A DNA stretch of 64,000 nt. It comes from Halorussus marinus (GTDB lineage: Archaea > Halobacteriota > Halobacteria > Halobacteriales > Haladaptataceae). Positions 1 to 64,000 of the stretch are shown one piece after another (positions within the stretch are counted from its first letter, which is position 1; every line of letters begins with the position of its first letter). Both the position numbers and the translations under genes were made by a program. The DNA lies in NCBI RefSeq assembly GCF_004765795.1, contig NZ_SBIV01000003.1, positions 1-64,000 of the forward strand. Reading direction: 5' to 3'. The notes under the pieces are model-generated. The model was given only the letters and a program-made list of their open reading frames with translations. It did not search any database and was not told where the DNA came from.

Positions 1-29
1 CTTTGAGCAACCGGTACAACCTCCCCGAT

Positions 30-73
30 GAAGCGGGAGATTTGCGTCATGGTCAACGGAACTCTCCCGCTTC
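30..73. repeat. 11-bp inverted repeat resembling an IS200/IS605-type element end
   Basis: An 11-base arm, GAAGCGGGAGA (30-40), is repeated in exact reverse complement at 63-73, enclosing a 22-base loop. On the minus strand it is followed by CTCCCGCTTCATCGGGGAGG. From memory, haloarchaeal TnpB-bearing (IS200/IS605, IS1341-type) elements end in hairpins like this, so the arm may be the right end of such an element lying mostly left of the window. It sits 44 bases past the premature stop of the Nmad3-like fragment. Seen: the perfect repeat. Inferred: the element identity, which needs the sequence to the left. Confidence 0.45.
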
Positions 74-116
74 AACTCCTTTGATTTAGCGGCCTACCTC
101 TCTGCCGTATGGCGAT

Positions 117-482
117 TCAACACAGCCTATACAGCCTGATTGATCCAAGTCCGTTCGAGGGTTTCAGGCTTGAATAGAACACCAGCAAATCGCCATTTGA
201 CAGTTTTCGTAACGACTGCCGTTTCTTTTTCCCTACCTCGCCATATGTGTACGTCTCAAACTCGGGGTCATAGTGTAGCGTGGTGATTCCATCTCGTGTC
301 GTATGCTCAGACGCAGTTGACCCTATTCTACTCGAAAACGAATCGTACGTTGTTTCCTCTGTAGTATCCGCATCTTCGGGAATCGGGATGTAGTCAAAAC
401 GCCCATCGCTGTTTATCGGACTATGGCCACCACCACCAATCTCCCCAGAATCCAGCCCTACTCGAATCAGATATCCTGACAT
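117..482 (-). pseudogene. Nmad3-like nucleotide-modification-associated protein, C-terminally truncated
   Basis: The 121-residue product begins with a glycine-rich RVGLDSGEIGGGG segment, then a YIPIPED stretch near residue 32, HYDPEFETYTYG near 70-81 and GDLLVFYSSLKP near 97-108. This order matches the N-terminal half of the Nmad3 family (nucleotide modification associated domain 3), whose members are normally about twice this long. The frame stops soon after the LLVFY strand, and an insertion-element-like hairpin follows, so the gene is probably broken. Nmad proteins are predicted to work with modified nucleotides or hypermodified DNA; no activity can be assigned to a fragment. The family call rests on motif memory. 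Confidence 0.55.
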
Positions 483-613
483 TATCGCAACCAGTGTCCC
501 AACGGAGTAAATAGGTTCACCAAACCAGGCTGGCTGCCACCAGAACCAGTCAGGGTCGAGGGCCGTGTGGTTTCGTATCTTCCCTGCTGAGGCTTCGAAT
601 TACTCTGAGGATG

Positions 614-1420
614 TTATTGAGCCGCTGCATGTGTTTCGAGTCCAGCCGCGATACGTTCCATGTATTCCTCGTGGGTGATCTGTGCGCCGCGAAACTGCGG
701 GCTCATGTGTCCGCAGGGAAGGATTGGGACGTCGTGTTCGCGTGTTGCGCGGTGGAGTGTCCCGTGAACTTCGGTGATTGAGGACGGGTCGTCGAGATCA
801 CCGATGGGGTCTGCTTGGAGGTGTGTCTGGACGGCGTCCCAAGCTCGGCTGCCGAAGGTGAAGATCAAGTCGGGGTTGATGTATTCTAATTCGCGGATGA
901 GACAGAGGCGGACTGAGGCATCGAGGGCTGCTTTGGAGGGGCTGTTTTCGCGGTACTTCACCACGTCAGTCATGTAGAAATCATCGAAAAAGGATCCGGA
1001 GAGCAGATACTGCCACCATGGCTCGTCCACATCGATCAACCCGTGTTCTTGGCACTGTTGGATGAACTCCGAGGTAAAGTCTGTGTAGCGTTTCTTCGCT
1101 AACCATCGAGCGCCGAAGCGCTGGTCAACGTGTACCTTTTCTCTGTAGTTATCGGTGTCGAGGTCGGCGTAGGCGTTTGCCTCGAAGACGACGTGCTCTC
1201 CTGGCACGCCGGGGTCAGCGAGTAAGAAGACGTAGGAAGGGTTGTTTTGCTCCCAATCGTGGTAGTAGGCGTAGGTGAGTTTTTCGAGAACCTGTTCGGG
1301 AACATCGACCATGTGGTGGTCATTCAAGCGGTCGCGGACGCGGTCGTAAGCACGTTGCTGAGTCTCTTGGAGATACCTGGATTCGGGATGTTCGATGTGC
1401 TCAACAAACTCTGAATTCAT
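614..1420 (-). CDS. Uracil-DNA glycosylase-like superfamily protein
   Basis: This 268-residue protein has the order of motifs of the UDG fold. A strand ending FLLADPGVPG (about 65-74) stands in the place of the GExPG motif 1. FYMTDVVKYR (148-157) matches the Y-x-T-N-x-VK strand. A helix and INPDLIFTFGSRAWDA (181-196) match the segment where family 4/5 enzymes have I-x-P-x-x-I-x-x-x-G. ILPCGHMSP (233-241) corresponds to the HPS motif 2. No cysteine set for the family 4 iron-sulfur cluster is visible. It may excise or sense altered bases, or be an accessory-island member with another role. It lies beside the Nmad3 fragment, in the same orientation. Confidence 0.7.
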   Translation of the reverse strand: MNSEFVEHIEHPESRYLQETQQRAYDRVRDRLNDHHMVDVPEQVLEKLTYAYYHDWEQNNPSYVFLLADPGVPGEHVVFEANAYADLDTDNYREKVHVDQRFGARWLAKKRYTDFTSEFIQQCQEHGLIDVDEPWWQYLLSGSFFDDFYMTDVVKYRENSPSKAALDASVRLCLIRELEYINPDLIFTFGSRAWDAVQTHLQADPIGDLDDPSSITEVHGTLHRATREHDVPILPCGHMSPQFRGAQITHEEYMERIAAGLETHAAAQ

Positions 1421-1581
1421 GTTGTAGGGCCATTGAGCTACGTCGGACTTAGTTGTTCCAACGAGGATAGCGACCAGTCGGATTGTTTCCGGGAAGCCCT
1501 CGACATCGGATATTTACGGGAAATGCCGCGAGTTCCTCACACAATCACTGCGGGGATACACGAAGATCTTACTGGCGATTA

Positions 1582-2088
1582 TTACTCGTCGTCGTACTCG
1601 ACGGTGACGATGTGTGGTTCGACGCCTGGTCCGTGTCTGTACTCGTGGATGTCGACCTCTGTTTTCAGATGATGCCGGACGGCGCTCTCCCAGTGTTCAA
1701 GATGGACTTCCCAGCACTCGTCGAGTGCTTCGTCGCTCACGTCTGCGACGTCGTCTACGCCGTCGACGTCCTTCGCGGCCTCGTGAACTTGCCACTGTTC
1801 TGGGTGCGCGGTCTCTTCAGCTGCATCATCCTCGATGAACTGTTCCGGTTCGAGAGTGAGTGGGGCTGTCTTTGGGTTTGGCCAGTAGGTTCCTTCCTGG
1901 TGGACGTGGGTGCTGGCGGTAACGCGACCCTCCAGTGGTCGGTTGAATCGGAGTTTGTGGGTTCGACGAGTGTGGGCGTCGCGTGCGTTGCGTCGCATCG
2001 CGTTGAGGATGTCGTCGGGATCAACGACGAGGATGACGCTATCATCTGTGTCGGTGCTCGTGTCGGTGGAATTCTGTGTTCCCGTCAT
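1582..2088 (-). CDS. Acidic haloarchaeal hypothetical protein
   Basis: The 168-residue product is rich in Asp, Glu and His. It starts with a Ser/Thr/Asp-rich tail, followed by a hydrophobic strand SVILVVDPDDI and a basic patch RRNARDAHTRRTHKLRF (about 30-46). The C-terminal third has repeated HLEHWESAVRHHL-type amphipathic helix residues. I do not recognise a family and see no catalytic motif. I chose the ATG at 2088 over an in-frame GTG at 2103 that would add five residues. The composition is typical of haloarchaeal proteins, which supports real coding despite overlapping frames on the other strand. Confidence 0.55.
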   Translation of the reverse strand: MTGTQNSTDTSTDTDDSVILVVDPDDILNAMRRNARDAHTRRTHKLRFNRPLEGRVTASTHVHQEGTYWPNPKTAPLTLEPEQFIEDDAAEETAHPEQWQVHEAAKDVDGVDDVADVSDEALDECWEVHLEHWESAVRHHLKTEVDIHEYRHGPGVEPHIVTVEYDDE

Positions 2089-2103
2089 GGTCGAACAGCA
2101 CAC

Positions 2104-2514
2104 AATTTCTCACCTGGTTTCGGATAAACCCTGGCCACAATACTCCCTCAGAAGATATTATGCGACCTATTGGCTCTTCTAAAGCCGTTTCACTATGGTG
2201 TAGGAGGTTCGCTGTCACGCGGTTACGAATGTTTCATCGCGGAGTTCTACGAGGGCGAGAATGACCCGAGTGCGAGTGTGGTCGCTAGGGTGCGGTTCGG
2301 AGCCTCGACGTTCCTTGATCGCTGGCTTGCAACTCTCGGGGAGGCTGATGAACTCAACTCACCGGTAGAGAAGCGTCTGTTTCGTGTTGGTGTCGGATGC
2401 AGATTTAGAGTCTATGTATGCTGAGCGGTTGTAGAGGCGACTTTGGTCAGAACTCTTCTCAACGAGTACCTTTATTCCGAGGGCGGATTTAGAGTCTATG
2501 TACGCTGAGCGGCT
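2104..2514. other. Gene-poor stretch upstream of the abiE pair
   Basis: No convincing gene is seen here. Short frames exist (for example 2170-2424 on the plus strand), but they match no family I know and run through the duplicated motif described separately. The right end contains a TATA-like CTTTATTCC (2470-2478) placed to drive the antitoxin gene that starts at 2515. The rest may be decayed coding sequence. Confidence 0.5.
2402..2432 (+). repeat. 31-base direct repeat, copy 1
   Basis: Begins GATTTAGAGTCTATGTATGC and ends CTGAGCGGTTGT. Differs from copy 2 at three positions. Copy 1 lies upstream of the TATA-like element of the antitoxin gene. Confidence 0.85.
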
Positions 2515-2516
2515 AT
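2486..2516 (+). repeat. 31-base direct repeat, copy 2, over the abiEi start
   Basis: Begins GATTTAGAGTCTATGTACGC and ends in the first two bases of the abiEi start codon. Its placement, from just after the TATA-like element to the ATG, is where a repressor would block transcription. The two copies start 84 bases apart, close to eight helical turns. Inference: an operator for autoregulation by AbiEi. AbiEi antitoxins studied in bacteria repress their own promoter. Confidence 0.8.
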
Positions 2517-3348
2517 GGACTCAACAAACGGCGAAGAGACTCAACGAAAGAGCCTGGCGACACGTGAGTCGCAGGCACTGTCACGGCTTGCAAGCGAGAA
2601 CCGGCAGGTCATCACTATTAGTGACATCGCGGATGTCCTCGACATTCCGCGGAAGTCGGCCAAGGACATGGCGTATGCCCTCAAGGAGAAAGGCTGGCTA
2701 GAGCGGATCGCCCACGGGAAGTACCTCATCCTGCCGCTCGCTGCGGGCGAGAACGCCGTGTATACCGAACACGAGTTCGTCATCGCATCAGCACTCGTAG
2801 ACCCGATGTACATCGGGTACTGGAGCGCGCTGAACCATCACGGGCTGACGGAGCAGCTGTCTCGAACGGTGTACATCGTGACGACAGAGCGCGCCCAAGA
2901 GCGGGAAATCCACGGGGTAACGTATCGACCCGTGACCGTCACTGAGCAGAAGTTCTTCGGCTATCACCCGACGGCAGTCGGGTCAAACCAGGTGAACATA
3001 GCGAGCATCGAGAAAACCCTGGTCGATTGCGCCGACCACCCCGAGTTCTGCGGGGGTATCAGCGAGCTTGCGAAGGCGATGCAGAATGCTGTCGACACGC
3101 AATGTTCGTGGGAGCGAGTCGTCGAGTACCTGCGGCGAGTTGGGAACGGTGCCGCAACGAAACGACTCGTGTATCTCGCCGACCAGTTGGATATTTCTCT
3201 GCCAGGGTACGAGGACCTCGTCGAGAACTTCACAACTGGCTACCCACTGCTAGATCCGACGAGAGAAGCGAAGGGTACCCGCGACAGCACGTATCAACTC
3301 CGTCTGAACGTCGCCCCCGAATCGTTCCTCCCGGAGGACTTCTCATGA
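2515..3348 (+). CDS. AbiEi-type antitoxin (transcriptional repressor of the AbiE system)
   Basis: The 277-residue protein opens with a winged helix-turn-helix (about 15-75): a helix with ESQALSRLA, the ISDIADVLDIPRKSAKDMAYALKEKGWLERI recognition region (split here by function, not gap) and a wing ending GKYLILPL. It continues with the AbiEi antitoxin domain (YIGYWSALNHHGLTEQ, then SIEKTLVDCADHPEFCGG). In type IV AbiE systems this protein neutralises the AbiEii nucleotidyltransferase and represses the operon. The stop overlaps the toxin start as ATGA. A directly repeated motif covers its start and probably serves as its operator. The family assignment is strong; function in archaea is inferred. 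Confidence 0.88.
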   Translation: MDSTNGEETQRKSLATRESQALSRLASENRQVITISDIADVLDIPRKSAKDMAYALKEKGWLERIAHGKYLILPLAAGENAVYTEHEFVIASALVDPMYIGYWSALNHHGLTEQLSRTVYIVTTERAQEREIHGVTYRPVTVTEQKFFGYHPTAVGSNQVNIASIEKTLVDCADHPEFCGGISELAKAMQNAVDTQCSWERVVEYLRRVGNGAATKRLVYLADQLDISLPGYEDLVENFTTGYPLLDPTREAKGTRDSTYQLRLNVAPESFLPEDFS

Positions 3349-4151
3349 TCTCTGAAGCGCAACTTCGACGGCAGGCCAGAGAGTTAGATGTTCGCCTCGG
3401 CTACGCGGAGAAGAACTACGTCAATTCGTGGATCCTCTGGGCAATCTACACGAGTTCGTACGGTGACAACCTGCTGTTCAAGGGCGGCACTGCACTCAGC
3501 AAGTTGTACTTCCCGGAGACGTGGCGCTACTCGGAAGACCTCGATTTCGGTGTCGAGGGAGCGTACCAGGGGAGCGAAGCCGAGTTGCAAAGCACATTGG
3601 ACGACGCGACCAGAGCCTCTGGTATCGACTTCGAGGTAACCAAACACCGCGAACTACAGAAAGAAGCGTACCCGACGCACTACGTCGATATCGACATCCA
3701 GTACACCGCTGTGCTCGGTCACAAGAACACAACGAGTCTCGACGTCATGATCGACGAATACGTGGCGTTTGACCCAGTGACTCATCACCACCGCTACGAA
3801 GACGTCCCAGAATTCGAGTTGACCGCGTACAGCTTGGAGGAGATCTTCGCGGAGAAGTTGCGAGCACTCTATCAGCGGTCACAGGCTCGTGACTACTACG
3901 ACCTCTATCGAATGATTACGGAGGCTAACATTGATGATTCGGTTATCATTCCGGCATTCAGGCGGAAGTGCGACCACGACGGGCTAGACATCAACCTTCG
4001 GGACGGGCTTCCTGGAGAGAAACGGGACGAGATTCGTGACGGTTGGCAGAATACGCTTCCTGATTTGGTTGCAGACCTACCCGAGTTCGGCACCGTGTAT
4101 GACACACTCGAAGACTACGTCGATTCGCTAATAGACGAGCAGCAACGCTAG
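3345..4151 (+). CDS. AbiEii/AbiGii family nucleotidyltransferase toxin
   Basis: The 268-residue protein carries the DNA-polymerase-beta-like nucleotidyltransferase signature: FKGGTALSK at 45-53 and SEDLDF at 63-68, with the catalytic acidic pair in the latter. Downstream are the conserved EEIFAEKLRAL and ARDYYDLYRM segments of the AbiEii family. Known AbiEii toxins inhibit growth as nucleotidyltransferases; some members of the wider family modify tRNA acceptor ends, and the target here is unknown. The start ATG at 3345 overlaps the antitoxin stop by four bases, giving translational coupling. A longer upstream reading in this frame is the shadow of the antitoxin gene. Confidence 0.9.
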   Translation: MISEAQLRRQARELDVRLGYAEKNYVNSWILWAIYTSSYGDNLLFKGGTALSKLYFPETWRYSEDLDFGVEGAYQGSEAELQSTLDDATRASGIDFEVTKHRELQKEAYPTHYVDIDIQYTAVLGHKNTTSLDVMIDEYVAFDPVTHHHRYEDVPEFELTAYSLEEIFAEKLRALYQRSQARDYYDLYRMITEANIDDSVIIPAFRRKCDHDGLDINLRDGLPGEKRDEIRDGWQNTLPDLVADLPEFGTVYDTLEDYVDSLIDEQQR

Positions 4152-4221
4152 TTCTGGAAGTGGACAACGGCAGAACCGAGTGCCCGGGTGCGTTGGCTTT
4201 CGGTCACATCGTACCGTTCTG

Positions 4222-4602
4222 CTATGCTATTGCGCCGGTGTCTTCGGCGATAACCATTCCAGCTTCGCAAACAGGGCATTGTTCGTCGACGAGTTCATCG
4301 ATGGTCTTGACTGCGTTCGACTGGCACTCCGGACACGCTTTCTCATCCCTATCCAAGTCTAGGTCCACTTGCGTTTCACAGTGGATGCAGAAGCAGTACG
4401 TGTTGAACCCGGTGCGACGGTCGATCTCTTCCTGTGATGCGTCCTCGCCGATCACTTCTCTCGCTCGCCCCATTTCCCCGGGATGTGGACAGTGGACGCG
4501 TTCGCCGTCATCCGCTACCGCGTACATGTAGTACCCCCAGCCGGACGGCATCTTAAAGTCACAGTCCGGATTCGTACAGTAGAAGTCGAATATCTGGGGC
4601 AT
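4222..4602 (-). CDS. Small multi-zinc-ribbon protein, function unknown
   Basis: This 126-residue protein carries several Cys pairs: CTNPDC near residue 9, an isolated CPHPG near 38, CFCIHC near 70, CPEC near 90 and CPVC near 108. Together they suggest two or three zinc ribbons. Between them lies an acidic segment. No enzymatic motif is visible. Small rubredoxin- or ribbon-like proteins of this type often bind nucleic acid or partner proteins in haloarchaeal mobile regions. I do not recognise a named family. It is transcribed toward the AbiE genes. Confidence 0.65.
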   Translation of the reverse strand: MPQIFDFYCTNPDCDFKMPSGWGYYMYAVADDGERVHCPHPGEMGRAREVIGEDASQEEIDRRTGFNTYCFCIHCETQVDLDLDRDEKACPECQSNAVKTIDELVDEQCPVCEAGMVIAEDTGAIA

Positions 4603-4881
4603 CGATGCGGTGCTACACCGGCACGCCGGTAATCAGTTTCCCCAACGCCGAGCCATCTTCAGTTGGACCGTATTCTGCAGAACGCGCACCAGGCTCCCGC
4701 ACTGTGGTCCCCCGTTTGAGGCTGTGCAGTTCACTATTTTGCCAGCACAGAGTGGCACAGTTTCCACGGTGATTGATTTCCAGATTGGCGGGGTTTAATC
4801 CCCTGCTCGGCAAGTGTACGAACTAATTCGTCGAGCAACCCTGGGAACTTTGATACATGTGTTCGATTGCGTTCGATACGG

Positions 4882-5274
4882 ATGTTTGAGATACTGGACG
4901 CGACAGAGGATGATCTCGTTGCCGTACGTGTCGGGGGTGGTACTGCGGACGGATACGAGGAATTCTATTCACTACTCATTGAGCGAACGAAGCAACACGG
5001 GTCAATCCGAGTGTATGAGGAAGTCCCCGACTGGACAGCAACGACGTATCTCACCCATCTGCACGGGGTTCTTCCAGACCTTCGATACGGGCCCAAGTTC
5101 GACATCCGTTCTTACGCGTGCGTCGGAGACTCGTTCTGGGCGAAATTACTCTTTCACCAGTGGCGAGCTATTCGGCCAGTCTGGCCAGTTGCTCCCGACC
5201 AGATGCGATACTTCCAACTAGACAACCGCGACGAGGCCATACAATGGATCCGTAACGTCTCACCCCGCCCGTAG
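4882..5274 (+). CDS. SpoIIAA-like (STAS/SEC14) domain protein
   Basis: The 130-residue product starts MFEILDATEDDLVAVRVGGG, followed by a Y-E-E-F helix, a KQHGSIRVYEEVPDW strand and a C-terminal RYFQLDNRDEAIQWI helix. This pattern fits the SpoIIAA-like/STAS-SEC14 family (DUF3478 type), small cytosolic proteins thought to bind a ligand or partner; no enzyme activity is known to me. I chose the ATG at 4882; an in-frame TTG at 4867 would add five residues. A competing overlapping frame (4814-5221) has no family resemblance and was discarded. Confidence 0.6.
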   Translation: MFEILDATEDDLVAVRVGGGTADGYEEFYSLLIERTKQHGSIRVYEEVPDWTATTYLTHLHGVLPDLRYGPKFDIRSYACVGDSFWAKLLFHQWRAIRPVWPVAPDQMRYFQLDNRDEAIQWIRNVSPRP

Positions 5275-5348
5275 CACTACGATTCTCAGCTGTATTATGC
5301 GGATTGTGGAGACGAAGAACAGGTGAGTGAACTGTTCATGACTCTCTA

Positions 5349-6386
5349 TCAATAAGTTGCATCGAGGATGGTGAGGTCGCGTTCCAGCTGCGGCTCGATT
5401 TTTGGGCTTCGACAGTCGATATCGAGCTGTTCATGTTGCCAGTGACGTCCGTCTTTTCCGTTCCAAACACCGTAGATGGTGACCTTCGGGAGTTGAATCA
5501 CTCCGAACAGGATTGCGAGGTAGTAGAGTAGTTCGGCTGCTTGCGTCCACGAGCCCGTTGATTTTCGCGGAATGTCGATAGGGTACTCAACGTGCTGGGC
5601 CGGCACGCCGGCATCGATGCTCCTGTCGATGAATCCGTAATCATTGCTGAACAGCACTGCTTGCTTTCGACTGTTCTGATTGAATTCTTGGTACGCGGAA
5701 ATGATCGCTTCATCACCGGTGTCACACTCGATAATATCGACTGTCCGGTCAGTCCGTAGGCGACGATACTCGTAGAGCCCGAGGAACCCTTCCCGATTGG
5801 AGCCGGCTGGCTGGTTATCGAGCCGAGCGAATTCGTCGCCGAAGGCTTCGGTCAACTCGTGTGTATTGTACTGCTTGAAGTGCCAATCCAGTTCTTCCTT
5901 GACGCCGGTTGCGAGTGCGTATCCATTAGTTGGGCGGCGGTCTCGTTCGTCAGTATCGCCCGTCTCACTATCGAATCCAAGCGCTTCAGGCAGCCGCCAC
6001 GGCATAATATTCGCATCAAGCCCAACGACAACAGGGTCGTTGCCGGCTTCGAGATCTGCATACCCGTACCGCCGAATGAAATCTTGGACGTCGTCGTGGT
6101 TTGCTGGCGTTACGTGGCCGCTTCCGACCGCCGCGCGAGTGTACGTTTCTGCATCTGGCAGGTCATTGAAGGCAGGTTCACCGTACTTCGCTGGAATCGT
6201 GTCACGGTTATCCTGATACGTCATCGTTCCTTGCGTAAACCGTACCGTAGCCCGGCCATCGTCCTCTAAGGTGATCTGAACTAACTCACCGATATCTGTA
6301 CACGGATGCTTCACAGAGACTGATTCGACGCCTTGGTCGTATAGCGCGTTCAACAGCACTACCAATCGCCGACGCTCAATCTCCAT
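5349..6386 (-). CDS. PIN-domain nuclease partnered with a CARF-like protein
   Basis: The 345-residue protein has a unique N-terminal region (1-115), then a PIN-type nuclease core: VVVGLDANIM with Asp124, a GVKEELDWHF helix with Glu164/165, GDEAI with Asp225 and LFSNDYGFIDR with Asp249. The C-terminal about 75 residues are hydrophobic and then basic. PIN domains usually cut RNA with a metal held by such acidic residues. The start overlaps the stop of the upstream CARF-like gene (TAATG), and an excellent ribosome site, AAGGAGGT, lies inside that gene's 3' end, so the two are co-translated. Inference: an RNase controlled by the CARF-like partner. Confidence 0.7.
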   Translation of the reverse strand: MEIERRRLVVLLNALYDQGVESVSVKHPCTDIGELVQITLEDDGRATVRFTQGTMTYQDNRDTIPAKYGEPAFNDLPDAETYTRAAVGSGHVTPANHDDVQDFIRRYGYADLEAGNDPVVVGLDANIMPWRLPEALGFDSETGDTDERDRRPTNGYALATGVKEELDWHFKQYNTHELTEAFGDEFARLDNQPAGSNREGFLGLYEYRRLRTDRTVDIIECDTGDEAIISAYQEFNQNSRKQAVLFSNDYGFIDRSIDAGVPAQHVEYPIDIPRKSTGSWTQAAELLYYLAILFGVIQLPKVTIYGVWNGKDGRHWQHEQLDIDCRSPKIEPQLERDLTILDATY

Positions 6387-6856
6387 TACAGAACCTCCTT
6401 AAAATCGATCAAATCAGTTGCTGTCCGTGGGATTTCGGCATAGTACTGCCCGTAATACCCCCCTGCTTTCCGGTGGAAATAGAAGATGTGGTCGGCGTCA
6501 AACTTGAACCCCGCTTGGAACGCAATCGCGGACATAAACTTTCGACCCGGCGTTACGTCCACAGCAACCGTGTCTTCCTGATCCAGAGCGGCTTCGATAG
6601 TAGATCGATAGAAATCAATGATGCCGGGGAAGTCAGTCTCCTGTTCCAACTCGTGTACTGAGACATCAGCATCTCCGCCATACGCATCGATGATTACCTC
6701 GAACCGGTCAGTAGCCTCGGCAACGTAATCAGCGACGCCGGGATTCGATAGAACCCAGACCTCGTCCGGCACATACCCTTGATCACAGGCAGCAGTCAAC
6801 GGGTTCAGAATCCCCGGCATCGTCGGGGTGCCGTTAGTCATCCAGACGTTAACCAT
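6386..6856 (-). CDS. Single-domain CARF-like ligand sensor
   Basis: This 156-residue protein reads as a lone Rossmann-like CARF domain. The first strand and loop (VWMTNGTPTMPGILNPL, 4-20) match the ligand-binding start; EVWVLSNPG (32-40) is the second strand; and VAVDVTPGRKFMSAIAF (97-113) matches the hallmark D-x-T-x-G-x-K-x-M-S motif of CARF proteins. CARF domains bind cyclic oligoadenylates made by type III CRISPR effectors or related nucleotides. No effector is fused here; the next gene, overlapping by one base, supplies a PIN nuclease. No CRISPR array or cas gene is visible in the window. The assignment is from motif recognition and is fairly firm at fold level. Confidence 0.7.
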   Translation of the reverse strand: MVNVWMTNGTPTMPGILNPLTAACDQGYVPDEVWVLSNPGVADYVAEATDRFEVIIDAYGGDADVSVHELEQETDFPGIIDFYRSTIEAALDQEDTVAVDVTPGRKFMSAIAFQAGFKFDADHIFYFHRKAGGYYGQYYAEIPRTATDLIDFKEVL

Positions 6857-6983
6857 TAGCCTACGAGAGTCACTCTGGTTTCAATAGTGTTCTCCCACTT
6901 GAGAGGACACTCTTGATTGTTGGTCTCCTCCTCCCTGCTTAGTGTCTCAACGGCTTTTGGTGTTCAACAACCAACGGACGAGC

Positions 6984-7325
6984 ATGTCCTCACATAATAT
7001 CGAACCCGAGTGGACAGTAGAATGGGCGACACCATCACCGAACGGTGACGAATACCTTGACAACTTGGTCTTGAGCCGTGACCAAGCAATCGAATACGGA
7101 GACGAGCTGGTGATGTCGCTTCGAGTGGATGGTAGAATGCTGCGAGAACGAGAACTTGACCCTAGAGAACCATTTATCTGGAAAATCGAGGATGGTGAGC
7201 TATTGACGGAGCAAATATCTCGTAGAGCATTCGAAGAGGTAGCGAAGAGTGACCGAGATGATGCTCTCTACGCACAACAAGTGCTGAGGTCTCGGGCTGA
7301 AAGGAGATTGAACCGGTCACGGTAA
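6984..7325 (+). CDS. Hypothetical protein
   Basis: The 113-residue product (start MSSHNIEPEWTVEW at 6984) is charged and soluble. It has a short beta-like segment followed by DQAIEYGDELVMSLRVDG and a C-terminal basic helix. An in-frame upstream start at 6942 would add 14 residues with poor haloarchaeal composition, so I prefer the internal ATG. It is divergent from the CARF-like gene, with the promoter region shared. No family is recognised. Confidence 0.45.
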   Translation: MSSHNIEPEWTVEWATPSPNGDEYLDNLVLSRDQAIEYGDELVMSLRVDGRMLRERELDPREPFIWKIEDGELLTEQISRRAFEEVAKSDRDDALYAQQVLRSRAERRLNRSR

Positions 7326-7888
7326 TAATCAAGATTAGATAGAAAATAGTACAAATCTCAGCTATTGCCGCCGCCGATACATGATAAAGAAGTGACTGTA
7401 TCTGCCGTTGCGTACAAGAAGAAATAATGGAAAAATCGCGGGACGGCTCCATTCTGGTTAGTCATATTCCGATAATATGGATGAATACAGAACCGAATCG
7501 CCCTACTCCCATACGGTGATTTTTGCAGATCTCTATATTATGGGTGACTGCGTAACCATCTGGTTTCGCGGGTCATCAAGATATAACAGATTGATACTAA
7601 TGTACCCAATATTCCAATTTCAACTTAGTCATCCCTATTGAGCTATGGTGGATGAGAATGCCATCTTCTCTGCTACACGACAGACCGATGAAGGACATTT
7701 GCAGAGCCGAACGACGCAGATGGTATTATGAGTCCTATGTTCCCGCTCTGAATAGATCGGATCGCGTTCAACCCACCGAGGCAACGCTATTAATGTCTCG
7801 CCTTCTTCAGAACTGGACGACCGTTTTGCACCTCAGAGACTTCTTCGTTGGTAGCAGGATCTAGCCGACATAACCCGGAGAAGAGGGA
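7326..7888. other. AT-rich gap without a supported gene
   Basis: About 560 bases of distinctly AT-rich DNA. The only frame of note (7652-7864, plus strand, 70 codons) has no recognisable motif and atypical composition. No tRNA, CRISPR repeat or strong terminal inverted repeat is visible. It may be a decayed part of the island. Confidence 0.5.
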
Positions 7889-8683
7889 TTACAGGAACTC
7901 TTCCAACGCGTGATCCTCATCGCTCTCCTCGGACTCCACTTCTTCAGACTCGAACTCACCGGTGTCTGTCGCAACGGTTCGCTCAAGAGTATCAATACGG
8001 TTACTCAGATCGCTCATCTTCTCTAGCACCTTCTCGAAGTCCGACTGGTGGTCATTCTCGATGTCGAGCACTCCTTTCTGGGCCAAGTGTCGCTCGATAA
8101 CGTCATCGAAGTAGGGGTCCAGGTACTCCTCTTTCATGTAATCTGGATCTTCCCAGCCGCCGAGGGCTGCGATGAATTCGATGTTAACCCCTTCTCTGTA
8201 GAATAGGTGAGTTGCGAAATACCGTCGGAAGTCGTGGAACGTCACTTCGAGGAAATCATCATCACCGGTTTTCTCCGCTGCTCGTTCCCGTGCGTCCACG
8301 ATATCGTTTTGGAGGGTTCCTTTGGATTTCGGATACAGAGGGGACGAAGGCCTGATGTTCTTCCGTTTGCTGTACCGTTCGAGTTCCTCTCGTAACGAGT
8401 TAGGAACCCAGGGTTTTCGCGGCTTCTTACTGTTCTCTTTTCGTGTCTCCTTTCCCCACACGCGCATAAAGGAAATCTCTACCCCAGGGCTTCGGGATTT
8501 CTGAATCTTATTGAGGGTCACCTCAAGTACCTCCTTTTTCCTCAGGGAGCATTCCGCACCGAGCCGGAACGCGATCTCCGCTCGATCACGTGATGCGCAT
8601 TCGACCATCGTCTCGTATTCATGCGGCTCCATGAAGACCCGATAGCCGTCTGAGTTGGAGTGTGGGACCAGCCGCATCCTCAC
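7889..8683 (-). CDS. Tyrosine recombinase (XerC/D-like integrase)
   Basis: The 264-residue protein has the catalytic set of tyrosine recombinases: an Arg in CSLRKKEVLEV (box I), HDFRRYFATHL (HxxR of box II), GGWED and a C-terminal EYLDPY carrying the candidate nucleophile. A coiled-coil-like helix (EKVLEKMSDLSNRIDTLERTV) and an acidic tail follow. It is short at the N-terminus compared with phage integrases and lacks a clear core-binding domain. The start overlaps the stop of a 68-residue upstream gene as ATGA, so the small protein may supply the missing N-terminal function. It likely integrates or resolves the island element. Confidence 0.85.
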   Translation of the reverse strand: MRMRLVPHSNSDGYRVFMEPHEYETMVECASRDRAEIAFRLGAECSLRKKEVLEVTLNKIQKSRSPGVEISFMRVWGKETRKENSKKPRKPWVPNSLREELERYSKRKNIRPSSPLYPKSKGTLQNDIVDARERAAEKTGDDDFLEVTFHDFRRYFATHLFYREGVNIEFIAALGGWEDPDYMKEEYLDPYFDDVIERHLAQKGVLDIENDHQSDFEKVLEKMSDLSNRIDTLERTVATDTGEFESEEVESEESDEDHALEEFL

Positions 8684-8886
8684 CGAACCTCTTCCAACTC
8701 CTTGATTCGCTCCAAGTCTTTCGTGAGCGATTCTACCGATGCGTCCTCCCCGTATTCGACGAATGCCGCTATCGCCAATGCTCGAACGAAATCGTTGTTG
8801 CTGTGTTTGATCAACCGTTCGAGTTGCTCCTTGTTTTCCCGCACGTACTCCCTCGGTGGAAGACTGCCGTCCTCGTATTCGGCCAT
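8680..8886 (-). CDS. Small protein coupled to the tyrosine recombinase
   Basis: The 68-residue product (MAEYEDGSLPPREYVREN...) is helical and acidic, with an NKEQLERLIKHSNNDFVRALA helix and an ESLTKDLERIKEL helix. The stop overlaps the recombinase start as ATGA, which indicates one transcript and coupled translation. It resembles a split-off SAM-like or core-binding N-terminal domain of a recombinase in size and helicity, but that is inference. I chose the ATG at 8886; the upstream extension to 8940 has non-haloarchaeal composition. Confidence 0.55.
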   Translation of the reverse strand: MAEYEDGSLPPREYVRENKEQLERLIKHSNNDFVRALAIAAFVEYGEDASVESLTKDLERIKELEEVR

Positions 8887-9124
8887 ACCCGAAGTAGAAC
8901 AGAGAGGGTAAACTACGCGACGAGGATAAAGTGACTTCACCAGAGAAAACTATTTAACGCCTATTCTGAATCCAGTAGGTAGCCCCTCTAGAAACGGAAT
9001 TCGACAGGTGGCTTCTACAATATACCCTGTTGTTTTCCGGGAAACTGTACAGGATCATTTCTGGATTTTGTAGTCCTACCCTTGGCTATATTATTTACAT
9101 ACAGACCTGGGAACCCGTCTTGCA

Positions 9125-9520
9125 ATGGACGATACCAAGCTTGAACGACTACTGAACCAGAAATACGCGCAAGTTGTGCTGAAAGTGTTGCTGGATGCAG
9201 AAGGGGGCAGTTACGCGTTTAGTGCACTTCGAGATGAGGTCAATACGGTTGTTGCAGACGACTCACGGGGGGCTAAGGAAACAGTCCAGGTTGGAGAATA
9301 CTCTCCAGCCTCCTTGAGTTCGATACTTTCGGAGGCAGAGGATGCTGGTGTTGTTACTCGGTTCCTCAATGGAGACGGGGAGAAACGATGGCGACTGTGC
9401 GCTTCAAAGCTGTCCCGGTCCCAGATCGCTAAGCTCAAATCCAGAAACACCGGGGTTCACACGGACACATCAAGTCTCGACCTTCACCACCAGGAGCATA
9501 CCGATTCTACGTTCTCATAG
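9125..9520 (+). CDS. Winged-helix-like hypothetical protein
   Basis: The 131-residue protein has a helix-turn-helix/wing arrangement in residues 5-95: KYAQVVLKVLLDAEGGSYAF, FSALRDEVN, a polar insert, then SPASLSSILSEAEDAGVVTRFLNG followed by a wing ending KRWRLC. This is the layout of marker-less archaeal wHTH regulators. The Ser/His-rich tail is probably disordered. A TATA-like TATTATTTACAT lies about 30 bases before the start. Target unknown; it may regulate the neighbouring recombinase genes. Confidence 0.6.
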   Translation: MDDTKLERLLNQKYAQVVLKVLLDAEGGSYAFSALRDEVNTVVADDSRGAKETVQVGEYSPASLSSILSEAEDAGVVTRFLNGDGEKRWRLCASKLSRSQIAKLKSRNTGVHTDTSSLDLHHQEHTDSTFS

Positions 9521-9670
9521 CCGACTGAATAACTTGCTTCAGTAGGGGTTTGATCGTCTCCTCTCCAAGAAACCGGTCACGAATCATCGACCTGTATAAA
9601 AATTTCGCTGGTGAAGTGACTTCACCCCCGGTTTGGCGATTATCCCCTGGCCCGAACGCTTGGATGCGTC

Positions 9671-10354
9671 ATGCAAGAACCGAACGACGACCAGGGAACC
9701 ATACTCCGCTGGGAAGACCACATCGTACCGATCCTCGAACATCCGGACATTCACATCCGAGACAAAGCCGTCATAGCAGTCGCATGGGAGTCGCATGCAC
9801 GGACGTCTGAACTCCACCAGCTCAGCTTCGATGACTTGGAAGACAGAGGCGACCACATGGCCATCCTGCTTACTCGTCCAGATGGCCGGGAACGATTACT
9901 CACCCTTTGCGGGTCGATGCCATACCTGAAAAAGTGGGTGCAAGTAGAACATCCAGTAACTGAACTGCTAGCTGGCAACGCTGACCCTGTAGAGGAAGCT
10001 GCCCCAGAGTCGCCAGTCTGGACGCATACCCATTCGAACAAGGAAATCTCTCTGAATCAGTTCCGATTGATCACGAGGCGGGCCTGTAAGCGCGCTGAGG
10101 TCCCGACAGAGTTCACGTTGTACGACATCCGCCGGTCACGAGCGAAACAGCTGGCTGTTCAGCTCGGGCTGAGGGCTCCTGCCCTTCGGGAGCGATTCGG
10201 GTGGGGACCACACAAGCGCAAGGAGTTCGTCAAGACCTTCGAAGAGGACGGTCTCAACGAAGATGTCAGACCGCGGCCTCCCATCCAGTGTCCAGACTGT
10301 GGAGCATGGACTCTGCCAAACCAACGATGTCTCTGGTGCGGAACCGGCTGCTGA
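9671..10354 (+). CDS. Tyrosine-recombinase homologue with zinc ribbon, probably inactive
   Basis: The 227-residue protein resembles only the catalytic half of a haloarchaeal tyrosine recombinase: ARTSELHQLSFDDL supplies the box I Arg, YDIRRSRAKQLA the box II Arg (with Tyr in place of His) and FGWGPHKRKEF the GH-like box. Where the nucleophilic tyrosine is expected (RYVH-like), the sequence reads EFVKTF, so the nucleophile seems to be Phe. A C-terminal zinc ribbon (CPDC...CLWC) follows, as in the recombinase at 11783-13087. It may be a regulatory or DNA-binding paralogue. An alignment is needed to confirm the lost tyrosine. Confidence 0.65.
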   Translation: MQEPNDDQGTILRWEDHIVPILEHPDIHIRDKAVIAVAWESHARTSELHQLSFDDLEDRGDHMAILLTRPDGRERLLTLCGSMPYLKKWVQVEHPVTELLAGNADPVEEAAPESPVWTHTHSNKEISLNQFRLITRRACKRAEVPTEFTLYDIRRSRAKQLAVQLGLRAPALRERFGWGPHKRKEFVKTFEEDGLNEDVRPRPPIQCPDCGAWTLPNQRCLWCGTGC

Positions 10355-10548
10355 TAACTTACTGGCTGTAGCGAACTGCCGAACTAGCTTCCGGTTGCTT
10401 CGGCCCTTTCGAAACCATACTAATCAGGCACCATCCGTGGTGAAACACTCGCAAGTGAGGTTGCGAGTTTAATGATAAGGGTGGTGTATTGGTGGAGGAC
10501 GGAAGAGCGTATCAAGAGTGAATACGTACCGCCTATTTCACCTGCTGA

Positions 10549-11655
10549 ATGACCCGAATCACACGTGAAGAGGTCACGGGCACTCCTCATCCCGATCCGC
10601 TCTCGATGTTCGATAATGAGGCCGTTGAGCGTATTGCATCTCGCTTCGACATCCCCGCTTCGACTGCTGCCGAGTGGAAGACTGAACTTGGTGATCTCGA
10701 AACGCTGACACAGACACTGGGAGCGAACGCGCCCGACAGCGAACGATACCTCGCCCTTGTTCGTCGGCGAGAGTGGCTTCCTTATGAGCGCGAAGCTGTC
10801 CTTCGCTCTCGGACGGTTCCTGCCCACAGGTGGCTCGGTGACAAGGCAGAGAAATTCTCCGTTGAGAGCGATAGCGGTGGTAAATTAGAAATCCACAACG
10901 AAGAGGAACGATGGCACTACTCAACTAGCATAGGCTCGGGTGGGTCCTCCTCGTTGTACGCTGAGCACCACGAAAACGATCCTGAGAAGCAGGACCGTGT
11001 TGCGTTCCTAAAGCGACTAGAAAGAACAGATTCCATCATCCGGGAGTATACCCGTCGTTATGACTCTGAGTGGATCTCGCTGGCTAGAGAAGAGCAATCG
11101 GTTCGAAGGGAATTGATTTCTCTCTACCGCGATGTCGCAGGGCACCCCCACGAAGAAACCCAGAAGAAAGAGGTGGTCAAGCGACTGAAAGAGAGCTTTC
11201 CATACCTCCGACTTGATAACCGTTTCACGGCCCGTGTCGCCGATTGCTCTCTTTCCTACGCTCGGCGAATTACTTACTCGTCTGAGCGAGGAGCGGAGAG
11301 TCGTCGGGCACCCCCAGCACTCAAGCGGGAGGTCCGTGAGCGTGACGACGGCAAGTGCGTCGTTTGTGGGGAGGAAGGAACAGTCGTTCACCATGTCATC
11401 CCACACGGGCAGGGTGGGCCACATAAGAAAGATAACCTCGCTTTGCTCTGTGATAGGCACCACGAGTACGCTCACGGTCGCGGGAAGGAGCAGGTTGACG
11501 GCTCCTATGATACAGTCGAGTACGATTCACGCGAGGCGTTCTGGAATGACTGGATTGATGCTGACTTCGATGACTACGAACTCTGGCAAGAGAGACGTGG
11601 GAGCGAGCGAGAATCCGCCGACTCCGGGGAACAATCGACGTTTGCGGAATTCTAG
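10549..11655 (+). CDS. HNH endonuclease
   Basis: The 368-residue protein ends in a clear HNH nuclease domain (about 258-312): KREVRERDDGKCVVCG starts the zinc-binding part, VVHHVIPHGQGG gives the catalytic HH, then DNLALLCDRHHEYAHG supplies the Asn and His, with CVVC and LLC as zinc ligands. The N-terminal 200 residues contain a helical segment (SRFDIPASTAAEWKTELGDL) that could bind DNA and a charged middle region. HNH proteins of this kind occur in mobile elements and restriction-like systems; no methylase partner is nearby. The start ATG is uncertain by a few codons. Confidence 0.85.
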   Translation: MTRITREEVTGTPHPDPLSMFDNEAVERIASRFDIPASTAAEWKTELGDLETLTQTLGANAPDSERYLALVRRREWLPYEREAVLRSRTVPAHRWLGDKAEKFSVESDSGGKLEIHNEEERWHYSTSIGSGGSSSLYAEHHENDPEKQDRVAFLKRLERTDSIIREYTRRYDSEWISLAREEQSVRRELISLYRDVAGHPHEETQKKEVVKRLKESFPYLRLDNRFTARVADCSLSYARRITYSSERGAESRRAPPALKREVRERDDGKCVVCGEEGTVVHHVIPHGQGGPHKKDNLALLCDRHHEYAHGRGKEQVDGSYDTVEYDSREAFWNDWIDADFDDYELWQERRGSERESADSGEQSTFAEF

Positions 11656-11782
11656 CCTTCTTTGGTCTCTTCTCGCCCTCCGATTTACAGATCTGGAGTT
11701 GTCCAGAGCGGTTGCTTCCAGTTTCGATGGGAGACTGTTAGAAGTCGTCGGACGTTCTGGAGAGTAGAGTGACCGACAACGG

Positions 11783-13087
11783 TCACTCGGTCGCTTCGAC
11801 GAACTCCCGAGCGGTATCGATGACTTCCGCGTCGCCACCTAGCGTTTCGATCAAGGGTTCGATGTCTTCGACTGCGTCCAGCAGTTCTGGGTTCTCCTTC
11901 GCCAGTCGGAGTAGTTCTCTCCGCTGCTTGGATTCCTCTTTTTCGAGTTCGTCGACGGCTTCCGGTTCCATCGCCTGGTGACACCAGACGCAGAACGGTT
12001 CATCGCGCGGGGTCTCTTTGTCGCACCGCGGACACGTGATTGGTGTCCGATCTTCTGTTTTCTCCGTCTGCACGTCGAGTCCCTGAAGCTCCGCGTACTG
12101 GTTGTTCTCGTTCTCAGGTCCGAACGCCGCGATGTATCGTCGCGCGTGGTCGGAGGTCGGCTTTCTGCCTTGGCGGTCGTTAATGAACGACTCGTTCGCT
12201 CCCTGTTTGGCGAGCCAGTACGTGTTCGACTTTCTGAAGTTGGTCGGCGTTACGGGCTTGTCGATGCCAGCTCGTGGTCCCGCTTTCTTGAACCGCCCGA
12301 GGAACGTCTGGTAGCTAGCGTTGTCGTACGCGTCGTCCAGGTTGCACCAGAGAAATGCTTCGTCGTCATCTGGTGCGGGGTGCTCGCTGAGCCACTGCTG
12401 CAGGTATGGGACGCTGTTGATCAGCGTGACGGAGTGCTCCCCCTGTTTCCCGTCGAGAATGATCTGTATCCCATGGTCGGCATCGTTGACTTGCCCCATC
12501 CGGACCTCGTGCATTTCTTCCCCTCGGGGTCCGAGCTCGTGGGCGACCGTGATGAGTGCCTTATCACGTTTATTGGTCGTTCCTTCGTTAGCCATCCGTT
12601 TGGCCTCCTTCCAGTCCAGCATGTCCGCCCGACTGGGCGAGGGATCGTAGGAGTTGCTCGTCCCCGTTGGAACCCATGCAAGCGAGTCCGGCACCTCGTC
12701 GTCAGCCATCTTGAGGACTCGCTTCCCGAACACTCGGAGTGCGACCCGGTAGTCCTGGTTGGTCTCTTCGCTGAACTCTGGGGTGTTACGTTCCCGGTTG
12801 ATCCATACGACGACGTCTTCTGCAGCGTCCCGACTTTCGAGCGCGTCCGCGAGTCCACCAACTTGCTCCGCCATGATGACGCAGTGACGGAGGAGCTTGA
12901 GATGCCTGTAGTCGCCGTACTTCGAACTCAGCAGGTCGAGTTGCCGACTAAATTCGAGGAGCGCCTCGGCGTCGTCCTCCGAGATCGACGGTGCGTCCTC
13001 GTCATCAGGCTCCTCGTCAGACAGACCTGAACGTTTCTTGATTCTTTCTTGGAGGTTCTCGATTTGGTCTCTCGTTCCCATCGTCAT
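11783..13087 (-). CDS. Tyrosine recombinase with C-terminal zinc ribbon
   Basis: This 434-residue protein has an N-terminal helical core-binding region (about 25-130), a catalytic domain with ELGPRGEEMHEVRMGQV (box I Arg), PTNFRKSNTYWLAKQG (box II) and DHARRYIAAFG (box II Arg and candidate Tyr), then a zinc ribbon CPRC...CVWC and a helical tail. It is the last gene of the low-GC island, pointing inward. A palindrome and a TATA-like GTTAAAG lie within 45 bases upstream. Likely role: integration or excision of the island, or element-specific DNA binding. An alternative ATG lies six bases downstream. Confidence 0.8.
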   Translation of the reverse strand: MTMGTRDQIENLQERIKKRSGLSDEEPDDEDAPSISEDDAEALLEFSRQLDLLSSKYGDYRHLKLLRHCVIMAEQVGGLADALESRDAAEDVVVWINRERNTPEFSEETNQDYRVALRVFGKRVLKMADDEVPDSLAWVPTGTSNSYDPSPSRADMLDWKEAKRMANEGTTNKRDKALITVAHELGPRGEEMHEVRMGQVNDADHGIQIILDGKQGEHSVTLINSVPYLQQWLSEHPAPDDDEAFLWCNLDDAYDNASYQTFLGRFKKAGPRAGIDKPVTPTNFRKSNTYWLAKQGANESFINDRQGRKPTSDHARRYIAAFGPENENNQYAELQGLDVQTEKTEDRTPITCPRCDKETPRDEPFCVWCHQAMEPEAVDELEKEESKQRRELLRLAKENPELLDAVEDIEPLIETLGGDAEVIDTAREFVEATE

Positions 13088-13106
13088 TTATTAATTTGAA
13101 GTGCAG

Positions 13107-13131
13107 GGCTTTAACGTTCAGCCTTAAAGCC
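13107..13131. promoter_or_regulatory. Palindrome over the recombinase promoter
   Basis: GGCTTTAA (13107-13114) is repeated as TTAAAGCC (13124-13131), separated by nine bases. It sits 20-44 bases upstream of the recombinase start and includes the best TATA-like sequences, so it could be a repressor site or simply two opposed TATA boxes. Confidence 0.5.
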
Positions 13132-13138
13132 GGCCCTT

Positions 13139-13397
13139 GGCTTTCTACGTGAGAACAGCGAGTTTCGGAGCGGAACGTTCGTCGTTCGAAACCGACCCGT
13201 CGCCGAGGTCGATTCCGACGTCCGAGTCGAGTGTACCGAACGGCCCGCGACCGAGACGCGATTGCTGAGCGTTCGCGGTCGAGCTCAGCTCGCTCTCTCG
13301 CCCAGACCGGACTGCAGAGGCGTTCGACGACGGTTCGGAGCCGGCAGTCGATTTGTGTGTCCGCACAATCTCTGAGGAAGGCTACTTCGAGCCGTAA
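13139..13397 (+). pseudogene. Possible decayed haloarchaeal gene remnant
   Basis: Two adjacent plus-strand frames here look like coding sequence in codon choice. One reads VAEVDSDVRVECTERPATE, the other AEAFDDGSEPAVDL through to GYFEP and a TAA at 13395-13397. Joining them would need a frameshift. This suggests the 3' part of a broken chromosomal gene at the island edge. No family is recognised, and the stretch could be non-coding. Confidence 0.25.
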
Positions 13398-13519
13398 GCG
13401 ACGGGATTCTCGTCTCCGACACCGTCGGCAGTCGAGTCGACGAATAGCGCCATCAGGTGGCTCAGGGGCGTCACGCGACCTTGTGGTGTGTTTCCGTGAA
13501 CCGATCCCCTCGGTATCGA

Positions 13520-13531
13520 TTTCTGTGTATG
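13520..13531 (+). promoter_or_regulatory. Half-site of the shared catabolic-cluster operator
   Basis: TTTCTGTGTATG is identical to the right half of the perfect palindrome at 19447-19465. It lies about 25 bases upstream of the TATA box of the first aminotransferase gene. The left arm is not conserved here. Confidence 0.45.
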
Positions 13532-13549
13532 ATATGGATAGAATCCGTG

Positions 13550-13562
13550 GATAAGATATTTA
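13550..13562 (+). promoter_or_regulatory. TATA box of the first aminotransferase gene
   Basis: GATAAGATATTTA lies about 25-37 bases before the ATG at 13587 (and 13-25 before an in-frame ATG at 13575), the usual distance for a leaderless haloarchaeal transcript. Confidence 0.55.
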
Positions 13563-13586
13563 TGGATCATTCGCATGCGTTCTCCT

Positions 13587-14969
13587 ATGACGGCTGGACC
13601 ACCCATCGACGAGTTGCACTACGACGACGCGCCCGACGTGAGCACTGTTCCCGGACCGGAATCCGAAAAACTGCTTCAGAAGCAACGCGACATCGACAGC
13701 AGCGCGGTCGCGTACCCCGAAGATATCCCCGTCGCCCTCGAAGAGGGCAAGGGCGCGACGGTCCGCGACGCGGACGGTAACACGTTCATCGACATGTTCG
13801 CGGGCATCGGCGTGTTGAACGTCGGCCACGCGAACCCATACGTGCTAGAGGCGGTCCACGAGCAGACCGACAAGCTCGTCCACACCGTCGACTTCCCGAC
13901 TGAGGCCCGACTCGAACTCATCGAGAAGCTCGACGAGATCGCCCCCGAGGGCCTCGAAGGGAACAACCGGGTCGTCTTCGGCGGCCCGACCGGCAGCGAC
14001 GCGGTCGAGGCCGCGATCAAGCTCGCGAAGTACAACACGGGCGGCGACGGCCTCGTCGCCTTCCGCGGAGCGTACCACGGTGCGACCAGCGGCGCGATGA
14101 GCCTCACCGGCAACAAGAAGTTCAAAGCGGATTACACGCCGCTGCTCTCGGAGGTCGTCCACGCCCCGTACCCCCATCCGTTCAGACAGGGCAAAGAGCC
14201 CCAGGAGGCGGTCGATCACGCCCTCGAAGAGGTCCGGGCCATCGTCGAGGACCCGTACGGCGGGCTCGCCAACCCCGCGGGCATCTTCGTCGAGCCGATT
14301 CAGGGCGAGGGCGGCGTCATCACGCCACCGGAGGGCTTCCTCAAGGGCCTGCGCGAGATCGCCGACGACAACGACGTGACGCTCGTCTTCGACGAGATCC
14401 AGGCGGGGCTCGGCCGCTCGGGTCAGTGGTGGGCCAGCGAGTGGTACGACGTCACCCCCGACGTGATGACCACCGCCAAGGCGCTCGGCGGCGTGGGCTT
14501 CCCGCTGTCGGCGACGATGTACCACGAGGACCTCGACACTTGGGGGTCGGGCGACCACGCCGGCACCTATCGGGGTCACGTCGTCGCGATGCGCGCGGGC
14601 ACTCGGGCCATCGAGTACATGCAGGACCACGACCTGCTCGCCCACGCTCGCGAACTCGGCGACCACATCCGCCAGCGTCTCCGGGACGTCGGCGAGGAGA
14701 CCGGCGCAATCGGTGAGGTCCGGGGCAAGGGCCTGTTCATCGGCGCGGAGTTCGTCGACGCCGACGGCGCGCCCGACGACGACGCGGTCGCGGCCATCCA
14801 ACAGCGTTGCTACGAGAACGGCGTCCTCGTCTGGAAGGCCGGGCGACACGGCAACGTGCTCCGGCTCCTCCCGCCGCTGGTGCTCACCGAGGCGCTCGCG
14901 GAGACCGCGATGGACGTCGTCGAGCAGGCGATCCGCGACGTCGCCGCCGACGCCAAGAGCGTCGCCTGA
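13587..14969 (+). CDS. Class III (omega) PLP-dependent aminotransferase
   Basis: The 460-residue enzyme has all class III landmarks: [15 protein letters not shown] for phosphate binding, [40 protein letters not shown] with the cofactor Asp, and TTAKALGG with the Schiff-base Lys near residue 298, then [13 protein letters not shown]. It moves an amino group from an omega-amino or diamino acid to an oxoacid in the cytosol. With the ectoine-hydrolase gene in the cluster, diaminobutyrate is a plausible substrate (DoeD role); 4-aminobutyrate is an alternative. A RidA gene follows 41 bases later. I chose the ATG at 13587 by its distance from the TATA box. Confidence 0.88.
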
Positions 14970-15010
14970 TCGCGGAGCGAGAGACGACCCACTACCATCC
15001 ACGACGACCT

Positions 15011-15400
15011 ATGACCGACACCGACCGAATCGTGACCGACGACGCACCGCGCAACGACAACCCCTACTCGCAGGGGGTCCGGGCCGGCGACACGCTGTAC
15101 GTCTCTGGCCACGGCCCCGTCGACCCCGAGACCTGCGCGGAGGTCGACGGCGACGTGCAGGCCCAGACCGACCGCGTCCTCGACAACCTCGCGGCGGTCG
15201 TCGAGGAGGCCGGCGGCGACGGGCTCGACGACGTGGTCAAGGTGACCGTCTACCTCACCGACCTCGACGACTACGACCGCGTCAACGACGCCTACGGCGA
15301 GCGGTTCCCCGGCGACCCGCCCGCGAGAGTCTGCGTCGAGGTGTCCCGGCTCCCCGGCGACGTCCGGATCGAACTCGACGCCGTGGCGTATCTGGGCTGA
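15011..15400 (+). CDS. RidA/YjgF family imine or enamine deaminase
   Basis: The 129-residue protein shows the Rid pattern: NPYSQGVRAGDTLYVSGHGPVDPET near the N-terminus, QTDRVLDNLAAVVEEAGG, VVKVTVYLTDLDDYDRVNDAYGERF and PARVCVEVSRLPGD. The Arg of PPARVCVEV is the expected substrate-carboxylate ligand. Rid proteins hydrolyse reactive enamines and imines released by PLP enzymes. Its place directly after an aminotransferase fits such a clean-up role. A second, more RidA-like copy is at 59664-60044. Confidence 0.9.
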   Translation: MTDTDRIVTDDAPRNDNPYSQGVRAGDTLYVSGHGPVDPETCAEVDGDVQAQTDRVLDNLAAVVEEAGGDGLDDVVKVTVYLTDLDDYDRVNDAYGERFPGDPPARVCVEVSRLPGDVRIELDAVAYLG

Positions 15401-15407
15401 CCCCGAC

Positions 15408-16475
15408 TCACTCGCCGTCGGTTTCGCGGGCCACGACGAGCGGGTCGTCGTCGGGGACCGCGAGGTCGAGCAGTGGATCGTTCTCGTAGGCGGTCGCGCC
15501 CTCGTGGCGGCTCAGGACGTAGCCCGGCCGGTCGGTCCGGACGGTCGCCCTGTGCTCGCCGTGCGGGGTGAGGATGTCCGCCACGGGCTCTCCGTCCTCG
15601 ACGACGTCGCCCTCTCGGACGCGGTACCGAACGACTCCGGCGGTGTCGGTGTGGGGGTGGACCGCCCGCTTTCGCGGCGACGGCGTGGGCGCTTCGAGCT
15701 GTGGTTCGGCTCGGGGCGGCTCGTCGACGACCCCGAGCGCCCGCGCCACGTTCTTCAGTCCCTCGACGCCGTAGCGTCTGGCGTCGTCCTCGACGACGTA
15801 TCGCCCGCCGAGCTCGGGCGTGAAGGCCGGAATCCCGGCCTCGTGGACCGCGGCGCCCGACAGCGACCGGTGGAGCCCCTCGGCGACTTCCCGGGACCGC
15901 TCGTACTGGTTCACGACCGGCAGGCCGAACGCCGCGGTCAGGTCGGTTAGCCGGGTCGCGAGCGCGTCGGCTTCGTCCTCGGTTCGGTCTCGCCCGTAGG
16001 TGACCCGCGGCTGGATGACGTACGACGCCGAGCCGACCCACGAGGTGTGCAACGAGACGAGGGCGTCGGCGGTGTCGGCGACGAGATCGAACAGCCGGCG
16101 GTCGATGATCTCCTGGACTCGCGGTGGCCGGGTCGCCTCGGCGTCGGTGGCTGGGAAGTAGCGGTTGGGATCGTCGCCGTGGTAGTACGACGTCCGGCCG
16201 GTCACTCGGAGTCCGGCCGGGTTGGTGTTTGGGACGCAGACGACCCGCCCGGCGAGTCCCTCGGGGTCGAGCCACTCGACGAACTCGTGTGCGACCGCCA
16301 GACTCGTCGTCTCGTCGGCGTGGATCGCACCGACGACCCACAGCGTCGGGCCGGACTCGGCGCCGTCCGCGACGACGATCGGCAGTCGCTCGGCGCCGTC
16401 GGTCGGGAGCTCGGTCGCTTCGACGTACCCGGTCGTGGTCTCGCCTGCACGTACCTCTGCAGTTCCGATCTCCAT
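15408..16475 (-). CDS. Succinylglutamate desuccinylase/aspartoacylase family deacylase
   Basis: The 355-residue protein belongs to the M14-like zinc hydrolase family: GAIHADETTS (about 50-59) gives the His and Glu zinc ligands, VPNTNPAGL and GDDPNRYFP follow, and SLHTSW gives the third ligand. The C-terminal 100 residues form a separate beta domain (VVRYRVREGDVVEDGEPVADI), like the biotinyl/lipoyl-type barrel seen in some family members. DoeB/EutE, which removes acetyl from N-acetyl-diaminobutyrate in ectoine breakdown, is in this family, so that role is plausible here. The substrate is not proven by sequence. It converges on ridA with a 7-base gap. Confidence 0.78.
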   Translation of the reverse strand: MEIGTAEVRAGETTTGYVEATELPTDGAERLPIVVADGAESGPTLWVVGAIHADETTSLAVAHEFVEWLDPEGLAGRVVCVPNTNPAGLRVTGRTSYYHGDDPNRYFPATDAEATRPPRVQEIIDRRLFDLVADTADALVSLHTSWVGSASYVIQPRVTYGRDRTEDEADALATRLTDLTAAFGLPVVNQYERSREVAEGLHRSLSGAAVHEAGIPAFTPELGGRYVVEDDARRYGVEGLKNVARALGVVDEPPRAEPQLEAPTPSPRKRAVHPHTDTAGVVRYRVREGDVVEDGEPVADILTPHGEHRATVRTDRPGYVLSRHEGATAYENDPLLDLAVPDDDPLVVARETDGE

Positions 16476-16565
16476 ACCGGCCTTCCGCGCGATGCCGACA
16501 AAACGCGTTCGCCACCGGCAACGCAGTTTCCGCCGTCGAGTCGCTCGGCGACGCGGCGGTCCTCC

Positions 16566-17219
16566 TCAGTCGTTGAGTTCTTCGACGCGCTGGTCGCGGC
16601 GCTCGGCGGCGGCGTCGACCTGTTCGATGAACTCGGTCATCTGGGCTTTCATCTCCGAGCGGATCTCGGTCGGCGAGAACTCCTCGGACTCCGAGAGGAG
16701 CCGGACGAACGCCCACAGCTCCTCGTCGGTGACCTCGCTGAAGTCGCCGAATTCGAGTTTGTCGATGACCTCGTCGACGTCGATCTGGCCGACCGGGTCG
16801 ACGTTGAAGTCGACGGTGACCATCCGGTAGTCAGATCCCGCGAGCTCCTGTTCGGCCTTGTTGACCCCCTGCGAGAGCATGTCCTTGAACGGGGTGTAGT
16901 AGCCCATCGTCCCGAGGTGGAGGAAGGCGAGCAGGTCGATGATGCCCTGCGTGTACGCCTCGCGGGCGTCGTCGTCGGGGTTGAACACCGTCTCGCGGTC
17001 GCGGTCTTCGAGGTGTTCGAACAGGATCGTGAAGTCGAGGATGGAGTTGCGGATGCGGCGTCGGATCCGGTTTCGCTTCTGCTTTTTCGAGTGTTCGGTG
17101 TAGTCGGTCTTGCGCCCGAGCAGGAACTCCCGGTCGCTCGGCGTGAGGATCCCCCTGCCGCGGTCGGGCGAGTACGTGACGCTCGCGTCGGAGTCGGCCT
17201 CGTCGGGACCGTCGGTCAT
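16566..17219 (-). CDS. Haloarchaeal protein of unknown function, possible regulator
   Basis: The 217-residue product begins with an acidic tail. Next comes GRGILTPSDREFLLGRKTDY and a strongly basic helix SKKQKRNRIRRRIRNSILDF (about 44-63), then helical LFEHLEDRDRETVF and an acidic C-terminus ending in a helix. I recall this opening pattern from an abundant haloarchaea-only family without known function; the basic helix could touch nucleic acid. The cluster operator (17217-17235) overlaps its own start codon, with a TATA-like element about 27 bases upstream, which would suit an autoregulated regulator of the cluster. That role is inference. Confidence 0.6.
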   Translation of the reverse strand: MTDGPDEADSDASVTYSPDRGRGILTPSDREFLLGRKTDYTEHSKKQKRNRIRRRIRNSILDFTILFEHLEDRDRETVFNPDDDAREAYTQGIIDLLAFLHLGTMGYYTPFKDMLSQGVNKAEQELAGSDYRMVTVDFNVDPVGQIDVDEVIDKLEFGDFSEVTDEELWAFVRLLSESEEFSPTEIRSEMKAQMTEFIEQVDAAAERRDQRVEELND

Positions 17220-17235
17220 ACACAGAATGTGTGTA
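17217..17235 (-). promoter_or_regulatory. Cluster operator over a start codon (copy B)
   Basis: Read on the minus strand, TACACACATTCTGTGTATG ends exactly on the ATG of the gene at 16566-17219. It shares TTCTGTGTATG with the palindrome at 19447-19465 and has the same geometry relative to the start codon. Confidence 0.6.
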
Positions 17236-17519
17236 CGTATTTGATTAAGGGTTACGGTAGTCGGACGATATTTCCGGCTGATTCGGCGAGAGACGGGTCG
17301 AAACCGGGTACGGCGGTGATCGACGGGGCGATGGGGTCGCCGAATAGAGAACGACAGTCGGGTGCATTTCGACCGGGCGCGATCCGAACTGCGCAGACGA
17401 CTGCTCGTGACGCCGAAAAGCGACCGCCGAGTAATCCCGTCGCCGCCCCCGACATTCTCTCCCCCGCCGGCGAATTACCGTTAGGGAAGTAAACGAATAG
17501 CGTATACTAGAGGATTCAA

Positions 17520-17538
17520 TACACATATTCTGTTTCCA
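17520..17538 (+). promoter_or_regulatory. Cluster operator-like site upstream of the BCCT transporter
   Basis: TACACATATTCTGTTTCCA matches copy B at 14 of 19 positions. It lies about 20 bases before a TATA-like GTTTATG (17559-17565) that could drive the small gene at 17629 and the transporter. Confidence 0.4.
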
Positions 17539-17628
17539 TTGACCTCAATAAACGTAATGTTTATGCCAATTGTTCACGACGGATGGGGTGTGCGACATCA
17601 GATAGCACGGTGCGCGTGAGGTACCCTC

Positions 17629-17772
17629 ATGAAAGCTAGAGAGTACGGCGCTACGTCCGATCCGACGTGCGAACAGCTCGACGAACGCATCTCCGTGACT
17701 ACCGGAATCGGTCAACCGGGAGCGTCCCCCGAAACCGATTTCCGGTTACGGGAGGTGGTCGCCCGTGAGTAA
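17629..17772 (+). CDS. 47-residue small protein or leader peptide overlapping the BCCT gene
   Basis: An ATG at 17629 preceded by GAGGT (17618-17622) opens a 48-codon frame that ends GAG TAA at 17770-17772, eight bases into the transporter gene, whose GTG start is at 17765. The peptide MKAREYGATSDPTCEQLDER... is acidic, with one Cys and no membrane segment. The transporter ribosome site GGAGGTG lies inside this frame. The overlap and both ribosome sites argue for translational coupling. Whether the peptide itself has a function, or only regulates the transporter, cannot be told. It is not a known family to me. Confidence 0.5.
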   Translation: MKAREYGATSDPTCEQLDERISVTTGIGQPGASPETDFRLREVVARE

Positions 17773-19408
17773 CGCCGACGACCTCGGGGCCGTCGGCCGG
17801 TTCAGAGAAGAGCTCGACCCGATCGTGTTCCTGTTCGGCGCGGGCCTGACCGTCGGACTCATCGCGCTGTACTTCGTCGACTCCGCGCTCGTCCAGGACG
17901 GGATCGACGCGGCCAACGGCCTGATAAACCAGTATCTCAACTGGGCGTTGCTGATCATCGTGTTCCTCATCGTCCTGTTCTTGCTGTTCCTGATCGTCGG
18001 CCCGTGGGGGAACATCAAGCTCGGCGACGAGTCGCCGGAGTACAGCTTCCTGTCGTTCTTCGCGATGCTGTACTCCGCGGGGTTCGCGGCGGGCGTGGTG
18101 TTCTGGGGTCCGGCCGAGGCGCTGTTCTACTACGACAACCCCTCGCCGCTGTTCGACGTCGCGGGCGGCTCCTCGGAGGCGATGGTGATCGCGGTCCAGC
18201 AGACGATCTTCCACTGGGCGCTCCCCCAGCTCGCGGTCTTCACCATCATGGGGATCGCGATCGGCTACTTCGCGTACAACTACGAGTCGGTTCCGCTCCG
18301 GGTCTCCTCGGCGCTGACCCCGATCCTCGGCAAGGACAACCTCGACGGCGTGGGCGCGAAGATCGTCGACATCATCGCGGTCTTCGCGACCATCGGCGGC
18401 GTCGCGACCTCGCTTGGCTTTATCGGGAGCCAGTTCATCACCGGGCTCGACTACCAGTGGGGCATCGATCTGGGTGACACCGGCGTCATCCTCGTCGTCA
18501 CCGCGATGACGCTTTTGTTCACCATCTCGATGGTGCTCGGGGTCGACAAGGGGATCCGTCGACTCTCGAACTTCAACATGATCATGTTCGTCGCGCTCAT
18601 GGCGGTGGCGTTCGTCGTGGGTCCGTCGGTGTTTCTCGTGTTGCTCGGGACCCAGGCGCTGGGCGGGATGATCACCGATTTCGTCTCGATGAGCCTGTTC
18701 ACCGGCGCGGGCGCGATGGGCGGGGGCGACCCCGCCGCCACCGAGTGGATGAACGCGTGGACGGTCTTCTACTGGGCGTGGGCGCTCTCGTGGTCGCCGT
18801 TCGCGGGCCTGTTCATCGCCCGCATCTCGAAGGGCCGGACCGTCCGGGAGGTCGCGTTCACCGGCATCGGCGCGACGTCGGCCGCGACCATCCCGTGGTT
18901 CACCATCGTCGGCGGGTCGGCCGTCTGGGCCCAGCACAACGGCACCGCCGATATTCTGGGTCCCCTCGGAGAGATCGGCGCCTCGGTCGCGGGCTACGCG
19001 CTGTTCGAGACGTTCCCGTTCGGCTCGGTGCTGATGGTGGTGTTCATGCTGCTGGTGACCACCTTCTTCATCACGTCGGCCGACTCCTCGACGCTCGCGG
19101 TGTCGATGATGACCACCGGCGGGAAGGCCGAGCCCTCGAACATCAACCGCGTGTTCTGGGGCGTCGTCCTCGGGATGTTCGCCGCGATCCTGATGACCCT
19201 CGGCGGGGTCAACGCGCTCCAGGACGCGGTCATCATCACCGGCGCGCCGTTCGCGTTCGTCTGTTTCGCCGCGTTGCTCGGGCTCGTCCGGGAGTTCAGT
19301 TCGAAGTACGGGCGCGTGTTGTTGCAGGAGGAGACGGCGATCGTCGGCTCCTCGGAGTCGACCGACAAATCCGGGACCGCCACGCGGCCGAGCACCGACG
19401 ACGACTGA
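17765..19408 (+). CDS. BCCT family compatible-solute transporter
   Basis: The 547-residue membrane protein has about twelve hydrophobic spans and the BCCT signature near residue 330: a Trp-rich FYWAWALSWSPFAGLF segment followed by RISKGRTVREV. FFAMLYSAGFAAGVVFWG near residue 95 and FFITSADSSTLAVSMM near 435 are also typical. BCCT carriers take up betaine, carnitine, choline or ectoine with sodium or protons. Its place between ectoine-type catabolic genes suggests ectoine or a related solute. The GTG start is set by GGAGGTG seven bases upstream. The C-terminal tail is short, so osmosensing through a long cytosolic tail is unlikely. Confidence 0.93.
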   Translation: MSNADDLGAVGRFREELDPIVFLFGAGLTVGLIALYFVDSALVQDGIDAANGLINQYLNWALLIIVFLIVLFLLFLIVGPWGNIKLGDESPEYSFLSFFAMLYSAGFAAGVVFWGPAEALFYYDNPSPLFDVAGGSSEAMVIAVQQTIFHWALPQLAVFTIMGIAIGYFAYNYESVPLRVSSALTPILGKDNLDGVGAKIVDIIAVFATIGGVATSLGFIGSQFITGLDYQWGIDLGDTGVILVVTAMTLLFTISMVLGVDKGIRRLSNFNMIMFVALMAVAFVVGPSVFLVLLGTQALGGMITDFVSMSLFTGAGAMGGGDPAATEWMNAWTVFYWAWALSWSPFAGLFIARISKGRTVREVAFTGIGATSAATIPWFTIVGGSAVWAQHNGTADILGPLGEIGASVAGYALFETFPFGSVLMVVFMLLVTTFFITSADSSTLAVSMMTTGGKAEPSNINRVFWGVVLGMFAAILMTLGGVNALQDAVIITGAPFAFVCFAALLGLVREFSSKYGRVLLQEETAIVGSSESTDKSGTATRPSTDDD

Positions 19409-19446
19409 GCCGCGACCCGTCTAATAACAACTTTTAATTGACGACA

Positions 19447-19465
19447 CATACACTTTCTGTGTATG
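19447..19465 (+). promoter_or_regulatory. Perfect 19-bp palindromic operator over a start codon (copy D)
   Basis: CATACAC-TTTCT-GTGTATG is a perfect inverted repeat with 7-base arms. Its last three bases are the ATG of the aminotransferase gene at 19463. A TATA-like CTTTTAATTG (19431-19440) lies about 25-30 bases upstream, so the palindrome covers the transcription start. This is a classic repressor position. Confidence 0.7.
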
Positions 19466-20821
19466 GATAGGGACACCGCGGAACCCGACGCGGACGCGCT
19501 CCCCGGCCCGAACGCCGAGAAGTGGGTGCAGTTCCACGGAGAGCACGCGGCCCCGAGCGAGTACTCCCACGAGTTCGTCTGGGACATCACCGCCGAGGCC
19601 GACGGCCCGTTCGTCACCGACGTCGACGGGAACGTGCTCCTCGATTTCACCTGCCACATCGGGGCCGCGCCGCTGGGGTACAACAACGAGAAGATGCTCG
19701 ACAAGTTCGAGGAGTTCGATCTGGTCGAGCCGATGAAGATCGCCGGCCAGGACATGTACTTCGGGGCGGGTCCCGACCCCGAGTCGTCGTCGCTTCCCGG
19801 TTCGAGCCACCTGATGGCGAGGCTGACGGAGGTGTCGAGCCACTACGACATGGACACGGTCTTCCTGTCGAACTCCGGGGCCGAGGCGGTCGAGAACGCG
19901 ATGAAGATCACCTACGACCGGAACCCGACCGCCAAGTACGGCTTCGCGTTCGCCGACAGCTTCCACGGCCGGACGCTCGGGACCCTCTCGGTCACCCGGT
20001 CGAACGAGGTCTACACCCGCCACTACCCGGAGATCGCCGGCATCCGGACGGTGCCGTTCTGCGACGGCTGTGGCGGCGCCGACTCGTGTGACTGTGGGTT
20101 TTTCACCGGCGAGGGCTCCCAGCTCCGAAACGCCCTCCAGCCCGAGGGCGGCCACCTCAACCCCGACGAGGTCGGATTCGTCGTCGTCGAGCCGATTCAG
20201 GGCGTCGGCGGCTACCGGTTCCCGAGCGAGTCGTTCATGGCGGAGGTCGGTGACGTCTGTGAGACGTACGACATCCCGCTGATCGTCGACGAGATCCAGT
20301 CGGGCGTCGGCCGCACCGGCGAGATGTGGGCCGCCGACCACTACCCCATCGAGCCGGACGTGATCGCGAGCGCCAAGGGGCTCCGGGTCGGCGCGACGAT
20401 CTCGCGCTCGGACGTCTTCCCCGCCGAGTCCAATCGCCTCGGCTCGACGTTCGGCGGCGGCGACATCCTCGCGTCGATGCAGGGCGTGTTCACGCTGGAG
20501 GCGATCGAGGAACACGACCTGCTCGACAACGCGACCGAGCGGGGTCGCCAGGCCACGGAACTGCTCGCCGACGGGTCGCCCGACCACGTCGTCGACGTGC
20601 GGGGCGAAGGACTCATGCTCGCGGTCGAGTTCGACGCCGCCGACCGGCGCGACGCCGTGGTCGAGGAGTCGCTGAAGCGGGGCCTGCTCACCCTCGGCTG
20701 TGGGACCAAGACCATCCGACTGCTCCCGCCGCTCGACGCGACCGAGCGCGAGATCGAGCTCGGCATCGGTATCTTCACCGACGCCGTCGAAGCCGCCGGC
20801 CGCGCGTCGCGGGTCGCGTAG
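19463..20821 (+). CDS. Class III PLP aminotransferase with cysteine-rich insert
   Basis: The 452-residue enzyme has LSNSGAEAVENAMK (135-148), FADSFHGRTLGTLS, VEPIQGVGG, LIVDEIQSGVGRTGEMWA and SAKGLRVG with Lys305 as the Schiff-base residue. A loop at 198-212 (PFCDGCGGADSCDCG) contains four cysteines at 200, 203, 209 and 211, which could hold a metal; I do not know whether this is common in the family. Likely a diamino- or omega-amino acid transaminase acting on solute breakdown products. It is leaderless, with a palindromic operator over its start. Confidence 0.87.
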   Translation: MDRDTAEPDADALPGPNAEKWVQFHGEHAAPSEYSHEFVWDITAEADGPFVTDVDGNVLLDFTCHIGAAPLGYNNEKMLDKFEEFDLVEPMKIAGQDMYFGAGPDPESSSLPGSSHLMARLTEVSSHYDMDTVFLSNSGAEAVENAMKITYDRNPTAKYGFAFADSFHGRTLGTLSVTRSNEVYTRHYPEIAGIRTVPFCDGCGGADSCDCGFFTGEGSQLRNALQPEGGHLNPDEVGFVVVEPIQGVGGYRFPSESFMAEVGDVCETYDIPLIVDEIQSGVGRTGEMWAADHYPIEPDVIASAKGLRVGATISRSDVFPAESNRLGSTFGGGDILASMQGVFTLEAIEEHDLLDNATERGRQATELLADGSPDHVVDVRGEGLMLAVEFDAADRRDAVVEESLKRGLLTLGCGTKTIRLLPPLDATEREIELGIGIFTDAVEAAGRASRVA

Positions 20822-20929
20822 GACCCGGATCACGACGATCGGCGTCCGGCGTCCGAGTGCTCGGACCGAATCGAGCTCGGAGGCGAGACGCCAGACGCGC
20901 CTCGGCGCGGACCGACTCCTCGCCGGACG

Positions 20930-21100
20930 TCAGTCCTCGACCGCGACCCCGTCGAGAGCGTCCAGCCCGTCGAGCGTCTCCGCGAGGTGCTCGGGGCCGC
21001 TACCGGCTATCGCGGCGGCGACGGGGGTTCGGTTCGGATCGGCGGTCTCGACGTCGGCGTGAGTGACGACGTCGTCGGCGTCGGGGGCGCGCTCGGTCAT
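20930..21100 (-). CDS. 56-residue acidic protein coupled to the M20 amidohydrolase
   Basis: The ATG at 21098-21100 overlaps the stop of the amidohydrolase gene as ATGA, and the frame runs 57 codons to a TGA at 20930. The peptide MTERAPDADDVVTHADVETA... and its ending EHLAETLDGLDALDGVAVED have fully haloarchaeal codon use and acidity. No cysteine, membrane span or family motif is visible. The classic four-base overlap makes it likely to be a real, co-translated gene. Function unknown. Confidence 0.55.
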   Translation of the reverse strand: MTERAPDADDVVTHADVETADPNRTPVAAAIAGSGPEHLAETLDGLDALDGVAVED

Positions 21101-22377
21101 GCGCCGTCGGTCGCGACCGAGCGGATCGACTCGGTCAACACCTCGACACCGGTCGCGAGGCTCCGCTCGTCGACGTCGAACGTCTCGGTGTGGTGGCTCG
21201 TCGGGTGGTCGGTGCCGACGATGAGGTACGACGCGAGCCCGCCCGCCTCCTGGACGCGCTCCATCAGGAAGGTGGCGTCCTCGCTCGCGCCGAAATCGGC
21301 GGTCGGCACGACGGTGTCGACGCCCTCGACGCCGCGGGCGGCGTCCGCGACGACGTCGACGAGTTCGGGGTCGCTGTCGGCCCGCGGCGACTCGCTGACC
21401 ACCTCGACCGTCGCCTCACAGCCGTGCATCTCGGCGGCGGTCTCGACGGTCTCGGTCAGCCGGCCTTTCGCGTACTCCATCAGCTCGGTGGTCTCCCCGC
21501 GGGCCTCGGCGACGAGGTCGGCGCGCTCGGCGATCACGTTGCTCGCGGTCCCAGACGACGCCTTGCCGACGTTCACCCGGGTCATCCCGTCCTCGTGGCG
21601 CGGGATGGCGTAGGCGTTCTGGATCGCGGTGCCGAGCGCCTGCATCGCGTTGTCGCCGTCCTGTGGGGCCTTTCCGGCGTGGGCGGAGGTCCCCCGGATG
21701 GTCGCGTCGACGTGGCACATCGCCAGCGGGCGCTCGATGCCTGCGACCACCTCGCCGGTCGGGTGGTCGAGGCCGACGTGGACCGCCAAGAAGTAATCGA
21801 GCCCTTCGGCGAACCGGCTCCGGGCCATCGGGTAGCCGCCGCCGGAAGTTTCCTCGGCGGGCTGGAAGAAGACGACCAGCCGACCCGCGAAGTCGCTGTC
21901 TTTGATCGCTTCGAGCGTCGCCAGCCCCCAGGTCATGTGGGCGTCGTGGCCGCAGGCGTGCATCGTCTCGCCGGTCTCCGACCGGAACCCCTCGGCGGCC
22001 GGAGCGTGGTCGTCGGCGCTCGACTCCTCGATGAACAGCCCGTCGATGTCGACCCGAAGGCCCACTGTCGGCCCCTCGCCCCGGTCGAGCACCGCGATCG
22101 CGCCGGTGTTGCCGCCCGCCATCGCGTCGAGGAGCCCGGGGTCCGCGCCCCGGTCGCGCGCGCGCTCGAACCACCGTTCGACGCTGTCGTCGTCGGGCAC
22201 CGCCATCCGGTCGTCGGGGTCGTACGCGTCGGGACCGACGGCGAGCTCGTCGACGCCGATCCGTTCGAGCGCCTCGACCAGCAGGTGGGTGGTGTAGAAC
22301 TCGCGCCACGCCGGCTCCGGATACCGGTGGAACTCGCGTCGGGTCTCGGCCAGTTCGTCTCGAACCGTCTCTGGCAT
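21097..22377 (-). CDS. M20 family metallo-amidohydrolase
   Basis: The 426-residue protein carries the M20D signature: LRVDIDGL (Asp near 110), ETMHACGHDAHM (137-148, with Cys142 and His144), FFQPAEETSGGG, the dimerisation-domain marker GTSAHAGKAPQDGDNA, and a final VGTDHPTSHHTETFDVDE. Relatives hydrolyse N-acyl amino acids or p-aminobenzoyl-glutamate. In this cluster it could deacylate an N-acetyl-diamino acid, overlapping with the AstE-family enzyme, or an N-acyl solute. It is divergent from the D-2-hydroxyacid dehydrogenase gene and co-translated with a 56-residue protein. The family is certain; the substrate is not. Confidence 0.88.
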   Translation of the reverse strand: MPETVRDELAETRREFHRYPEPAWREFYTTHLLVEALERIGVDELAVGPDAYDPDDRMAVPDDDSVERWFERARDRGADPGLLDAMAGGNTGAIAVLDRGEGPTVGLRVDIDGLFIEESSADDHAPAAEGFRSETGETMHACGHDAHMTWGLATLEAIKDSDFAGRLVVFFQPAEETSGGGYPMARSRFAEGLDYFLAVHVGLDHPTGEVVAGIERPLAMCHVDATIRGTSAHAGKAPQDGDNAMQALGTAIQNAYAIPRHEDGMTRVNVGKASSGTASNVIAERADLVAEARGETTELMEYAKGRLTETVETAAEMHGCEATVEVVSESPRADSDPELVDVVADAARGVEGVDTVVPTADFGASEDATFLMERVQEAGGLASYLIVGTDHPTSHHTETFDVDERSLATGVEVLTESIRSVATDGA

Positions 22378-22510
22378 GCGTGGACCTCACACGCTCCAGC
22401 CACTTATTTGTAAACGCTTTCCGTTAATAGTGGCTACACAAAGGATTAAGTCCGCCACTCGCCATGGGTCGAACACTCACAGCGCGTCCGCGAGACGCGA
22501 CCACCCAACC

Positions 22511-23482
22511 ATGAACGAGAAACCCGACGTCGTCGTCCTTCGGGAGGGGACCGAAGGGCTATCGATGGAATCGTACGCCGACGAACTGCGCGACCGACTC
22601 CCCGACCGCACCGTCGCGCTCGCGCGTACGCCGAGCGAGGAGCGCGAACTCGTCGCCGACGCCCGGGTCGTCACCGGCATCACCGTCGACGAGGAGACGC
22701 TCTCGGGAGCCCAACGGCTCGAACTGTTCGCCTGCACGTTCGCGGGCACCGACCACGTCCCGATGGACGCGTTCGCCGACCGCGGGGTCGCGGTCACGAA
22801 CGCCGGCGGCATCCACGCGCCCGGCATCGCCGAGCAGGCGATCGGCAACATGCTCGCGTTCGCGCGCCGGCTCCACGAGGGGTGGCGGCGCAAGCGGAAC
22901 CGCGAGTGGCGCCACTTCCAGTCGAGCGAGTTCACCGACAGCACCGTCACCGTGATCGGGCTCGGCTCCATCGGACAGGCGGTCGTCCAGCGCCTCGACG
23001 GGTTCGAGGTCGACACGATCGGCGTCCGCTACACCCCCTCGAAGGGCGGGCCGACCGACGAGGTCGTCGGCTTCGACGAGGAGGCGATCCACGACGCCCT
23101 CTCGCGCAGCGAGTACGTCGTCGTCGCCTGCCCGCTCAACGACATGACCCGCGGGCTGATCGGCGAGGCCGAACTGGCGACGCTCCCGACCGACGCCGTG
23201 GTGGTCAACGCCGCCCGCGGCCCCATCGTCGACACCGACGCGCTCGTCTCGGCGCTGCGCTCGAACAAGATCCGGGGCGCGGCCCTCGACGTGACCGACC
23301 CCGAGCCCCTGCCCGAGGACCACGCGCTCTGGACCCTCGAAAACTGCCTGATCACGCCCCACACCGGCGGCCACACCCCGCGCCACTGGGAGCGGCTCGC
23401 CGACATCGTCGCCGACAACGTCGAACGGCTCGACTCGGGCGCGGCGCTCGAAAACCAAGTACTTGCGCCCGAGTCCCGTTAG
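22511..23482 (+). CDS. D-isomer-specific 2-hydroxyacid dehydrogenase
   Basis: The 323-residue enzyme has an NAD-binding fold with VIGLGSIGQAVVQRL near residue 146, the catalytic Arg in NAARGPIVD, a Glu in DPEPLPEDHALW and the catalytic His in LITPHTGGHTP. It reduces a 2-oxoacid to a D-2-hydroxyacid, or the reverse, with NAD(P)H in the cytosol. The next gene, nine bases away, encodes a large FAD/Fe-S enzyme of the type that oxidises D-2-hydroxyacids, so the two may act on the same compound with different electron carriers. The ATG at 22511 is chosen because the longer frame includes promoter sequence. Confidence 0.9.
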   Translation: MNEKPDVVVLREGTEGLSMESYADELRDRLPDRTVALARTPSEERELVADARVVTGITVDEETLSGAQRLELFACTFAGTDHVPMDAFADRGVAVTNAGGIHAPGIAEQAIGNMLAFARRLHEGWRRKRNREWRHFQSSEFTDSTVTVIGLGSIGQAVVQRLDGFEVDTIGVRYTPSKGGPTDEVVGFDEEAIHDALSRSEYVVVACPLNDMTRGLIGEAELATLPTDAVVVNAARGPIVDTDALVSALRSNKIRGAALDVTDPEPLPEDHALWTLENCLITPHTGGHTPRHWERLADIVADNVERLDSGAALENQVLAPESR

Positions 23483-23491
23483 CTCGAACAG

Positions 23492-26400
23492 ATGGCCACA
23501 CACGACACCCCGGCCGCCGACGAGCGGCCGGACCGCGACGACGATCCGGCGGCCGACCCGCGGGCCGACTACGACTACGTCGGCGGCGGCGTCGCCGACG
23601 CGGAGCTCGTCGGAGACCTCCGCGACCGGATCGACGGCGAGGTCCGCTTCGATTCGTACTCCCGCCAGCTGTACGCGACCGACGCCAGCGCCTACGAGGT
23701 GACGCCGATCGGCGTCGTCCTCCCGGCCTCGACCGCGGACGTCGCGGCGGTCGTCGAGTACTGCGCCGACCGCGAGATCCCGGTCCTCCCGCGGGGTGGC
23801 GGGACCAGCCTCGCCGGGCAGGCGGTCAACGAGGCGGTCGTGCTCGATTTCACGACCCACATGGGCGAGCTGGTCGAGGTCGACCCCGACGACCGCCGGG
23901 CGCGGATGCAGGCCGGTGCGGTCCTCGCGGAGCTCAACGACGAGCTCGCGCCCCACGGTCTGAAGTTCGCGCCCGACCCCGCCGCGGGCAACCGGAGCAC
24001 CGTCGGCGGTGCGATCGGGAACAACTCGACGGGGGCTCACTCGCTGAAGTACGGCAAGACCGACGCGTACGTCGAGTCGTGCGAGGTCGTCTTGGCGGAC
24101 GGCACCGTGACGACGTTCGGCGAGGTCTCGCTCGACGAACTCCGAGCCCGGGCCGACCCGGCGGCCGAGGACCTCCAAGCCCGCATCTACGCCGAGGTCG
24201 CTCGCATCGTCGACGAGGAAGCCGAGGCGGTTCGGGACGTCTACCCCCAGCTCAAGCGCAACGTCTCGGGGTACAACCTCGATCGATTGATAGCCGAGGC
24301 CGAGGACGGCTCGGTCAACCTCGCGCGCCTGCTCGCCGGGAGCGAGGGCACCCTCGGGATCGTCACCGAGGCGACGGTCTCGCTCGAACCCGTCCCCGAG
24401 ACCAAGGCGGTCGCGCTCCTCACGTACCCCGACCTGCTGGACGCGATGGCCGACGTCGACGACATCGTCCGGGACCACGACCCGGCGGCCGTCGAGGCCA
24501 TCGACGACGTGTTGCTCGATCTGGCCCGAGACACCGAGGAGTTCGCGGACGTGGTCGGGATGCTCCCGTCGGGGACCGAGACCGCGCTACTCGTGGAGTT
24601 CTACGCCGAGGACGACGCCCGCGGCCGCGAGCAGGTCGCGGACCTGCTCGACGACCGCGTGGGCGACCGGGCGTTCGACGCGCTCGAAGCCCACGACGCC
24701 GACGAGCGCGCCCAGCTCTGGAAGCTCCGGAAGTCCGGGATGCCGATCCTGCTCTCTAGGACCTCCGACGCCAAACACATCTCGTTCATCGAGGACACCG
24801 CGGTCCCGACCGAGAACCTCGCCGACTACGTCGCGGAGTTCCAGCGGGTCCTCGAAGACAACGACACGTTCGCGAGCTTCTACGCCCACGCCGGTCCCGG
24901 GTGTATGCACATGCGCCCGCTGGTCGACACCAAGAGCCCGGCGGGAGTCAACCAGATGGAGTCCATCTCGGACGCGGTGACCGACCTCGTCGTAGAGTAC
25001 GGCGGGAGCGTCTCGGGCGAACACGGCGACGGCCGCGCCCGGACCCAGTGGAACCGCAAGCTCTACGGCGACCACGTCTGGGGCGTGTTTCGCGATCTCA
25101 AGACCGCGTTCGACCCCGACTGGCTGCTCAACCCCGGGCAGGTGTGTGGCGACGTCGACATGACCGAGAACCTGCGATTCGACCCCGACTACGAGTTCGA
25201 GGCCGGCTTCGATCCGGCGCTCGACTGGGCCAACGAGAACGGCTTTCAGGGGATGGCCGAACTCTGTCACGGCTGTGGGGGCTGTCGGGGCGAGCAGGAG
25301 ACCACCGGCGGCGTGATGTGTCCGACCTACCGGGCCGCCGACGAGGAGAGCCTCAGCACGCGCGGCCGGGCGAACATGCTCCGGCAGGCGATGAGCGGCG
25401 ACCTCGATCAGGATTCGACCGACACCGAGTTCGTCGCCGAGGTGATGGACCTCTGTATCGGCTGTAAGGGCTGTAAGCGCGACTGTCCGAGCGAGGTCGA
25501 CATGGCGAAGCTCAAAGCCGAGGTCGAACACGCCCACCACGAGGAGCACGGCGCCGACCTCCGCGAGCGCCTCTTCTCGGAGGTCGACCGGCTCAACGCG
25601 GTCGGATCGGCGCTCGCGCCCCTCTCGAACTGGGCCGAGAAGCTCCCGGGGGCCCGCACCCTCCTGGAGAAGACCGTCGGCATCGCCCGCGAGCGCGAGC
25701 TCCCGACGTTCCACCGCGAGAGCTTCGTCGACTGGTTCGAGGCCCGGGGCGGTCCCCGTGTCTCTGCGGCCGACGCGGTCCGGAAGGTCGCGCTGTTCCC
25801 CGACGCGTACACCAACTACAACCATCCCGAGGCCGGGAAGGCGGCGGTCCGCGTCCTCGAAGCCGCGGGGGTCCGGGTCCGGATCCCGGCGGACGTGACC
25901 TCGACCGGGCGGCCGGCCCACTCGAAGGGCTTTCTCGACAAGTCCCGCGAGCGCGCCGCGCAGAACGTCGACGCGCTCGCGCCGAAGGTCGAAGACGGCT
26001 GGGAGGTGGTGCTGGTCGAGCCCTCCGACGCCGTGATGCTCCAGTCGGACTACCTCGACCTGCTGGGCGAGACGACCGACGCCGAGCGGGTGGCGAGAAA
26101 CACCTACGGCGTGCTGGAGTATCTCGACCGGTTCGACCTGACCGACGCGGTCGCGTTCGACGCGCCAGACGAGTCGGTGACCTACCACGGCCACTGCCAC
26201 CAGAAGGCGACCAAGAAAGACCACCACGCCGCCGCGGTGCTCGACGCGGCGGGCTACGAGGTGGACCCGCTGGACTCGGGATGTTGCGGGATGGCCGGGA
26301 GCTTCGGCTACGAGGCCGAACACTACTCGATGAGCAGAGCGATCGGCGAGATCCTGTTCGAGCAGGTCGAGGCCAGCGACGGCGACGTGGTGGTCGCGCC

Positions 26401-26497
26401 CGGCGCGTCGTGTCGGACCCAGCTCGGCGACCGGGATGGCGACGCCCCCGAGCCGCCCCACCCGATCGAGAAGGTCGCCGACGCCGCCGGCCGGTAG
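23492..26497 (+). CDS. FAD-linked oxidase fused to Fe-S and CCG domains (YdiJ/Dld-like)
   Basis: This 1001-residue protein joins several modules. Residues about 45-260 form a PCMH-type FAD-binding domain (LPRGGGTSLAGQAV, GNNSTGAHSLKYGKTDAYV). Residues about 265-560 form the FAD-oxidase C-terminal domain, with HAGPGCMHMRP and SGEHGDGRARTQW. Two iron-sulfur motifs follow (CHGCGGCRGEQ and CIGCKGCKRDCP). Two CCG-type segments close it (YHGHCHQK, DSGCCGMAGSFG). The layout matches E. coli YdiJ, a D-2-hydroxyglutarate dehydrogenase, and D-lactate/glycolate oxidase-GlpC fusions. It likely feeds electrons from a D-2-hydroxyacid to the respiratory chain at the inner membrane face. The exact substrate is open. 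Confidence 0.9.
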   Translation: MATHDTPAADERPDRDDDPAADPRADYDYVGGGVADAELVGDLRDRIDGEVRFDSYSRQLYATDASAYEVTPIGVVLPASTADVAAVVEYCADREIPVLPRGGGTSLAGQAVNEAVVLDFTTHMGELVEVDPDDRRARMQAGAVLAELNDELAPHGLKFAPDPAAGNRSTVGGAIGNNSTGAHSLKYGKTDAYVESCEVVLADGTVTTFGEVSLDELRARADPAAEDLQARIYAEVARIVDEEAEAVRDVYPQLKRNVSGYNLDRLIAEAEDGSVNLARLLAGSEGTLGIVTEATVSLEPVPETKAVALLTYPDLLDAMADVDDIVRDHDPAAVEAIDDVLLDLARDTEEFADVVGMLPSGTETALLVEFYAEDDARGREQVADLLDDRVGDRAFDALEAHDADERAQLWKLRKSGMPILLSRTSDAKHISFIEDTAVPTENLADYVAEFQRVLEDNDTFASFYAHAGPGCMHMRPLVDTKSPAGVNQMESISDAVTDLVVEYGGSVSGEHGDGRARTQWNRKLYGDHVWGVFRDLKTAFDPDWLLNPGQVCGDVDMTENLRFDPDYEFEAGFDPALDWANENGFQGMAELCHGCGGCRGEQETTGGVMCPTYRAADEESLSTRGRANMLRQAMSGDLDQDSTDTEFVAEVMDLCIGCKGCKRDCPSEVDMAKLKAEVEHAHHEEHGADLRERLFSEVDRLNAVGSALAPLSNWAEKLPGARTLLEKTVGIARERELPTFHRESFVDWFEARGGPRVSAADAVRKVALFPDAYTNYNHPEAGKAAVRVLEAAGVRVRIPADVTSTGRPAHSKGFLDKSRERAAQNVDALAPKVEDGWEVVLVEPSDAVMLQSDYLDLLGETTDAERVARNTYGVLEYLDRFDLTDAVAFDAPDESVTYHGHCHQKATKKDHHAAAVLDAAGYEVDPLDSGCCGMAGSFGYEAEHYSMSRAIGEILFEQVEASDGDVVVAPGASCRTQLGDRDGDAPEPPHPIEKVADAAGR

Positions 26498-26538
26498 GCC
26501 GGGCCCGGCGCCGTCTCGGGGCGGTCCGCGCCCCGCGT

Positions 26539-27717
26539 TCAGGCCGTGAACAGCTCTCGCGGGAACTCCGCGAGCACCTCCGCGCCGCTGGACGTGACCC
26601 GGAAGGTCTCGCTGAGCTCGACGCCGAAGTCGTCGAACCACAGTCCCGGGATCATGTGGAAGGTCATGTTCTCCTCCAGGATCGTCTCGTCGCCCGGCCG
26701 GATGCTGGCGGTGTGCTCGCCCCAGTCCGGCGGGTAGCCCAGCCCCATCGAGTAGCCGATCCGGTCTTCTTTCTCGACGTCGTACTTCGCGATCGTCTCG
26801 CGCCACGCCTTCTCGACGGACTCGGCGGTCACGCCGGGTTCGACCGCGTCGAGCGCGGCGTCGATGCCCTCGACCACGATGTCGGCGGTCTCTTGGACCT
26901 CCGCCGGCGGGTCGCCGACGAACGTCGTCCGCGCGAGCGGCGAGTGGTACCGATGACGACAGCCCGACAGCTCGATGATGACCGGGTCGCCGTCCTCGAA
27001 CTCCCGGTCGGTCCAGGTGAGGTGGGGCGTCCCGGTGTGGTCGCCCGACGGCATCAGGGGCACGATCGAGGGGTAGTCGCCGCCGTACTCGTCGGTGCCG
27101 TCGACGAGCGCCGAGTAGATCGCCTCGGCGGCCTCGTACTCCGGGACGCCCTCGCCGATGGCGTCGAGCCCCGCGGCCATCGCGTTCTCGGAGATGCGGG
27201 CGGCCTGGCGCATGTACTCTAACTCCTGCTCGGATTTCTCGACCCGGGCCCAGTTGACCAACAGCGTGTGGTCCTCGAAGTCGGCCTCCGGGAGGTTCTT
27301 CTGGAGGCGAGTGTAGGACTTGGCGGTGAAGTAGTAGGCGTCCATCTCCAGTCCGACCGTACCGTCGGCGACTCCGAGCGCCTCCAGTTGGTCGGCGAGA
27401 AAGTCCATCGGATGGAGGTCGTACGGCGAGTGAACGTGGTCGTCGCTGTACGCCCGGATGCTGTCCTCGTCGAGCGTCGTGGTCGCCCGAGCGCCGTTGG
27501 CGTCCATCTCCCGGCCCACCCACACCGGTTCGTCGCGGTCCGGGGTCACGATGACCGCCTGATGGACGTAAAACGACCAGCCGTCGTATCCCGTGAGGTA
27601 GTTCATGTTCGCGGGGTCGGAGACGACGAGCGCGTCCAACTCCTCCTCGCGCAGTCGCGTTTTCGTCCGTTCGATTCGGCGTTCGTACTCGCTCTCGTCG
27701 AAGATCACCTGAGACAT
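26539..27717 (-). CDS. doeA: Ectoine hydrolase (DoeA/EutD-like, M24 fold)
   Basis: The 392-residue protein has the creatinase-like N-domain and pita-bread C-domain of the M24 family. Segments recalled from DoeA/EutD appear throughout: NYLTGYDGWSFYVHQ, PVWVGREMDANGA, HPMDFLADQ, VGLEMDAYYFTA, YGGDYPSIVPLMPSG, GLGYPPDWGEH and ENMTFHMIPGLW. The M24 metal ligands are missing: IIELSGCRHRYHSPLART has Glu and Pro where the two Asp should be, and GYSMGL lacks the His. That is expected for DoeA, which opens the ectoine ring without metal to N-acetyl-diaminobutyrate. ATG at 27717 is preferred over a GTG 15 bases upstream. Confidence 0.8.
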   Translation of the reverse strand: MSQVIFDESEYERRIERTKTRLREEELDALVVSDPANMNYLTGYDGWSFYVHQAVIVTPDRDEPVWVGREMDANGARATTTLDEDSIRAYSDDHVHSPYDLHPMDFLADQLEALGVADGTVGLEMDAYYFTAKSYTRLQKNLPEADFEDHTLLVNWARVEKSEQELEYMRQAARISENAMAAGLDAIGEGVPEYEAAEAIYSALVDGTDEYGGDYPSIVPLMPSGDHTGTPHLTWTDREFEDGDPVIIELSGCRHRYHSPLARTTFVGDPPAEVQETADIVVEGIDAALDAVEPGVTAESVEKAWRETIAKYDVEKEDRIGYSMGLGYPPDWGEHTASIRPGDETILEENMTFHMIPGLWFDDFGVELSETFRVTSSGAEVLAEFPRELFTA

Positions 27718-27762
27718 GGCAACGCTACTCACTACCCCGTTCGCCGACCGAGAGTATAAGGT

Positions 27763-27796
27763 TTTTTGTGTACGATAAAATCGGTTACTGTGTATA
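27763..27796 (+). promoter_or_regulatory. Two half-sites of the cluster operator upstream of doeA
   Basis: TTTTTGTGTACG (27763-27774) and TTACTGTGTATA (27785-27796) each match 10 of 12 positions of the shared half-site TTTCTGTGTATG. They lie 46-79 bases upstream of the doeA start, adjoining a TATA-like CTTATAC on the minus strand (27754-27760). Confidence 0.4.
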
Positions 27797-27807
27797 TCTC
27801 GGTCGAG

Positions 27808-28518
27808 TCACTCTCGCAGGCGCGCCAACACCGGGAGCTCCTCGATTCGCTCGGCCGACAGCGCCTCCCAGATGATCCCGACGGGCCGATCGTAGTCGGT
27901 CTCGGTCCGGATCGTCCGGGTCGGGGTCACCACGAGGTCCATCGGCACGTCGTGGGCGTCGACGTCGACGGGTCCGTCGATCACTTGGGCGTCGTGGACC
28001 GTGGTCGCGATCGTGGTCTCCTCGTCGACCAGTCCCAGTTCGCACAGGACCGCGTATTCGAGGTCGCTGTACCCCTCGCCCTTGCCGATCCGGGCGCCGG
28101 CTTCGGTAACCGCGACGCTCCCCGAGACCACCAGATCGATCGCGTCGACCGCGTCGGGACCGACCTGCCGGGCGTGGTCCTCGACGTGCGAGACGGTCGG
28201 CGCGCTGTCGTACGCCTCGGGCGGGATCTCGCCGGGGTCGAGTTCGTAAAAAGGCTTCTCGTCGCGGAGTCGCGGCACGGCCATGTAGACGGTCTTGCCC
28301 GCCCGGAGCGCCCGCCGGCGGACGGGCAACTGGGGCGCGTCGGGGTTGGCTTTCACCGCGTCGGCCGCCCGCCACTTGTCGGTCTCGGCGAGTCGGTCGG
28401 CGGCGTCGGCGGCGCCCGCGACGTTCGGAATCCGGCCGTGGGGCGGAAACGGGAAGCGCGCGATCCCCTCGGCTTCCAGTCGGTCCCAGATGCGCTCGCG
28501 GTACTCCTGTTTGTCCAT
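27808..28518 (-). CDS. 5-formyltetrahydrofolate cyclo-ligase family protein
   Basis: The 236-residue protein (start MDKQEYRERIWDRLEAEG) contains KANPDAPQLPVRRRALRAGKTVYMAVPRL (broken here by helix) and GARIGKGEGYSDLEYAVL, the GKGxGYxDLE motif that binds the folate/ATP pocket in 5-formyl-THF cyclo-ligases and MTHFSD relatives. It likely recycles 5-formyltetrahydrofolate or a related pterin, or is a paralogue of unknown role. It stands at the edge of the solute cluster, about 90 bases behind doeA and in the same orientation. It need not belong to the same pathway. Confidence 0.75.
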   Translation of the reverse strand: MDKQEYRERIWDRLEAEGIARFPFPPHGRIPNVAGAADAADRLAETDKWRAADAVKANPDAPQLPVRRRALRAGKTVYMAVPRLRDEKPFYELDPGEIPPEAYDSAPTVSHVEDHARQVGPDAVDAIDLVVSGSVAVTEAGARIGKGEGYSDLEYAVLCELGLVDEETTIATTVHDAQVIDGPVDVDAHDVPMDLVVTPTRTIRTETDYDRPVGIIWEALSAERIEELPVLARLRE

Positions 28519-28661
28519 ACTCGCGTTCGGTCCGTGGGCGCCGAAAAGCTCCCGGCTCCGGGCCAAGCGTGATACTTCTCGCTCGCCGGACTAAACCGTT
28601 TGGCCCGCGTCGCTCGCTCGAAAAGTAACCATTAAACGGAGCGCGTCCGTCGGCTTCGAAT

Positions 28662-29468
28662 ATGCAACGACGTTCAGCGACGGTGTACGCCGTCCTCTTT
28701 CTCGTCGTCGCCGCCGGCGCGTACTCGCTCATCGGGACAGCTCAACAGCCCGACATAAGCGTCGAAGGCGACACGTACACGGAAGACCAGACGCTGACCG
28801 TCGGCGACCGCCAGTACACGGTGGCGTCGATCGGTGACGGCGAGGGAACGCTGGCGTGGACGAACGAGTCCGCCCGGTACACAGCGACGTGGGAGAACAA
28901 CACGACGACCCAGTTGGACAACACCACCTATCGGGTGCTCATCCCCAACGAGTCAGACCCGGGCGAGGTGACGCTCCGCCAGCAGTTCAACCTGAGCGAG
29001 AACACCTCGACGGTCACCCAAGACGAGACTCGCTACGTCATCGTCGGTGAGGGCGACAACCGGACGCTCGTCCCGGTCGACGAGTACAAGCGCGATCAGT
29101 TCGGCGAGCCCGACACCCGGACGTTCGCCGAGGGCGAGAGTCTCCAGTACGAGGGCAACGAAACGACCGTCAGCAACATCACGGCCGACGTCGCCACGCT
29201 GGCGTGGACCGGCACGCGGACGAACGAGGTCGGTCTCGCGGAAGGCCGGAACGTCACGCTCGGCCCGACCGGCGACACGCAGAGCTTCGTGCCTCACTTC
29301 CCCGAAGAGGGCGAACTCCTGCTCTCGACCCAGACCGCCGAGTATCAACAGCAACTCGACGCGCAGGCCGACTTCGACGAACGCATCGCCGGGCTGTGGG
29401 GAGTCGTCATCCTCAGCGGCCTCACGGTCGCGTTCCTCGTGATGTTCGCGTTCCTGCCGAACAAGTAA
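28662..29468 (+). CDS. Bitopic haloarchaeal membrane protein with extracellular domain
   Basis: The 268-residue protein has an N-terminal hydrophobic span (about 8-28, VYAVLFLVVAAGAYSLI) and a C-terminal span (about 243-264). The 210 residues between them are very acidic and dotted with N-x-S/T sequons (for example NES, NNTT, NTT, NLS, NES, NIT, NVT), as expected for an S-layer-like glycosylated external domain. Repeating beta patterns (TYTEDQTLTVGDRQYTV) suggest Ig-like or beta-sandwich folds. No enzyme motif. Likely outward-facing; role unknown. Confidence 0.7.
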   Translation: MQRRSATVYAVLFLVVAAGAYSLIGTAQQPDISVEGDTYTEDQTLTVGDRQYTVASIGDGEGTLAWTNESARYTATWENNTTTQLDNTTYRVLIPNESDPGEVTLRQQFNLSENTSTVTQDETRYVIVGEGDNRTLVPVDEYKRDQFGEPDTRTFAEGESLQYEGNETTVSNITADVATLAWTGTRTNEVGLAEGRNVTLGPTGDTQSFVPHFPEEGELLLSTQTAEYQQQLDAQADFDERIAGLWGVVILSGLTVAFLVMFAFLPNK

Positions 29469-29480
29469 CGTAATCGCGGC

Positions 29481-29681
29481 CTACTCCTTCGCGACCCACG
29501 CCAGTCCGGCGCCGATACCGATCGCCGACAGCGCGCCGAGCACCTGTCCGACCGCCAGGAGCGCGCCGCCGCCCTTGTGCGCCCACGGCATCCCGACCAG
29601 CGTCGCGATGCCGACGAGCGCGATCAGTACGCCGAAGCCGATGCCGAGGGGTTCGAGTCGGTCCGCTGTCGTCGTCGCCAT
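29481..29681 (-). CDS. Small two-span membrane protein
   Basis: The 66-residue product (start MATTTADRLEP) has two hydrophobic helices, GIGFGVLIALVGIATLVG and ALLAVGQVLGALSAIGIGAG, joined by a short PWAHKGG loop. It converges on the preceding membrane protein with a 12-base gap. Small membrane proteins of this type are common and uncharacterised in haloarchaea. Confidence 0.65.
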   Translation of the reverse strand: MATTTADRLEPLGIGFGVLIALVGIATLVGMPWAHKGGGALLAVGQVLGALSAIGIGAGLAWVAKE

Positions 29682-29754
29682 ACGTGCGTCCACCCCTTCC
29701 GCCCGGTTAACTGTTACCGAATGCACCCGCTCGACCGGGCGCGGACTCGTCGAC

Positions 29755-31338
29755 TCACGTCCGCGCCCGATCGCTGTCGAGGTCGATGTCCGCCGCCTCC
29801 AACAGCTCTTGGACCTCCGCGCGCTTCTCTTGGTGGTCTGCGAGGAACTCCCGCATCAGCTCGGCGGCCTGCTCCTTGCAGTCGCCACACAGGCGCTCGC
29901 CGTCCACACACTCGTCGTAGACCCGCTTGGCGAACTCGTCGTCGTCGCCCGCGAGCAGGTAGGCGTACAGCTCGTACACCGGACACTCGTCGGCCTGCCC
30001 GCCGAGCTCGCGTTGCTTCTCGGCGGTCTCCCGGCCGCCCGTGGTCGCGGCCTTCACCTTCTCGTAGCCGTCCTCGGGGTCGTCGAGCAGGCTGATGTGG
30101 CTCGCGGGCACCGACGACGACATCTTCCCGCCGGTCAGCCCGGTCATGAACCGGTGGTAGATCGAGGAGGGCGCGACGAAGCCGTAGCCGCCGTGGTCGA
30201 GTTCGACCTCGCGGGCGAGCTCCTCGGCCGCCTCGCGGGAGAGCTCGAACGAATCGACGTGCTCGTCGAACACGCGCTTCTCGCCGTCGACCGCGTCGAT
30301 GAGCGCTTCGAACGCCTCGTCGGTCGCGTTCCGGTCGAGGAACCTGACCCGGGGTCGGAGGGGCTCTTTTCCCGCCTCCCGGAGCTTCGCCGCGACGCGC
30401 TCGCGGGCGTCGTCGGGCGCCATCTCGGCTTCGAGCCAGTCGGCGGCGTCCTCGCACCGGACGGGCTCGTCGGTGTCCTCGGAGAGCGCGCCGTACGCCG
30501 CCGCGAGGTGCTCGCGCTCGTCGGCGTCGGCCTCGAAGCTCGCGTAGGCCTTCGTGACGCCGAAAAACTGCGTCCGGGCCGCGAGGTCCCGCGCGAGCCG
30601 AACGTGGGGGTCCTGGTCGGGACCGACCGGGATGACCGTCGGCTTGGGCTCGTCCAGTTGGGGGTAGAGGATGTCGGCCATCTGGGTCACGACGCTCTGC
30701 ATGTGCGAGACGCTGGTCTCGCCGTCGAAGCCGTAGATGTTCTCCAGCTCGGAGAAGTTGGCGCTCTCGCCGAGTTCGAACCCGAGGTCCTGGAGTTCGC
30801 GGTTGTCCGACTGGCGGTAGAGCTCGCCCTCCTCGGGGTCGAACCCGAGCGCGAGCAGGCTGAGCAGGTAGTCTCGCGCGTGCTCGTCGATCTCGTCCCA
30901 CGTCATCCCGCGGGCGCTGTTGGCTTCGAGGTCGGCGATGAGCGCGTAGGCGTCCCCGCCCTGCTGTTGGTGCCAGATGATTTCGTCGAACACCAGCTTG
31001 TGACCGATGTGGGGGTCGCCGGTCGGCATGAACCCCGAGAGCGCCGCGAAGGGCTCGCCCGTCGCCATCGCCTCGGCCACCTTGCGGTAGTCGCGGTGGC
31101 CGAAGATGACGCCCCGCCGCATCAGGTAGTGGGGATCGGGCACCTCGGCCAGTATCTCGTCGAACGCCTCGATGCCGAAGTCCTCGAACAGCTTCCGGTA
31201 GTCGGCGACGGTCGCCGACCCCCACGGGTCGAGGGTCGTCTCGTCGTCGCCGGCCGCCGTCCCGCCGTCGGGGAGCGGTTCGGCCGCGTCCTCGCCGTCC
31301 GGGTCTCGCCCGCGGTCGCTAGTGGTATCTCGTGTCAT
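29755..31338 (-). CDS. trpS: Tryptophanyl-tRNA synthetase
   Basis: The 527-residue class I synthetase has the HIGH-type motif GDPHIGHK and the KMSKS-type GGKMSSS, with TGLTGGKMSSSVPASH intact. VIPVGPDQDPHVRLARD and YGFVAPSSIYHRFMTGL are typical of archaeal TrpRS. An acidic N-terminal extension of about 40 residues is haloarchaeal. It charges tRNA-Trp. The ATG at 31338 lies eight bases behind endA; the pairing with the splicing endonuclease makes sense because archaeal tRNA-Trp often carries an intron. Confidence 0.96.
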   Translation of the reverse strand: MTRDTTSDRGRDPDGEDAAEPLPDGGTAAGDDETTLDPWGSATVADYRKLFEDFGIEAFDEILAEVPDPHYLMRRGVIFGHRDYRKVAEAMATGEPFAALSGFMPTGDPHIGHKLVFDEIIWHQQQGGDAYALIADLEANSARGMTWDEIDEHARDYLLSLLALGFDPEEGELYRQSDNRELQDLGFELGESANFSELENIYGFDGETSVSHMQSVVTQMADILYPQLDEPKPTVIPVGPDQDPHVRLARDLAARTQFFGVTKAYASFEADADEREHLAAAYGALSEDTDEPVRCEDAADWLEAEMAPDDARERVAAKLREAGKEPLRPRVRFLDRNATDEAFEALIDAVDGEKRVFDEHVDSFELSREAAEELAREVELDHGGYGFVAPSSIYHRFMTGLTGGKMSSSVPASHISLLDDPEDGYEKVKAATTGGRETAEKQRELGGQADECPVYELYAYLLAGDDDEFAKRVYDECVDGERLCGDCKEQAAELMREFLADHQEKRAEVQELLEAADIDLDSDRART

Positions 31339-31346
31339 ATATGATG

Positions 31347-32429
31347 TCACGGTGTCAATCGGCCCACCGAGAGCCAACTCGTTATGCCGTCGTTCGGCCC
31401 TATCAGCGCAAAAATCATTCGCTTCCGGACCCCGTGGGCGAGGCGCACGTCGAGCGCCAGATCGCGGGGCGCGAACGCGTGGTCGTCGGGGAGTACCCGG
31501 ACGAGACACTCCGAGTGGCCCAGATCGTCGACCGACTCGACCTCGGCGTAGGTTCGGAAGTCCGCTCCGAACTTGAAGCCGGTCTTGGGGACGACGCCCC
31601 GTTCGCGGAGCGCCCGGTACACCCGGAGTCGGCGATCGAACCGCTCGCCCTCGACGGCCCGCCCGCGCTCGCGGACGGCCTCGGGACCGCCCTCGACGGC
31701 GAGGACGCCCTCCGTGGCGAGGAACGCGGCCTCGACCAGCGAGAGCTGGAGCGCGCCCGGCACCGAACGGTTCGGGTCCCGGCCGTCGAGGGGCTGACCG
31801 TAGAACCCCAAGTAGTGGAGTCGCTCGGGGGGCTCCCACACCAGCACGCGGTCGTCGAGCAGGTCGGCCGACACGTCCCGGGGCAACTCGACTGTCGAGG
31901 TGCCCCGCAGGTCCGCCCGATCGGTTTCGAGGTACGTGATCTCGCTCTCCTCGTCGACGACCGCGAGCACCGTCGCTCCGAGGTCGGCGGCCGGGACGGC
32001 CGCGCGCTCGCCGACGACCCGGACCCGATACAGCACCTCGTCGTCCCACGGCCCCTTCCCGCGGGGATAGACGACGAAGTCGGACTCGGCTCGCGGGGCC
32101 TCGACCCAGCCCTCGCGGGCCGGCGAGAGGTAAAACCCCCGGTCGCGGAGGTCGGCGTACACCAGAAACCGGGTCGCGATCTCGTCGCCGGCGGCCGCGA
32201 GGAACGCCCGGAACCCCATGCGCTCGCCGTCGGCCCCCGATCGGCCCTCCGCCGCGTCCCGCACGACGCTATCGAGATCTCCCTTGAACAGCAGATACGC
32301 GGCCTCGACCCGCGAGAGCGCGATGTGGTTGCCGGCGTCGAGCGGCCGGCCGTACCCGCTCGAATCGTAGAAGCGCTGGCGGGCGTCCCCGCCGACCACC
32401 ACCTCGCCGTCGCGAAGGCGTCCGTCCAT
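31347..32429 (-). CDS. endA: tRNA-splicing endonuclease EndA
   Basis: The 360-residue protein is a tandem repeat of the EndA fold, the long euryarchaeal form that works as a homodimer. The C-terminal half holds the catalytic triad: Tyr in GADFRTY, His in LGHSECLVRV and Lys in GVRKRMIFAL. The N-terminal half keeps the fold (LSRVEAAYLL, RFLVYADLRDRGFYLSP) but not the triad. It cuts introns at bulge-helix-bulge sites. Start MDGRLRDG at 32429 was chosen because upstream residues are Arg/Pro-rich shadow. It is followed closely by trpS. Confidence 0.95.
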   Translation of the reverse strand: MDGRLRDGEVVVGGDARQRFYDSSGYGRPLDAGNHIALSRVEAAYLLFKGDLDSVVRDAAEGRSGADGERMGFRAFLAAAGDEIATRFLVYADLRDRGFYLSPAREGWVEAPRAESDFVVYPRGKGPWDDEVLYRVRVVGERAAVPAADLGATVLAVVDEESEITYLETDRADLRGTSTVELPRDVSADLLDDRVLVWEPPERLHYLGFYGQPLDGRDPNRSVPGALQLSLVEAAFLATEGVLAVEGGPEAVRERGRAVEGERFDRRLRVYRALRERGVVPKTGFKFGADFRTYAEVESVDDLGHSECLVRVLPDDHAFAPRDLALDVRLAHGVRKRMIFALIGPNDGITSWLSVGRLTP

Positions 32430-32541
32430 GGGCGTCCATCGGATTCCCGGCGTCAAAGGGGCTCCGGTGTCCCCGCGAGGCCGACGGCCTGTCCGCGGGA
32501 AGAGCGCGCTCGCGGCGCTTTCGGTCGGGCGACTCGGGCGG

Positions 32542-33336
32542 CTACTCCCCGTTCCGTGTGGCTCGGCTCGTCGCCGGGGGGCGTTCGCACTCGGCGTCGA
32601 GACACCGCGAGCCGGCCGGATCGCTCGCGTCGTCGGCGCCGTCACCGACTCGGACCCGCGGTAGTCCGCACTCGCAGTCGCCGACTACCTCGCGGTCCGG
32701 GAGTCCGAACGTCGCGTCGCAGTCGGGGTAGCGCTCACAGCCCAGAAACAGGGTTCGCTCGCGCAACACCCGGAGGTCGCCGCCGCAGTCTGGGCAGGCC
32801 CACTCGCGGTCGAACCGGTCGCGCACCGCGTCGTCGAGGCGTTCGCAGTCGCGGTCGACACAGAGTTCGAACCGGTCGCCGCGATCGACCGCCATCTCCG
32901 GCAGGCCACACTCGCAGGTGGTTTCGAGTACGACGGCGTCCCGCGGGAGTCCGTGGTCGACCTCGCAGTCGAGACACGTCACGGCGCCGCGAGCGCGCAC
33001 GAGTCGGCCGTCACACGCCGGACAGCCACCCACCGGTACGCCCGCCGCGGTGGCGTCGTGGCTGGCGCGGTCGCCGTCGCCGTGGGCCTCGACCCGGAGG
33101 CGGTCGCGGTCCTTGACCGCGACGAGCGCGAACTCGCCGTCGGGACCCTGCTCGCGGTGGACCGCGTCCGCGCGGGTGAGCCACGCGACGGGCTGGTAGC
33201 CCGCCGCGTCGTGGACGAGCACGGTGCCGTCGGGCTTGTGGACCACGACGACGCGCCCGCGCTGGCGGCGGGGGTCGTCGTCCGAGCGGTAGATCGTCGT
33301 ACAGTCGCCGGCGTAGACGCGAACTGAGTCGGTCAC
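32542..33336 (-). CDS. NucS N-domain-like protein with C4 zinc fingers
   Basis: The 264-residue product starts with GTG at 33336: VRVYAGDCTTIY, then GRVVVVHKPDGTVLVHDAAG and YQPVAWLT, which is the N-terminal beta domain of the NucS/EndoMS (DUF91) family. The nuclease core (E-D-Q-K) is absent. Instead come several Cys sets (CPAC, CLDC, CECG, CPDC, a CERYPDCDATFG segment like a topoisomerase C4 finger, and CECG). This suggests a DNA-binding protein that lost or never had cleavage. The last residues are Pro/Arg rich. Confidence 0.75.
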   Translation of the reverse strand: MTDSVRVYAGDCTTIYRSDDDPRRQRGRVVVVHKPDGTVLVHDAAGYQPVAWLTRADAVHREQGPDGEFALVAVKDRDRLRVEAHGDGDRASHDATAAGVPVGGCPACDGRLVRARGAVTCLDCEVDHGLPRDAVVLETTCECGLPEMAVDRGDRFELCVDRDCERLDDAVRDRFDREWACPDCGGDLRVLRERTLFLGCERYPDCDATFGLPDREVVGDCECGLPRVRVGDGADDASDPAGSRCLDAECERPPATSRATRNGE

Positions 33337-33452
33337 AGACGTGGGTGGTCCCGGCCTGTGATTTAAACGTTCGCGCGCCCCGACGCGTCCGGGCCGCCGT
33401 CCCGGTCGCTCGCGACGGGCGTTTTTTATGCCCACAGTGTCATACGGCTGAT

Positions 33453-33626
33453 ATGGTCTCTCGCGACACGAAAGAAACCGCCCTGCTCGTGGCCGGCGGA
33501 GTCGTCGGCTTCCTCGTCGCCACGGCGCTCGGCGCGCCGAGCGCCGTGGCGTGGGGGATCTTGATCGGCGTCGGCGGCGTCGGTCCCACGGTCCGCGACG
33601 AGTGGCGCCGCCGCCAAGACGCCTGA
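33453..33626 (+). CDS. Small membrane protein
   Basis: The 57-residue product starts MVSRDTKETALLVAGGVVG, has two short hydrophobic stretches (about 9-27 and 32-44) and ends with a basic RDEWRRRQDA. Its ATG lies about 25 bases after the TATA-like TTTTTTATG, as in leaderless genes. Unknown function. Confidence 0.6.
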   Translation: MVSRDTKETALLVAGGVVGFLVATALGAPSAVAWGILIGVGGVGPTVRDEWRRRQDA

Positions 33627-33707
33627 CGTTCCCTGTCGGCTCTCGATCCGTCACGGTCGGCGCGACGGCGCAGAAAGCATATTCCGATCGACGCCGTCGG
33701 TCCGACC

Positions 33708-34352
33708 GTGCAACCAACGGCCGTGCTGTTCGACATGGACGGCGTCGTCGTCGACTCCGAGCGCTACTGGGTCGACATCGAAGAGACCCGGATCTACCCA
33801 GCGGTGGTCGAGGGATCGGTCGACGCCGAGGAGACCACCGGGATGAACTTCCGGGAGATCTACGACTACCTCGACGAACACTACGAGACGACCGTCGACA
33901 AGTCGGCGTTCGTCGAACGCTACGAGGAGGCGGCCCGGGACCTCTACGGCGAGCGGGTCGACCTGATGGACGGCTTTCGGGGGCTCGTTTCGGATCTCCG
34001 GGCGGACGACCGCCGGCTCGCGCTCGTCTCGTCGTCGCCGCCCGACTGGATCGATCGCGTCCTCGATCGGTTCGACGTCCGGGCGGCCTTCGACGAGGTG
34101 GTCAGCGCCGAGGAGATCGACGGCCCGAGCAAGCCCGATCCGGGCGTCTACGAGTACGCGGCCGAGCGCGTCGGCGTCGACCCCGTCGACTGCGTCGCGG
34201 TCGAGGACTCGGAGCACGGCGTCCAGTCCGCGAGCGCGGCCGGGATGGCCGTGGTGGGCTACCGCAACCGCTCGGGCGCCGACCTCGACCTCTCGGCGGC
34301 CGACGCGGTGGCCGACTCGCCCGACGACCTCCGGGCGATCCTGTTCGAGTAA
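33708..34352 (+). CDS. HAD superfamily phosphatase/phosphomutase-like hydrolase
   Basis: The 214-residue protein shows HAD motif I in LFDMDGVVVDSE (Asp9 nucleophile, Asp11), motif II in LALVSSSPP, the Lys of motif III in GPSKPDPGVY and motif IV in VAVEDSEHGVQSA. A four-helix cap after residue 15 places it with beta-phosphoglucomutase-like enzymes (subclass I). Substrate unknown: it may dephosphorylate a sugar phosphate or phosphoglycolate. The start GTG lies about 25 bases after a TATA-like GCATATTCC. Confidence 0.88.
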   Translation: MQPTAVLFDMDGVVVDSERYWVDIEETRIYPAVVEGSVDAEETTGMNFREIYDYLDEHYETTVDKSAFVERYEEAARDLYGERVDLMDGFRGLVSDLRADDRRLALVSSSPPDWIDRVLDRFDVRAAFDEVVSAEEIDGPSKPDPGVYEYAAERVGVDPVDCVAVEDSEHGVQSASAAGMAVVGYRNRSGADLDLSAADAVADSPDDLRAILFE

Positions 34353-34421
34353 TCCGGCCCTCCGGCGCCGCGTCCGCCCAGAGAGAAACGCCTTTGCCCT
34401 CCCCGCCCCGTGAACTCAACG

Positions 34422-36776
34422 ATGGAAGTCGCCGAGGTCGTCCCCGAGTTCGCCGAGGCGTTCCCGTTCGAGGAGTTCAACCGGATGCAACGGGAGGTGT
34501 TGCCCGCGCTCCTCGAAACCGAGGAGAACGTGGTCGCGAGCGCGCCGACCGCGAGCGGTAAGACGGCGCTGGCGGAGCTGGCGATCTGCCGGACGCTGGA
34601 GGCGGGCGGGACCGCGCTGTTCGTTGCGCCGATGCGCGCGCTCACCAACGAAAAAGAGAGCGAGTGGGAGCGTTTCGAGGAACTCGGCTACTCGGTGTAC
34701 GTCGTCACGGGCGAGCGCGACCTCAACCCCCGGCGGGCCGAGCGCGCCGACATCCTCGTGATGACCCCCGAGAAGACCGACTCGGCGACCCGCAAGCACG
34801 ACTCGCGGCGCTACTCGTTCATCCGGGACGTCGACTGCTGTGTCATCGACGAGGTCCACCTGCTCGACTCCGAGAAGCGCGGGAGCGTCCTCGAAGTCAC
34901 CATCTCTCGGCTCCGACGGCTCTGTGACCCGCGGGTGGTCGCGCTCTCGGCGACGATGCCAAACGTCTCGGACGTGGCCGCGTGGCTCGACGCCCCGCCA
35001 GAGGCGACCTTCGAGTTCGGCGACGACTACCGGCCGGTCGAGCTCCACTCGGGCGTCGAGACCTACACCCACGGCGACAACTCCTTTGCCGACAAGTACC
35101 GCCGGCTCTATCGCGCGCTCGACCTCGCCGAACCCCACATCCGGGACGGCGGCCAGTCGCTCGTGTTCGTCTCCTCTCGGCAGGACACGGTGCAGGCCGC
35201 CAAGAAGGCCCGCGACGAGATCGCCGAGCGCGACGTTCCGGTCGGGGCGCGGGGCGACTACGACTTTCACACCGACACCAAGGCGCTCCAGAACGAGACG
35301 CTCCGCAAGTCGGTCCTCGACGGCGTCGCCTTCCACCACGCCGGGCTCTCGAAAAACGACAAGGACCTCGTCGAGGAGTGGTTCAAGCAGGGCAAGATCC
35401 AACTCCTCTTTTCGACGTCGACGCTGGCGTGGGGCGTGAACCTCCCGGCCCGGTGTGTCGTGCTCCGTGACACGAAGCTCCACGACCCGCTCGAAGGCGA
35501 GGTGGACATGAGCCCGCTCGACATCCTCCAGATGCTCGGGCGGGCGGGCCGCCCGGAGTACGACGACGTGGGCTACGGCTGGGTCGTCAGCGACCGCTCG
35601 GAGGCCGACAAGTACCGCCGGCTCCTCCGGGACGGCAAGGAGATCGAGTCGCGGCTCGCGGCGGACCTCGACGCCCACCTCAACGCCGAGATCGCGATGG
35701 GGACCATCAGAGACCTCGGCGACGTGATGGACTGGCTCGAAACGACGTTCTACTACGTCCGCGCCCGGGCCGACCCCGACGCGTACGGCCTCGACGACGT
35801 CCACGAGGGGCTCCGCGAGCGAGTCCGGACCGCGCTCGACGGTCTCGAAGCCCGCGGGTTCGTCGAGGTCGGCGAGGACCTCTCGGTGGCGGCGACGCCG
35901 CTGGGTCGGCTCGCCTCGAAGTTCTATCTCCGGCTCGAGACCGCCGAGGGGTTCCACGACCTCGCGCAGGCCGAGTCGGTCGGGACCGCCGACGTGCTCC
36001 GGACGGTCGCCGACGCCGCGGAGTTCGACAGCGTGAGCGCCCGCCAGTCCGAGCGCGAGGCGGTCGATTCGGTGCTGGTGGGCCGGAAGACCGGCGACCT
36101 CGACCCCGGAACCCGGAAGGTGCTCGCGATCCTCCGATCGTCGATGTCGGGCACCACGCCGACCGAACTCCGGAGCGACGCGTGGGTCATCACCCAGAAC
36201 GCGCTCCGACTGCTGGCGGCGCTGGGCGCCTTCTTCGATCGGTTCGACCGCCCGGCGGCCGCCAACCTCGCGCGCCGGATCGAGGCCCGCATCGACCACG
36301 GGGTCAGCGACGACGCGGTCGGGCTCACCGCCATCGACGGCGTGGGATCGGGCCGAGCGAGCAAGCTCGCCACCGAGGGCATCGCGACGCCCGCCGACGT
36401 GCGCGCGGCGGGCGAAGACGGTCTCGTCGACGCCGGACTCTCGGCCGGCGTGGCGGAGGCCGTCCTCGAAAGCGCCCGCGACTTACCGGCGGTGGACGTC
36501 GAGTGGGGGCCGTTCCCCGACTCGGTCCCCCGCGGCGAGAACGACATGCGGGAAGTGACCGTGCACAACGCGGGCGACGGCGCGCAGGCGGGCGTCCGGG
36601 TCACGGTCAACGGCGTCGAGATGACCGCGACCGAGACGTACCTCGACGCCGAGACGACCGTCCCGGTCGGCGTGTTCGGCGGGACCGACGACGAGATGGA
36701 GTACGAGATCGAGGTCACGTTCCCGGACCTGCCGTTGCTCCCGGTCCGAGACTCCCGGACGGTCCGGGTCGACTAG
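34422..36776 (+). CDS. hel308: ATP-dependent DNA helicase Hel308
   Basis: The 784-residue superfamily 2 helicase has Walker A ASAPTASGKTALAELA near residue 44, DEVH in CVIDEVHLLD, the SAT motif in VVALSATMPNVSDVA, LVFVSSRQ, FHHAGL and QMLGRAGRPEYD. A winged helix and ratchet domain follow, with helix-hairpin-helix TAIDGVGSGRASKLATEGIATPADV (in two halves) near the C-terminus. The last 90 residues are an extra beta domain. It remodels stalled replication forks. The ATG at 34422 is preferred to the GTG at 34410. Its TAG shares the palindrome CTAG with the stop of the convergent MATE gene. Confidence 0.95.
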   Translation: MEVAEVVPEFAEAFPFEEFNRMQREVLPALLETEENVVASAPTASGKTALAELAICRTLEAGGTALFVAPMRALTNEKESEWERFEELGYSVYVVTGERDLNPRRAERADILVMTPEKTDSATRKHDSRRYSFIRDVDCCVIDEVHLLDSEKRGSVLEVTISRLRRLCDPRVVALSATMPNVSDVAAWLDAPPEATFEFGDDYRPVELHSGVETYTHGDNSFADKYRRLYRALDLAEPHIRDGGQSLVFVSSRQDTVQAAKKARDEIAERDVPVGARGDYDFHTDTKALQNETLRKSVLDGVAFHHAGLSKNDKDLVEEWFKQGKIQLLFSTSTLAWGVNLPARCVVLRDTKLHDPLEGEVDMSPLDILQMLGRAGRPEYDDVGYGWVVSDRSEADKYRRLLRDGKEIESRLAADLDAHLNAEIAMGTIRDLGDVMDWLETTFYYVRARADPDAYGLDDVHEGLRERVRTALDGLEARGFVEVGEDLSVAATPLGRLASKFYLRLETAEGFHDLAQAESVGTADVLRTVADAAEFDSVSARQSEREAVDSVLVGRKTGDLDPGTRKVLAILRSSMSGTTPTELRSDAWVITQNALRLLAALGAFFDRFDRPAAANLARRIEARIDHGVSDDAVGLTAIDGVGSGRASKLATEGIATPADVRAAGEDGLVDAGLSAGVAEAVLESARDLPAVDVEWGPFPDSVPRGENDMREVTVHNAGDGAQAGVRVTVNGVEMTATETYLDAETTVPVGVFGGTDDEMEYEIEVTFPDLPLLPVRDSRTVRVD

Positions 36777-38170
36777 TCGGCGCTCGCGCCGACCCGGTCG
36801 GCCGCCCGGCGCAACATCCCGTTGTTCGTGGTGTAGTAGTAGTAGAGGCCGGCGCCGACCGCGGCCGCGACGTTCGAGAGGGTGACCGCCCAGAAGACCG
36901 CGTGGACGCCGTAATCGAACCAGAGCGCGCCGACCGCCGCGATCGGGAGCCGGACCGCCCAGTACTGCAGGAGTCCGGCGACCATGCTGACTTTCGTCCG
37001 GCGGGCGCCGTTGAAGCCGGCGTTGAACATGTACGTCGCGCCGATGGCCCAGTAGCCAAACACCAGAATCTGGAGGTAGTCGACGCTGAGCGCGAGCCCC
37101 CGGGCGGAGACGTCCGGCACGAAGAGGGTCACCAGAAGCTCCGGGATCGCCCACTGGACGGCCCCCATCGCGGTCAGTCCGACGGCCGCGATGGCGGCTC
37201 CGACCCACGTCGCTCGGCGCGCTCGCAACGGCTGGTCCGCGCCGAGATTCTGGCCGACGACGCTCTGTGCCGCGCCCGAGAGCCCCTGTGCCGGGATGAA
37301 CGCGACGCTGGCTACTCGCGCGCCGACGGTGTAGGCGGCGACTCCCGCGGCGCCGCCGACGACCGAGACGAGGCCGACGATGACGACCCGAACCGACTGG
37401 CTCGCGATCTGCTGGCCGCCCCGCGGGAGCCCGACGTCGAGGATCTCGCGGTACTCCGCCGGATCGAAGCCGATCGACTCGCGGGTGATCGTGTAGCCGT
37501 CTCGGCCGCTCACCAGCAATCCGAGTGCGAGCGCGAACCCGGCGGTGTAGCCGACGGCGGTCGCGATCGCGGCCCCCCGGACGCCCATCGCCGCGAACGG
37601 GCCCCAGCCGAGGATCAAAAACGGGTCCAGTCCGAGGTTGACGACGACCGCGGTCACGTTGACGTACAGCGCCGCTCGCGAGTCGCCCCAGCCGACGAAC
37701 CCGCCCTCGATGGCGTCGCTGGCGGCCATGAACGGGAGCGCCAACATCACGGTCCCGAGATACACCGCCGCCTGGGCGGTCACGTCGGGCCCCGACAGCA
37801 CGAGCGCCATGATCCGGTCGGCGCCGGCGACCACGCCGGCGCCGACCGCCCCGCCGACCGCCAGCGCGAGCGTCAGGCCGTGGAACGCGGCGCGCCGACC
37901 GCCAGTGAGGTCGTCGGCGCCGACCCGCTGGGAGACAAGCACCTGCGTCCCGGTGAACGTGACGATCGTCGCGCTGAACACGAGCGCCATCACCGGAATG
38001 CTCGCGCCGACCGCGGCGACGGCGTCCTCGCCGAGCCGGCCGACCCAGAACGTGTCGACGACGTTCTGGACGACTTGGACGAGGTTCTGGACGACCAGCG
38101 GGGCCGCGAGCACCAGCAGGGCTCGGACGAGCGATCCGTCGGTTATTTCATCTCGGGAAACGTCGAACAT
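36773..38170 (-). CDS. MATE family efflux transporter
   Basis: The 465-residue protein has about twelve membrane spans and the two-repeat layout of MATE carriers (LVVQNLVQVVQNVVDTFWVGRLGEDAVAAVGAS early, then LPFMAASDAIEGGFVGWGDSRAALY, and a second half from about residue 230). It exports organic cations or toxic metabolites using sodium or protons. It is more like the DinF/NorM-type archaeal group. The 3' end overlaps hel308 by four bases. Confidence 0.93.
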   Translation of the reverse strand: MFDVSRDEITDGSLVRALLVLAAPLVVQNLVQVVQNVVDTFWVGRLGEDAVAAVGASIPVMALVFSATIVTFTGTQVLVSQRVGADDLTGGRRAAFHGLTLALAVGGAVGAGVVAGADRIMALVLSGPDVTAQAAVYLGTVMLALPFMAASDAIEGGFVGWGDSRAALYVNVTAVVVNLGLDPFLILGWGPFAAMGVRGAAIATAVGYTAGFALALGLLVSGRDGYTITRESIGFDPAEYREILDVGLPRGGQQIASQSVRVVIVGLVSVVGGAAGVAAYTVGARVASVAFIPAQGLSGAAQSVVGQNLGADQPLRARRATWVGAAIAAVGLTAMGAVQWAIPELLVTLFVPDVSARGLALSVDYLQILVFGYWAIGATYMFNAGFNGARRTKVSMVAGLLQYWAVRLPIAAVGALWFDYGVHAVFWAVTLSNVAAAVGAGLYYYYTTNNGMLRRAADRVGASAD

Positions 38171-38339
38171 CGTTTATTGTAGTTATCCAACGAGAAAAAC
38201 GCCGGTGTTAGGTATAGGGTTTTCGAAACTTGTCGTCGTGTAACAATGTTCAGGGCCCGGCGGTCGTCGGTGTCGGCGCCCCCGCTCGTCGTCGCTCTCG
38301 GTCAGACCGCATATAAGTCTGTCCCGCCTTACTCCACTC

Positions 38340-38972
38340 ATGCTCGGAGCAGAACGCCGTGCGGTCTCGGTCCGCGCCTCGGAACTCGCCGAACTCACGC
38401 CCGGTCGCACCGGGAACCTGAGCGTCCGTCGCGAGGACCGCTTTGCCGTCACGCCCACGGGTGTCGCCTACGACCGGATCGACGCCGGCGACGTGCCGGT
38501 CGTCGACTTCGAGGGCGACCGGATCGCCGGCGAACTCGCGCCGTCCTCGGAGACGCCGATGCACACCGCGATCTACCGGGAGTTCGGGCCGGGCGCGATC
38601 GTCCATACTCACTCGCCGTGGTCCTCGACGCTCGCGATCCTCCACGAACCGATCCCGCCCGTCCACTACATGCTCGCGCTCGCGGGGACCACCGTCCCGG
38701 TCGCCGACTACGCCACCTACGGCACGCCGGCGCTCGCCGCGAACGCGGTCGAGGCGATGGAGGCGGCCGACGCCGAGGCGTGTCTGCTCGCCAACCACGG
38801 CTTGCTCGCGACCGGCGACGATCTGGACGCCGCGCTCGAAACCGCGGTCAACGTCGAGTACACCGCCCGCATCTACTGTCAGGCGAAGGCGATCGGCGAC
38901 CCCGTCGAACTGAGTCCCGACGAGATGGGCGCGGTCGCCGAGAAGTTCGAGGGGTACGGCCAGGAGGAGTGA
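38340..38972 (+). CDS. Class II aldolase/adducin family protein (fuculose-phosphate aldolase-like)
   Basis: The 210-residue enzyme has TGNLSVRR near the N-terminus, SSETPMHTAIYREF with the catalytic Glu, IVHTHSPWSS with two zinc His and CLLANHGLLATG with the third zinc region. This is the FucA/AraD family; archaeal members cleave fuculose-1-phosphate or related ketose phosphates. Haloarchaeal homologues are sometimes annotated as L-fuculose phosphate aldolase. The ATG is about 25 bases after TATA-like CATATAAGTC (38309-38318), so the transcript is likely leaderless. Confidence 0.88.
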   Translation: MLGAERRAVSVRASELAELTPGRTGNLSVRREDRFAVTPTGVAYDRIDAGDVPVVDFEGDRIAGELAPSSETPMHTAIYREFGPGAIVHTHSPWSSTLAILHEPIPPVHYMLALAGTTVPVADYATYGTPALAANAVEAMEAADAEACLLANHGLLATGDDLDAALETAVNVEYTARIYCQAKAIGDPVELSPDEMGAVAEKFEGYGQEE

Positions 38973-38980
38973 GTCGGCGC

Positions 38981-39307
38981 TCAGTGATCGGCGTTCTCCG
39001 CGCCCGCGCTCTCGCGGTCGCGGTCGGGGTCGGGGGCGGGTTCGCGGCGCCGGCGTTTGGTTTCGCGTCGGCTCGACCGACCCATCTTGTAGGCCGTGTA
39101 CAGCAGGTAGACTCCGGACAGGCCGACCAGAACGTAGACGAAGTACTCGACGGTCTCGGCCGGGCCGGGCCTGAAGATGGGCTCGAGCCCCAGCGCGACC
39201 ACGTTGATCGGATCGCCGGTCAGCCCCGTGAGCCCGAGGATGCCCCACGTCACCGCGCCGAGGATCGCGAACAGCATGGCGAGCCAGTCGAGACCGTTAG
39301 TGTGCAT
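38981..39307 (-). CDS. Two-span membrane protein (DUF378-like)
   Basis: The 108-residue protein has spans at about 8-28 (LAMLFAILGAVTWGILGL) and 55-73 (FVYVLVGLSGVYLLYTA), and ends in an acidic/basic tail KMGRSSRRETKRRRREP. The pattern LDWLAMLFAILGAVTWGILG fits the DUF378 group of small bacterial and archaeal membrane proteins of unknown role. It converges on the aldolase gene. Confidence 0.7.
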   Translation of the reverse strand: MHTNGLDWLAMLFAILGAVTWGILGLTGLTGDPINVVALGLEPIFRPGPAETVEYFVYVLVGLSGVYLLYTAYKMGRSSRRETKRRRREPAPDPDRDRESAGAENADH

Positions 39308-39531
39308 GCCGAACGATAGGCGCCCGACGTGCTTTGTTATTCGTCCCTTAGCGTTCGAGAATCACGGAGTACTCCGTTTCACGCTCGTTCCGCCGCCGTC
39401 GATCGACCCCAACGCACGTCGTCGCAGGCTCGCCTCACGGATCGGCCGTTTCGGGCCCGGACGTTCGACGAACGTCCAGTCCGGCGCCGAATACCCCACC
39501 CTTTTGACGACCGCGGCCCAACGTGGTTCCA

Positions 39532-40500
39532 ATGAGCCGCCGCCGGAAACCCGACTGGCTGAAGACACAGCCGCCCGCCGGGCGGGAGTTCACTGGGATC
39601 AAACAGACGCTCCGGGACCACGACCTCCACACCGTCTGTGAGGAGGCAAACTGCCCGAACCTCGGTGAGTGCTGGTCGGGCCGAAGCCGCGGGTCGCAGA
39701 ACGCCGAGGGCGGGAACTCCGATTCGGGCGGGACGGCGACGTTCATGCTGATGGGCGATCAGTGTACCCGCAACTGCGGCTTCTGCGACGTCGACACCGG
39801 CGGGGGCCAGCCGCTGGACCCCGACGAGCCCGCGAACGTGGCGAGCGCGGTGGCCGAGATCGGGCTCGACTACGTCGTGCTCACGTCGGTCGACCGCGAC
39901 GACCTCGAAGGGCAGGGGGCGGCCCACTTCGCCGAGACCATCCGGGAGATCAAGCGCCGGGACCCCTCGATCCTCGTGGAGGTGCTCATCCCGGACTTCC
40001 AGGGTGACGAACGGCTGATCCGAAAGATCATCGACGCCGAACCCGACGTGCTCGCTCACAACGTCGAGACGGTCGAGCGCCTCCAGCGCCCCGTCAGGGA
40101 TCCCCGTGCGGGCTACGACCAGAGCCTCGGCGTGCTCGAACAGGCCGAGCGGGAGTCGGACGTCTACACCAAGACCAGCATCATGCTCGGGGTCGGCGAG
40201 TACGACCACGAGGTGTACCAGACGCTGAGCGACCTCCGGGAGATCGACGTCGACATCGTGACCCTCGGTCAGTACCTCCAGCCCTCCCGAGACCACCTCG
40301 ACGTCTCGGCGTACGTCCACCCTTCGAAGTTCGAGACGTGGCGGCGGGTCGCCGAGGACGAACTCGACTTCCTCTACTGTGCCAGCGGGCCGATGGTCCG
40401 GTCGTCGTACAAGGCGGGCGAGCTGTTCGTCGACGCCCTGCTCCGGGACGGGAAGACCGTCGAACAGGCGCGCCGCGAGGCCCGCCGAGCCTCCGTCTGA
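39532..40500 (+). CDS. lipA: Lipoyl synthase
   Basis: The 322-residue radical-SAM enzyme has both iron-sulfur sets: the auxiliary cluster CEEANCPNLGECW (C-x4-C-x5-C) and the radical cluster CTRNCGFCDV (C-x3-C-x2-C). It ends with GPMVRSSYKAGE, which carries the conserved RSSY serine ligand. A 16-residue hydrophilic insert (GRSRGSQNAEGGNSDS) lies between the two clusters. It adds sulfur to octanoyl groups on E2 lipoyl domains. It stands upstream of the 2-oxoacid dehydrogenase operon, which needs lipoate. The ATG at 39532 is chosen over one nine bases upstream. Confidence 0.96.
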   Translation: MSRRRKPDWLKTQPPAGREFTGIKQTLRDHDLHTVCEEANCPNLGECWSGRSRGSQNAEGGNSDSGGTATFMLMGDQCTRNCGFCDVDTGGGQPLDPDEPANVASAVAEIGLDYVVLTSVDRDDLEGQGAAHFAETIREIKRRDPSILVEVLIPDFQGDERLIRKIIDAEPDVLAHNVETVERLQRPVRDPRAGYDQSLGVLEQAERESDVYTKTSIMLGVGEYDHEVYQTLSDLREIDVDIVTLGQYLQPSRDHLDVSAYVHPSKFETWRRVAEDELDFLYCASGPMVRSSYKAGELFVDALLRDGKTVEQARREARRASV

Positions 40501-40802
40501 GCGAGCGACGAAGCGACCCATCGGGGAGATCGAGACCCGCAGTGTCCCGAAGCGACCGAATACCTTGGTGTTCCGAGCGCCTCTCGAAGTTGGCGCAATT
40601 TTTGCCGTTTGTCCACCCAGTCCGGAGATACGCGGGTATACGTCTGACGAACGTCTACCATACTCGAAGAAAACTTAGAAACGAACGATTACTCGGCGGA
40701 GAATCGGAACTCCGGGTGGAAAGTGACGGGAGAACCATACTTATGGAAAGTTAGTTACGAAAACCCTATAATGCGTGCGGATGACCTATTGAATATGTCA
40801 GG
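40501..40802 (+). promoter_or_regulatory. Intergenic region with promoter of the 2-oxoacid dehydrogenase operon
   Basis: About 300 bases without a gene. The composition becomes AT-rich from about 40,660. CCTATAATG (40764-40772), about 30-40 bases before the E1 alpha ATG, is the best TATA candidate, with a second ACTTATGG near 40,740. I see no attenuator-like structure. Confidence 0.45.
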
Positions 40803-41924
40803 ATGGGTTCGACCGTGAGCGTCGTACATCGAGACCCCCAGGACCGCGTACAGGTACTGGACGAGGACGGCAACGTCGTCGAGGGCGCGGAGGTCCCCGA
40901 CCTCTCCGACGACCGGATGGTAGAGATGTACCAGCAGATGCGGCTGGCCCGTCACTTCGACGAGCGGGCGGTCAGCCTCCAGCGCCAGGGCCGGATGGGG
41001 ACGTACCCGCCGCTGTCGGGCCAGGAGGGCGCACAGATCGGTAGCGCCCACGCGCTCGACGACGGCGACTGGCTGTTCCCGAGCTACCGCGAGCACGGCG
41101 CGGCGCTGGTTCGGGGGCTGTCGCTGAAACAGACCCTGCTGTACTGGATGGGCCACGAACAGGGCAACGCCGTCCCCGACGACGCCAACATCTTCACGGT
41201 CGCGGTTCCCATCGCGACCCAGATCCCCCACGCGACGGGGGCGTCGTGGGCCTCGAAGCTCAAGGGCGACGACAACGCCTTCCTCTGTTACTTCGGCGAC
41301 GGCGCCACCTCCGAGGGCGACTTCCACGAGGGACTGAACTTCGCGGGCGTGTTCGACACGCCGTCGGTGTTCTTCTGTAACAACAATCAGTGGGCGATCT
41401 CGGTGCCCCGCGAGCGCCAGACCGCCAGCGAGACCATCGCCCAGAAGGCCCAGGCGTACGGCTTCGAGGGCGTGCAGGTCGACGGGATGGACCCCCTCGC
41501 GGTGTACAAGGTGACCAGAGACGCCGTCGAGAAGGCCAAAGACCCCGGCGACGACGAGCAACGGCCGACGCTGATCGAGGCGGTCCAGTACCGCTTTGGC
41601 GCCCACACCACCGCCGACGACCCGTCGGTGTATCGCGACGACGACGAGGTCGAGCGCTGGAAGCAGAAAGACCCGATCCCCCGGCTGGAGTCGTTCCTGC
41701 GCGATCGGGGCGCGCTCGACGACGAGAAGATCGAGACCATCGAACGGGAGAACGAACAACGGGTCGCCGACGCCATCGACGCCGCCGAGGCGGTCGAACG
41801 CCCCGACCCCGAGGAGATGTTCGCCCACGTCTACGAGGGGATGCCCGGACGGCTCCAGGAACAGCTGGAGTGGTTCGACCGCGTCCGCGAACAGTACGGC
41901 GACGACGCGCTGCTGGAGGACTAA
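40803..41924 (+). CDS. pdhA: 2-oxoacid dehydrogenase E1 component, alpha subunit
   Basis: The 373-residue subunit has the thiamine pyrophosphate motif [20 protein letters not shown] followed by CNNNQWAIS, and [26 protein letters not shown]. These are standard for E1 alpha of pyruvate or branched-chain oxoacid dehydrogenase. It decarboxylates a 2-oxoacid with E1 beta. The stop is two bases from the E1 beta start. Gene content cannot tell whether pyruvate, 2-oxobutyrate or a branched oxoacid is used; haloarchaea oxidise pyruvate mainly by a ferredoxin oxidoreductase. Confidence 0.93.
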
Positions 41925-41926
41925 CT

Positions 41927-42928
41927 ATGAGCCAGCCAGACTCAGAGCAAGCGACCGAGAACCTCACGCTGGTGCAGGCGGTTCGAGACGGCCTGCACAC
42001 CGAGATGGAGCGGGACGAAGACGTGCTCGTGATGGGCGAGGACGTCGGCAAGAACGGCGGCGTGTTCCGGGCCACCGAGGGCCTCTACGACGAGTTCGGC
42101 GACGATCGCGTGATCGACACGCCGCTCGCCGAATCGGGCATCGTGGGCACCGCGGTCGGGATGGCCGCCTACGGCCTGAAGCCCGTGCCCGAGATCCAGT
42201 TTCTCGGATTCATCTACCCCGCGTTCGACCAGATCGTGAGCCACGTCGCGCGCCTGCGCACCCGGAGCCGCGGACGGTTCACCTGTCCGATGGTGATCCG
42301 TGCGCCCTACGGCGGCGGGATCCGGGCGCCCGAGCACCACTCCGAGTCGACGGAGGCGTTTTTCGCCCACCAGCCCGGACTGAAGGTGGTCATCCCGAGC
42401 ACGCCCTACGACACCAAGGGCCTGCTCGCGTCGGCCATCCGGGACCCCGATCCGGTGATGTTCCTCGAACCGAAGCTCATCTACCGGGCGTTCCGGGGCG
42501 ACGTGCCGACCGACTCCTACGAGGTGCCGATCGGCGAAGCCGCGGTCCGCCGGGAGGGATCGGACGTCTCGGTGTTTACGTGGGGCGCGATGACCCGGCC
42601 GACGCTCGAAGCCGCCGAGCAACTCGAGGGCGAGATCGACGTCGAGGTCGTCGACCTCCGGACGATCTCGCCGCTCGACGAGGAGACCATCGTCGAATCG
42701 TTCAAGAAGACCGGGCGGGCCGCGGTGGTCCACGAGGCGCCGAAGTCGGGCGGTCTCGGCGGCGAGATCGCCTCGATTATCCAGGAGGAGGCGCTGTTGT
42801 ATCAGGAGGCGCCGGTCGAGCGCATCACCGGCTTCGACACGCCGTTCCCGCTGTACGCGCTCGAAGACTACTACCTGCCGGAGCCGGCCCGGATCAAGGA
42901 AGGCATCCGCGACGCGGTGAGCTTCTAA
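41927..42928 (+). CDS. pdhB: 2-oxoacid dehydrogenase E1 component, beta subunit
   Basis: The 333-residue protein opens TLVQAVRDGLHTEMERD, with VMGEDVGKNGGVFRATEGLYDEFG, TPLAESGIVGTAVGMA, GGGIRAPEHHSES and the C-terminal transketolase-like domain (VEVVDLRTISPLDEETI). It forms the alpha2-beta2 E1 heterotetramer with the previous gene. Start ATG at 41927, two bases after the alpha stop; its own stop is one base before the E2 start. Translation is clearly coupled. Confidence 0.94.
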   Translation: MSQPDSEQATENLTLVQAVRDGLHTEMERDEDVLVMGEDVGKNGGVFRATEGLYDEFGDDRVIDTPLAESGIVGTAVGMAAYGLKPVPEIQFLGFIYPAFDQIVSHVARLRTRSRGRFTCPMVIRAPYGGGIRAPEHHSESTEAFFAHQPGLKVVIPSTPYDTKGLLASAIRDPDPVMFLEPKLIYRAFRGDVPTDSYEVPIGEAAVRREGSDVSVFTWGAMTRPTLEAAEQLEGEIDVEVVDLRTISPLDEETIVESFKKTGRAAVVHEAPKSGGLGGEIASIIQEEALLYQEAPVERITGFDTPFPLYALEDYYLPEPARIKEGIRDAVSF

Positions 42929-42929
42929 C

Positions 42930-44474
42930 ATGGTACGCGAATTCAAACTTCCCGACGTCGGCGAAGGCGTCAGCGAGGGCGAGATCGTCACCTGGCTGGT
43001 CGAGGAGGGCGACCCGGTCTCGGAGGACCAGCCGGTCGCCGAGGTCGAGACCGACAAGGCGATCGTCGAAGTCCCCTCGCCGGTGAACGGCACGGTGCGG
43101 GAGATCATCCCCGGGGAGGGGGAGGTCGTCCCGGTCGGCGACGTCATCATCACCTTCGACGTGGAGGGCGAACCGGTCGAAGACCAGACCGAGGGCGAAG
43201 CGAAGCGCGCCGGCGAAGCCGACTCCGAGGCCGACGCCGAACCGACGGCCCCGGACGCCGGCGACTCCGAGGAGGTCTCGACCGGCGAGGGACGGGTGTT
43301 CGCCGCCCCGAGCGCCCGCCGACTCGCCCGCGAGCTCGGCGTCGACATCGCCGCGGTCGAGGGCTCGGGCCCGAGCGGTCGCGTGACCGACCGGGACGTG
43401 CGCGCCGCCGCCGAACCGGGCGAGAGCTCCGACACTTCAGACGACGGCGCCGACGAGCGCGACGAGGCGCTCGCGGCGGCCGAGGAGCCGGTCGGCGACG
43501 ACGTCGCGGCGACCCGCGAACAGGGCGCTCAGCCCACGACCGAGGACTTCTCGGCGCCCGCCGAGTCGGCCGACCGCGACCGGACGCTGGCCGCCCCCGC
43601 GACGCGGCGGATCGCCGACGAGCGGGGCGTCGACCTGAACGCGGTCCCCGCGACCGAACAGCGCGACGGCGAGGCGTTCGTCACCGAACAGGCCGTCCGG
43701 GAGTACGCCGAGGCCCAACAGCGCGCCCAGCGCGCCGACGCCGCGGGATCGGCCGGCGCCGGCGCCGAGTCGGGCGAGCGGGTCGAGCGCGTCCAGTACA
43801 AGGGCGTCCGCAAGACCATCGGCGAGGCGATGTCGAATTCGAAGTTCACCGCGCCCCACGTCACCCACCACGACACCGCGGTGGTCGACGAGCTGGTCGC
43901 GACCCGCGAGCGGCTCAAGCCCAGAGCCGACGAGCAGGGCATCCGGCTGACCTACATGCCGTTCGTGATGAAGGCGGTCGTCGCGGCGCTCAAGCGCCAC
44001 CCCAAGCTCAACGCCGAACTCGACGAGGAAGCCGGCGAGATCCTGCGCAAGAACTACTACAACGTCGGGGTCGCGACCGCGACCGACGCCGGCCTGATGG
44101 TGCCGGTCGTCGAGAACGTCGACGGGAAGGGCCTGCTCCAGATATCGAGCGAGGTCAACGAACTGGTCCAGAAGGCCCGGGACCGCTCGATCGCCCGCGA
44201 GGAGCTACAGGGCTCGACGTTCACCGTCACCAACTTCGGCGCCATCGGCGGCGAGTACGCCACGCCCATCCTCAACCACCCCGAAGTGGGGATCCTCGGC
44301 ATCGGCGAGCTGAAACAGCGGCCCGTCGTGGAAGACGGCGAGGTCGTGGCGAAGCACACCCTCCCCATTTCGCTGACCATCGACCACCGGATCGTCGACG
44401 GCGCCGACGCCGCGGCGTTCGCCAACACGTTCATGGAGTACGTCGAGAATCCCGAACTCCTCTTGCTGGAGTAG
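42930..44474 (+). CDS. pdhC: 2-oxoacid dehydrogenase E2 (lipoyl acyltransferase) with two subunit-binding domains
   Basis: The 514-residue protein has a single lipoyl domain (1-80, the lipoyl Lys in VETDKAIVEV) and an acidic linker. Two peripheral subunit-binding-like domains follow, one in FAAPSARRLARELGVD (about 130-165) and one in LAAPATRRIADERGVD (about 218-260). The catalytic domain ends ISLTIDHRIVDGADAA with the catalytic His and Asp. Most E2 proteins have a single binding domain. It moves the acyl group to CoA. It sits in line with the E1 genes; E3 is encoded further down (47135). Confidence 0.93.
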   Translation: MVREFKLPDVGEGVSEGEIVTWLVEEGDPVSEDQPVAEVETDKAIVEVPSPVNGTVREIIPGEGEVVPVGDVIITFDVEGEPVEDQTEGEAKRAGEADSEADAEPTAPDAGDSEEVSTGEGRVFAAPSARRLARELGVDIAAVEGSGPSGRVTDRDVRAAAEPGESSDTSDDGADERDEALAAAEEPVGDDVAATREQGAQPTTEDFSAPAESADRDRTLAAPATRRIADERGVDLNAVPATEQRDGEAFVTEQAVREYAEAQQRAQRADAAGSAGAGAESGERVERVQYKGVRKTIGEAMSNSKFTAPHVTHHDTAVVDELVATRERLKPRADEQGIRLTYMPFVMKAVVAALKRHPKLNAELDEEAGEILRKNYYNVGVATATDAGLMVPVVENVDGKGLLQISSEVNELVQKARDRSIAREELQGSTFTVTNFGAIGGEYATPILNHPEVGILGIGELKQRPVVEDGEVVAKHTLPISLTIDHRIVDGADAAAFANTFMEYVENPELLLLE

Positions 44475-44615
44475 GTCGGGATCGCCCGTCTCCGCCCCAC
44501 CGCGGTCGTCCGGCGAGCACGGAGCGGCCGAGCGCGCACGCTCCGTTCGCGACCCGCGTTCGGGACGCGTCTCGACCACACTGTTATGGCGCAGTCCGCC
44601 AAAGGGATACGGGAG

Positions 44616-44882
44616 ATGGGAGACACAGACGCCGACCGCGAACGCGAGCCCGAAAGCGCGAACCCGCCCGGTTCGTGTCACCGTCGCGGGTGTGACAACC
44701 CGCCGGAGTTCGTCGTCCTCGAACGCTACCAAGAGGAGACCGGCCACGGCACCGTCGAGGCGCGAGCCTTCCTGTGTCGAGCACACACCGCCGAGGAGAG
44801 CCCCGCGAACCTCGACGCCGCCGCCGGGGACTACGTGTTTCGCGTCGAGCCGGTCTCTCGCCCGGACGACGACGCCGCGTGA
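44616..44882 (+). CDS. Small cysteine-containing hypothetical protein
   Basis: The 88-residue product has an acidic start, then CHRRGCDNPPEFVVLERYQ and AFLCRAHTAEES, where the Cys and His could form one zinc site. It ends acidic. I start at the ATG at 44616, because the preceding ten codons from 44586 include rare ones (ATA) for a GC-rich genome. It is likely a member of a haloarchaeal zinc-binding family of unknown role. It lies between E2 and threonine deaminase. Confidence 0.55.
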   Translation: MGDTDADREREPESANPPGSCHRRGCDNPPEFVVLERYQEETGHGTVEARAFLCRAHTAEESPANLDAAAGDYVFRVEPVSRPDDDAA

Positions 44883-44990
44883 CCGTCGGGTGAGCGTGAT
44901 CGAGGAGCCGACCGACACCGCGACGGGCGACGCTCCCGTCGGCGGGGCGACTGAGAAAGTACTTTAGGTCGCCTCCCGCCACTGGCAAAT

Positions 44991-46208
44991 ATGACCGGAG
45001 TCACGCTGACCGACGTCGAGGCCGCCCGCGAGCGCTTCGACGAGTCGGTCGTCCAGCGCACCCCGATCGAACGGAGCCGGTCGCTGAGCGAGATGACCGG
45101 CGCCGAGGTCGAGCTCAAGATGGAGCACCTCCAGCGCACCGGCTCGTTCAAGACCCGGGGGGCCTCGAACAAGATCAAACAGGTCGTCGAGGCCGGCGAC
45201 GCCGCCCGGGTCGTGGCCGCGAGCGCGGGCAACCACGCCCAAGGGGTCGCGCTGGCCGCGACCACCGCCGGCGTCGACGCGACGATCGTGATGCCCGAGA
45301 ACGCCCCGCAGGCGAAGGTCGATGCCACCCGCGAGTACGGCGCGACCGTCGAGCTCCGGGGCCGGGACTTTCAGGGCGCGATGGAGTACGCCGAGTCGCT
45401 GACCGAGGCCGACGACACCGCGTTCGTCCACGCCTACGACGACCCCGCCATCGTCGCCGGACAGGGGACCATCGGCCTCGAAATCCACGAGCAACTGCCC
45501 GACGTCGACACCGTCGTCGTCCCGATCGGCGGAGGCGGGCTGATCGGCGGCGCCAGCGCCGCGCTGGCCGAACTCGACCCGGAGATCCGCGTGGTGGGCG
45601 TCCAGGCCGAGCAGGCCGCGACCGTGCCCGAGAGCCTCGATAAGGGGATTCCGGCCTCGATCGACTCGCCGAAGACGATCGCCGACGGCATCGCCACCGG
45701 CGGCATCTCGGAGCTGACGCTCGGACTCATCGACGACCACGTCGACGAGGTGGTGACCGTCAGCGACGACGAGATCGCTCGCGCGGAGCTCGTGTTGCTC
45801 GAACGCGCCAAGCAACTGGTCGAGGCCGCGGGAGCGTCGTCGGTCGCGGCGCTGCTCTCGTCCGACCTCGACGTCGCGGACGAGACCGTGGTCCCGGTGT
45901 TGTCGGGGGGCAACATCGACATGTCGATGCTCCAGACGGTGCTCACACAGGCGCTGACCGAGCGCAGTCAGCTGGTCCGGCTCCGGATCCGGATCGAGGA
46001 CCAGCCCGGCGAGATGACCACCCTGTCGGGGCTGATCGGCGACACCGGCGCGAACATCCGGACCGTCCGCCACGACCGGGCGGTCGACGACCTCCGGGTC
46101 GGCGAGGCGTACCTCGTCTTTCAGGTCGTCACCAACGGGGCCGGCCACGCCCGGACCATCGCCGAGTCGGTCCGCGAGGCGGGCTACGAAGTCGAGCGCG
46201 TGGCGTAA
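44991..46208 (+). CDS. ilvA: Threonine ammonia-lyase (biosynthetic/catabolic type) with ACT domain
   Basis: The 405-residue PLP enzyme has the Schiff-base Lys54 in GSFKTRGA, the phosphate loop PIGGGGLIGGASAAL and SAGNHAQGVALA. A C-terminal ACT domain (about 325-400, RLRIRIEDQPGEMTTLSGLIG) gives amino-acid regulation. It converts threonine to 2-oxobutyrate and ammonia. Its place inside a 2-oxoacid dehydrogenase gene set suggests that 2-oxobutyrate may be one of that complex's substrates. A second paralogue is at 60090-61301. Confidence 0.92.
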   Translation: MTGVTLTDVEAARERFDESVVQRTPIERSRSLSEMTGAEVELKMEHLQRTGSFKTRGASNKIKQVVEAGDAARVVAASAGNHAQGVALAATTAGVDATIVMPENAPQAKVDATREYGATVELRGRDFQGAMEYAESLTEADDTAFVHAYDDPAIVAGQGTIGLEIHEQLPDVDTVVVPIGGGGLIGGASAALAELDPEIRVVGVQAEQAATVPESLDKGIPASIDSPKTIADGIATGGISELTLGLIDDHVDEVVTVSDDEIARAELVLLERAKQLVEAAGASSVAALLSSDLDVADETVVPVLSGGNIDMSMLQTVLTQALTERSQLVRLRIRIEDQPGEMTTLSGLIGDTGANIRTVRHDRAVDDLRVGEAYLVFQVVTNGAGHARTIAESVREAGYEVERVA

Positions 46209-46381
46209 GCGACCCGCCGCGACCCCCGGTAGTTACGGGCGCGTCACCCGGCAACCCCGATGCCGTCTGGCGACGTTCGCGTCCGCGAGCGCTTATGGTG
46301 TCGGCGCGAGTACGTCCGGTCGAAGAGCGACGCGTCGCTCGGCTCCGAGAAGTCGAGCCGGCGCGTCCCGGAGATTTACCC

Positions 46382-47038
46382 ATGGAACACGACAAAGCGG
46401 CCTACGCGGACGACGTCTCCTACGACGAATCGCTCGACGAACTCCCCACCGACGACGAACTCGAAACGGCGGTCTCGAACCTCGAAGACCGCGGCTTCGG
46501 GGTCGTCGTGGTCGACACCGCCGAGGACGCACTGGCGGAGCTCAAATCCCGAATCCCCGAGGGCGCCTCGGTGATGAACGGTCACTCCACGACGCTCGAG
46601 GAGATCGGGTTCGACGACTACCTGATGGACGGCGACCACAACTGGCAGAACCTCCACGCGGAGGTCTTCGACATCGACGACGACACCGAGCGCGCCGCCG
46701 CGCGCCGCGAGGCCCAGACGGCCGACTACTTCCTCGGCGGCGTCAACGCCGTCGCCCAGTCGGGCGAACTCGTCGCGGCCGACGCCTCGGGAAGCCGGAT
46801 CGGCGCCTACCCGTTCGCGGCTGCCAACCTCCTGCTGGTCACCGGCGCGAACAAGGTCGTCGACGACCTCGACGCCGCGCTCGACCGCCTCGAGAACGTC
46901 GCCTACCCCCTCGAAGACGCCCGCGCCGAGGACGTGTACGGCGCGCCGAGCGCGATCGCCAAACAGCTCATCTACCGCTACGAGAACGACGACGACCGGA
47001 CGACGGTCGTGCTCGTCCGCGAGTCTCTGGGCTACTGA
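46382..47038 (+). CDS. LUD domain protein (LutC/YkgG-like)
   Basis: The 218-residue protein shows the LUD pattern: ELETAVSNLEDRGFGVVVVDTAEDAL, then IPEGASVMNGHSTTLEEIG, DYFLGGVNAVAQSGELVAADASGSRIGAYPFAA and VTGANKVVDDLDAAL with the GANK signature. LutC-type proteins act with Fe-S partners in lactate oxidation. No LutA/LutB partner is beside it, but the FAD/Fe-S protein at 23492 is a more distant candidate. The upstream GAGATTTACCC could be a promoter or ribosome site. Confidence 0.85.
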   Translation: MEHDKAAYADDVSYDESLDELPTDDELETAVSNLEDRGFGVVVVDTAEDALAELKSRIPEGASVMNGHSTTLEEIGFDDYLMDGDHNWQNLHAEVFDIDDDTERAAARREAQTADYFLGGVNAVAQSGELVAADASGSRIGAYPFAAANLLLVTGANKVVDDLDAALDRLENVAYPLEDARAEDVYGAPSAIAKQLIYRYENDDDRTTVVLVRESLGY

Positions 47039-47134
47039 GTCGGCGGGGCCGGGCCGGCCGTTCGCGGCCGACCGCCCACTCGCCGTCGCAAAACCCGCCT
47101 GATTTTTCACCGGGTAGCCCGATTTACCGACCAC

Positions 47135-48559
47135 ATGGTCGTCGGAGACATCTCTACGGGCACGGACGTGTTAGTAATCGGCGCGGGACCGGGCGGCTAC
47201 GTCGCCGCGATCCGGGCGGGCCAGCTCGACCTCGACGTGACGCTGGTCGAGAAAGACGCCTACGGCGGGACCTGTCTCAACTACGGCTGTATCCCGTCGA
47301 AGGCGATGATCACGGCCTCGGATCTGGCCCACGAGGCCGGCCACGCCGAGGAGATGGGAATCTACGCAGACCCCGAGGTCGAGATGGGCGAGATGGTCGG
47401 GTGGAAAGACGGCGTGGTCGACCAGCTCACCGGCGGCGTCGAGAAGCTCTGTAAGGCCAACGGCGTCGAGCTGATGGAGGGTCGCGCGGAGTTCGCCGGC
47501 GAGAACTCCGCGCGCGTCGTCCACGGCGGCGACGGGCAGGGCGCCGAGACCGTCGAGTTCGAACACGCCATCGTTTCGACTGGAAGTCGCCCCATTGAGG
47601 TGCCGGGCTTCGACTTCGGCGACGAGCCGGTCCTCGACTCCCGGCAGGCGCTGGCGCTCGCGGAGGTGCCCGAAAGCCTGGTCATCGTCGGCGCGGGCTA
47701 CATCGGGATGGAGCTGGCGGGCGTGTTCGCCAAGCTCGGGACCGACGTGACCGTCGTCGAGATGCTCGACTCGGTGCTACCGGCCTACGAGGACGACCTC
47801 GCGCGCCCGGTCAAGAAGAACGCCGAGTCGCTTGGCGTCGACTTTCACTTCGGCGAGGCCGCCAGCGGCTGGGAGGAGGCCGGCGACGGGATCACCGTCG
47901 CGACCGAAGACGAGGACGGCGAGGTCTCGGAGTTCGGCGCCGAAAAGGTCCTCGTGGCGGTCGGCCGCGACCCCGTCACCGACACCCTCGAACTGTCGAA
48001 CGCGGGGGTCGAGACGACCGACGCCGGATTCATCGAGACCGACGACCGCGCCCGGTCGAACGTCGAGCACGTCTTCGCGGTCGGCGACGTTGCGGGCGAG
48101 CCGATGCTGGCCCACAAGGCGAGCAAGGAGGGGCAGGTCGCCGCCGAGGTCATCGCGGGCGAGCCCGCGGCCCTCGACTATCAGGCGGTTCCCGCCGCGG
48201 TGTTCACCGACCCCGAAATCGCCACCGTGGGCCTGACCGAGGCCGAGGCCGACGAGGAGGGCTTCGAGCCGACGGTCGGACAGTTCCCGTTCAACGCCTC
48301 GGGACGAGCGCTCACCACCGGCCACGCCGAGGGGTTCGTCCGGGTCGTCGCCGACGAGCCAAGCGGCTTCCTGCTGGGCGCACAGATCGTCGGGCCGGAG
48401 GCCTCCGAACTGATCGCCGAACTCGGATTCGCCATCGAGATGGGCGCGACGCTCGAGGACGTCGCCTCGACCATCCACACCCACCCGACCCTCTCGGAGG
48501 CCGTGATGGAGGCCGCCGAGAACGCGCTCGACCACGCGATCCACACGCTGAACCGGTAG
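47135..48559 (+). CDS. lpdA: Dihydrolipoyl dehydrogenase (E3)
   Basis: The 474-residue flavoprotein has an N-terminal FAD motif VIGAGPGGYVAAIRAGQL, the redox-active disulfide in GGTCLNYGCIPSK, an NAD motif VIVGAGYIGMELAGVFAKLG and the C-terminal dimer-interface pair HTHPTLSEAV. FAVGDVAGEPMLAHKASKEG is also standard. It reoxidises lipoyl groups of E2 with NAD. It follows the E1/E2 genes with ilvA and a LUD gene between. The 96-base gap suggests its own promoter. Confidence 0.96.
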   Translation: MVVGDISTGTDVLVIGAGPGGYVAAIRAGQLDLDVTLVEKDAYGGTCLNYGCIPSKAMITASDLAHEAGHAEEMGIYADPEVEMGEMVGWKDGVVDQLTGGVEKLCKANGVELMEGRAEFAGENSARVVHGGDGQGAETVEFEHAIVSTGSRPIEVPGFDFGDEPVLDSRQALALAEVPESLVIVGAGYIGMELAGVFAKLGTDVTVVEMLDSVLPAYEDDLARPVKKNAESLGVDFHFGEAASGWEEAGDGITVATEDEDGEVSEFGAEKVLVAVGRDPVTDTLELSNAGVETTDAGFIETDDRARSNVEHVFAVGDVAGEPMLAHKASKEGQVAAEVIAGEPAALDYQAVPAAVFTDPEIATVGLTEAEADEEGFEPTVGQFPFNASGRALTTGHAEGFVRVVADEPSGFLLGAQIVGPEASELIAELGFAIEMGATLEDVASTIHTHPTLSEAVMEAAENALDHAIHTLNR

Positions 48560-48698
48560 GAGCCGCCCGCCGACTCCGCGGATTTTCCCCCGACCGTCCG
48601 GAGACCGAGAGACGACTCGCCGCCCCGGAGCCGTCGGGGCTCTCGAACGCTGTCAGACCCGACGGCCTTTTGTCCTCAACAGCGAAACACACCGCCAC

Positions 48699-49505
48699 AT
48701 GCAAGCAGTCACGCTCGGTCCGTCCGGGACCTACTCCCACCGGGCCGCCAGCGCGGTGGCCGACGACGTCGAGTTCCGGGAGTCGGTCACCGCCATCGTC
48801 GAAGCGGTCGCCGACGAGTCGTTCGAGCGCGGGGTCGTCCCCATCGAGAACAGCATCGAGGGAAGCGTGACCGAGACGCTCGACGCGCTGGCCGACCGCG
48901 AGGTCTCGGTCGTTCGGGAGGTCGTCACCCCGATCCGCCACGCCCTGCTCGCCCAGAGCGGGAACTTCTCGACGATCGCCAGCCACTCGCAGGCGCTCGC
49001 TCAGTGTCGGTCGTACCTCGAATCCGAGTACCCCGACGCCGACCTCGAAGCGGTCGCCAGCACCGCCCGCGGGGTCGAGCGCGCCCGCGAGGACCCGACG
49101 GTCGCGGGCATCGGCCACCCCGACAACGCGGGCGAGGACCTGGAAATCGTCGCCGAGGGGATTCAGGACCGGACGTCGAACGCGACCCGCTTTTTCGTCA
49201 TCGCGCCCACGAGCCACCGGTCCGAGGCCGGCGGGAAGTCCTCGCTGGTCGTGTATCCGAACGCCAACTACCCCGGCCTGCTGCTCGAACTGCTCGAACC
49301 GTTCGCCGACCGGGACATCAACCTCACGCGGGTCGAGTCCCGGCCGAGCGGCGAGCGCCTGGGCGACTACGTGTTCCACCTCGACTTCGCGGCGGGCCTC
49401 TACGAGGAGCGCTCGCAGGCCGCCATCGCGGCGCTCGAAGACATCGCCGAGAACGGCTGGGTCCGGCGGCTCGGCTCGTACGACACCGAGCACGTCCTCT
49501 ACTGA
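48699..49505 (+). CDS. pheA: Prephenate dehydratase with ACT domain
   Basis: The 268-residue enzyme has the N-terminal VTLGPSGTYSHRAA, the VVPIENSIEGSVTETLD segment, QALAQCRSYL and NATRFFVIAP, with the catalytic Thr in the TRFF motif. The C-terminal ACT domain (about 185-265) contains YPGLLLELLEPFADRDINLTRVESRP (in two elements) for phenylalanine feedback. It makes phenylpyruvate from prephenate for phenylalanine synthesis. It stands alone with its own promoter region. Confidence 0.95.
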   Translation: MQAVTLGPSGTYSHRAASAVADDVEFRESVTAIVEAVADESFERGVVPIENSIEGSVTETLDALADREVSVVREVVTPIRHALLAQSGNFSTIASHSQALAQCRSYLESEYPDADLEAVASTARGVERAREDPTVAGIGHPDNAGEDLEIVAEGIQDRTSNATRFFVIAPTSHRSEAGGKSSLVVYPNANYPGLLLELLEPFADRDINLTRVESRPSGERLGDYVFHLDFAAGLYEERSQAAIAALEDIAENGWVRRLGSYDTEHVLY

Positions 49506-49572
49506 CCCGAACGAATTTTTAAGGCCGGGCGCGCCGAACCTCCGCCGGGCGGGAACGCCCGTGGGGGATACT

Positions 49573-50016
49573 ATGACAAAACGACGGAATCCGTTCGAAG
49601 AGCTCGAAGAGCTGATAGACCGAATGTCCCGGCAGTTCGAACAGCCGATGGGCGAGTCGGACTGGCAGTCGACGCTCGGCGACGGCGAGGTCTCGGTCGA
49701 CGTCGCCGACCGGGACGACGAGTACGTCGCGACCGCCGACCTGCCGGGGTTCGCCGAGGACGACATCGAGGTGACGATCCGGGACGACGTGCTCCGGATC
49801 GAGGCCGAACACGAGGAGTCGACCGCGGCCGACGAAGACACCGACGAGGGCCGATACATCCGCCGGGAGCGTCGCCACCAGTCGGCGAGCCGTTCGGTGA
49901 CCCTTCCCGAACCCGTCGAGGCCGCGAGCGCCACCGCGCGATACCACAACGGCGTGCTGACGGTCACGCTCCCGAAGGCCGGCGATCAGGACTCGCACCG
50001 AATCGACATCTCGTAA
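49573..50016 (+). CDS. Hsp20/alpha-crystallin small heat-shock protein
   Basis: The 147-residue protein has an N-terminal helix (NPFEELEELIDRMSRQF), an alpha-crystallin domain (about 40-130: YVATADLPGFAEDDIEVTIRDD and SVTLPEPVEAASATARYHNGVLTVTLPK) and a short tail. Small heat-shock proteins hold unfolding proteins. TATA-like TTTTTAAGG (49515-49523) lies about 50 bases upstream, and GGGGGAT precedes the ATG. An in-frame GTG 12 bases upstream is less likely. Confidence 0.93.
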   Translation: MTKRRNPFEELEELIDRMSRQFEQPMGESDWQSTLGDGEVSVDVADRDDEYVATADLPGFAEDDIEVTIRDDVLRIEAEHEESTAADEDTDEGRYIRRERRHQSASRSVTLPEPVEAASATARYHNGVLTVTLPKAGDQDSHRIDIS

Positions 50017-50054
50017 GCACAAGCTCCTTGCCCGCTCGCCGTCAATCCCGAGCC

Positions 50055-50507
50055 ATGACGCTCGAAACCGGCGCGGACGCGCCGACGGTCGAAGCGACGA
50101 ACCAGCGCGGCGAGACCGTCGCGCTCGATTTCGAGGAACCGACGGTGGTGTACTTCTATCCGCGCGACGACACGCCCGGCTGTACGACCGAGGCCGAGCA
50201 GTTCGACGCCGAACTGGAGAGCTATCACGACGCCGGCGTCTCGGTGTTCGGCGTCTCGACCGACGACGTCGAGAGCCACGAGGCGTTCGCCGAGAAGTAC
50301 GAGATCCGGTTCGATCTGCTCGCCGACCCCGAGCGCGAACTCGCCGAGGCGTTCGACGTCGACACCTCGCGGGGTGCGGCGGCCAGAACCACCTTCGTCC
50401 TCGCCGACGGGGAGGTCAAGGCGGTCTACGACGGCGTCGACCCCGACGGCCACGCCCGCGACGTGCTGAGCGACATGCTCGACGACGACCTCGTCGCGCT
50501 CGAATAG
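50055..50507 (+). CDS. bcp: Thiol peroxidase/peroxiredoxin, Bcp type, single cysteine
   Basis: The 150-residue protein has the peroxidatic Cys43 in DDTPGCTTEAEQF, then VFGVSTDDVESHEAF, and ends with VLSDMLDDDLVAL. It reduces hydrogen peroxide and organic peroxides. No other Cys is present, so it must use a 1-Cys cycle with an external thiol. Start ATG at 50055. It follows the small heat-shock gene by 38 bases; both are stress genes. Confidence 0.93.
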   Translation: MTLETGADAPTVEATNQRGETVALDFEEPTVVYFYPRDDTPGCTTEAEQFDAELESYHDAGVSVFGVSTDDVESHEAFAEKYEIRFDLLADPERELAEAFDVDTSRGAAARTTFVLADGEVKAVYDGVDPDGHARDVLSDMLDDDLVALE

Positions 50508-50550
50508 CTCGCGCCGACAGCGTTTTTCGCCCCCGCGTCGAGGCTCGCCC

Positions 50551-51048
50551 ATGCAGGATGCGAGCGACGCCGCCTCGGCCGCCGACGCCGCGCCGGTCTC
50601 GCCGGTCCGGGCCCGACTCGTCGCCGGCGTCCAGTGGGCGGTGACGGGATTTTACGTCTTCGCGCTCGCGTTCCTCGGCGTCGGGTGGTACCTGACCGCG
50701 ACCGGGCGGGCGTTCGCCCTCTCGGCGCGGTGGGAGCTTCTCGCGGTCCTGCTCGGGGCGTTTCTCGCGGGATACGGCTGGGTCGCGGTCCGGTCACCGG
50801 CCGGCCGAGCGCCGCGCGCTCACGGCCGGCGCGTCGAGGTGACGCTGTTGTTGCTCGTGCTCGGCTTTCTGGTGCCGTTCGGCGCGCTCGCGGTCCTCGA
50901 TCTGCTCGGAACCTCGATGCTCGCGCTCCCGTTTTTCGCGGTGCCCGGCGCGTCCTACGCGCTGACGCTCGCGATCTCGTACGGCGTCGTCTACGGGCTC
51001 GACGCCCGGCCGTTGCTCGGGCGCGAGCCCGCACAGCTACAGGAGTGA
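50551..51048 (+). CDS. Four-span membrane protein
   Basis: The 165-residue protein has hydrophobic helices at about 27-49, 65-83, 95-116 and 121-146, with a charged N-terminal tail and a short PAGRAPRAHGRRVEV loop. No family is recognised. The 3' end overlaps the convergent gene at 51037-51504 by 12 bases. Confidence 0.6.
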   Translation: MQDASDAASAADAAPVSPVRARLVAGVQWAVTGFYVFALAFLGVGWYLTATGRAFALSARWELLAVLLGAFLAGYGWVAVRSPAGRAPRAHGRRVEVTLLLLVLGFLVPFGALAVLDLLGTSMLALPFFAVPGASYALTLAISYGVVYGLDARPLLGREPAQLQE

Positions 51049-51504
51049 CGCGATCTCGCGGGCGGTCTCGTCGATTCGGTCGCGCCAGCCCTCGGGGCGG
51101 TCGCCCCCGCGCTTCGGGGGTTCGATCGGGAGGGCGACCGGACGATACGAGACGCGCTCGACCGACTCCGCGGCGGTCTCGCCCACGAACTCCGCGACCT
51201 CGCGCTTCGAGGACACCCCGCCAGACGCGAGATCGTAGTAGCCCGAAAAGAGCTGGATCACCGCGACGTCGTCGTACGCGTCGAGTTCGCCGTCCTCGGC
51301 GTAGTAAAACAGCTTCGCCGTGTTGTTCACAGGGTCGGCCCTTCGCCACTCCACCTCGACCGCCGCGAACCGGGTCGCGTCCCGGCCCGCGACGTCGACG
51401 GGGGTCCGCCGGAGGTAGCGCTCGGTCTCCCAGTCGAGCGAGGGGCGGCGCTGTTCGAGGCCGTCTCGGAGCCGGTCGCGAACCGCGTCTGCGAACGCGC
51501 CCAC
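51037..51504 (-). CDS. Haloarchaeal protein next to leuS, possible restriction-endonuclease-like fold
   Basis: The 155-residue product has a motif-like stretch, FAAVEVEWRRADPVNNTAK, followed by LFYYAEDGELDAYDDVAVIQLFSGYYDL. A V-E-V-E-W beta strand followed by N-x-T-A-K and an I-Q-x-F-S-x-Y-Y strand recalls BglII/BamHI-type PD-(D/E)XK enzymes, but a full catalytic set is not proved. No ATG exists near the 5' end; I chose the GTG at 51504, which gives 27 bases between it and the leuS stop. The start is uncertain. Confidence 0.5.
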   Translation of the reverse strand: MGAFADAVRDRLRDGLEQRRPSLDWETERYLRRTPVDVAGRDATRFAAVEVEWRRADPVNNTAKLFYYAEDGELDAYDDVAVIQLFSGYYDLASGGVSSKREVAEFVGETAAESVERVSYRPVALPIEPPKRGGDRPEGWRDRIDETAREIASLL

Positions 51505-51530
51505 GAGCTGGCCCAGACGCCGGGGCCACT

Positions 51531-54191
51531 TCAGTTCTCGTGAACGTGGATCGCGGGTCGGCCGGGCTCGGCCTTGCTCGCGAGGTCGTCGTCGGCCTCC
51601 TCGGCGGCGAGCACCCGGACCGGCGCGTCGAACTCCGACTCGACGAGCCACGCGGCCCGTTCGAGGGTCGCACGCTCGCGGTCGGGCGCGAGCGCCTCCG
51701 GGAGCGCGGGCGCCGCGGCGGCGAGGTCCTTCGCGTAGTCGGCGGCGGCTTCGCCGCGCTCGCGGAGGTCCCCGTCGCTCATCACCGCGCCGACCACGTC
51801 GCCGTCGGCGTCGCGGGCGAGTTCGAGCGCATCGTGCATCCACTCGGGCGCGGTGACCACGTCGATGGCGGTCGGCTCCTCGATGCCGGCGACCTCGACG
51901 ATGTCCCGGACGTCCTCGCGGGTCCGCTCGACCAGCCGGACCGCCTGCTCGTGGTCGTTCACGTCGCGGTCGGGGGTCGGCCAGTCGGCCTCGGCGACGA
52001 AGCCCTCCCCGTCCAGCGCCGTCCAGCACTCCTCGCAGACGTGGGGCGCGACGGGCGCGAGGAGCTTCACGGCGACCTCGACGCCCCGGGCGACGACGCC
52101 GGGGTCGACCGCGTCGCGGTCGCGGTACCGCACCAGAAGCGACACCATCTCGTCGATCGCCTGGACCGCCCGGTTGAACTCCATCTCCTCGAAGCGGTCG
52201 GTGGCCGCCTCGACCGTGGCGGCGACCTCGCGGGCGACGTACTCGGCGGCCGGGTCGTCGGGGTCGTCGGCCGCGGCGTCCGGATCGACTTCGCGGGCCA
52301 TCTCGAGCAGTCGCTTCAGGAACGAGTTAGACGACCGGACGCCCTCCTCGCTCCACGGGAAGTCCTTGTCGGGGCGGGCCGCCCGGAGGACGAACAGCCG
52401 GGCGGTGTCGGCGCCGTACTCGGAGACGATGCGCTCGGGCGAGACCCCGTTTCCTCTCGACTTCGACATCTTCGCGCCGTCCTCGCCAAGCACCATCCCC
52501 TGCGTGGTGAGCGACTCGAACGGCTCGCGGTGGTCGAGCAGGTCCAGGTCCGCGAACGCCTTCGTGACGAACCGCGAGTACAGCAGGTGCATCACGGCGT
52601 GCTCGACGCCGCCGACGTACTCGTCGACCGGCATCCAGTCGTTCGCGCGCTCGACGTCGAACGGGGCGTCGTCGAGATCCGGCGAGGTGAACCGCAGGAA
52701 GTACCACGACGAGTCGACGAAGGTGTCCATCGTGTCGGTCTCCCGGACGGCGGGGCCGCCACACTCGGGACACTCCGTGTGCTTCCACTCCTCGGCCGCG
52801 TCGAGGGGGTTGCCGGTGGTGTGGACGAACTCCGGGAGCTCGACCGGGAGCCGGTCGTCGGGGACCGAGACGGGCCCACACTCCTCGCAGTGGACGATCG
52901 GAATCGGCGTCCCCCAGTAGCGCTGGCGCGAGATGCCCCAGTCCCGAAGCTGGTACTGGACCGCCGAGTCGGCGCCGTCGACCTCCTCGGTCAGCCGCTC
53001 GCGGGCCGGCTCGCTCGACAGGCCGTCGTACTCCCCGGAGTTGACGAGGACGCCGTCCTCGGTGTAGGGCGCCGCCTCGATGTCGACGTCCTCGGTATCC
53101 GCGCCGTCCTCGGGGGCGATCACCTGCCGGATCGGCAGGTCGTGGGACTGGGCGAACGCGTGGTCGCGCTCGTCGTGGCCGGGGACCGCCATCAGCGCGC
53201 CGGTGCCGATGTCCGAGAGCACGAAGTCGGCGACGAAGACGGGTAGCTCCTCGCCCGTGACGGGGTTGCGGGCGGTCATGTCGGTCGCGACGCCCTGGGG
53301 CTCGTCGCCGTCCGGGTCGGCGACGTGCTCGACGAAGTGGGCCACCTCGTCGTCGCGCTCGGCGGCCGCCTCCGCGAGCGGGTGGTCGGGCGCGAGCGCG
53401 AAGAACGTCGCGCCGTGGATCGTATCGAGCCGGGTGGTGAACGCCCGGACGGTCTCGGTCGCGTCGGGCGTCTCGACGTCGAAGGGCACCTCCGCGCCCT
53501 CGGTCCGGCCGATCCAGTTGCGCTGCATGTCCCGGACGTTGGTGGGCCACCCGTCCAACTCGTCGATGTCCTCGAGCAGTTCGTCGGCGTACTCGGTCGT
53601 GCGGAAGAACCACTGGTCGAGGTCCCGCTCCTCGACCGGCGTGTCACACCGCCAGCAGAGTTCGGCCTCGCCCTCGACCTGCTCGTCGGCCAGCACCGTC
53701 TCGCAGGACGGACACCAGTTGACCGTCGCGGCCTGGCGCTCGACCAGCCCCGCCTCGCGGAACCGGTTGAAGATCCACTGGTTCCACCGATAGTAGTCGG
53801 GATCGCAGGTGGTCACCTCCCGGTCCCAGTCGTAGCCGAACCCGAGCGCCTCGAACTGCTCGCGCATCTGTTCGATGCACCGCTCGGTCCACTCTCGGGG
53901 GTTCGTGTCCCGTTCGTTGGCGGCGTTCTCGGCCGGCAGTCCGAACGAGTCCCACCCCATCGGGTGGAGCACCTCGTCGCCGTCCATCCGGCGGTATCGG
54001 GCGAGAGCGTCGGTAATCGCGTAGTTCCGGACGTGGCCCATGTGGAGCTGGCCGGACGTGTAGGGGAACATCGCCAGCACGTACGCCGGGTCCTCGGCGT
54101 CGTCTGGCACCCGGAACACGTCGGCCTCGTCCCACTGGTCCTGCCAGCGTCGCTCTATCTCTCGGTGGTCGTAGCCGTTTTGGCGTCCCAT
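51531..54191 (-). CDS. leuS: Leucyl-tRNA synthetase
   Basis: The 886-residue class I synthetase has HMGHVRNY (HIGH motif), AKMSKSRGNG (KMSKS motif), an editing domain with FTTRLDTIHGATFFALAPDH, zinc-type CERC-like pairs (CPSC, CWRC) and a long anticodon-binding region. Its organisation is of the bacterial-like type that many haloarchaea carry. It charges tRNA-Leu. It is the sole large gene between two less-known ones. Confidence 0.97.
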   Translation of the reverse strand: MGRQNGYDHREIERRWQDQWDEADVFRVPDDAEDPAYVLAMFPYTSGQLHMGHVRNYAITDALARYRRMDGDEVLHPMGWDSFGLPAENAANERDTNPREWTERCIEQMREQFEALGFGYDWDREVTTCDPDYYRWNQWIFNRFREAGLVERQAATVNWCPSCETVLADEQVEGEAELCWRCDTPVEERDLDQWFFRTTEYADELLEDIDELDGWPTNVRDMQRNWIGRTEGAEVPFDVETPDATETVRAFTTRLDTIHGATFFALAPDHPLAEAAAERDDEVAHFVEHVADPDGDEPQGVATDMTARNPVTGEELPVFVADFVLSDIGTGALMAVPGHDERDHAFAQSHDLPIRQVIAPEDGADTEDVDIEAAPYTEDGVLVNSGEYDGLSSEPARERLTEEVDGADSAVQYQLRDWGISRQRYWGTPIPIVHCEECGPVSVPDDRLPVELPEFVHTTGNPLDAAEEWKHTECPECGGPAVRETDTMDTFVDSSWYFLRFTSPDLDDAPFDVERANDWMPVDEYVGGVEHAVMHLLYSRFVTKAFADLDLLDHREPFESLTTQGMVLGEDGAKMSKSRGNGVSPERIVSEYGADTARLFVLRAARPDKDFPWSEEGVRSSNSFLKRLLEMAREVDPDAAADDPDDPAAEYVAREVAATVEAATDRFEEMEFNRAVQAIDEMVSLLVRYRDRDAVDPGVVARGVEVAVKLLAPVAPHVCEECWTALDGEGFVAEADWPTPDRDVNDHEQAVRLVERTREDVRDIVEVAGIEEPTAIDVVTAPEWMHDALELARDADGDVVGAVMSDGDLRERGEAAADYAKDLAAAAPALPEALAPDRERATLERAAWLVESEFDAPVRVLAAEEADDDLASKAEPGRPAIHVHEN

Positions 54192-54579
54192 ACGTATCTC
54201 TTGGGCGAGCGTACGAAGTCGAGGGCCAAAGGTCTTTCAATACGGCAGTTCGGGGCGCCGACCGCGCTCGCCGCGTCGAGATCGGTCCGGCTCCCGGCGG
54301 GTCTGGCGACCGCGAGCCCGGCGCAGATTTGAGCTTAGCGGGCGGGACGCCGACGGGCGCGCCCACGGGGTCGAACACCCCCTCGGAGTCGGCCCGCCGC
54401 CCGTCTCGGTGGGCACTTGTCGCGCGCCCTCGGGCGGTAAGATTTCGCTTCCCCGTCGATAGGGGCCGTTTACGCCGTCGGCTCTCGACGGTAGGAGCCG
54501 CCTGCGGCCGGCGGAGTCGGCCGATCGTCCGCGACAGCCGATTCATAACAAAGACATTACACGAAGTGGTCCCCACGCA
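54192..54579. other. GC-rich intergenic region
   Basis: About 390 bases between leuS and the ATP-grasp gene, which are divergent. No convincing frame is seen. A TATA-like element, ATTCATAAC, near 54,541 is 30-40 bases upstream of the ATP-grasp ATG. The remainder is unusually GC-rich and may be a decayed gene. Confidence 0.45.
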
Positions 54580-55863
54580 ATGAGAGCAAACAGACACGAG
54601 GAAGGACCGAGCGTCGTGGTTCCCGCCATCGACGTCCCGAGCAGTACCGCCTGCGTCAGGGCGCTCGGTCGGGAAGGCGTCCGGACGATCGCGGTCTCGG
54701 AGCGCGAGGACCCGCCGGCGTTCCGGTCGCGGTACGTCGACGAGACGGTCTCGGCCCCCGACCCGACCGAGGACCTCTCGGCGTACGCCCGGCGACTGCT
54801 GGGGCTCGCCGAGCGCGAGGACGTGTGCACGGTGATCCCGCTCCGCGAGCCCGACGTCTACGCGCTGGCGGCCCACCGGTCGGCGTTTGCCGACCACGTC
54901 GGGACGCCGTGGCCGTCGCTCGACACCCTCCGCGGGGCCCAAGACCGCGTCGAACTGTTCGCGGCCGCCGAGCGGGCGGGCGTCCCCGCGCCCGAGACTC
55001 GACGGTTCGACGACTGGACGACGTGGGACGAGGAGGTCATCGTCAAGGCGCGCTACACCCTGCCGACCGCCGAGTACGTCGGCCCGGAGTCGGCCGCCGA
55101 GTACCGCCACGGCACGACGAGGTACGTCGAGCCGGGCGGCAAGCCCGACCGCGACTCGATCGTCGCCGAGATGGGTCACGTTCCGATCGTCCAGGAGTAC
55201 GTGCCTGGAAACGACGAGTACGGCTTCTTCGCGCTCTACGACGAGGGCGAGGCGCTCGCGACGTTCCAGCACCGCCAGCTCCGGGGCTACAAGTACTGCG
55301 GCGGCCCGAGCGCCTACCGCGAGTCGGTCGACATCCCCGCGCTCGAAGCGGCGGGTCTGCGACTGCTCGACGAGCTCGACTGGCACGGGCTCGCGATGGT
55401 CGAGTTCCTGCACGACGACGAGACCGGCGAGTTCGAGCTGATGGAGGTGAACCCGCGGTTCTGGTCGTCGCTGCCGTTCACGGTGCAGGCCGGCGTCGAC
55501 TTCCCGAACCTCTACCGAGCGATGGCGGCGGGCGAGCGCCCGGCGACCGACCCCGACTACGAGGTCGGCGTCGCGGGCCACCTGCTCCGGGGGGAACTGC
55601 TCCACCTCCACAGCGTCCTCTTCGAGGACTACCCGGTGGTCGAACGCCCCTCGGTCGCCGGGACCGCGGCGGCGACGGTCGCCTCGGTCGTTCGCCACCC
55701 CCAGTTCGACTACCTCAGCGCCGACGACGTCGGCCCGTTCCTCCGGGACGTCGCCGGCCTCTTCGAGGCCGCGATCGACGAGCGCGAACAACAGACGCCC
55801 GTCGGTTCGGGGAATGCGACGCGGGCGGCGACGACGCTGGTGAACCTGCTTCGCCGCGGGTGA
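54580..55863 (+). CDS. ATP-grasp carboxylate-amine ligase-like protein
   Basis: The 427-residue protein has an N-terminal Rossmann-like region with VVVPAIDVPSSTACVRALGREG, then an ATP-grasp fold: VIVKARYTL (ATP Lys), PIVQEYVPGNDEYGFFALYD, and MVEFLHDDETGEFELMEVNPRFWSSL with metal ligands Glu and Asn. This layout is seen in carboxylate-amine ligases of the carbamoyl-phosphate-synthetase-like group that join acids to amines in small-molecule or cell-surface biosynthesis. Substrate unknown. A TATA-like element lies about 35 bases upstream. Confidence 0.8.
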   Translation: MRANRHEEGPSVVVPAIDVPSSTACVRALGREGVRTIAVSEREDPPAFRSRYVDETVSAPDPTEDLSAYARRLLGLAEREDVCTVIPLREPDVYALAAHRSAFADHVGTPWPSLDTLRGAQDRVELFAAAERAGVPAPETRRFDDWTTWDEEVIVKARYTLPTAEYVGPESAAEYRHGTTRYVEPGGKPDRDSIVAEMGHVPIVQEYVPGNDEYGFFALYDEGEALATFQHRQLRGYKYCGGPSAYRESVDIPALEAAGLRLLDELDWHGLAMVEFLHDDETGEFELMEVNPRFWSSLPFTVQAGVDFPNLYRAMAAGERPATDPDYEVGVAGHLLRGELLHLHSVLFEDYPVVERPSVAGTAAATVASVVRHPQFDYLSADDVGPFLRDVAGLFEAAIDEREQQTPVGSGNATRAATTLVNLLRRG

Positions 55864-55979
55864 TCGAACCGCCGAAAACGCGTCTCTGTGCAGTCGTCGA
55901 TACGCGCCGTATGAGAAGGGGAGTGCGGACGCGCGGCGCCGACCGAGCGCCTCCCCGGCGGGCGGTCGCGGTAGCCCGA

Positions 55980-56975
55980 CTACTCGACGTCCGAGCCGAT
56001 GAGATCGAAGGGGTAGCCGTTGTCGTTCTCGTCGGCGTGCTCGTAGACGACGTGGGCCGCGGCCACGTCCTGAATCGCGAGCCCGGTGCTGTCGAACACC
56101 GTGATACCGTCGTCGTCCGTGCGCCCCTCGATGTCGCCGACGACGATGTCGCCGACCTCGCCGTAGATGTCGTCGTCGCTCAGCACGCCCTCGTGGTACG
56201 GGACGTTGATCTCGCCCGAGTGGGTGGTCTGGGCGTGGTCGTCGATGACGAGCTTCGCGTCGAGCAGGATCTCGTCGGCGAGCTCGTGTTTGCCCTCGGC
56301 GTCGGCGCCCATGGCGTTGACGTGGGTGTGCTCGCCGATGGCCTCCCGGGAGACGACGGGGTCCTCGACGGGCGTGACCGTCGAGAGCACGTCACACTGG
56401 GCGGCCTCCTCGATCGAGCCGGCCCGCACGTCGAAGTCGTCGTCGAAGTAGTCGATGAACTTCGCGACCCGCTCCTCGTCGAGGTCGCTCACGACGACCT
56501 CCTCGATGGGTCGGATCGCCGCGACGGCCTCCAGTTGGGTGTACGACTGGACGCCCGCCCCGACGATGCCCATCGTGGTGGCGTCCTCGACCGCGAGGTA
56601 GTCGGTCGCGACAGCGGCGGCCGCGCCCGTCCGCTTCATCGTGAGTTCGGTCCCGTCCATGATCGCCAGCGGGAACGCGGTCTCGGGGTTCGAGTACACC
56701 ATCGTCCCCATCACGGTCGGGAGGTCGAACTCGTCGGGGTTGTCGGGGTGGACGTTGACCCACTTGATGCCGGCGGCGTCCCAGTCGTCGGCCTCCAGAT
56801 AGGCGGGCATCGACCGGAAGTCGCCGTTGTACTGGGGCAGGTCGATGTACGACTTGGCGGGCATCTGGGCGTCGCCGCGGGCGTACGCCGCGAAGGCGTC
56901 CTCGACCGCCCGGATCACGTCGTCCATCTTCGTGTTCTCGTCGACGGCGTCCTGATTGAGCAGGAGCGTGTCCAT
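55980..56975 (-). CDS. Ornithine cyclodeaminase/mu-crystallin family dehydrogenase
   Basis: The 331-residue protein has PAKSYIDLP, GIKWVNVHPDNP, TGAAAAVATDYLA, the NAD-binding GIVGAGVQSYTQLEAVAA, a catalytic Asp in the VVSDLDEERV area and GLAIQDVAAAHVVYE. In archaea this family includes an NAD-dependent alanine dehydrogenase (Archaeoglobus) and ornithine cyclodeaminase. Relatives include EutC of hydroxyectoine catabolism, but this gene is 28 kb from the ectoine-type cluster, so a general alanine or ornithine role is more likely. Confidence 0.87.
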   Translation of the reverse strand: MDTLLLNQDAVDENTKMDDVIRAVEDAFAAYARGDAQMPAKSYIDLPQYNGDFRSMPAYLEADDWDAAGIKWVNVHPDNPDEFDLPTVMGTMVYSNPETAFPLAIMDGTELTMKRTGAAAAVATDYLAVEDATTMGIVGAGVQSYTQLEAVAAIRPIEEVVVSDLDEERVAKFIDYFDDDFDVRAGSIEEAAQCDVLSTVTPVEDPVVSREAIGEHTHVNAMGADAEGKHELADEILLDAKLVIDDHAQTTHSGEINVPYHEGVLSDDDIYGEVGDIVVGDIEGRTDDDGITVFDSTGLAIQDVAAAHVVYEHADENDNGYPFDLIGSDVE

Positions 56976-57241
56976 ACGTGGCTGGTCCGCCTGCGACCAC
57001 TATAATCTACCTAAAACTCGGCGAATCGCGCAATTTTGGTCGGGCTCTCGGACCGAACGGTCGGCGAGGCTCCTCGGAGCCGACGAAATCGAAAAGTCGA
57101 ACGCGGTCGGGACCGCCGTCGACCGGCGGTCGGGACCGAAGCCAGGCAGTCGCAGTCGCGGGCTGTGCGGTGGCGGTCGCCCGGTCGGTGTCTCACCGCG
57201 AACGGTACTCGGCGGACAGAGAAGTTCGGTTACTACCGAAC

Positions 57242-58888
<1,647 letters not shown>

Positions 58889-58892
58889 GGTT

Positions 58893-58936
58893 CACCTCGT
58901 AGTATGATTGTGATTCTATATAAATGTTTACTTTCT
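58893..58936 (-). promoter_or_regulatory. Thermosome promoter and ribosome site
   Basis: On the minus strand AGAAAGTAAAC (BRE-like, 58926-58936) is followed by the TATA box TTTATATA (58917-58924). GAGGTG (58893-58898) lies four bases before the ATG. The purine-rich element next to a consensus TATA box resembles known haloarchaeal heat-shock promoters of thermosome genes. Confidence 0.7.
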
Positions 58937-59181
58937 CGCCACGGGTTCCCACGCCCCGAAGTCACACGATACTCGCCGATTTCGCCGGAAGGTGCCCGGA
59001 CGGACCCGATTATCTGGGAACAGTTACCACGAAAACGTCGACGCGCCGACCCCTGTCAGCGCATCTTTATATACACATTCTCCGTCGCTCGGGTGCCGTC
59101 CCGCCACCGCGCGGCGGCCGAAGCGGACTCGGGTCGGTCGGTCGGTCACACGCGGCGCTCACAGCGTCGCGGTCGGAGAAA

Positions 59182-59205
59182 ACGCCGGGACTGGGATTTG
59201 AACCC
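59182..59205 (-). repeat. Duplicated 3' end of tRNA-Ser (att-like copy)
   Basis: The 24-base ACGCCGGGACTGGGATTTGA with final ACCC is identical to 59347-59370, the 3' end and T arm of tRNA-Ser. The copies start 165 bases apart. The following bases here (GGAGCC) diverge from the tRNA. Upstream GGAGAAA is also shared. This is the pattern left by an element that integrated into the tRNA 3' end. Confidence 0.7.
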
Positions 59206-59306
59206 GGAGCCAGACAGTCCTCCTCGGCTCACTTCGTTCGCCTGCGGTGGCTGTGACTGGCAGGGGTTCGAATCCCGCGCCGATACCGACTACCGCTCTC
59301 TGGGTT

Positions 59307-59329
59307 CGCGAGCAGACGAACTGCTCGCG
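59307..59329 (-). terminator. Hairpin downstream of tRNA-Ser
   Basis: CGCGAGCAG (59307-59315) and CTGCTCGCG (59321-59329) form a perfect 9-base stem with a 5-base loop, 18 bases past the tRNA 3' end. No T tract follows, so it may be a processing or structural element rather than a terminator. Confidence 0.35.
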
Positions 59330-59347
59330 GTGTCGGTCGCGGAGAAA

Positions 59348-59429
59348 CGCCGGGACTGGGATTTGAACCCAGAACCCCGTAAGGGGACACGCTTTCCAGG
59401 CGTGCGCTTTGCCATTCGGCCATCCCGGC
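59348..59429 (-). tRNA. tRNA-Ser(GGA)
   Basis: The 82-base gene folds as a class II tRNA. The acceptor GCCGGGA pairs with TCCCGGC and a discriminator G follows. The anticodon stem CACGC/GCGTG holds the loop CTGGAAA (anticodon GGA, reading UCC and UCU). A variable arm CCCC-TTA-CGGGG is present, and the T arm is CTGGG-TTCAAAT-CCCAG. No intron; CCA is not encoded. A TATA-like TTTAAA (59455-59460) lies about 26-31 bases upstream on the minus strand. Confidence 0.95.
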
Positions 59430-59470
59430 CCGTCCGTTCGTAGTCGGGTCCGGCGTTTAAATCTTCCTTT

Positions 59471-59662
59471 CTACCCGACGAGGCGGGGTTCGGCGACGTA
59501 CGAGAGGCCGGTCGCGCCCGCCCCGACCGCGACTGCGACGCCGAACTTCACCGCGAGCGCGTAGCGGTAGCCGGTCCAGAGTTCGTACCCCTGAAGGGCG
59601 ACCAGAAACGCGAACACGCCCACGACGCCCCACAGGAGGCTGGCTTTCGTGCGCGGTCGCAC
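59471..59662 (-). CDS. Small two-span membrane protein
   Basis: The 63-residue product (MRPRTKASLLWGVVGVFAFL...) has hydrophobic segments at about 8-25 and 38-55. It ends two bases from the RidA gene's stop side and is transcribed in the same direction. No family known to me. Confidence 0.6.
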   Translation of the reverse strand: MRPRTKASLLWGVVGVFAFLVALQGYELWTGYRYALAVKFGVAVAVGAGATGLSYVAEPRLVG

Positions 59663-59663
59663 G

Positions 59664-60044
59664 TCACTCGGCGCTGGCGATGGCCTCGATCTCGACGCCG
59701 ACGCCCTTCGGGAGCTCGCCCACCTCGACCGCGCTCCGGGCCGGCGGGTTGTCCTGGAAGTACTCCTTGTAGGCGTCGTTCATCTCGTCGAAGTCGTCGA
59801 TGTCGCCGAGGAACACCGTCACCTTCAGCACGTCCTGCATCGTCAGCCCCTCCTCTTCGAGGATGGCCTTGACGTTCTCGAGGCTCTGGCGGGTCTGGAC
59901 CGCGACGTCCTCGTCGTCGAGCAGGTCGCCGTCCGGCGTCAGCGGGATCTGACCCGCGGTGAACACGAGGCCGCCGTTCGTCGTCGCCTGACTGTACGCC
60001 CCGACCGCCTCGGGTGCGTCGTTGGTGCTGATGATTCGCTTCAT
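59664..60044 (-). CDS. ridA: RidA family 2-iminobutanoate/2-iminopropanoate deaminase
   Basis: The 126-residue protein matches canonical RidA closely: APEAVGAYSQATTNGGLVFTAGQIPLTP (in two strands), QTRQSLENVKAILEEEG, VLKVTVFLGDIDDFDEMN and NPPARSAVEVGELPKG with the substrate-binding Arg. It hydrolyses the enamine/imine intermediates released by threonine and serine dehydratases. The threonine deaminase gene lies 45 bases upstream in the same direction, so the pair is functionally matched. Start MKRIIST at 60044 is set by the standard length; the longer frame runs into the intergenic region. Confidence 0.95.
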   Translation of the reverse strand: MKRIISTNDAPEAVGAYSQATTNGGLVFTAGQIPLTPDGDLLDDEDVAVQTRQSLENVKAILEEEGLTMQDVLKVTVFLGDIDDFDEMNDAYKEYFQDNPPARSAVEVGELPKGVGVEIEAIASAE

Positions 60045-60089
60045 ACCCTGTTGGTTCGCGCCCCGTAACTTAAAGTTGGGCAAGCCAGC

Positions 60090-61301
60090 CTACGCCAGCA
60101 CCTCGACGTCGAAGCCCTCCTCGCGGAGCGCCGCCAGCAGCGTCTCGACGTGTTCGGGCCCCCGCGTTTCGAGGTCGAGTTCGACCTCCGCGGCGTTCAT
60201 CGCGATGTCCCGGGAGGTCCGGTCGTGCTGGATGCCGTAGATGTTGGCCCGCTCGCCCGAGATGACGTCGAGCAGGTCGTCGAGCGCGCCCGGCCGGTCT
60301 TTCAGCACGGTCCGGAGCTTGACGTACCGGCCGGTCTCGACCAGCCCGCGCATGATGACCGTCGTGAGCGTGTTCATGTCGATGTTGCCCCCACAGAGCG
60401 CCGGGACGATCACCTCCCCGTCGTCGTAGTCGAACGCCTCCGACAACAGCGCGGCCAGCGCGACCGCGCCCGCGCCCTCGACCAGCGTCTTCGCGCGTTC
60501 GAGGAGATAGGTCAGCGCGACCGCAATCTCCGAGTCCGAGACCGTCACGACCTCGTCGACGCGCTCGCGGATGACCTCGAACGTCTTCTCGCCCACGCTC
60601 CGGGTGGCGATGCCGTCCGCGATGGTGTCGACCGACTCGAGGGTGTGGACCTCGCCCTTCCGGAGCGACTGGGCCGCGCTGGACGCGCCCGCCGCCTGCA
60701 CGCCGATCACGCGGGCGTCGGGTCGCTGTGCCTTGACCGCGGTCGCGATGCCCGCGATCAGGCCGCCGCCGCCGATCGGAACCACCACGGTGTCGAGGTC
60801 GGGCGCGTCCTCGACGATCTCGAGACCGATGGTCCCCTGTCCGGCCATCACCATCTCGTCGTCGAACGCGTGGACGTACGTCCGGCCCTCCTCGGTCTCG
60901 ATCTCGTGGGCCTTTTCCTGTGCGTCGTTGTAGTCGTCGCCGTGGAGCAGGACGGTCGCGCCGTAGTCGCGGGTCGCCTTCACCTTCGATATCGGAGCGT
61001 TTTCGGGCATCACGATCTTCGCGTCGACCCCGCTCTTGGTCGCGGCCAGCGCGACCCCTTGGGCGTGGTTGCCCGCGCTCGCGGTCACCACGCCCGCCGC
61101 TCGCTCGTCGTCGGACAGCGTCGCGATTCGGTTGGTCGCGCCCCGGATCTTGAACGAACCCGTACGCTGGAAGGTCTCCAGTTTCAGGTGGACCTCCGCG
61201 CCCGTCATCTCCGAGAACGTGTGCGAGTAGTCCAGCGGGGTCCGTCGGGCGGTTTCGGCCACCCGGTCGCGCGCGTCCCGAACGTCGGCGAGTTCCAGCA
61301 T
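60090..61301 (-). CDS. ilvA: Threonine ammonia-lyase with ACT domain
   Basis: The 403-residue PLP enzyme has Lys51 in GSFKIRGATNR, SAGNHAQGVALAATKSG, VVVPIGGGGLIAGIATAV and a C-terminal ACT domain (about 325-400). It is clearly a paralogue of the enzyme at 44991. Whether it is the isoleucine-pathway or catabolic form cannot be set from sequence. The promoter TATA-like GTATAAAG (61333-61340 on minus) is about 35 bases upstream. Its ridA neighbour supports threonine/serine deamination. Confidence 0.93.
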   Translation of the reverse strand: MLELADVRDARDRVAETARRTPLDYSHTFSEMTGAEVHLKLETFQRTGSFKIRGATNRIATLSDDERAAGVVTASAGNHAQGVALAATKSGVDAKIVMPENAPISKVKATRDYGATVLLHGDDYNDAQEKAHEIETEEGRTYVHAFDDEMVMAGQGTIGLEIVEDAPDLDTVVVPIGGGGLIAGIATAVKAQRPDARVIGVQAAGASSAAQSLRKGEVHTLESVDTIADGIATRSVGEKTFEVIRERVDEVVTVSDSEIAVALTYLLERAKTLVEGAGAVALAALLSEAFDYDDGEVIVPALCGGNIDMNTLTTVIMRGLVETGRYVKLRTVLKDRPGALDDLLDVISGERANIYGIQHDRTSRDIAMNAAEVELDLETRGPEHVETLLAALREEGFDVEVLA

Positions 61302-61623
61302 ACCAGCGGGTACTCCGGGCGCGTCTTTAGCACTTTATACTGACCGCTGTTCGGCGCGGTTTCGAAGGGGGGAATGTGAGGATTCGGGCGCGAAGCGTGT
61401 GACGCGCATATAGAGAGTGTCACTACAAGGACTTAAAGCCCCGGGTGGTGGAGTGAAAGTAAAAACGCAAGAAGGCGTCGGGTCTAAATCTCCGTCAGAC
61501 GGACGACGTACGCCCGTATGACTGAATTGTGATACTCTTCGCCCGGTCGTCCCGCCCGCGCCGAACGGGCAATCCCGGCCGGCTTCCCGTGGACTGAAAA
61601 CGCTCTCACCCCTCCCGAGACGT
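61302..61623. other. Intergenic region with divergent promoters
   Basis: About 320 bases between the second threonine deaminase and the second MATE gene. The left edge holds the minus-strand TATA box of ilvA. An AT-rich stretch at 61,420-61,480 contains CTTAAAG (61,431-61,437) and could start a plus-strand transcript. I see no tRNA or stable long hairpin. Confidence 0.4.
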
Positions 61624-63003
61624 GTGACCGACGGACTCCGCGCTCGCCTGTTTGCGGTCTGGCGGCGCGTCCTCTCGCTGTCGTGGCCGGTGATGGCCGA
61701 GCAGGTCCTCCGCACCCTGATGCGGACCACCGACATCGTCGTGACCGGGCTGTTCTCGCCCGCCGCAGTCGCGGCCATCGGGCTCGCGGACCTCTACGCT
61801 CGGCTCCCGCTCCGGATCGGGCTGGGGCTCGGCGGGGGTGCCATCGCGCTGTCGAGTCAGGACACGGGGAGCGACGCCACCGCCAACCGCGACGAGGCGG
61901 TCACGCAGGCCGTCCTCGTCGGCGCGCTCTCGGGGGTGCCGTTCGTGGTGTTCGGGCTCCTGTTTGGCGAGGCCGCCATCGGGGTACTCGGCGCGCCCGC
62001 CGGCGTCGCCGCGATGGGCGGCACCTACCTCGGGATCATCTTCGCCACCGCGCCGGCCCGCCACGTCGCGCTCGTCGCGGCCCGCTCGCTACAGGGCACC
62101 GGCGACACCCGGACGCCGATGTACGTCAACGTCGTCTCGAACCTCCTCAACATCGGCGGCACGGTCGCGCTCGGCCTCGGTCTCGGCCCGTTTCCGCGCT
62201 GGGAGATCGTCGGCGTCGGGGTCGCGACCGCCTTCGGCAACGTGTTCACCGCGCTCGCGCTGGTGGCGGCCATCCGGTGGGATCTGACCGAGGCGTCGTT
62301 CGCCCGCCCGACCGACGCCGTCATCGCCCGCCAACTGTTGGCCGTGAGCGCCCCGCGCATCGCGGAGGGGCTCGCGGCCACCGTCGCGGAGTTCCCGTTC
62401 AACTCGATCCTGCTCGGGTTCGGCACCGAGGTCAACGCCGCCTACCAGATCGGCCGCCGGATGTACCAGCAGGTCACCGGGCCGCTCTCGCGGGGATACA
62501 GCGTCGCCTCCAGCGTCGTCGTCGGGCAGGCGCTCGGCGAGGGCGACCCCGTCCGCGCCCGGTTCGAGGGGTGGGCGACGGGCGCGCTCGCCCTGGTTTC
62601 GGTCGGCGCCATCGGCGTCGCGCTCGTCTTCGGCGCGGACCGGCTGGTCGAGTTGTTTACCGACGACGCCGCGACCCTCGAGTACGCCGCTGACTTCGCG
62701 CGAGTGTACGGCCTCTCGGCGCCGTTCCTCGCGGTGTTCGTCGTTCTCTCGGGGGCGTTACAGGGCGGTAGCGACACACGGACCCCGTTCGTCGCCCGGA
62801 CCACGGGGATGTTCGGGTTCATGGTCGGCTTCTCGTGGCTGGTCGGGGTCGTCCTCGACTACGGCGTCGCGGGCGCGTACGCCGGCATCTTCCTCTACTA
62901 CGTCTGGTCGTTGCTCGTCGTCGGCGCCGGCTTCCGGTGGGGCGGCTGGGCGGCACGGGCGGCCGACATGATGGAAGAGCGCGGGAGCGTCGAGGAGGCC
63001 TGA
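61624..63003 (+). CDS. MATE family efflux transporter (second copy)
   Basis: The 459-residue protein has about twelve spans and the MATE two-half layout: LSWPVMAEQVLRTLMRTTDIVVTGLFSP at the start, AARSLQGTGDTRTPMYVNVV before the middle, and GALQGGSDTRTPFVARTTG in the second half. It is distinct from the MATE protein at 36773. The start GTG at 61624 follows an AT-poor leader. It exports organic cations or metabolites. The 3' end is 22 bases before the citrate synthase stop (convergent). Confidence 0.93.
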   Translation: MTDGLRARLFAVWRRVLSLSWPVMAEQVLRTLMRTTDIVVTGLFSPAAVAAIGLADLYARLPLRIGLGLGGGAIALSSQDTGSDATANRDEAVTQAVLVGALSGVPFVVFGLLFGEAAIGVLGAPAGVAAMGGTYLGIIFATAPARHVALVAARSLQGTGDTRTPMYVNVVSNLLNIGGTVALGLGLGPFPRWEIVGVGVATAFGNVFTALALVAAIRWDLTEASFARPTDAVIARQLLAVSAPRIAEGLAATVAEFPFNSILLGFGTEVNAAYQIGRRMYQQVTGPLSRGYSVASSVVVGQALGEGDPVRARFEGWATGALALVSVGAIGVALVFGADRLVELFTDDAATLEYAADFARVYGLSAPFLAVFVVLSGALQGGSDTRTPFVARTTGMFGFMVGFSWLVGVVLDYGVAGAYAGIFLYYVWSLLVVGAGFRWGGWAARAADMMEERGSVEEA

Positions 63004-63025
63004 CGGCCGAAAATAGCGTCGCCGA

Positions 63026-64000
63026 TTACCGGTCTTCGATCGGGACCCACTCGGCGTCCTTCGCGCCGACGTACTTCGCGCGCGGCCGGATCAGCCGATT
63101 GTCGTCGTACTGTTCGAGGACGTGAGCGACCCACCCGCCGGATCGGGACATCGCGAAGATGGGAGTGTAGAGGTCGATCGGGATGCCCATCTGGTAGTAC
63201 GTCGAGGCCGAGTAGAAGTCGACGTTGGGCGCGATTCCCTTCTCCTCGCGCATGTACTCCTCGATGGCGACCGACATCTCGTACCACTTCGTGTCGCCGG
63301 CGGCCTCGCCGAGCTCCTCGCTCTTCTCGCCGAGGATCTTCGCCCGGGGGTCTTTGACGTTGTAGACGCGGTGGCCGAACCCGGCGACCCGTCGGCCCTC
63401 CTCGAGCGCCGTCCGGACCCAGTCGGTCGGCTCCATGTCGCTGTCGTCGATCTCTTCGAGCATCCGCATCACGTTGGCGTTCGCGCCGCCGTGGAGCGGC
63501 CCGGCGAGGGTGCCGACCGCGCTCGTGATCGCGCTGTGGACGTCAGAGAGCGTCGAAGCGGTGACCATCCCGGAGAACGTCGAGGCGTTCAGGCCGTGGT
63601 CGGCGTGGAGGACCAGCGCCATGTCGAACGTCTCGGCCAGCACCTCGTCGGGCTCCTCGTCGTTGAGCATGTAGAGGAAGTTCTCGGCGTGATCGAGGTC
63701 TTCGCGGGGCGCGACGGGGTCGTTGCCGTTCCGGAGGCGCTTGAACGCCGCGACGGCGGTCGGGAGCTTCGCGGTGATGCGCCGGCCCTTCCGGAGGTTG
63801 ACCTCCCGGTCGGTGGGGTCGGCCGACGAGTCGTCGGGGTCGTGGGCCGACAGCATCGAGGCCACGGTCCGGACGGCCGCCATCGGCTCCTCGTCGGCGG
63901 CCGCGAGCTTCCGGACCGTATCCAGAACGTCCTCGTCGAGTTCGCGCTCGGCCGCCATCGACTCGGAGAACGCCGCGAGCTCCGCTGTGTCGGGGAGTTC
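63026..64000 (-). CDS. citZ: Citrate synthase (5' end beyond the window)
   Basis: At least 324 residues of citrate synthase are present. VLHADHGLNASTFSG and GPLHGGANANVM give active-site His residues, and AGFGHRVYNVKDPRAK gives the catalytic His and Arg. The reading frame continues leftward in the protein beyond 64000 (ELPDTAELAAFSES precedes the internal Met at 63958), so the N-terminus is missing. It condenses acetyl-CoA and oxaloacetate in the TCA cycle. It converges with the MATE gene. Confidence 0.96.
   Translation of the reverse strand, partial: ELPDTAELAAFSESMAAERELDEDVLDTVRKLAAADEEPMAAVRTVASMLSAHDPDDSSADPTDREVNLRKGRRITAKLPTAVAAFKRLRNGNDPVAPREDLDHAENFLYMLNDEEPDEVLAETFDMALVLHADHGLNASTFSGMVTASTLSDVHSAITSAVGTLAGPLHGGANANVMRMLEEIDDSDMEPTDWVRTALEEGRRVAGFGHRVYNVKDPRAKILGEKSEELGEAAGDTKWYEMSVAIEEYMREEKGIAPNVDFYSASTYYQMGIPIDLYTPIFAMSRSGGWVAHVLEQYDDNRLIRPRAKYVGAKDAEWVPIEDR

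Follow-up and report, generated by a model that had tools for sequence, protein, structure and literature searches.

The window covers the first 64,000 nucleotides of contig C3 in a haloarchaeal genome of 3.76 Mb. The nearest relatives of the strain are Halorussus, and the top match of the M24 protein encoded here (92% identical) is from H. amylolyticus. A first-pass annotation had grouped genes for an M24 protein, an AstE-family hydrolase, an M20 amidohydrolase, two class III aminotransferases (AT1 and AT2), RidA and a BCCT importer, and all of these were recovered as stop-free reading frames close to where it had placed them (Table 1). Four further features were seen: a hypothetical gene, for which Pfam and NCBIfam searches gave no match, a D-2-hydroxyacid dehydrogenase gene, an FAD-linked/Fe-S oxidoreductase gene and a 56-codon remnant. 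Homology of the D-2-hydroxyacid dehydrogenase runs from residue ~68 on, and its true start is probably downstream of 22376. The 5-formyl-THF cyclo-ligase gene at 27808-28566 lies outside the unit.

Table 1. Features of the cluster, in order of position in the window
Feature	Position	Strand	Basis
AT1, class III aminotransferase; candidate for a DoeD-like step from DABA to aspartate semialdehyde	13575..14969	+	PF00202
RidA enamine/imine deaminase	15011..15400	+	TIGR00004, 131.7 bits, above cut-off
AstE/AspA-family hydrolase; accessory, no conserved part of the cluster	15408..16475	-	TIGR02994, 50.6 bits against 402.7
Hypothetical protein conserved in haloarchaea, between BCCT and RidA	16566..17219	-	Equivalent position in other clusters
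BCCT-family importer	17765..19408	+	PF02028, 485.9 bits
AT2, second class III aminotransferase	19463..20821	+	PF00202; syntenic orthologues
In-frame 56-codon remnant of a threonine-dehydratase-like (EutB-like) gene	20930..21100	-	Alignment to full-length relatives
M20 amidohydrolase, candidate N-acetyl-DABA deacetylase	21097..22377	-	TIGR01891, 248 bits, above cut-off
D-2-hydroxyacid dehydrogenase	about 22376..23482	+	NF041369, 251 bits
FAD-linked/Fe-S oxidoreductase, YdiJ/GlcD-GlpC type, 1001 aa	23492..26497	+	PF02913, PF01565, PF02754, Fer4
M24 ectoine-hydrolase-like protein (DoeA/EutD family)	26539..27717	-	6twk/6twj, 389 bits; TIGR02993, 463 bits; residues, trees

A scan of GTDB genomes returned 67 loci. 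Almost all belong to haloarchaea, among them Halorubrum, Haloferax, Natrinema, Natronococcus and Haladaptatus. The grouping is not due to chance, because a near-identical gene order is repeated in roughly 60 loci across some 20 haloarchaeal genera. The consensus order is M24, glutamate dehydrogenase, FAD/Fe-S protein, hydroxyacid dehydrogenase, M20, threonine-dehydratase-like protein, AT2, BCCT, hypothetical, RidA and AT1, with individual genes absent from some loci; it can be seen with annotation in Halorussus vallis and Haladaptatus sp. DYSN1. An M20 relative was present in 58 of the clustered loci, not counting the window, and M20 is near M24 in almost every haloarchaeal locus. Among 59 related genomes, an M20 orthologue was found in all 21 with a close M24 and in none of the other 38, using a threshold placed at a gap in the scores after these had been seen and scoring one genome with only a 41% relative (G042) as lacking a close M24. 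The two genes were no more than 9 kb apart in 20 of the 21 genomes; in the remaining one (G020) a single contig carries them near its two ends. Of 18 genomes of the genus, 5 have both genes and 13 have neither. The Fisher p value for co-occurrence (2e-16) is descriptive only, since the 59 genomes share kinship. Copies of AT1 and AT2 at 64-70% were found in some genomes without M24, so that their co-occurrence varies with the orthologue threshold; weight was therefore placed on M20 and synteny.

In a comparison with the PDB, the top solved relatives of the M24 protein were chains named ectoine hydrolase DoeA, RpEutD (6twk/6twj), followed by prolidase at 104 bits. Its fold is clear, given 43-47% identity to solved and annotated bacterial ectoine hydrolases. 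In the alignment all five metal ligands of the M24 family are replaced, by E, P, gap, I and S in the window protein and by E, P, gap, M and T in RpEutD; one of the prolidase-like M24 paralogues of the same strain has D, D, H, E and E. A metallopeptidase role is therefore strongly disfavoured. Glu255 and His238 (RpEutD numbering), the former reportedly the nucleophile (Mais et al. 2020), are retained here as they are throughout the wider family. The stretches GGDYPSIVPLMPSG, PHLTW and YPPDWGEHTAS agree almost letter for letter with bacterial DoeA, giving the common motifs GGDYPxIVPLxPSG, PHLTW and YPPDWGExTxS; all three are altered in paralogues from Shinella and from an accessory plasmid of S. 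meliloti. DoeA-specific columns were kept at 35 of 76 positions in the window protein, 38 of 76 in its relative from Priestia megaterium (54.8% identity, the closest bacterial M24 found), and 22 of 76 in each of the Shinella and S. meliloti plasmid paralogues.

These residues bear on a reading of the whole locus as general peptide and amino-acid catabolism, in which M24 would be an Xaa-Pro peptidase and M20 and AstE would act as carboxypeptidase or deacylase, alongside the transaminases, RidA and glutamate dehydrogenase. The family-level names M24, M20, class III aminotransferase and threonine ammonia-lyase are compatible with it, and database annotators use the terms metallopeptidase and amidohydrolase. 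We consider it very unlikely, because the five metal ligands are gone and because the substrates of BCCT importers are compatible solutes rather than peptides. With the DoeA active-site motifs also present, a peptidase function for M24 was dismissed.

Maximum-likelihood trees placed the haloarchaeal M24 proteins within the EutD family, remote from creatinase and from the other M24 proteins of the strain, on a branch just outside the proteobacterial DoeA clade. With bootstrap values of 97-99, characterized DoeA was nearer to M20-paired bacterial paralogues than to the proteins from haloarchaea, and a constraint uniting DoeA, Priestia and haloarchaea to the exclusion of those paralogues was borderline rejected (p-AU 0.0495). 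The score against the curated DoeA model TIGR02993 (463.3 bits) was below the cut-off of 613, as was that of the Priestia relative (530.9 bits). The DoeA/EutD-like assignment of the first-pass annotation was thus borne out in that the protein groups with ectoine hydrolases, and not for the narrow proteobacterial DoeA clade; the tree comparison it had proposed places the protein outside that clade and far from prolidases and creatinase. Judged by residues and trees, it is neither a prolidase nor a creatinase. The tree alone leaves its substrate unsettled, since the wider family includes uncharacterized paralogues, and the position outside the DoeA clade and below the DoeA cut-off means that ectoine is a best inference rather than an assignment.

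The same position would also fit a module degrading a related cyclic amidine or an N-acylated diamino acid instead of ectoine, as may be the case for the M24 and M20 genes of Shinella and the accessory Sinorhizobium plasmid. Bacterial M24 and M20 pairs without an adjacent DoeB, including that on the S. meliloti plasmid, speak for such a substrate. Against this, the haloarchaeal M24 retains the active-site motifs that Shinella-type paralogues have lost, and its nearest bacterial relative is clustered with eutB and a cyclodeaminase; we regard a different substrate as unlikely, and ectoine as the better reading. The Priestia M24 cluster holds eutB, cyclodeaminase, M20, homoserine dehydrogenase and aldehyde dehydrogenase (ALDH) genes and is without DoeB.

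For the second step, the first-pass annotation had proposed the AstE-family protein as DoeB/EutE. This protein belongs to the EutE superfamily (24-25% identity to EutE) and its gene is within the cluster, which would favor a variant of the ectoine route with AstE as a DoeB-type deacetylase in this strain. The gene is, however, 10 kb from M24 and hence not juxtaposed to the doeA-like gene, and among the 59 relatives an AstE gene inside the cluster, other than in the strain itself, was found only in two (G010, at 79%, and G016, where it is split). Paralogues at 50-59% occur elsewhere in many genomes, some of which lack M24. Because its score is far below the EutE/DoeB cut-off (TIGR02994; Table 1) and nearly all other haloarchaeal clusters are without it, the AstE protein is unlikely to be DoeB; it was rejected as the main candidate, and we consider the AstE variant highly improbable. 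By synteny and co-inheritance, the M20 protein is the better candidate for N-acetyl-DABA deacetylation. It is a member of the broad amidohydrolases of TIGR01891, scores far below the cut-off of the DoeB2 model NF038260 (89.6 bits against 550), and has aminobenzoyl-glutamate utilization protein 3io1 as its nearest solved relative (283 bits). Identity to the Priestia M20 is just 25%, so that equivalence of the two enzymes is an assumption.

The best NCBIfam models for AT1 include diaminobutyrate--2-oxoglutarate transaminases, all scoring below cut-off (TIGR00709, 353.9 against 401.6 bits); the nearest solved protein is the archaeal GABA-AT-like 7vno, with the DABA aminotransferase 6rl5 at 230 bits. 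As had been expected, BCCT, AT1 and AT2 are compatible with an importer and omega-transaminases of ectoine catabolism. In most of 28 loci, and in H. vallis, the gene that comes after M24 encodes glutamate dehydrogenase; this gene is missing at that place in the present genome. No DoeC (succinate semialdehyde dehydrogenase-like ALDH) was found within the cluster, in line with the earlier suggestion that it be sought elsewhere. An ALDH or an aldehyde ferredoxin oxidoreductase (AOR) is near M24 in 11 loci in all: SSADH-like ALDHs in three (L039, L051 and L091) and AORs in eight others, mostly of Halorubrum. The strain's own genome encodes an ALDH on contig C5 that is 61-63% identical to the three M24-adjacent ALDHs and an AOR on C2 that is 75-79% identical to most of the M24-adjacent AORs, and by this similarity either could be the aspartate semialdehyde oxidizer. 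Inspection by eye of the neighborhoods of the C5 ALDH and of one AOR on C6 revealed no obvious ectoine genes. The known ectoine pathway has no step for either the hydroxyacid dehydrogenase or the FAD/Fe-S protein.

A full threonine-dehydratase-like gene lies beside M20 in 17 of the 21 genomes with M24. When the remnant was compared with the full-length protein at the same position in H. amylolyticus and H. vallis, ~20 N-terminal and ~36 C-terminal residues aligned in frame; by this alignment, the gene has been lost from the cluster of this strain by internal deletion. The full-length H. vallis homologue scored above the cut-off for threonine ammonia-lyase and gave a good score, below cut-off, for threo-3-hydroxyaspartate ammonia-lyase; the latter activity would, speculatively, fit a branch for hydroxyectoine. 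This strain has no clustered eutB and eutC for such a branch, only the 56-codon dehydratase remnant. Two genes elsewhere in the window were considered and rejected: an OCD-like gene at 55980 as EutC (archaeal alanine dehydrogenase 378 bits, EutC 184 bits) and a threonine dehydratase at 60090 as EutB, which scores as threonine ammonia-lyase.

Ectoine degradation has long been assigned to Proteobacteria (PMC3187862, PMC5924519). The cluster resembles the Doe/Eut systems of Halomonas elongata, Ruegeria pomeroyi and Sinorhizobium meliloti in its ectoine-hydrolase-family M24 protein, class III aminotransferase and importer and, in most haloarchaea, also in a relative of the dehydratase. It differs from them in lacking a conserved AstE-type DoeB partner, a clustered DoeC, EutA/EutC and EnuR/AsnC (Pfam and NCBIfam searches of the cluster gave no EutE, EutC, EnuR or AsnC), in a BCCT importer in place of Ehu/Ueh, and in the additional hydroxyacid dehydrogenase and FAD/Fe-S protein. 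S. meliloti strains carry canonical doeAB on pSymB in addition to the accessory-plasmid genes. The Bacillota cluster of Priestia megaterium (pPmT-3) is similar in its M24 (55%) and in having M20 replace DoeB, and its EutB is of the threonine-dehydratase type; it differs in a PucR regulator, cyclodeaminase, homoserine dehydrogenase, a clustered ALDH, a cystathionine gamma-synthase-type PLP enzyme and a ProP transporter.

The first-pass annotation knew of no characterized archaeal case. According to PMC13188858 (Appl Environ Microbiol, April 2026), more than 100 archaeal EutD matches exceed 55% identity to a Bacillus EutD; putative clusters of halobacteria, in which EutD is accompanied by aminopeptidase, aminotransferase and BCCT genes, are conserved across genera; and Bacillota clusters carry abgB and lack eutE. 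The window cluster is like these halobacterial ones in combining an EutD-like protein, an aminotransferase and BCCT. That report terms its archaeal clusters provisional; since such clusters had already been predicted there, the novelty of the present locus is modest. In the main-text passages considered, the archaeal deacetylase is unnamed, and the hydroxyacid dehydrogenase, dehydratase, glutamate dehydrogenase, ALDH/AOR links and gene loss are unmentioned. New here are the residue and tree tests of M24, the arguments for preferring M20 to AstE, the candidates for DoeC and the gene deletion.

The observations made at the level of sequence are gene content, synteny, co-inheritance, the lost peptidase metal ligands, the kinship with EutD and the gene remnant. 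From these we infer all substrates and reactions of the following route, and we consider it fairly probable that the locus is a haloarchaeal module for scavenging and catabolism of ectoine, possibly joined in most relatives by 5-hydroxyectoine. Ectoine would be taken up by BCCT, its ring opened to N-alpha-acetyl-DABA by the metal-free M24 hydrolase, and acetate removed by the M20 amidohydrolase rather than the AstE protein. AT1 and/or AT2 would use 2-oxoglutarate to transaminate DABA to aspartate semialdehyde, and in many relatives the neighboring glutamate dehydrogenase would restore the 2-oxoglutarate; an oxidizer encoded elsewhere (the C5 ALDH or C2 AOR) would yield aspartate; RidA may remove reactive enamine or imine by-products. 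In the relatives, the threonine-dehydratase-like gene may serve a hydroxyectoine branch through 3-hydroxyaspartate; the deletion of this gene may confine the present strain to ectoine. That this amounts to a distinct haloarchaeal pathway, with an AbgA-like M20 for EutE, exchangeable ALDH and AOR, an extra hydroxyacid dehydrogenase and FAD/Fe-S branch, and hydroxyectoine use that varies between strains through dehydratase loss, is a tentative proposal that we rate as somewhat less likely than not.

Ectoine is a protective solute of bacterial make. Haloarchaea usually balance salt with potassium, not ectoine, and share their brines with ectoine-making bacteria. A search for the ectoine synthase family gave no match in the strain's own genome, but none in any control genome either, and so does not establish that the gene is absent. 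The locus poses a clear choice between M20 and AstE-type deacetylation. If the cluster works as proposed, it would mean that archaea feed on bacterial osmolytes, and it would offer a first entry point to the biochemistry of ectoine breakdown beyond Proteobacteria.

The D-2-hydroxyacid dehydrogenase and FAD/Fe-S oxidoreductase genes at 22376-26497 belong to the conserved cluster in most haloarchaea, although neither product has a role in the known ectoine pathway. The threonine-dehydratase-like gene (20930-21100, minus strand) is a 56-codon remnant after an in-frame internal deletion.

Among bacterial loci, M20 hydrolases were also paired with EutD-family M24 proteins (L107:6983-12943 and L106:7001-9362; S. 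meliloti accessory plasmid, Shinella). In L140 and L141 (Pantoea, Agrobacterium), the M24 protein comes from a more distant group, and its partners are an M20 protein, an amino-acid ABC transporter and an enzyme of the mandelate racemase family.

The cluster immediately adjoins a block of low GC3 at 600-13100.

Genes inside the low-GC3 block
Gene	Position	Strand
Tyrosine-recombinase-family gene 1	7889-8683	-
Tyrosine-recombinase-family gene 2	9671-10354	+
Tyrosine-recombinase-family gene 3	11783-13087	-
AbiEii-type gene	3027-4151	
HNH endonuclease	10549-11655	

Based on its low GC3 together with these tyrosine-recombinase-family, AbiEii-type and HNH genes, this block is probably an integrated mobile element.
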